Source of the DNA: Beroe ovata
Lineage: Eukaryota > Ctenophora > Nuda > Beroida > Beroidae
Direction of reading: 5' to 3'
DNA: 22,966 nucleotides
Assembly (NCBI GenBank): GCA_946803715.1
Contig: CAMPET010000026.1
Location: 132,679 to 155,644 of the forward strand
Shown piece after piece: positions 1 to 22,966 of this stretch. Numbering within the stretch: the stretch's first letter is position 1; every line of letters starts with the position of its first letter. Below the pieces are notes generated by a model that made no database searches, had not been told where the DNA came from, and was given only the letters and a program-made list of their open reading frames with translations. The position numbers and the translations under genes are program-made.

Positions 1-215
1 GAGCAATCGATGTACCAAAATACCATGCAAATCGCTAAAATGACATATTCTTGTGTTTGAACATAGCTCCGAAGTTAGCATATAGACCCCCAAATTTTTT
101 GACGTTTTACGTTCTTTGGGTCATGAGGGACATAACTGGAAAGTTTTATTAAAATGTGACGACCAGTTTTCGAGTAATCGTTGTACCAAAATACCATGCA
201 AATCGCCGAAATAAC
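1..215. repeat. Two copies of a ~171 bp tandem repeat unit
   Basis: Positions 1-44 and 172-215 are near-identical, sharing the core tgtaccaaaataccatgcaa with only a few substitutions around it. A tagctcc motif follows each copy at similar spacing (about 64 and 242). Only one full period is visible and the array may continue left of the window. This looks like a satellite-like or dispersed non-coding repeat. No coding content is seen. Confidence 0.65.
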
Positions 216-1457
216 GCCTTAATTTTGGTACACTTTAGTTTTAGCTCCTTATGAGACTATTATGAAATTTCAACTTCGCGTAGCGCGCGACGATATATTC
301 GTGATTGCGATAGCGCTTGCGGGTCGGTTACGTTATGAGATCGATATTTAATGTGACTGACCGTGAGCCTAATTGAGGTTGTCCAGTCTCAGTTGTCCAG
401 TCTCAGTTTTGGTGAACGAAGCAGCAAGAACCTCGTATTTCGACTAGACATACATCAAAACTCACTGTACATGCTGGTCTTCCTATTGGGCGGAACAGAG
501 GCGTGCGGAACGGTGATACGTAGCCATGTGCTCGTATTATAGAACTGCTATTATAATACTACTGCCCCCATGAACTTATAGATGGTCCTTATAATTGTCA
601 ATATTCATACCTGATCTACCCATGTCTCAATATTATAATCATGTCAGAGTGTCCATAATTCGCCACATTCAATGAATTGGGTCTTCTAAGGTAGCTGCCT
701 CTTCGATACTTTAGTACTTTATAGGGGAAGGGGGAGGGGTCAGGGGTTTATGTTAATTCTGATGGTACGTTTTATTTTTCTAGTCCTTTTTTATGGTCGC
801 CGGTTTCTTGTCTCAGTAGTTTGCATGAGAGATGGTCAGTTAATTCTCTTTTGACTCAGTTTACAAATGCGTTTACAAATGCGTCTTTTTAATTGCGATC
901 AATTTCGTCGTTCAACGACATCGTCATAAGGTGAATAAGTAGTGTTGAAACAAATGCGACTCTTATTCAATTGTCCAATGCTGAACTATGTAGCCTCAAT
1001 CTCTCAGTAGTCTGGGGCCCTTAACTAGATAGTGATACTCTAAATCAGTTTATTCAAAATTTATTTTTTGAAAGTATCTCATGAACGTGAGAGTTATTAT
1101 TCGGAAATGCGGCTCTCATTTTTTTCATACGAGCCACACTTGTTATGTTTCCATGTGGACACGATTCGATGTTTGTGAGAAGTGTGTGCACTTTACTCTG
1201 TTTCGTCACTCCTGTAACATCGCTAACTTTCCATCTAACATCGCCAACTTTCCATTGTCTGAACTCGTTCCTGTCGTCATGATGTTCTTCAAACAGGTGT
1301 GTTTATAGTTGTTCATTGGTGCAGTAGTATACCCATGCCGTAGGAACTGACTCTGAGCCAGTTTTTGGAGGGCGTGGCACGCACACACCCATTTTGAGAT
1401 TTATAAGTATGTGGCTACACACTCTCTCACCCCCCACACACAATTTTCTCTACACAG
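1..1457. other. Gene-poor spacer at left edge with small tandem repeats
   Basis: No exon can be supported here. The stretch holds a ~171 bp tandem repeat (1-44 and 172-215), a perfect 15-bp tandem duplication gttgtccagtctcag (378-392 and 393-407), a 12-bp duplication around 864-888, and a ~21-bp duplication around 1216-1256 (two copies containing aactttccat). The 5' exons of the C2-domain gene must lie in this stretch or left of the window. One possible exon end is the reading frame finishing TTC AAA CAG before gtgtgt near 1297, which is phase-compatible with the exon at 1458, but no domain similarity backs it. Confidence 0.5.
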
Positions 1458-2698
1458 CTGTTTGGTGGGGCGGAGGATGTCCCGAGTGTGAAACAAGACA
1501 CGGCGTCCACACATTCTAATCCAGTGGACACCACAGTCCCGGTCACTAGATCAGGGCTCCTGAGCGTCACCCTGCACAAGGGAGAAAACCTAGAGAAGAG
1601 TGATCTCTTTGGGAAGGGTTAGTACTCGTCCCAATGGACCAGCACTTCTGCGGAGAGTTATCTCAGATTTTCTGAATTAGTCGATCTTCTTACCCTCTGA
1701 TCCGCTCAGGTGACCCCTATGTGGTGGTAAATCTCAACGGTCAACAAGTTCACAAGACAGCTGTCAAACATGGAACACTGAATCCTATCTTCGATGAGCA
1801 TCGGCAGGTACTGGTAACCACCACAGATTTATCCTATTTAGGTTACTTTTAGATGTTAAGACGCGCACTTTACAATAACTACAGTGAAAACTGCTTACAA
1901 TTGCCCACCGATTGCGCATCTTTTTCTTTCCTTCCGCCTTTTCCTTCCATACGTACGCATGTCGGTATAGAGGTTGAAATTAATTCTTTACGGAACCGTT
2001 ATATTTATAACATGATACAAGTGTAACATGACGGTTCTGCAGTTTCTGCTATCGGACGTATGCAAGTCTCACCTCATACTCAAAGTGTATGACGAGGATA
2101 GGATAGGCTCGGACACATTCCTCGGCCGCGTTGAGTTCAACCTCGTGAGATTGAGAACGAGACAAATTGAGGTGAGAGAATCGATATTTCATTGAGTCGA
2201 GTCACTGGAATTTGCTGAAGTGAAAAATTTGGGCGTTATTATGTAGTCGAGTCACTGGTATTGTGGATTTGATTATTTTGTTGTGATCGTTTCATCATTA
2301 TGTATTTGTGTTGCTTTGTAGACGGAACGCGCGATACACTTTCGGTATCAATATCATATGCCTTCCGTGATCACTGTTCACAAAGGTCCATGTCAATTAG
2401 GTAGTCTCTCCCGTGACTGATAATGATATCGGATTGTGAATGTTCCCCTCTCCCCCTTCCATCCGCAAGAAATACCTTCTTCAATTGCGATGCGCAACCC
2501 TCCCTCAATCTGGTTTTATAACTTGGACTTGGAGTGCCCAAATGTTAATGATCACAGTTTTTATTCTGAGAGTGTATTTTTCAGTCGCAGAAGATTCCGT
2601 TGGAAAGGAAAGGGAAGGAAGCGCGCGGATCACTGGTTGTATCGGTATCCTTCGAGCCGATGACAATCATCCAACCCCTCCCTCCTGAGTTGGAGTAG
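1458..2698 (+). CDS. C2-domain protein, C-terminal part (tricalbin / extended-synaptotagmin-like), 5' end not identified
   Basis: Four exons join in phase: 1458-1617, 1710-1807, 2043-2171, 2585-2698 (TAG stop). Introns start gttagt, gtactg and gtgaga and end in AG. They encode 166 residues. Residues 33 to ~155 form one C2 domain: it opens with GLLSVTL, has NLE-KSD-LFGKGDPYVVV, then KTAVKHGTLNPIF, and closes with RGSLVVSVSFEP. The calcium-loop acids are present (D49, D55, D103, D105, D110), so Ca2+-dependent phospholipid binding is likely. The NLNGQQVHKT and RGSL..SVSFEP motifs recall tricalbins and extended synaptotagmins, which tether ER to plasma membrane and end in C2 domains. That assignment is inference, because the SMP domain and other C2 domains are not visible. 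The first exon shown begins at an acceptor (ttctctacacag), so upstream exons are missing. Codon use is that of an ordinary host gene. Confidence 0.8.
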
Positions 2699-3538
2699 TG
2701 GGGTGTTTTGTAGCAGTCGCATGAGAAATCAAGACTTTGGAATTTCTGATAACGCACAGATGCAACAAGTGAAACAGTNATGTTAAGTTGACACTTCCAC
2801 TGTGATGTTTGATAAACTCATTAAGACAGTATAGTTATACTCATACTAATAGTTATACTAAACTAGAGTGCCCTAGAGTTTTAGTTTTTAGAAACTAGAG
2901 TTTTAGAGTGCCCTCCAGTTGAATTTTAGTTTCAGGAATAATTTCGGGCGTTTCAAACGCATTCATCATCATCGAACTTATGTTTTTATTTTGGCAACAT
3001 TAACTATCCCTGTAGATCAAGATGAAGTACTGTAGCCTTTTATGCTACTAAACTGATAAGTGGTTGTTTTGGTGATTTTCCGACGATTTCCCAGCTCGCC
3101 TTTTCAGTTTCTGTCTGAGTCTCAGTCTCACAGTGAGGTATCTTGGAACTGTGTAAGGACATGATGTTCATGAAGGAATTGGCACACAGCTACGTAAACT
3201 GTATTTTGATATGAAACAAATTGCGATTGTTGTTTCCAGAAATTAGTCTTACTTCTCAATCTCATTCAATTCCAATTACATCCTTTTAAGTTCAACACAT
3301 ACTCTTATTACTCATAGCTGGACACTCTAATGTGGCTCTAATTAATGTAGCTTAATTATACTGAAATTGTCAAAATCGAATAAAATTCAATCCTTCATCA
3401 AAGTCAATTCAAATCACAGAAGATTTCTAGAATTTCAGCAAGAAGTTTTTATAAACCTAGACCAGCAACTCCACGTCCGCAATTGCAAAATGTTAATATA
3501 AATAAGATAATTGTGAAGGGAGCCTAAATATAATGAAG
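2699..3538. other. Spacer between convergent genes; no gene seen
   Basis: This AT-rich spacer separates the 3' end of the C2-domain gene (+) from the 3' end of the cysteine-rich gene (-). It contains one ambiguous base (N at 2779) and a locally repetitive stretch around 2862-2935 with copies of actagag, gagtgccct and ttttagttt. It probably includes both 3' UTRs, but no clear AATAAA close to either stop was found. No exon-like open stretch with splice sites is supported. Confidence 0.5.
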
Positions 3539-4394
3539 CTAAAGAGTGATATCCATGCATCCATCCACATTGCAGCGATATTCCTGGTCAGGATTGGGGT
3601 GTAGCCCGGTACAGTCCACACCGATAGGTAGGGACTTGCCACCAGGGCAGCTAGCGAAGTAGACCTTGTTGATGAAGGGAGCTGACTCCGGGCAACGGAG
3701 ATGGCTCACTGTACCCGAGCAGTTACACACGTCACCGCTCCTCTGCAGGGGGTGATGATAGAACAGGTGTGGGATAATAGTACTACTAGTATATCCTGTG
3801 AAATCTATGCAGTAGAACTGTACATCGTGAATTGTAGATACCGTACAGTACTAAATACTACTTTAGATACGCTTGGAGTGCGGTTTGGGTTCATTTTGAT
3901 TTTTTGATTTATTCATTTTGATTTTGAAATTGTACTAACTGTAAAGTTAATGAATATATCCTCCCTCAGGTCAATTTTGAGTATCAACATCTATTGATGA
4001 ACAACAACACAACAACAACAGATGGTGTGCATGACCATAATTGCATGGTATCCTACTGCTAGTCCAAGTGGCATCGACAACTTAGCATCCTGGTAAGTGG
4101 TAGTGGTAATGGAATGGGTGCCCGGTATCAATGATTTCGGATTTGATATTAATATTATTATTATGATGTACATCCCTGATCATCTAAAACCGGATAATTT
4201 CGTACCAATTACCATGTTGATGTATGGCGTATACTTATAGTATGTCAATAAAATAAAAAGGTTCTTTAGCTTACCCTGGTGTCAACTCGTGGGCAAAGGT
4301 CACATGATTTTTGACCGTCAGCCGCTTTGAGCGTGCATGTACTCGTGACTGCTACCACCGTCAATAACAGTAGGATCAGTCGTGCGGTGGTCAT
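3539..4394 (-). CDS. Small secreted cysteine-rich protein, two exons
   Basis: On the minus strand, exon 1 is 4394-4275 (ATG at 4394) and exon 2 is 3742-3539 (TAG). The 532 bp intron (4274-3743) starts GTAAGC and ends CTGCAG, phase 0. The product is 107 residues. Residues 1 to ~19-25 are a clear signal peptide: MTTAR followed by LILLLLTVVAV, then small residues. The mature part has cysteines at 31, 34, 46, 48, 57, 72, 84, 97 and 102. Cys20 may also be retained depending on cleavage, giving ten, enough for five disulfides. Pairs CxxC (31/34) and CxC (46/48) stand out. I do not recognise the family. The features point to a disulfide-stabilised extracellular or luminal protein, such as matrix, defence or venom-type scaffolds, but no function is claimed. 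It faces away from the beta-lactam genes, so a link with them is unlikely. An additional small exon inside the intron cannot be excluded. Confidence 0.65.
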
Positions 4395-5622
4395 CGCATA
4401 GGCCTGTTAACAAATTTTAATTTACTCAATATTCAGAAACACCCTCCCCCTTTGATTCTCAGAGGGTCCATGACTGATGCCGTACTATGTGACGGCTCTC
4501 AATATCTCCCAGATGGAGTATAACTAATAGTATTATCGATGAAATTTGAAAATGGTCTTTCGGATCACGGAAACTGGCACTTGAAGGAAAACACAAGATA
4601 TTGGGTATTCCGCCGTGACTTAAACGAAGCTTTGAAACAGAAAAGTGGTGATTGTAAAGGATAGACTCATTTATCTGACTCTACACCCAGCAGTACAATC
4701 AAGGAAAGTCGAATTAATGTAACAATGAAATCTGGATTTTAGTATTTATTTCGCGATATTTATCACGCGCTTAGAATTTTAACTCGCCCAATCCGGGGAA
4801 ATTTACATTCCGTGTGTGTATGGGATTGGAAAATGCTGTATGGGCATATATTCACATTCTGATTCTGTGTTCGCATCATGGTCAAGCTACTCATACCTCA
4901 AATTACAAAAATAAGCACATCGCTCATCTCTCAAGTCCTTGTCGATTCGACTGGGCTAGAAAATGTGCATGCTGAGAATTGACTAGGGCAAGTAGTAGTA
5001 CGCACCGTGACCTCCACTTCACACTGACACGGCATAAAACTTTTTCAGGTTCCAGGAGAGTGAGGACACTGCAATACCTATTACCTATGGATTGTTTCTT
5101 TGTGCGGGAGCTCTGAGGATGGGTTAGTTGAAATTTTCATGATCATGATGCTATGTGTATGCCGATGCCGATGCGTGAGCCGCGTAAGCATACTATAGCA
5201 TTAGCTGCGCATTGAATTTGAATAATGTTAATGTTATGAATTGCATTATCATAATCATATGCTAATCTAGGAACGGTCATACTGATAAGTCATACGCCCA
5301 AATTGCTCCACCAAAATGCGCTCAAAAGACTTTTTGCATATAATAACAACAGTCATCTTATGCCGCGTGTCGCCGTGTCATTTGCTGCGGCTTTATCATT
5401 ATGGCAATGGCATGGGCACCGATGGGCCATAAGTCATGATTACGGATTAGGAAGAATTGTATGCATCAGCATTTAAGTGCTATTTTTAACAGTGTAATCA
5501 TTTGCTGAGTGGTCACGTGTTAACAATAGAGTAATGTTGATGGTCACGCCAATCCAAACCAATATGCGCAACGGGTGTGCAGTTGGCAGCTAGTATTTGT
5601 ACTGTTCAGCAAGTAGTTTCCA

Positions 5623-5646
5623 ATACGGATATCGATACGGATATCC
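5623..5646. repeat. Two tandem copies of a 12-bp unit
   Basis: The unit atacggatatcg at 5623-5634 is followed directly by atacggatatcc at 5635-5646. It sits just left of the 16-bp periodic array and may be part of the same repeat-prone segment. Confidence 0.8.
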
Positions 5647-5682
5647 AAGCCCTTCTGCTAGTCTAAATTATACGGTAACAGT

Positions 5683-5801
5683 ACGGAATACCCAACTTCT
5701 AGAATACCCAATGTCGCGAATACCCAACGTCGCGAATACCCAACAGAATTGTTGGGTATTCGCGACTTGGGTATTCCGTGCATGATGACCGGAATACCCA
5801 A
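5683..5801. repeat. 16-bp periodic tandem array with perfect 17-bp hairpin
   Basis: The 10-mer gaatacccaa occurs at 5686, 5702, 5718 and 5734, exactly 16 bp apart. It then appears inverted (ttgggtattc) at 5752 and 5767, and once more direct at 5792. The arms 5729-5745 (gtcgcgaatacccaaca) and 5750-5766 are perfect reverse complements around a 4-nt loop (gaat). An outer pair, acggaatacccaa at 5683-5695 and ttgggtattccgt at 5767-5779, extends the symmetry. This could be a foldback or MITE-type element, or an array of protein-binding sites. No transposase or target-site duplication was identified. Confidence 0.85.
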
Positions 5802-5850
5802 CTCATTACAGCTATAGAGGGTCATGTGAACCGCCCTTAATAACTGCTAT

Positions 5851-5945
5851 GTCACGTGACTTAATCGAGTCACGTGACCTTATACCGCTCTAGATGTTTG
5901 CCTTTTCACTTGACTCAATCGGGTCACATGACCCAATACCGCTCC
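5851..5945. promoter_or_regulatory. Repeated CACGTG palindromes (GTCACGTGAC)
   Basis: GTCACGTGAC occurs at 5851-5860 and 5869-5878. The variant GTCACATGAC is at 5923-5932. A 35-bp direct repeat (5857-5891 and 5911-5945, differing at a handful of positions) carries the second palindrome and the variant, each followed by ataccgctc. GTCACGTGAC is identical to the CLEAR-type E-box bound by TFEB/MITF-family bHLH-zip factors in animals. The cluster is about 350 bp upstream of the MGCGAS start codon, so a promoter role is reasonable. It could equally be a chance property of the repeat. Confidence 0.4.
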
Positions 5946-6228
5946 CGTTGTGCTNTTTTGGGCGTATCAGCGATAACAAAAGGCTGCACTCCGCTCCAAA
6001 TATCGCGGGTTTGGTGAAATCACGTGCACGGATGCGCGCGCGTCTCAACCGTGTACCATGTATGAAAATTCATGTTTCTGAAATCTGTGCGTAGTGGTTT
6101 CGTAGACCTGATTCGTTTACGTTATTCGTTCACGTTTCAAGATTAATCACCTGTTCATATTCTTGATAAACCAATGCCCGTACATCTTTTGAACTTTCCT
6201 TCCATTCAAAGCATGAACTAATTTTGGA

Positions 6229-6909
6229 ATGGGATGTGGAGCGAGTGCATTGCCTCCACAAACCAGCTACTCTGATGATGAAAATGGAAGTGTTAAGGAG
6301 TTCCTGACGAATGTGAGACGGTCCCAGTCGATTTTGGACACTAACTGCAATAAGAAACAACCGAAAAACAGTATCGTTTCCTACAAAGAACTCAAAGATA
6401 TCCTCTCGAAAAGGAAATTTTCTATTCGTAAGTCTTTCTGCTACAAGTACTATACTATACTGTGAGTTTTCTGAGTGCAGGGTCGAGAACTACGAAACCC
6501 GTGGAGAATTACTACTCATAGAAAGCAATTGATCCAATACCAAGAGGTATGGTAGTAGACTGTCTGCATGACACCCATTATCAATTTTATAGGTAAGCAG
6601 TCGCGTGAGCAGCGACGAGACACACTGGGGAGAGAAGTGGTTGTGGCGCCGGTACAGAACACCTCACCAGTCATTGTGGATGAGTATGCCACGTCACTTC
6701 GGACTGCGAAAGAAGCCGCTCTCATCTCCCTCAGCCCGTACCCAGGGACGGCAGGCGAGAACCTGCTCAAAATACGGGACAACCCTAGTCGAAAACGGCG
6801 TCTATCGTCACGGACTCCCAAATTCATGCCCATTCAGGAATCTAATGGGGAGGGCACGGTACTCCAGAGTAGTGACAATGTGGTGCCGGACGATTGGAAA
6901 CAATCCTAG
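6229..6909 (+). CDS. Small basic protein with predicted N-terminal lipid anchor (MGCGAS), two exons
   Basis: Exon 1 is 6229-6427 and exon 2 is 6593-6909 (TAG). The 165 bp intron starts gtaagt, ends tttatag and is phase 1, giving 171 residues. The N-terminus MGCGAS fits the N-myristoylation signal (Gly2, Ser6), with Cys3 as a probable palmitoylation site, so it probably sits on the inner face of a membrane. The rest is hydrophilic, with Ser- and Arg/Lys-rich segments (RRSQS, KRKFSIRK, SRKRRLSSRTP) that look like kinase sites and an unstructured tail. No enzymatic domain is recognisable and no family can be named. A 66-nt segment at 6481-6546, flanked by gtgcag and gtatgg, would also splice in phase but brings a TAG, so the simple two-exon model is preferred. 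It is transcribed in the same direction as the three genes to its right. Confidence 0.55.
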
Positions 6910-8113
6910 ACACTCATAAACATGGAATTCCGAGGTATTTGTGCCCAATTTAGTGCACAATTGCCGTGGTACTCTCAGTCAGTGTACTGGTTGAGGTAAT
7001 GTCCACTGGCAATCAATTAGACATTGTGTATAGACATTTACAAGTAAGGCTGTATTTTTCATTCTCAAGACTTTATACCATTACCACTACCAGTTGCTAC
7101 ATAATCAATTCTGTTAGTCGTATCCCTGAGAGGGTTGGGAGTAATGGTGACTTTTTCATGATAGTATGGACTAGCAGTAAACGCCCCTAAATGCAGTAAA
7201 AATTCCAGCAAGTCCCATGAAATAGTTTTCTCTTTCACCCAATTTCCTTTCTATTGCAATGCTATAGTGGGTAGTGGTCAGTTATGCGAAGGACCCGCTA
7301 TTATAGCCTGATATTAATCACGTGGCAGTTTGAACAATGGACATTGGACATGATTTATTGCCGCAGCCATGAGCCATATTGTGTCGTCTGTAACTTCTGA
7401 GTTCTGCGTAATCCATGATGTAATGATACAATTTTAAATTTGAATTGATTGTGTAATCTGAATAATGGTCAACGAGTTTGAAATTCCGAAAGTGGGTTGT
7501 TGTTTCCGATTTCGCAACTACAAAGATTCATATGACTCAATGGCTCTGTTACATGTCATTACGCAAGAGTAAATCTAATTATCCCACAAATCAGCTCTTT
7601 CATTGAGTGTTTGCAGCAAACGCAGCACCGAATCAAAAGTTCTACTTTCGATATTTTGCTTATCGTGCAATTAATATTATCGGTCGTTGAAGTTGAACAA
7701 ATTGAAATATACGAGTCCCTTTCAGTGTCACGCCACACGCAATTACATCATAGCTCATATCGGAACTGCTATAAAATCAAGCTCTGATTTTGAAGAATCA
7801 CAATATTTCGTTTTCTCCACCTCGATTGTCTAGCCGCTATGCTCTTGCAGTCTTTTTCTTTTGTTGGGGGGGGCCTGCCATTTTGATTTAGATTTTCAGG
7901 TCTTTAACATAAGTATTGAGTTTTACAAGCGCCCGGAATTCCATCGAAAAATTATGCCCTTTTGGGAGGGCCAGGGATACTCTGAAAAGGGTCTGGCCGA
8001 CGCGGCACTCAGTCAGTCAGTCTCTCTATGACTCAATCACAGTACAAGGTTCTCATAACACAAGGTATGTGGATTGGACCTGAGGCGGATCCTTTGTATA
8101 CGTCACCATGCTG

Positions 8114-8121
8114 TGACGTCA
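8114..8121. promoter_or_regulatory. CRE-like palindrome TGACGTCA
   Basis: This is an exact match to the cAMP-response-element octamer bound by CREB/ATF bZIP factors. It lies about 500 bp upstream of the SLC17-like start codon. An 8-mer can occur by chance, so a regulatory role is only possible. Confidence 0.3.
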
Positions 8122-8174
8122 CGTTAGATGAACACTCACCAGGTATTCATATTGGTAACATGAGAACAGTCTCT

Positions 8175-8206
8175 GGTATATATATCAGAGAATAATTATA
8201 TATACC
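8175..8206. repeat. Short AT-rich inverted repeat
   Basis: The arms ggtatatata (8175-8184) and tatatatacc (8197-8206) are perfect reverse complements separated by 12 nt. It may extrude as a hairpin or be a protein-binding dyad. No function can be assigned. Confidence 0.5.
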
Positions 8207-8401
8207 ACATGACGTGGGATTTTTCAGATGGTGCTACCTGTTTGCAAAAAAAACCCAGCTTACATTTGAATCTACTAGTACTAGGTATAAGGTTTTAGGT
8301 ACTTATAATTGCTTCAAGTTCGACTCATACTCAGTCATAGTCATTCATAGTCATATAAATATAATCGCTGAGCAATTTGCTCTATGTTACATCATGCGCC
8401 T

Positions 8402-8409
8402 TATATAAA
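8402..8409 (+). promoter_or_regulatory. Possible TATA box for the SLC17-like gene
   Basis: The sequence tatataaa lies about 210 bp upstream of the first in-frame ATG at 8619. The position suits a core promoter followed by a 5' UTR of roughly 180 nt. It rests on the motif alone in an AT-rich region. Confidence 0.25.
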
Positions 8410-8618
8410 CTTAAAGTATTTCATATTGAAATATGATAAGCCTTGCAGTTGACAAAATTTATAATGTTGATTTTCGATCGCCTGCCTAGAGCCGGAAGTT
8501 TCCATAATTTCATAGGTTATCGTTAGTCGTTCAAACTTTTCATCGTGGAGGTTACTTATAGATCACGGGATCTAAACCAATGAAGAAATAAGAATTTGAA
8601 GTTATCCCGAACGTAAGC

Positions 8619-10728
8619 ATGGCTTGCCCGGATAGTGTGATGAAGTGGTGTAGGAATCACTATCGCACTGCCGCATTTTCCCTCCTCGTCTGTCTCCTCT
8701 TTTTCCACATGTCATCGAGGTATTACTTTTATACATATAACTATAAGTGATCTGTGAAGTACCAAGCATGTCCAATATCATCACAAACTATACAACTCGT
8801 TACTCGAGCACCCTTCAACTTCAGAACATCATAATATGCCAATGTCACAGCTTTTTCCATATAATTCCCTTCTTTTTGTATTTCTGCGTTTGTGTGATCC
8901 TTTGTAAGTGATCACAGCCGGGACACTGTTTATACTACAACAACATTTCTCCGCTATTTCTATACCTCAGTACTGGAGTCTCGCTGGCGATGCTCTGTGG
9001 AATGGACAACTGCACTACAGCACGTGGCTCCAACGAGACGAACAGGAGTAGTCATGGGAACAACACGGTGCAAAAAGTACCGGAAACCACATCACAGTCG
9101 ACCACCAGGCTGGGTTCAACCACAACGAGCTACTGTTTCTCACATCACACTAAGGCTGCCCTGCTGGGGGCATATTTCTACGGACACCTTGCTCAATTCC
9201 CCTTCATAACACTGGCACATCGTACCAGTCACACAGCTGTTGCCAGAGTCGTGGTCCTCATCTCTGGAGTTCTACAGCTCGTGTTCCCCTTGAGTATGGA
9301 GATCTCACCCTACCTCAATGTCGGACTACAGGGGTTCAGGGGGGCTATCGTCGGTGTCATACTGCCCTACATCATGGACTTTGCCCGAGTATGGGGAGTC
9401 TCAGACTCAGAGACCAAGAGCTATATCTCGGTAATTGGGGCAACCATTATACTTGGTGCCAGTTTCGGACCAGCCATTGCCGGGGTGCTAGGCAGTCGCC
9501 TAGGATGGGAGTTCTACTTCTATGTGAGTGGATGCTCCTACCTTTTTCTCCTCGTGTTGATGCTCATATTCATACCCAGTTCACCCTCGGATGCTTTTCT
9601 GATGAGTGAAGAAGAGAAGAAAGCTCTGCGGACAGGTGATGAAAACAACACCTATTATGGAAGAGCATCTAGTGCGAAGAGTGAAGATGTGAGTGATGAT
9701 AAAGTGATGAGGTTGATGTCAAATGATGATCATAAACTTGAAGATGGTTCCCCAGGTCCGATTCACCGGAATGAAATATCATCAGCCATTGAAGAAGACG
9801 AAGATAACATCTCAGCTTTGTGTTCTGCAGACACTAACTTTGAAACTGGAGGATATAACCAGCCTGGGAAGGAGATCAATGGTGATGCCATTGTTGATGA
9901 AACTTTTGGAGCAAGGACTGGGGAAATAAAAAAAGTACGATTCTGGAAAATCTTCCTTCGGACCTATCCATATGCGTTCTGCGTGTATGCATTTTGCAGC
10001 AGTTTCACCTACTACACCAGTATCATTACAGCTCCATTTTACCTGAGAGAAGTCCTCGGGGTGTCGATAGATATCATATCACTCTGGAGTACTGTCATGG
10101 GGGTTATAGGTTGGTACTCGCAATAGAAAAATGTGTTATTGCACATCACGAACAAATACCACTCACTATCATTTCATATAGTTGTCATAGTTACACAAAA
10201 TTTAAGATCACAGCTATTGAACCAGTCAATTTATAATCCACAGGAGCTGTTGGTACCCTGGTTTTTTCCTTGATTTTCCAAAAGTTAGACAAGCGGTTAC
10301 CATGGTTACAATGTCGCATGGTCTTTTGTCTTATTCCACCTCTTATAATCACTGGTGGCAACGCTATTGTGCCCCTGTTCAACAAAATGGGAGTGGCTCT
10401 CACAGTTCTCCTATTGGATAGTTTGGCTAGGAGCACCGCGTTCAGTGGTTCTATCTACACAATCAACTATGAACTTGACCCAGTTAATGCACCACTTGTC
10501 CTGGGTTTGTTCAACACATTCGGTCAACTCTCAGGGTTCATCAACCCTCTCATAATGACAGAGTTGACTGGATCGTTGGACAAGGATGGTACTAATTACA
10601 CCGAGCTTTTCAAGGCAAAATGGGACATATTCTTCTTCATAAACGCAGGCCTCGAATTTGTAGCGATTGTTGCCATATTGACATCAGTATGCTTGCGTAG
10701 GAAAGAGTGGAAGAAATCGGAAAAATGA
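8619..10728 (+). CDS. SLC17-like major facilitator transporter (organic anion / phosphate type), three exons
   Basis: The exons are 8619-8719, 8971-10109 and 10244-10728 (TGA), giving 574 residues. Introns are gtatta...cctcag (phase 2) and gttggt...ccacag (phase 1). ATG 8619 is the first Met after an in-frame TAA at 8589. TM1 spans the first splice junction (about residues 17-44). A luminal/extracellular loop follows with four N-glycosylation sequons (N47, N55, N58, N64), typical of SLC17. Then come LLGAYFYGHLAQFPF, GFRGAIVGVILPYIMDFA, FGPAIAGVLGSRLGWEFYFYVSG and SEEEKKAL, matching SLC17 order. The central loop (about residues 246-365) is unusually long, acidic and serine-rich. The C-terminal half has AFCSSFTYYTSIITAPFYLREVLG and FNTFGQLSGFINPLI. 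SLC17 members move organic anions, phosphate, sialate or glutamate. This one is divergent and its substrate cannot be read from sequence. It lies ~0.5 kb upstream of the ACV synthetase on the same strand, so it may carry a beta-lactam or precursor, but that is inference. Confidence 0.85.
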
Positions 10729-11238
10729 GACTTCTAGGAAACATGATAAACAAATTGAAAGAGACGGAAATTTTAAAGATTTTCATCTTGGATTGATTAA
10801 TTCGTTGATTTAAAAACTTCATAGCTACTGCTAGCAGTAACGCAGAAATCCAATTTTGGAAATAAATGTTTCTGGTGTCAGGGTCGTACTCTGTGAATTT
10901 TATATTTATAGTTTTCGTTATGAATTGATCCTGCCTCAGTCGTTAGATCATCATATTATCTGTGAATTTATTTGCGTAAGAATACTATAGTTGTGTTGCA
11001 TAATCTGTAAAATTTTAACTTTTACAAGCAGGTGTTACTCGAAATTCCCCATACCTGTACAATGTACATATTGTAAGTGCAATTAGGTCCCACGGCCCAC
11101 AGTGCAGGTTATTATATCCGAGTAACAGTGCGTCATGGTAGTTCGGAGTTTAATCCTTGACAGTGATATATTTGAGGCACAGTTTACCGACTGACATTTT
11201 TTAATTTACACTTCTTGCAGGATGTCATCATAATCAAT
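10729..11238 (+). other. Intergenic region and probable 5' leader of the ACV synthetase gene, with leader intron
   Basis: After the transporter 3' UTR, a donor gtaagt at 11073 and a strong acceptor (ttacacttcttgcag, ending 11220) define a probable 148 bp intron in the 5' leader. Splicing would place the first exon end (...acatatt) next to gatgtcatc, 18 nt before the start ATG at 11239. The spliced leader would contain a short upstream reading frame of seven codons starting at the ATG at 11062. The transcription start and promoter cannot be located from sequence. Confidence 0.5.
10861..10866 (+). terminator. Polyadenylation signal AATAAA of the SLC17-like gene
   Basis: A canonical AATAAA lies 133 nt after the transporter stop codon, a normal 3' UTR length. 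It suggests the transporter mRNA ends before the ACV synthetase, so the two are separate transcripts. Confidence 0.6.
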
Positions 11239-13668
11239 ATGTCTGAAGAAGTGGTAAAGCATCATGACAACACTACTAGATGTGACTTATCCCCGTACCA
11301 GAAACCCTCACGCGATCTGTTGCAGGTCGGTCATACCAGAGTATTCCAGACCATTTCAACTGGAGTTCATCTTGGGAATATAATCGCTTCGGATGTCACT
11401 AAGATTATGGAAGTTATTTGGCACAGGGTTCTTTGTATTTTCGGATCTTCTGACAACACAACTCTATTGGTAGAAAACCAAGATGGAACAGCATCTTGGC
11501 ACTATCTGGATCACCGACAAATCCTTGACCTTGATATTGAAGCTGCTTCAAGGAAGCTCGGGATAACAAGTCAATGTGAGAATGCTGATGCTATTTACAG
11601 GTGTCATGAAGTGATGAGTTCTGATGCCACAGAGGGTCACTCTCTACAATTTTTCTTTAAAGAGGCTCCAACCAAAGAAATTGGCATCTCGTTTGACAGT
11701 GAGGCTTACAATGAAGAGTCTCTCATGAGTTTACTGGAGGTAGCAGCTCATTTGCTGACACAAGTTGACTCCAATCCCTCACTGCCGTTAAGAGAGCTGA
11801 ATATCGTGCCTCCCACCCAAATTGCAATGATGGAGTCATGGAACAAAACAGATGGAGAATTTCCTGATAAGTTACGGTTAGAGCATCTCTTTGAGCTAGC
11901 AGTGGCCGGTTCTGCTGATGATAAGATAGCCGTGAAGCATGGTTTGCAGACCCTCACCTACCATGAGCTTAACAACACAGCTAATCAGGTGGCAAGGTGT
12001 CTGAGGGGACAGTTCTGCGTAACACCCGGTCAATTGGTTGGACTGCTGGTAGACAAGAACGAACACTGTATAATCTTGCTCCTTGCTTTATGGAAATGTG
12101 GAGCGGCTGCTGTGGCTATCGATCCTGCATATCCAGACAAAAGAGCGAAGTTTTCAATTACCGATACTGGCCTGTGTCTTATCCTCACAGCTGCGGCTTA
12201 TGTTCATCGTATGCAGGATATTAGCCAGGAACTGGACCAGAAACTAGAGATTATTTCTCTGGATGATATTTACGGAGCATCCTCAAAACTACTGTCAGAT
12301 AACTGCAACAATGAGTTGTCCAATACTGACCTTGCTTACATTTCTTACACTTCCGGAACCACTGGCACACCGAAAGGGATCAAGAAGAAACACGTCAGTC
12401 TGGTAAACAGTATTACCGACCTGTCGGAGAAGTATGAAGTAAGGATGAGTCAAGAAGAGAATATAGTACTTTTCTCCACTTATGTGTTTGAGCCCTTTTA
12501 TAGACAGATGCTGATGGCACTAATCAATGGGCACTGTCTGCACATAGTTGACGATGGGCTGAAGCTAGATGCTATCAGGTTCTCCCAGTTCTTGGAAGAG
12601 GAGAGGATCACATATCTGAATGGAACTCCGTCAATCTTACAAGAATATGACTATTCAAAATGTCATCAACTGAAACGCCTCATCCTTGTTGGTGAACAGC
12701 TAACCACTATACGATATGAAACCCTAAGAGAAAAGTTTTCAGGTAAAATAATCTGTGAGTATGGCTTCACTGAGTCTGCCTTCGTAACTCTTCTCAAACA
12801 TTTCAGAACTGAGGACAAGAGGGAAGACACGAGTCTTGGAAAACCTGTGAGAAACGTGAAGTGCTACATACTTGATGAAAATCTCAGCCCACTTCCCCTG
12901 GGAGTCATAGGAACACTATTTGTAGGGGGAGCTGGTGTGTCGTCAGGTTATTTGAACAGGGAATCCCTCACAATGGAGAGGTTTCTACCCAACCCATACC
13001 AGACTGAACAGGATACTGAGATGAGCATGAACAGCTTGCTGTATAACACTGGGGATCTTGTCAGCTACACTAGGCACGGTGAAATACGTTTCCACGGGAG
13101 GAGTGATTTCCAGATCAAGTTGCGAGGTATCAGGATAGAGCCCGGTGAAATCGAGACTGTCCTGTCCTCCCATTGCATGGTCGAACGATGTGTTGTTTTA
13201 GTCAGAGGGAATGGATCCGATGATGAAGCAGCTAGGGTACTCATAGCATTCTGCACTGCAAAAAACAGCATGATATTGAATTTGAAGGAAACAGACCTGA
13301 TAAGCTTTTTAGAGGACTCTCTACCTCGATACATGGTGCCAAGTAGAATCGTCCAGGTCAATAGGATACCTGTCAATGTAAATGGCAAGGTTGACATGAA
13401 AGCTCTTCCAGACATTCCACTTTTCACAAGAAATACTACAGTTGATATATCAGTATCTGAAATAGAAAGGGCATTTGCTGATATCTGGAGCAAAATCTTA
13501 GGAGTCCAGGCGAATTTGATTCCTCTGGATGCAGATTTCTTTATCCTTGGAGGCAATAGTATCAGATGTGTACAAGCCATCAGTCAGATTCATCAGCAGC
13601 TTGGTCTTCATTGTTCAGTTGATGATTTCTTCAGATTAAAGAAATTGAATCTTATTGTTCAGGAAATC
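11239..13668 (+). other. ACV synthetase module 1: N-terminal remnant, A1 (alpha-aminoadipate), T1
   Basis: Residues 1-212 resemble the C-terminal part of a condensation domain ending in the usual linker (LNIVPPTQIAMMESWN), a hallmark of ACV synthetases. A1 has TSGTTGTPKG (371-380), TGD and RGIRIEPGEIE. The ten specificity positions read E418 P419 R422 N461 I482 V484 E507 F515 V516 K717, i.e. EPRNIVEFVK, which as I recall is the published aminoadipate code of fungal ACV synthetases. The EPFYR stretch is characteristic. The carrier domain has GGNS with the phosphopantetheine Ser774, Asn replacing the more common Asp. L-aminoadipate is available in animals as a lysine breakdown product. Confidence 0.93.
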
Positions 13669-16600
13669 TTTAACAGAGAGGAGAGGCGGGATGAGTCTGA
13701 AATTAAGGTCAAAACTGACACAGATAGTATTCTGACAAAAGGATACTACTTGGCAAACAGTATGCAGCAAAGTATGGCTTATCAGAGTATGAAGGGAGAA
13801 TCCAGTAACGGAGTTTACACGATGCAATCACTTCATGAGGTATCTGCTGACATAGAACCGAACTTGTTCAAACAAGCATGGGTTCTTGCACAGCAGAGAT
13901 TTTCGACGCTCAGATCGAAATTTCAGCTGGGTGAAGTATCATACTACATGGTTATTGATGAAATATCTTCCCTCACATATCATCACCATGACTTATCAAC
14001 TGACAGTGACTTTGAGCAATATGTCCAAGAGCTGATTGCGAAGGACAGAAAACAACCATATGATATTTCTCAAAGTGGTCTCTTTAGGGTGCACCTTATT
14101 TCTGTTTCAGAGCACAAAAGCATCATCCTTTTTAGCTGTCATCATATCATTCTAGATGGATGGAGTTTACCAAAAATGTTTGAATTCATTTTTGATTCAT
14201 ATCTAAAGTTACTCAACAGACAGAATGCAGTTTACCTCGTAGACTCCTCTTATCAAGAAGCTCTCCTTTTCTTGGAAAGCAGAGTCATGAACGATCTGAA
14301 GGAAGACACGCAATTTTGGTCCACAGAGCTTGATAAGCTTCAAGATCGATGTCAGTTAGCTGGTCTTCTACTTCCTGATAAGAAGAAAATCCAGTTGTCC
14401 ACATACAATAAGGTTGAAACACAAGCAGAAGATGAGATATGCATTTCATCCTCCGCAAATTTACATAGATATTGCCGTGACCACGGCTTCACCTTGAATT
14501 CAGTGCTCCAGTTTGTATGGCATCAAGTGTTGGCTGCCTATGGTAACGCTAAGCAAACTGTGGTAGGAACAACATTCTCTGGCAGGAACATTCCCGTCAA
14601 TGGAATTCAAGATACAGTCGGAATGATGATCAATACTCTTCCTGTCATAGTAGAGCATGACCATATGGGTTCTCAGTCTGTTATTTCAGCAATTGCTAAG
14701 ATTCAGGATACTATTAACGCAGTTAATCAGAGAGCTCATTGCTGGATAGCAAAGCTCCCCACTCACAACTTCAAACATGAACTCTTCGACAGTCTATTCA
14801 TATTTGATGTCTACCCTTGCAATACAGTTTCTTACCATAAAGACTCTTTCATTGTGAAAAAGGTGTTCAACTATGATAAATTAGATTTTCCACTGGTAGC
14901 TGTTGCTACTGGAGAAGAATGGGTGAAGTTCAAACTGATGTACGCTGAAGAGATCTTTGACCCAGTTTGCATGAGAAACATATTAGAACTTGTTGATTTT
15001 CTTGTCACTCAGATAGTGCTGAAAGAGTCAATTGAGGTAGATGCTTTGGATCTGGTTACTCCTGCTCAAAAACAACTCATCAATGAGTTTAACAGAACTG
15101 ATGTAGAATATCCACTCAATCTTTGTCTTCATGAAATATTTGAAATGGAAGTGGAGAGAGTAGCAGAAAAAAAGGCTGTTATCTACGGGGAAATATCACT
15201 AACATACAGAGAGCTGAACAATTTGGCAAATCGTCTGGCTTTTGTCTTAAAAAGAGATCATGACTTGAGTTTAGGGGACAAGGTGGCTCTCTTTCAAGAG
15301 AAGAGTGAGCTTCTTATTGCATCAATTTTAGCTATTTGGAAATGTGGTGCAGCCTTTGTTCCTATTGGAGTGGACTACCCAGAAGAAAGAGTTGAATATA
15401 TCATCCAGGATAGCTGCTCAAAGATAATACTCACTCGTTCCAAAGAGAAGAAACGGTTGTCATATTTGAATACTAAAAGCTCTTGTCAGATTCTGGATGT
15501 TCAAGAGATTCCATTTCAAGAATTTGACGGACATATTGATAATCAGCATTGTCAAATGTCTTCGGATGATCTAGCATACATCATATACACATCAGGCACG
15601 ACAGGCAAACCTAAGGGGGTGATGGTACAACACAGAGGAGTTGCAAACTTGAAGTTTGCCATGGAAGACTTGTTTGAACTTAAAAAGGGCACCGAGGTAA
15701 TCCTATCGTTCTCCAACTATATCTTTGATCACTTTGTTGAACAGATGAATGATGCTATCCTGACTGGACAGACTCTCCTCATTTTAGATGACAACTTAAG
15801 ATACGATAAGAAGGGGCTGCATGATTATATGAGGAAGAATAAAGTAACATATCTCTCTGGAACGCCTACAGTTGTGTCACAGTACAACATTTCTAATTTA
15901 CCCCATCTTAAGAGAGTTGATGTTGTAGGAGAGGACCTAAAAGAAGAAACATTTAACAAACTCAGATCCCAGTTTTCTGGACTTATTATTAATGGTTATG
16001 GGCCCACAGAAATATCAATAACAAGTCACAAGCGGCTTTATTACATGGGAGATCATAGAACAGATAAGAGTATTGGTCACCAGATTTCGAATAGCAAGAC
16101 CTACATTGTTAGCTACCGCAATCAGCTGTTACCAATAGGAGCAGTGGGTGAGATGCTCATTGGAGGAGTTGGAGTGACTCAAGGATACCTAAATAACACC
16201 CAGCTTACACAAGAAAAGTTCATTCCGAATAAATTCACAGGAGATACTGAACATAGCAGAATGTATGCTACAGGAGACTTGGTGCGATGGTTGCCCAATG
16301 GGGAGATTGAATATTTGGGGAGAGTTGATCAACAAGTGAAGATAAGAGGTATAAGAATTGAGATGGCAGAGATCGAGTCAGTGATTGAATTGCATCCATC
16401 AGTGGAACAAGCAGCGGTGAAACCTTATGGTTCATCCATGAAGGATCTTGCTGCATTTGTTTCTCTGAAATCTGATTGCGAAACTCTAAATGAGGAGGAT
16501 ATCAAACGTCACGTGTCTTCAAAAGTTCCATTTTCGTTGATACCATCACGGATAGTCTTTCTTGACGATCTGCCAATCACCCCAAGTGGAAAGCTTAACT

Positions 16601-19600
16601 ACAAAATGCTGCCAAAAATTGAAGAATTAAGAGAATCCCAGACGTTCATCCCAAAGAATGAAGTGGAAAACAAACTTGCTTCTCTCTGGATATCAGTCCT
16701 AACAATCGCACCCCATGCCCTCAGCTCAGATCTTAGCTTCTTCCAAGCTGGAGGTGACAGCTTGCTGATAGTTCATCTAATATCCTTGATTAGAGACGTT
16801 TTTCAAACGAGCCTCTCAGTTACTGACATCATGAACAACTCAACCATCCCTCAACAGGCTGTATTGATTATGGATAGGATAGAGAAGCAGTTATCAACCA
16901 TTGGAAAAGTTACACCAATTGATAAACCAGCTAGGGCCACACCAGAGCAACAAAATCTTTTATTTATCCACGAGAGAGATGAGAATTGCAATGCATACAA
17001 CATTCATCTGACATACCACTTGAATCCAGTAGTTGATATTAACTCACTCGACAAAGCACTGGAGCTGGTCATGGAACGACACTCAATCCTGAGAACTGTT
17101 TACCGGTTCAGTAATGAGGGCTTTATCCAGGATGTTTTGCCTGTTGGTGCAGTTAAGAACGTTCTCACATATGCATCTGCAAAATCAGCTGATGAGGTGG
17201 ATAGATTGTTAATCAGAGAAAGCAAACACGTATTTTCACTTGATTCAGACCCTCCCATGAGATCACTATTGATACGGAATGGAACAATATTGATTTTGAG
17301 TGTTGTAGTTCATCATATAGCATTTGATGGTCATTCTGCATCTTTGTTTGAGGAAGAGTTGCGAAATTTGTACTCTTTAGTCAATCAAGGGCTATCAAAA
17401 GAGCAAGATAACCCTGTTCCCAGTTTCAGCGATTTCTGTCATTCAGAAATCATGAAAAGTATCCGAGCTCCAGATGGAACTAACACAGCTTCCCCTCCAC
17501 CAACCATATTGAACCATTCGGTCAATTCACCTGAATCCTCTGACGGATGCAAGGTATCGTTTGGTCTGAACTCGGAATTTTTACCTACTTTGGAGACCAT
17601 TTCAAAGGAGAACAAGGTAACCTTGCACTGCCTCTTGACTGCTGCATTCTTCAAAACGTTACAGAACGTGACTGGTGAGAGTATGGTTTCATTCACTTCA
17701 CCATTCGGAACACGAACTATTGACTATGAGTTCACTATCGGATTCTTCGTTTCTATGAAGGAGATGTATCTGAACATGAATAATTACAGTGATTTTCCTG
17801 CTCTTCTCGAGTCAGTTAAGGATCAAATACATGCACACCTGAAGGAAGTGAATTCTCATGACGAGTCCAGAAAGCAAATATCAATTGTTTTTGCCACTCA
17901 GAATGAGAAAAACGAGCTTGATGCAGGTGATCTGTTCATCAGCCGATATGAACTGAAAAATGGCGAATTTACTCCAGCAAAGTTCGACATATACTTTGAA
18001 GTGATCACTGGGAATAAGTTCAGAGTGGACGTGACCTACAAGTCAAGCATCTATAAATCTGAGACCATGAAGGAGTTTGTTGATAACTTTTCTAATGTTC
18101 TGAGTTCACTTGTTGAAGAGAAATCCTTGAATCACCAAGAAAGCATGACACTTGAATCATGTTTCATTGCAACGGCTAGCCAGAACGAGAGGAGAATTGC
18201 TCTGATTCACGGTGATAACCAGCTTACCTACAAAGAACTTCTTATCAGGTCACTCCAACTGAGTAAGTGTCTTCGCAATAATTATCATGTTCAACCTGGG
18301 GATTTCGTTGGATTGTACTTTGAGAAGAATTTTGGGATGATAATCAGCATTATAGCTGTGTGGATGTTAGGAGCAGCTTATGTACCAATTGACATCGACC
18401 AACCAAGAGATAGAGTTAAGTTCCAAGTGTCTGAGGCTGACCCAAAAGTTGTACTATGCAACAAGAATAGTTTTGAAATCCTAGAAACTTTCTTACAGTG
18501 CCCAATTTTCTCTATTGAAGATGTTCAGCAGCAAATTATTAACAACTTTGCCACTAGCTGTAAAAGTGGATCTGCTGACAACATAGCATATCTTATGTAC
18601 ACCTCTGGCACAAGTGGTTGGCCGAAAGGTGTTCTGGTTTCGCAGAAAAATCTCTTGAGCTTCTTCAAGGCTATCACATACACTTACTTTCACCAGCTCC
18701 AGCTGAATTTTTCCACTGTGCTCTTTCTATCGAACTACTCATTCGATTTTTCAATTGAACAAATCATGTTGTCCTTGTTTAGAGGGGGCACCCTTGTTCT
18801 TCCTCTTGACAAGGGGCCAGTCGTATTTGACTCCGCCTTCTATGATTATGTCAACAGAACGGGAGTGGATTTCATGAGTGGCACTCCATCACATCTTACC
18901 CTCTGCCAACTTGATTCTGTCAAGAACCTGAAAGTTCTGCTGCTGGCGGGAGAGGGTGTTTCTGAAACTCACTTCAAAACATTCCGTAACTCATTCTCAG
19001 GGGTTATCATCCAAGCTTATGGTACAACAGAAACATCTGTTTATAACACTTACAAGATCTACAGAGACTTAGATGAATTCGAGGACTCCATTGGCAAACC
19101 CCTACCTAATTCAGCAGCGGTTGTCTTGGATGAAGCAATGAATGAAGTGTCAGAAGGTGAGCTCTGCATTTTGGGAGAATGTGTTACCAGAGGATATCTG
19201 AACAGACCAAGAGAGACATCAGATTCATTCATATATCACAACGGTTCCCTTGTCTATAGAACAGGAGATAGAGTGAAAATACTGAGTAATGGGGAGCTCC
19301 AATACCTGGAGAGGATAGACTCCCAGATGAGTGTGAATGGTATGAGGATAGAAAAGGGTGAAATAGAAAGTCATGTGTTGAGCTGGGACAAAATTACACA
19401 GGTTCATGTGATGCTTCATCCAAATTCTTCAAATTTGGTATGTTACTTCGTGAGTAGCAGCAAAGTTAAAAATTTCCATCTTCAAGCCTCCCTCAAAGAA
19501 AAGCTTCCAGAGAAAATGATCCCAAAGAGATTCATAGAGATTCCTGCCATGCCATTGACGAAAAATGGGAAAATCGACGAGAAAACTCTTCTGTTATACT

Positions 19601-21993
19601 GTAATGAGCTTGAATCTTCAGAATCAATTGATTCCGATTATCAGAGTGACACATGGAATAAAACAGAGGAGAAAGTTCGGGATGTCTGGTCGTCAGTTCT
19701 TGATCTTCATCCTGCTGATATTGGATTAGATGACGATTTCTTTATGTCTGGTGGAGACAGTATCAAATCTCTCCATCTTGTGGCTGAATTGAGGAGATCT
19801 TTCGCATCCAAGGTATCGGTTAAGGATGTTTTCACTAGCAGAAATATCAGAAAATTGTCTTCTGTAATTGAAAATCGGCTACAAGAAAGGATCAGTGTTA
19901 AATCCACCTATCATGATAGTACTAATGTGGCTGAAGTCTCCACATGTCTTCTGCCAATTCAGGAATGGTTCTTTGCAAAGCAACTGCAGAACAGAGATTC
20001 CTGGAATCAGTGCTTCGCTATACGCCTTCCAGTCAATTTTGATGTTGAGAAGATCAGATTTGGAGTTCAACGGATTATTGAATACCATGAAGTTTTCAGA
20101 TACCGGTTTACCAAATCAAGTGATTGTTGGACTCAATCTTTAGCCAGTGGAGCATATTTGAATTTCCACGTGATTGATGCCACTGATATGGCCGATGAAT
20201 GGTTGTTTAATCAGTTGGCATCAATCCAGTCCAGATTCAATCTTGAGAGGGGGCCACTGTATGCAGCTGTGTGTATAATGAGGGAAGAGTATTCATTGAT
20301 TTGGTTTTCAGTGCATCATCTCATAGTGGATACTTTCAGTTGGGAAATCATCAGAAATGAACTTAGAGCAAGTTATCAGCAACAACATCTTCGAGTTAGT
20401 GACAATGCATCTGTGACACTTACTGAGTGGTTATTAAGCAGTAAGCAAGCTGTCTGGTCGTACCATGTCCAATCGCACTGGGAAAGCATGAGAAATAAGG
20501 TGTCTAAGTGGAATGAAGACATAAGGGACATTCTCAGTCCTGCATCAACAAGTCATTTTGAACTACAATTTCAGTCTCCTAGTGCTCTATACAACAAGCA
20601 TTTCTCTCCCTATATAATATTGCTTGCTTCTCTAGGTGAATCACTGAGATCCATCACTGGTTTGAGCAGTAATTTTGTCACTGTAGAAGGCCATGGTCGA
20701 GAAAGTGATGATAAAGATCTTTCCGGCATAGTGGGCTGGTTCACTTCAATGTTTCCAGTAGAATTATGTACGAAAGATTCGTTCTTGGAGTTGGACAGTT
20801 TGAGTTCTACAAAGGACATGGTGGCATCAGTGCCCCAAAATGGAGCAAGTTATGGTCCAATTCACGGCTTTACTGATGGCTTTCTTCCGAAATTCTCGTT
20901 CAATTTCCTCGGAATGATGTCAAAGAACAACGACCAAGAATGGGCTATCACAGATGAGTTTGGAATGTCTCTTTTCCCCTTGGAAGAGGCAAGCAATATT
21001 GATACCTTGGTTGATATTACAGCTGCTGTGTTTGAAGGGAATCTGAAAGTTCAAATTGCATCTCGGCTGAGTAAAGAGATTGCGATAAACCTGACAAGAT
21101 CCTTCGAATCTAACATGAACAGCATTTCAGAATATTTAGCTGCCAATTCTCTAGAAAGAATTGCCACAAGCCACTTACTCCGGCCCCAAGTCACTTACCC
21201 CGGGTCTGAAAGTAGCTTTGACTCATCATCCGATGGGAAGGTCTACTCAGATAATTCTCTGTTCAGAGATGATGACAGTTTGGAGGACGACTCGTATGAG
21301 ATGTTCATATCCCTGGAGCATCAAAAACTGTTCATCCTACCGCCTGGAGAAGGTGGAGGGGAATCTTATCTTAACAACATTGCTCCCATCCTGCAGCCCC
21401 ACTACAGTCTCTATCTCTTCAATAATCTGTACAGAGATCACGGTGAGCCAAACACAATACCCCAATTAGCAGAGTTATACTCTTGCCACATTCAACGCAT
21501 ACAAAGAACTGGAACAGTCCATCTACTTGGTTGGAGTTTCGGAGGCGTTCTAGCATTTGAGATTGCTCTTAACTTGACCATGAAGGGCTTCGTTGTAGGA
21601 AATGTGTTCCTGATAGATCCTTTCTTCGATGTTCCCACAGCATACAGAGACTGCAGCATCCCTGAATCATCAACTGTAGTGGACTGTATCAACATGAAGT
21701 ATAGACCAGCTAGAGAGAAGATTTCAGAAGTGCTTGAGAAGTCAGAAGTTCGGTTCGTGCTCTTCAAAATGGTTAAACCGATCCGAAAGCCAGTTTTAAA
21801 ACAGGACAACCAGTTTTTCAGTTATTATCTCAAGAAACAGTACAATAATCTTGATATGCTAATTCCCGTCAATTCGATTCAGAAACATGACATACAGGAT
21901 AACCATTATACTTGGGTCGGTAACAAAGCTGCTGTAACCAAACTTTGTTTCAAAGTTATTCATCACATGAACTCTTGGACAGATGCTTCTTGA
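11239..21993 (+). CDS. pcbAB: ACV synthetase: delta-(L-alpha-aminoadipyl)-L-cysteinyl-D-valine synthetase, trimodular NRPS
   Basis: This cytosolic non-ribosomal peptide synthetase makes the tripeptide LLD-ACV from L-alpha-aminoadipate, L-cysteine and L-valine, the first step of penicillin and cephalosporin biosynthesis. It has 3,584 residues from ATG 11239; fungal and bacterial ACV synthetases are about 3,600-3,800. The order is short N-terminal condensation-like remnant (1-212), A1-T1, C-A2-T2, C-A3-T3, epimerase, thioesterase, exactly the family layout. Every core motif is intact (see module entries): three TSGT(T/S)G loops, three phosphopantetheine serines (774, 1841, 2841), two condensation HHxxxDG motifs, and thioesterase Ser3433. 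The coding region is one uninterrupted exon. ATG 11239 is chosen because the frame upstream crosses a splice acceptor ending at 11220. Codons are AT-rich with many AGA/AGG arginines, unlike high-GC actinomycetes, so the gene looks adapted to its host. A host phosphopantetheinyl transferase must activate it. No AATAAA occurs before the next gene. Confidence in function is very high. Confidence 0.97.
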   Translation: MSEEVVKHHDNTTRCDLSPYQKPSRDLLQVGHTRVFQTISTGVHLGNIIASDVTKIMEVIWHRVLCIFGSSDNTTLLVENQDGTASWHYLDHRQILDLDIEAASRKLGITSQCENADAIYRCHEVMSSDATEGHSLQFFFKEAPTKEIGISFDSEAYNEESLMSLLEVAAHLLTQVDSNPSLPLRELNIVPPTQIAMMESWNKTDGEFPDKLRLEHLFELAVAGSADDKIAVKHGLQTLTYHELNNTANQVARCLRGQFCVTPGQLVGLLVDKNEHCIILLLALWKCGAAAVAIDPAYPDKRAKFSITDTGLCLILTAAAYVHRMQDISQELDQKLEIISLDDIYGASSKLLSDNCNNELSNTDLAYISYTSGTTGTPKGIKKKHVSLVNSITDLSEKYEVRMSQEENIVLFSTYVFEPFYRQMLMALINGHCLHIVDDGLKLDAIRFSQFLEEERITYLNGTPSILQEYDYSKCHQLKRLILVGEQLTTIRYETLREKFSGKIICEYGFTESAFVTLLKHFRTEDKREDTSLGKPVRNVKCYILDENLSPLPLGVIGTLFVGGAGVSSGYLNRESLTMERFLPNPYQTEQDTEMSMNSLLYNTGDLVSYTRHGEIRFHGRSDFQIKLRGIRIEPGEIETVLSSHCMVERCVVLVRGNGSDDEAARVLIAFCTAKNSMILNLKETDLISFLEDSLPRYMVPSRIVQVNRIPVNVNGKVDMKALPDIPLFTRNTTVDISVSEIERAFADIWSKILGVQANLIPLDADFFILGGNSIRCVQAISQIHQQLGLHCSVDDFFRLKKLNLIVQEIFNREERRDESEIKVKTDTDSILTKGYYLANSMQQSMAYQSMKGESSNGVYTMQSLHEVSADIEPNLFKQAWVLAQQRFSTLRSKFQLGEVSYYMVIDEISSLTYHHHDLSTDSDFEQYVQELIAKDRKQPYDISQSGLFRVHLISVSEHKSIILFSCHHIILDGWSLPKMFEFIFDSYLKLLNRQNAVYLVDSSYQEALLFLESRVMNDLKEDTQFWSTELDKLQDRCQLAGLLLPDKKKIQLSTYNKVETQAEDEICISSSANLHRYCRDHGFTLNSVLQFVWHQVLAAYGNAKQTVVGTTFSGRNIPVNGIQDTVGMMINTLPVIVEHDHMGSQSVISAIAKIQDTINAVNQRAHCWIAKLPTHNFKHELFDSLFIFDVYPCNTVSYHKDSFIVKKVFNYDKLDFPLVAVATGEEWVKFKLMYAEEIFDPVCMRNILELVDFLVTQIVLKESIEVDALDLVTPAQKQLINEFNRTDVEYPLNLCLHEIFEMEVERVAEKKAVIYGEISLTYRELNNLANRLAFVLKRDHDLSLGDKVALFQEKSELLIASILAIWKCGAAFVPIGVDYPEERVEYIIQDSCSKIILTRSKEKKRLSYLNTKSSCQILDVQEIPFQEFDGHIDNQHCQMSSDDLAYIIYTSGTTGKPKGVMVQHRGVANLKFAMEDLFELKKGTEVILSFSNYIFDHFVEQMNDAILTGQTLLILDDNLRYDKKGLHDYMRKNKVTYLSGTPTVVSQYNISNLPHLKRVDVVGEDLKEETFNKLRSQFSGLIINGYGPTEISITSHKRLYYMGDHRTDKSIGHQISNSKTYIVSYRNQLLPIGAVGEMLIGGVGVTQGYLNNTQLTQEKFIPNKFTGDTEHSRMYATGDLVRWLPNGEIEYLGRVDQQVKIRGIRIEMAEIESVIELHPSVEQAAVKPYGSSMKDLAAFVSLKSDCETLNEEDIKRHVSSKVPFSLIPSRIVFLDDLPITPSGKLNYKMLPKIEELRESQTFIPKNEVENKLASLWISVLTIAPHALSSDLSFFQAGGDSLLIVHLISLIRDVFQTSLSVTDIMNNSTIPQQAVLIMDRIEKQLSTIGKVTPIDKPARATPEQQNLLFIHERDENCNAYNIHLTYHLNPVVDINSLDKALELVMERHSILRTVYRFSNEGFIQDVLPVGAVKNVLTYASAKSADEVDRLLIRESKHVFSLDSDPPMRSLLIRNGTILILSVVVHHIAFDGHSASLFEEELRNLYSLVNQGLSKEQDNPVPSFSDFCHSEIMKSIRAPDGTNTASPPPTILNHSVNSPESSDGCKVSFGLNSEFLPTLETISKENKVTLHCLLTAAFFKTLQNVTGESMVSFTSPFGTRTIDYEFTIGFFVSMKEMYLNMNNYSDFPALLESVKDQIHAHLKEVNSHDESRKQISIVFATQNEKNELDAGDLFISRYELKNGEFTPAKFDIYFEVITGNKFRVDVTYKSSIYKSETMKEFVDNFSNVLSSLVEEKSLNHQESMTLESCFIATASQNERRIALIHGDNQLTYKELLIRSLQLSKCLRNNYHVQPGDFVGLYFEKNFGMIISIIAVWMLGAAYVPIDIDQPRDRVKFQVSEADPKVVLCNKNSFEILETFLQCPIFSIEDVQQQIINNFATSCKSGSADNIAYLMYTSGTSGWPKGVLVSQKNLLSFFKAITYTYFHQLQLNFSTVLFLSNYSFDFSIEQIMLSLFRGGTLVLPLDKGPVVFDSAFYDYVNRTGVDFMSGTPSHLTLCQLDSVKNLKVLLLAGEGVSETHFKTFRNSFSGVIIQAYGTTETSVYNTYKIYRDLDEFEDSIGKPLPNSAAVVLDEAMNEVSEGELCILGECVTRGYLNRPRETSDSFIYHNGSLVYRTGDRVKILSNGELQYLERIDSQMSVNGMRIEKGEIESHVLSWDKITQVHVMLHPNSSNLVCYFVSSSKVKNFHLQASLKEKLPEKMIPKRFIEIPAMPLTKNGKIDEKTLLLYCNELESSESIDSDYQSDTWNKTEEKVRDVWSSVLDLHPADIGLDDDFFMSGGDSIKSLHLVAELRRSFASKVSVKDVFTSRNIRKLSSVIENRLQERISVKSTYHDSTNVAEVSTCLLPIQEWFFAKQLQNRDSWNQCFAIRLPVNFDVEKIRFGVQRIIEYHEVFRYRFTKSSDCWTQSLASGAYLNFHVIDATDMADEWLFNQLASIQSRFNLERGPLYAAVCIMREEYSLIWFSVHHLIVDTFSWEIIRNELRASYQQQHLRVSDNASVTLTEWLLSSKQAVWSYHVQSHWESMRNKVSKWNEDIRDILSPASTSHFELQFQSPSALYNKHFSPYIILLASLGESLRSITGLSSNFVTVEGHGRESDDKDLSGIVGWFTSMFPVELCTKDSFLELDSLSSTKDMVASVPQNGASYGPIHGFTDGFLPKFSFNFLGMMSKNNDQEWAITDEFGMSLFPLEEASNIDTLVDITAAVFEGNLKVQIASRLSKEIAINLTRSFESNMNSISEYLAANSLERIATSHLLRPQVTYPGSESSFDSSSDGKVYSDNSLFRDDDSLEDDSYEMFISLEHQKLFILPPGEGGGESYLNNIAPILQPHYSLYLFNNLYRDHGEPNTIPQLAELYSCHIQRIQRTGTVHLLGWSFGGVLAFEIALNLTMKGFVVGNVFLIDPFFDVPTAYRDCSIPESSTVVDCINMKYRPAREKISEVLEKSEVRFVLFKMVKPIRKPVLKQDNQFFSYYLKKQYNNLDMLIPVNSIQKHDIQDNHYTWVGNKAAVTKLCFKVIHHMNSWTDAS
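13669..16866 (+). other. ACV synthetase module 2: C, A2 (cysteine), T2
   Basis: The condensation domain carries HHIILDG (968-974). A2 has TSGTTGKPKG (1451-1460) and YGPTE. Its specificity residues are D1497 H1498 E1501 S1540 D1561 V1563 G1586 I1594 T1595 K1785, i.e. DHESDVGITK, identical to the cysteine code known from ACV synthetases. The carrier motif is GGDS with Ser1841. This module joins cysteine to the aminoadipyl group through the side-chain carboxyl, the distinctive delta linkage of ACV. Confidence 0.94.
16867..19860 (+). other. ACV synthetase module 3: C, A3 (valine), T3
   Basis: The condensation domain carries HHIAFDG (2025-2031). A3 has TSGTSGWPKG (2455-2464) and YGTTE. The specificity residues are D2503 F2504 E2507 S2547 L2568 A2570 A2593 V2601 Y2602 K2778, i.e. 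DFESLAAVYK. The valine code usually reported for ACV synthetases is DFESTAAVYK, so only position 299 (Leu for Thr) differs. The A8 motif reads NGMRIEKGEIE, lacking the usual Arg-Gly start. The carrier motif is GGDS with Ser2841. Valine is the expected substrate, with a small chance of altered preference among branched amino acids. Confidence 0.9.
19861..21993 (+). other. ACV synthetase epimerase and thioesterase domains
   Basis: The epimerase (about residues 2875-3308) has HHLIVDTFSW (3026-3035), VEGHGRE, GWFTSMFPV and FSFNFLG, the standard E-domain motifs. It converts the C-terminal valine to the D form. A serine/aspartate-rich linker follows. The thioesterase (about 3357-3584) begins with LPPGEGGGESY, a stretch typical of ACV synthetases, and has GWSFGG with Ser3433, probable acid Asp3460 and probable His3556 (NHYTW). 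It releases the free LLD tripeptide. All catalytic positions appear intact. Confidence 0.92.
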
Positions 21994-22409
21994 AAAGACC
22001 AAGGTTCACATAACTGTGTCCCAACTTGAACTTTTGTTGTGATGAAACTTGACTCTTGAGTAAGTTAAATGATAACATTAGTTATTTCTTAAGTGATAAC
22101 TTCACTGTTTTTCTTTTCGATTTAGTTCGTGTTTTTTGCCGCCAAAATAACCTTGTATTTTGATGATGCATAAAGGAAGAATTGGCAAGATATATCCCAA
22201 CTTTTAAAGTTACCGATTAAAATCAGAATGTTTATCTTTTGAATGTTGAATTTAAAAATAGATCATTTGATTATAGAATGCCTCTTCTCCATTCGTTTAC
22301 TGACCCTTTCGATTCTGTAAGGCCAATATTCACACTTGGCAATAATTATTGCTTCCACGCCCCATCACTGATAACATCTATTTACATGCATAGCATATGT
22401 TCATTGGTC
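21994..22409 (+). other. Short intergenic region between ACV synthetase and IPNS
   Basis: Only 416 bp separate the stop codon at 21993 and the IPNS ATG. No AATAAA is present; the nearest variants are CATAAA and ATTAAA around 22168-22222. A strong pyrimidine tract ending in tttag (at 22125) could be a 3' splice site for an IPNS leader intron. The IPNS frame stays open upstream to 22239 and includes an ATG at 22278, but that would add 44 residues not seen in the family. Promoter elements could not be identified. Confidence 0.45.
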
Positions 22410-22966
22410 ATGACTGGGGAAGAATTTGTTCCTGTCATTAGCATTGCTCCTCTATTTGGAAGTGATTTTGAAGCTAAACGCAGAGTTGCAGATGAAATAG
22501 ATAAGGTGAGTAATCAGGTAATAAGGTGAGTAATCATGTGAGTATCAGAAAATCGCCGCTACAGGTGTACATATATCGTGAGAATATCATTGATGAGCAT
22601 ACCATCGATGGGGGGGCAGTTGGTCATCAGTCATCAGTCATCAGTATCCTCTCCCCAGGTGTGTAGAGGTTCGGGCTTCTTCTACATCAGTGATCATGGC
22701 ATTGACATGGACCAACTCTATGAAACATCCATGGAGTTTCTTAAAACAATCAAAGATGACGAAAAGCAGCGGATTGCCATTGCTGCTTGGTCAGTATTAT
22801 CGATTGTGTGTGTATCACTGTCTGTGTAATAATGTGTGTGTGCACTGTGCGCGTGTGCACTGTGTGTGTTTGTCTCTCTGCGTCTGTGTCTGTGCCCGTG
22901 TCAGTGTGTATGCGCGCGCATGTGTGTGTGTGTATGTACTGTGTGTATGAGTGTGTGTGTGTATGT
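22410..22966 (+). CDS. pcbC: Isopenicillin N synthase, first two exons; truncated by the window edge
   Basis: This non-haem iron(II) oxidase uses O2 to close ACV into isopenicillin N, forming the beta-lactam and thiazolidine rings. Exon 1 is 22410-22505 and exon 2 is 22659 to about 22789. The first intron is gtgagt...ccccag, phase 0. About 75 residues are visible and align with the IPNS N-terminus: FVPVISIAPLFGSD, then RRVADEIDK, VCRGSGFFYISDHGID, and EFLKTIKDDEKQRIAIAA. The VPxIxIxPLFG start and the GFFYxxxHG segment are diagnostic of IPNS within the dioxygenase superfamily; CRGSGFFY resembles bacterial IPNS as I remember it. ATG 22410 is chosen because it puts the usual few residues before VPVI. 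The iron ligands (two His and an Asp) and the ACV-binding arginine lie in exons beyond the window. The second donor (gtcagt at 22790) is tentative. Its position after the ACV synthetase on the same strand strongly supports the assignment. Confidence 0.92.
22501..22536 (+). repeat. Duplicated splice-donor segment in IPNS intron 1
   Basis: The 16-mer ataaggtgagtaatca occurs at 22501-22516 and again at 22521-22536. It copies the exon end and the gtgagt donor, so two equivalent donors sit 20 bp apart. Use of the second (at 22526) would add 20 nt and shift the frame relative to exon 2. Confidence 0.8.
22624..22644. repeat. Three tandem copies of tcatcag
   Basis: A perfect 7-bp unit is repeated three times just before the polypyrimidine tract of IPNS intron 1. 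It is a small local duplication with no evident function. Confidence 0.85.
22803..22966. repeat. GT-rich microsatellite in IPNS intron 2
   Basis: From about 22803 to the window end the sequence is dominated by imperfect tg/gt dinucleotides with interruptions (ctct, gcgc, tatg). It begins just after the tentative exon 2 donor and continues off the window. Open frames across it are low-complexity artefacts. Confidence 0.85.

Follow-up and report, generated by a model that had tools for sequence, protein, structure and literature searches.

Does an animal hold the first steps of penicillin synthesis? The question is raised by a contig of 22,966 nucleotides, hereafter the window (the whole stretch of DNA that was analyzed), in which a first-pass annotation reported an intact ACV synthetase (ACVS) on a eukaryotic, probably animal, chromosome. 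That report was right about the ACVS and was incomplete, as the adjoining isopenicillin N synthase (IPNS) gene had been overlooked. The best explanation, to which we give a probability of roughly 80%, is a ctenophore nuclear tandem ACVS-IPNS pair that was horizontally acquired, has been kept under selection, and would make ACV and probably isopenicillin N.

An ACV synthetase gene and its relatives

The forward-strand frame at 11239–21993 runs for 3,584 codons without a stop or an N, by both the open reading frame list and the translation; the frame second in length within the window encodes 378 aa. Pfam places on it three AMP-binding stretches, three Condensation stretches (C1, C2, and the E domain), three PP-binding stretches, and one Thioesterase stretch. 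The domain order is A-T-C-A-T-C-A-T-E-TE within one protein, of a length that we counted as falling in the ACVS range (~3,600–3,800 aa). Specificity codes and motifs were read from an alignment of the window ACVS with 15 other ACVS, and the features are as follows.

11219..11220, +, probable splice acceptor AG of a 5′UTR intron, directly 5′ of the ACVS ATG (sequence read)
11239..21993, +, ACV synthetase (pcbAB-type NRPS), 3,584 aa plus stop (single open frame, Pfam, alignment, tree)
11878..13425, +, A1 domain, aminoadipate code EPRNIVEFV(K) (alignment, A-domain tree)
13558..13560, +, T1 phosphopantetheine serine 774, LGGNS (alignment)
13741..15081, +, C1 condensation domain, HHIILDG (alignment)
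15127..16629, +, A2 domain, cysteine code DHESDVGIT(K) (alignment, A-domain tree)
16759..16761, +, T2 serine 1841, AGGDS (alignment)
16936..18141, +, C2 condensation domain, HHIAFDG (alignment)
18151..19611, +, A3 domain, valine code DFESLAAVY(K) (alignment, A-domain tree)
19759..19761, +, T3 serine 2841, SGGDS (alignment)
19945..21111, +, E (epimerization) domain, HHLIVDT (alignment)
21325..21990, +, TE domain, active-site motif GWSFGG, Ser 3433 (Pfam, alignment)

A pyrimidine-rich tract precedes the probable acceptor. The best Pfam stretch for the TE domain stops at residue 3476, and the remainder to the C-terminus was assigned to TE. All seven motifs (LGGNS, AGGDS, SGGDS, HHIILDG, HHIAFDG, HHLIVDT, and GWSFGG) are intact in the alignment, and open frame, Pfam, and alignment agree on the gene limits, domain order, unbroken frame, and intact catalytic motifs that the first-pass annotation had given. 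No ACVS-specific NCBIfam model is among the 25 families shown, out of 108, for this protein.

Codes for aminoadipate, cysteine, and valine are all present, the first two as originally read. Over the nine variable positions, A1 (EPRNIVEFV) is identical to A. nidulans, and A2 (DHESDVGIT) is the same in 13 of the 15 other ACVS rows and differs from the remaining two, the bacterial rows. The third had been called "(nearly) valine"; it is indeed the ACVS valine code, and the "nearly" can be dropped, since DFESLAAVY is exactly the code of the Streptomyces clavuligerus and Lysobacter ACVS. For the tenth code position, visual inspection of the translation gives the Lys of motif A10.

The relationship goes beyond mere resemblance. 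In a tree of 83 of the 84 A domains from 28 hand-chosen ACVS (one domain of 350 residues or fewer was left out), A1, A2, and A3 fall in three separate clades of the matching ACVS domains (support 100, 99, and 100, respectively). Because each A domain lies within its own ACVS clade, we take the gene to be an ACVS by descent, and the tree proposed with the first-pass annotation thus bears out its identification for all three domains. The nearest four rows in each clade are the ENA sequences P0002, P0003, P0004, and P0006, which are each about as long as the window ACVS and are 58%, 55%, 48%, and 41% identical to it; for the labelled fungal and bacterial ACVS rows, identity is 34%–36%.

A full-length, unrooted FastTree phylogeny was built from 43 of the 101 ACVS of 3,300–4,100 aa among the first 121 proteins (the set was reduced by a shared-word criterion, 19 rows being kept regardless). 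The window ACVS and these four relatives, then P0015, P0009, and P0010, form a group set apart with support 100; on the opposite side of that branch stand 35 rows, including fungi, bacteria, a tardigrade, and a fly. In both trees the window ACVS lies outside the fungal clade and outside the bacterial clade. Compared with the fungal and bacterial enzymes (pcbAB), it is thus alike in module order, codes, motifs, and length, but belongs to a separate clade with P0002, P0003, P0004, and P0006, and to an animal genome. A scan of a collection of genome contigs, Streptomyces among them, with an ACVS alignment returned 78 loci with 27%–37% identity in the best segment; they look like generic NRPS and were set aside.

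No springtail- or Plectus-labelled match is among the best 120 of either ACVS search, in which hits lacking a species label could be such; the second search, for which the best 120 of 1,004 matches were considered, used a profile built on four sequences (a fly ACVS, two from tardigrades, and one lacking a species label). Although the database includes Mnemiopsis proteins, no Mnemiopsis-labelled ACVS is among the best 120 matches. As many ACVS hits carry no species label, this argues only weakly for an absence of the gene from Mnemiopsis.

The absence of stops can be set against an expectation. With transitions weighted 2, single-base changes in the ACVS give 0.056 nonsense per missense change. 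On the end branch leading to the ACVS (0.44 changes per site), selection-free evolution should have produced 88 nonsense changes, and on the shorter P0002 branch (0.29) it should have produced 58; none is observed. This supports purifying selection on the ACVS, which had earlier been claimed from the uninterrupted frame.

The adjoining isopenicillin N synthase gene

Behind the ACVS, on the same strand, begins a second gene, whose start lies 284 or 416 bp 3′ of the ACVS end.

22278..22505, +, IPNS exon 1 (start codon 22278, or 22410 by comparison with solved IPNS)
22506..22658, +, IPNS intron 1, GT...AG (joined exons match PDB 1bk0-type IPNS gaplessly across it)
22659..22789, +, IPNS exon 2 (remaining gene beyond the window, in or past a 7.2-kb N run)

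The joined exons match residues 8–76 of solved IPNS structures in PDB with an E-value of 5e-13, gapless at the splice, compared with 4.8e-9 for the best non-IPNS enzyme; this N-terminal part is hence nearest to IPNS among solved non-heme oxygenases. Pfam DIOX_N scores 41.3 bits on the joined exons. In the DIOX_N search of the genome, the single IPNS exons, individually too short, went undetected, and detection came only with the exons joined; NCBIfam gives no match for the fragment. The readable part is stop-free and cleanly spliced.

About 7.2 kb of N follow the window on the scaffold. TG/CA dinucleotide runs stand at both sides (positions 8241–9901 of locus L006 and the window end), and because of these simple repeats at its edges we favor an assembly gap over a stretch of sequence that was withheld. 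The PF03171 search of the genome gave eight matches, none on the scaffold (contig C26), and the catalytic half of IPNS (iron ligands, RxS) is absent from the assembly; for that reason the IPNS may be broken. The top PF03171 match in the genome, a frame on contig C80, was rejected as IPNS: it matches other 2-oxoglutarate oxygenases, with no IPNS at E 0.001.

If the IPNS is truncated or decayed, an active ACVS would feed a pathway that ends at ACV or another sulfur peptide, with a non-antibiotic role such as a thiol or a signal. This would fit a readable part confined to the residues corresponding to 8–76 of solved IPNS, a remainder that would fall in the N run with no PF03171 match on the scaffold, and a genome in which the penDE and cmcI families were not found. 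However, the readable part carries no stop, is cleanly spliced, and is 52%–55% identical to Streptomyces IPNS, and we regard this alternative as unlikely.

The arrangement of the two genes, adjacent and on one strand, is that of a beta-lactam cluster. A search with the IPNS fragment matched 7 of 392 Streptomyces genomes, and in four of the seven the match is an IPNS that follows the end of an ACVS in the same orientation and shares 52%–55% identity over 69 residues; the other three (L109, L110, and L111) were not accepted as IPNS, a neighboring ACVS end being absent. With A. nidulans IPNS, 31 of 69 residues (45%) are identical. An IPNS search of six genomes reached via the NRPS-like loci of the contig scan found none (0/6). 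The pcbAB and pcbC genes are described as having the same orientation in bacteria and opposite orientations in fungi (PMC8954384). The ctenophore pair is thus like the Streptomyces pcbAB-pcbC tandem in order and strand, but differs from it in having a spliceosomal intron in the IPNS, and in that no further beta-lactam cluster gene was recognized in the window. Given the shared gene order and strand, and the closer match of the IPNS fragment to Streptomyces than to Aspergillus, we favor a bacterial-type source for the pair. The ACVS itself, lying outside the fungal and bacterial clades, points to no particular donor.

The host genome and the origin of the pair

The window is one contig between N runs on a 501-kb scaffold of a 77.8-Mb assembly (534 contigs). 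Past the left run, of 1.5 kb, the same scaffold carries an ERCC5 gene, whose best labelled relative is from Mnemiopsis leidyi (587 bits; a snail is second, at 254 bits). The two are 44% identical in an alignment that stays colinear for 877 columns and takes in the weakly conserved middle. In a FastTree phylogeny of this neighbor gene and 80 listed hits (the program warned of long branches elsewhere), seven sequences, including the window's neighbor and Mnemiopsis, form a clade with support 100.

Elsewhere in the genome, non-heme oxidase genes of the FYY type (C333:29548–32784 and two loci at C95:31097–35286) encode proteins ending in GAIELFYY, and the C95 locus also has RELEHVD. Exons of further IPNS-like non-heme oxidases, perhaps of the non-FYY ctenophore groups, were seen at C103:170339–173596 and C47:86537–89719. 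FYY oxidases, with their conserved GAIELFYY C-terminus and RELEHXD iron site, are described for luminous ctenophores, whereas none was detected in the non-luminous Pleurobrachiidae (PMC4488382). These motifs and the grouping of its ERCC5 with Mnemiopsis identify the host as a ctenophore, probably a luminous one. The expectation of an animal chromosome is thereby confirmed. The assembly has no match to COX1. Collagen repeats are numerous in the genome, and at C39:118000–128500 they lie in two very long uninterrupted frames of 1,714 and 1,740 aa.

The IPNS fragment belongs to the same superfamily as the FYY and non-FYY oxidases of ctenophores (Francis et al. 2015), and the FYY genes are present in this genome, but the fragment has no significant tblastn match to the FYY loci and is instead IPNS-like. 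The ACVS codes are unlike phenylalanine- or tyrosine-type codes. This matters for a reading that gives the pair a different product in place of ACV, the luciferin coelenterazine built from Phe-Tyr-Tyr. FYY oxidases, present in the host, are candidates for coelenterazine synthesis, which has been called a mystery and for which a non-ribosomal synthetase has been named as one option in ctenophores (PMC4488382). Yet all three A-domain codes are ACVS codes and each A domain lies in its ACVS clade; on the codes, we ruled out coelenterazine synthesis by the window NRPS, and the reading is scarcely credible.

A fungal or bacterial contaminant misjoined into the scaffold had been named among the results that would overturn the first-pass annotation. 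The window is a single contig flanked by N runs on both sides, and the ACVS coding frame is intronless, as such a misjoin would have it. Its first 290 positions, however, are a repeat with 39 genome matches, on its own contig and on 26 others, and the repeat also stands across the left gap. Both the IPNS and the transporter upstream of the ACVS are spliced:

8990..10109, +, MFS transporter of the SLC17 (VGLUT/sialin) type, main exon
10244..10728, +, the same SLC17-type transporter, last exon

The G+C content of ACVS third positions (0.415) resembles that of the left flank at positions 1–8900 (0.413 overall), and in codon usage the ACVS shows a correlation of 0.83 with the pool of seven other frames (0.11–0.88 with each singly). 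The closest ACVS relatives, moreover, lie outside the labelled fungal and bacterial sequences. A contaminant is thus very unlikely.

PDB matches of the transporter are VGLUT2, VGLUT3, and sialin; a part in product export is possible but unsupported. Farther upstream, reading by eye shows exons of a small C2-domain-like protein (1440–2700, +), a pair of exons for a small cysteine-rich protein that begins like a signal peptide (3550–4400, −), and a gene of at least two exons that starts MGCGAS and is possibly N-myristoylated (6230–6909, +).

How did the pair reach a ctenophore? Inheritance from early animals with loss in most lineages would account for the scatter of ACVS among animals (including those in PMC10531068) and for a group that is deep and apart from fungi and bacteria. 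However, the tardigrade and fly ACVS lie across the support-100 branch, with fungi and bacteria, and the tandem order and IPNS similarity indicate a bacterial-type source; we consider vertical descent improbable. Most likely, as judged from gene order and similarity, the pair was acquired horizontally from a bacterial-type cluster. The transfer would be old enough for the pair to have gained introns and a host-like base composition, after which purifying selection would have kept it.

A proposed beta-lactam pathway in an animal

In the proposed pathway, the genes being presumably expressed and their enzymes active, the A domains of the ACVS would activate L-aminoadipate, L-cysteine, and L-valine, which the pantetheinylated T domains would carry. 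C1 and C2 would join the residues, E would epimerize valine, and TE would release LLD-ACV, which IPNS, using Fe(II) and O2, would close to isopenicillin N. The genome has one match each for an ACPS-type PPTase and for saccharopine dehydrogenase; a native PPTase plausibly activates the T domains, and lysine breakdown via saccharopine plausibly supplies aminoadipate. We infer that the host can make ACV, as first proposed, and it probably makes isopenicillin N. In exon-by-exon searches of this incomplete assembly, penicillin acyltransferase (penDE; PF03417) and CmcI (PF04989) have no match, for which reason further known beta-lactam steps are left without an assigned gene. Contigs C50 and C47 have open frames of ~480 aa in which a condensation-type acyltransferase domain stands alone. 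Together, the genes suggest an animal holding an antibiotic pathway.

ACVS and IPNS have been described in springtails and in the nematode Plectus sambesii, in a survey of 1,059 animal genomes; that survey reported no NRPS in its two tardigrade species (PMC10531068). Database entries for ACVS include the tardigrade Paramacrobiotus metropolitanus and the fly Pseudolycoriella hygida; among our matches, P0076, P0108, and P0120 comprise one fungus gnat ACVS and two tardigrade proteins. The first-pass statement that, among animals, springtails have such enzymes was therefore too narrow. For Folsomia candida, it has been proposed that the ACVS is served by the animal's own single PPTase and its own lysine breakdown (PMC5200902). 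The ctenophore is like Folsomia candida and Plectus sambesii in being an animal with ACVS and IPNS (PMC10531068, PMC5200902), and like the former in the support offered by animal PPTase and lysine catabolism (PMC5200902). It differs from the springtail and Plectus cases in belonging to a different phylum and in having no match to the cmcI family, whose cephamycin-type gene is known from springtails. No report of ACVS in ctenophores was found in the open-licence literature, as judged by titles, the starts of abstracts, and some passages. An intact ACVS, followed by at least the N-terminal part of an IPNS, is placed in a phylum for which we found no earlier report in that literature.

It is possible, though we hold this only tentatively, that P0002, P0003, P0004, and P0006 are from other ctenophores. 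The beta-lactam pathway would then be ancient, gained before these lineages split, selected since, and perhaps lost in Mnemiopsis, and its product may be an endogenous antibiotic that shapes the microbiota. If this is true, several deep ctenophore lineages keep a self-made beta-lactam pathway.

In the accounts drawn on here, beta-lactam genes in animals have so far been reported from soil-living springtails and one nematode. Ctenophores may be the sister group of all other animals, and an ACVS-IPNS pair among them makes the repeated gain and retention of antibiotic synthesis by animals testable. The pair would also supply a new deep branch of both ACVS and IPNS for biochemistry.
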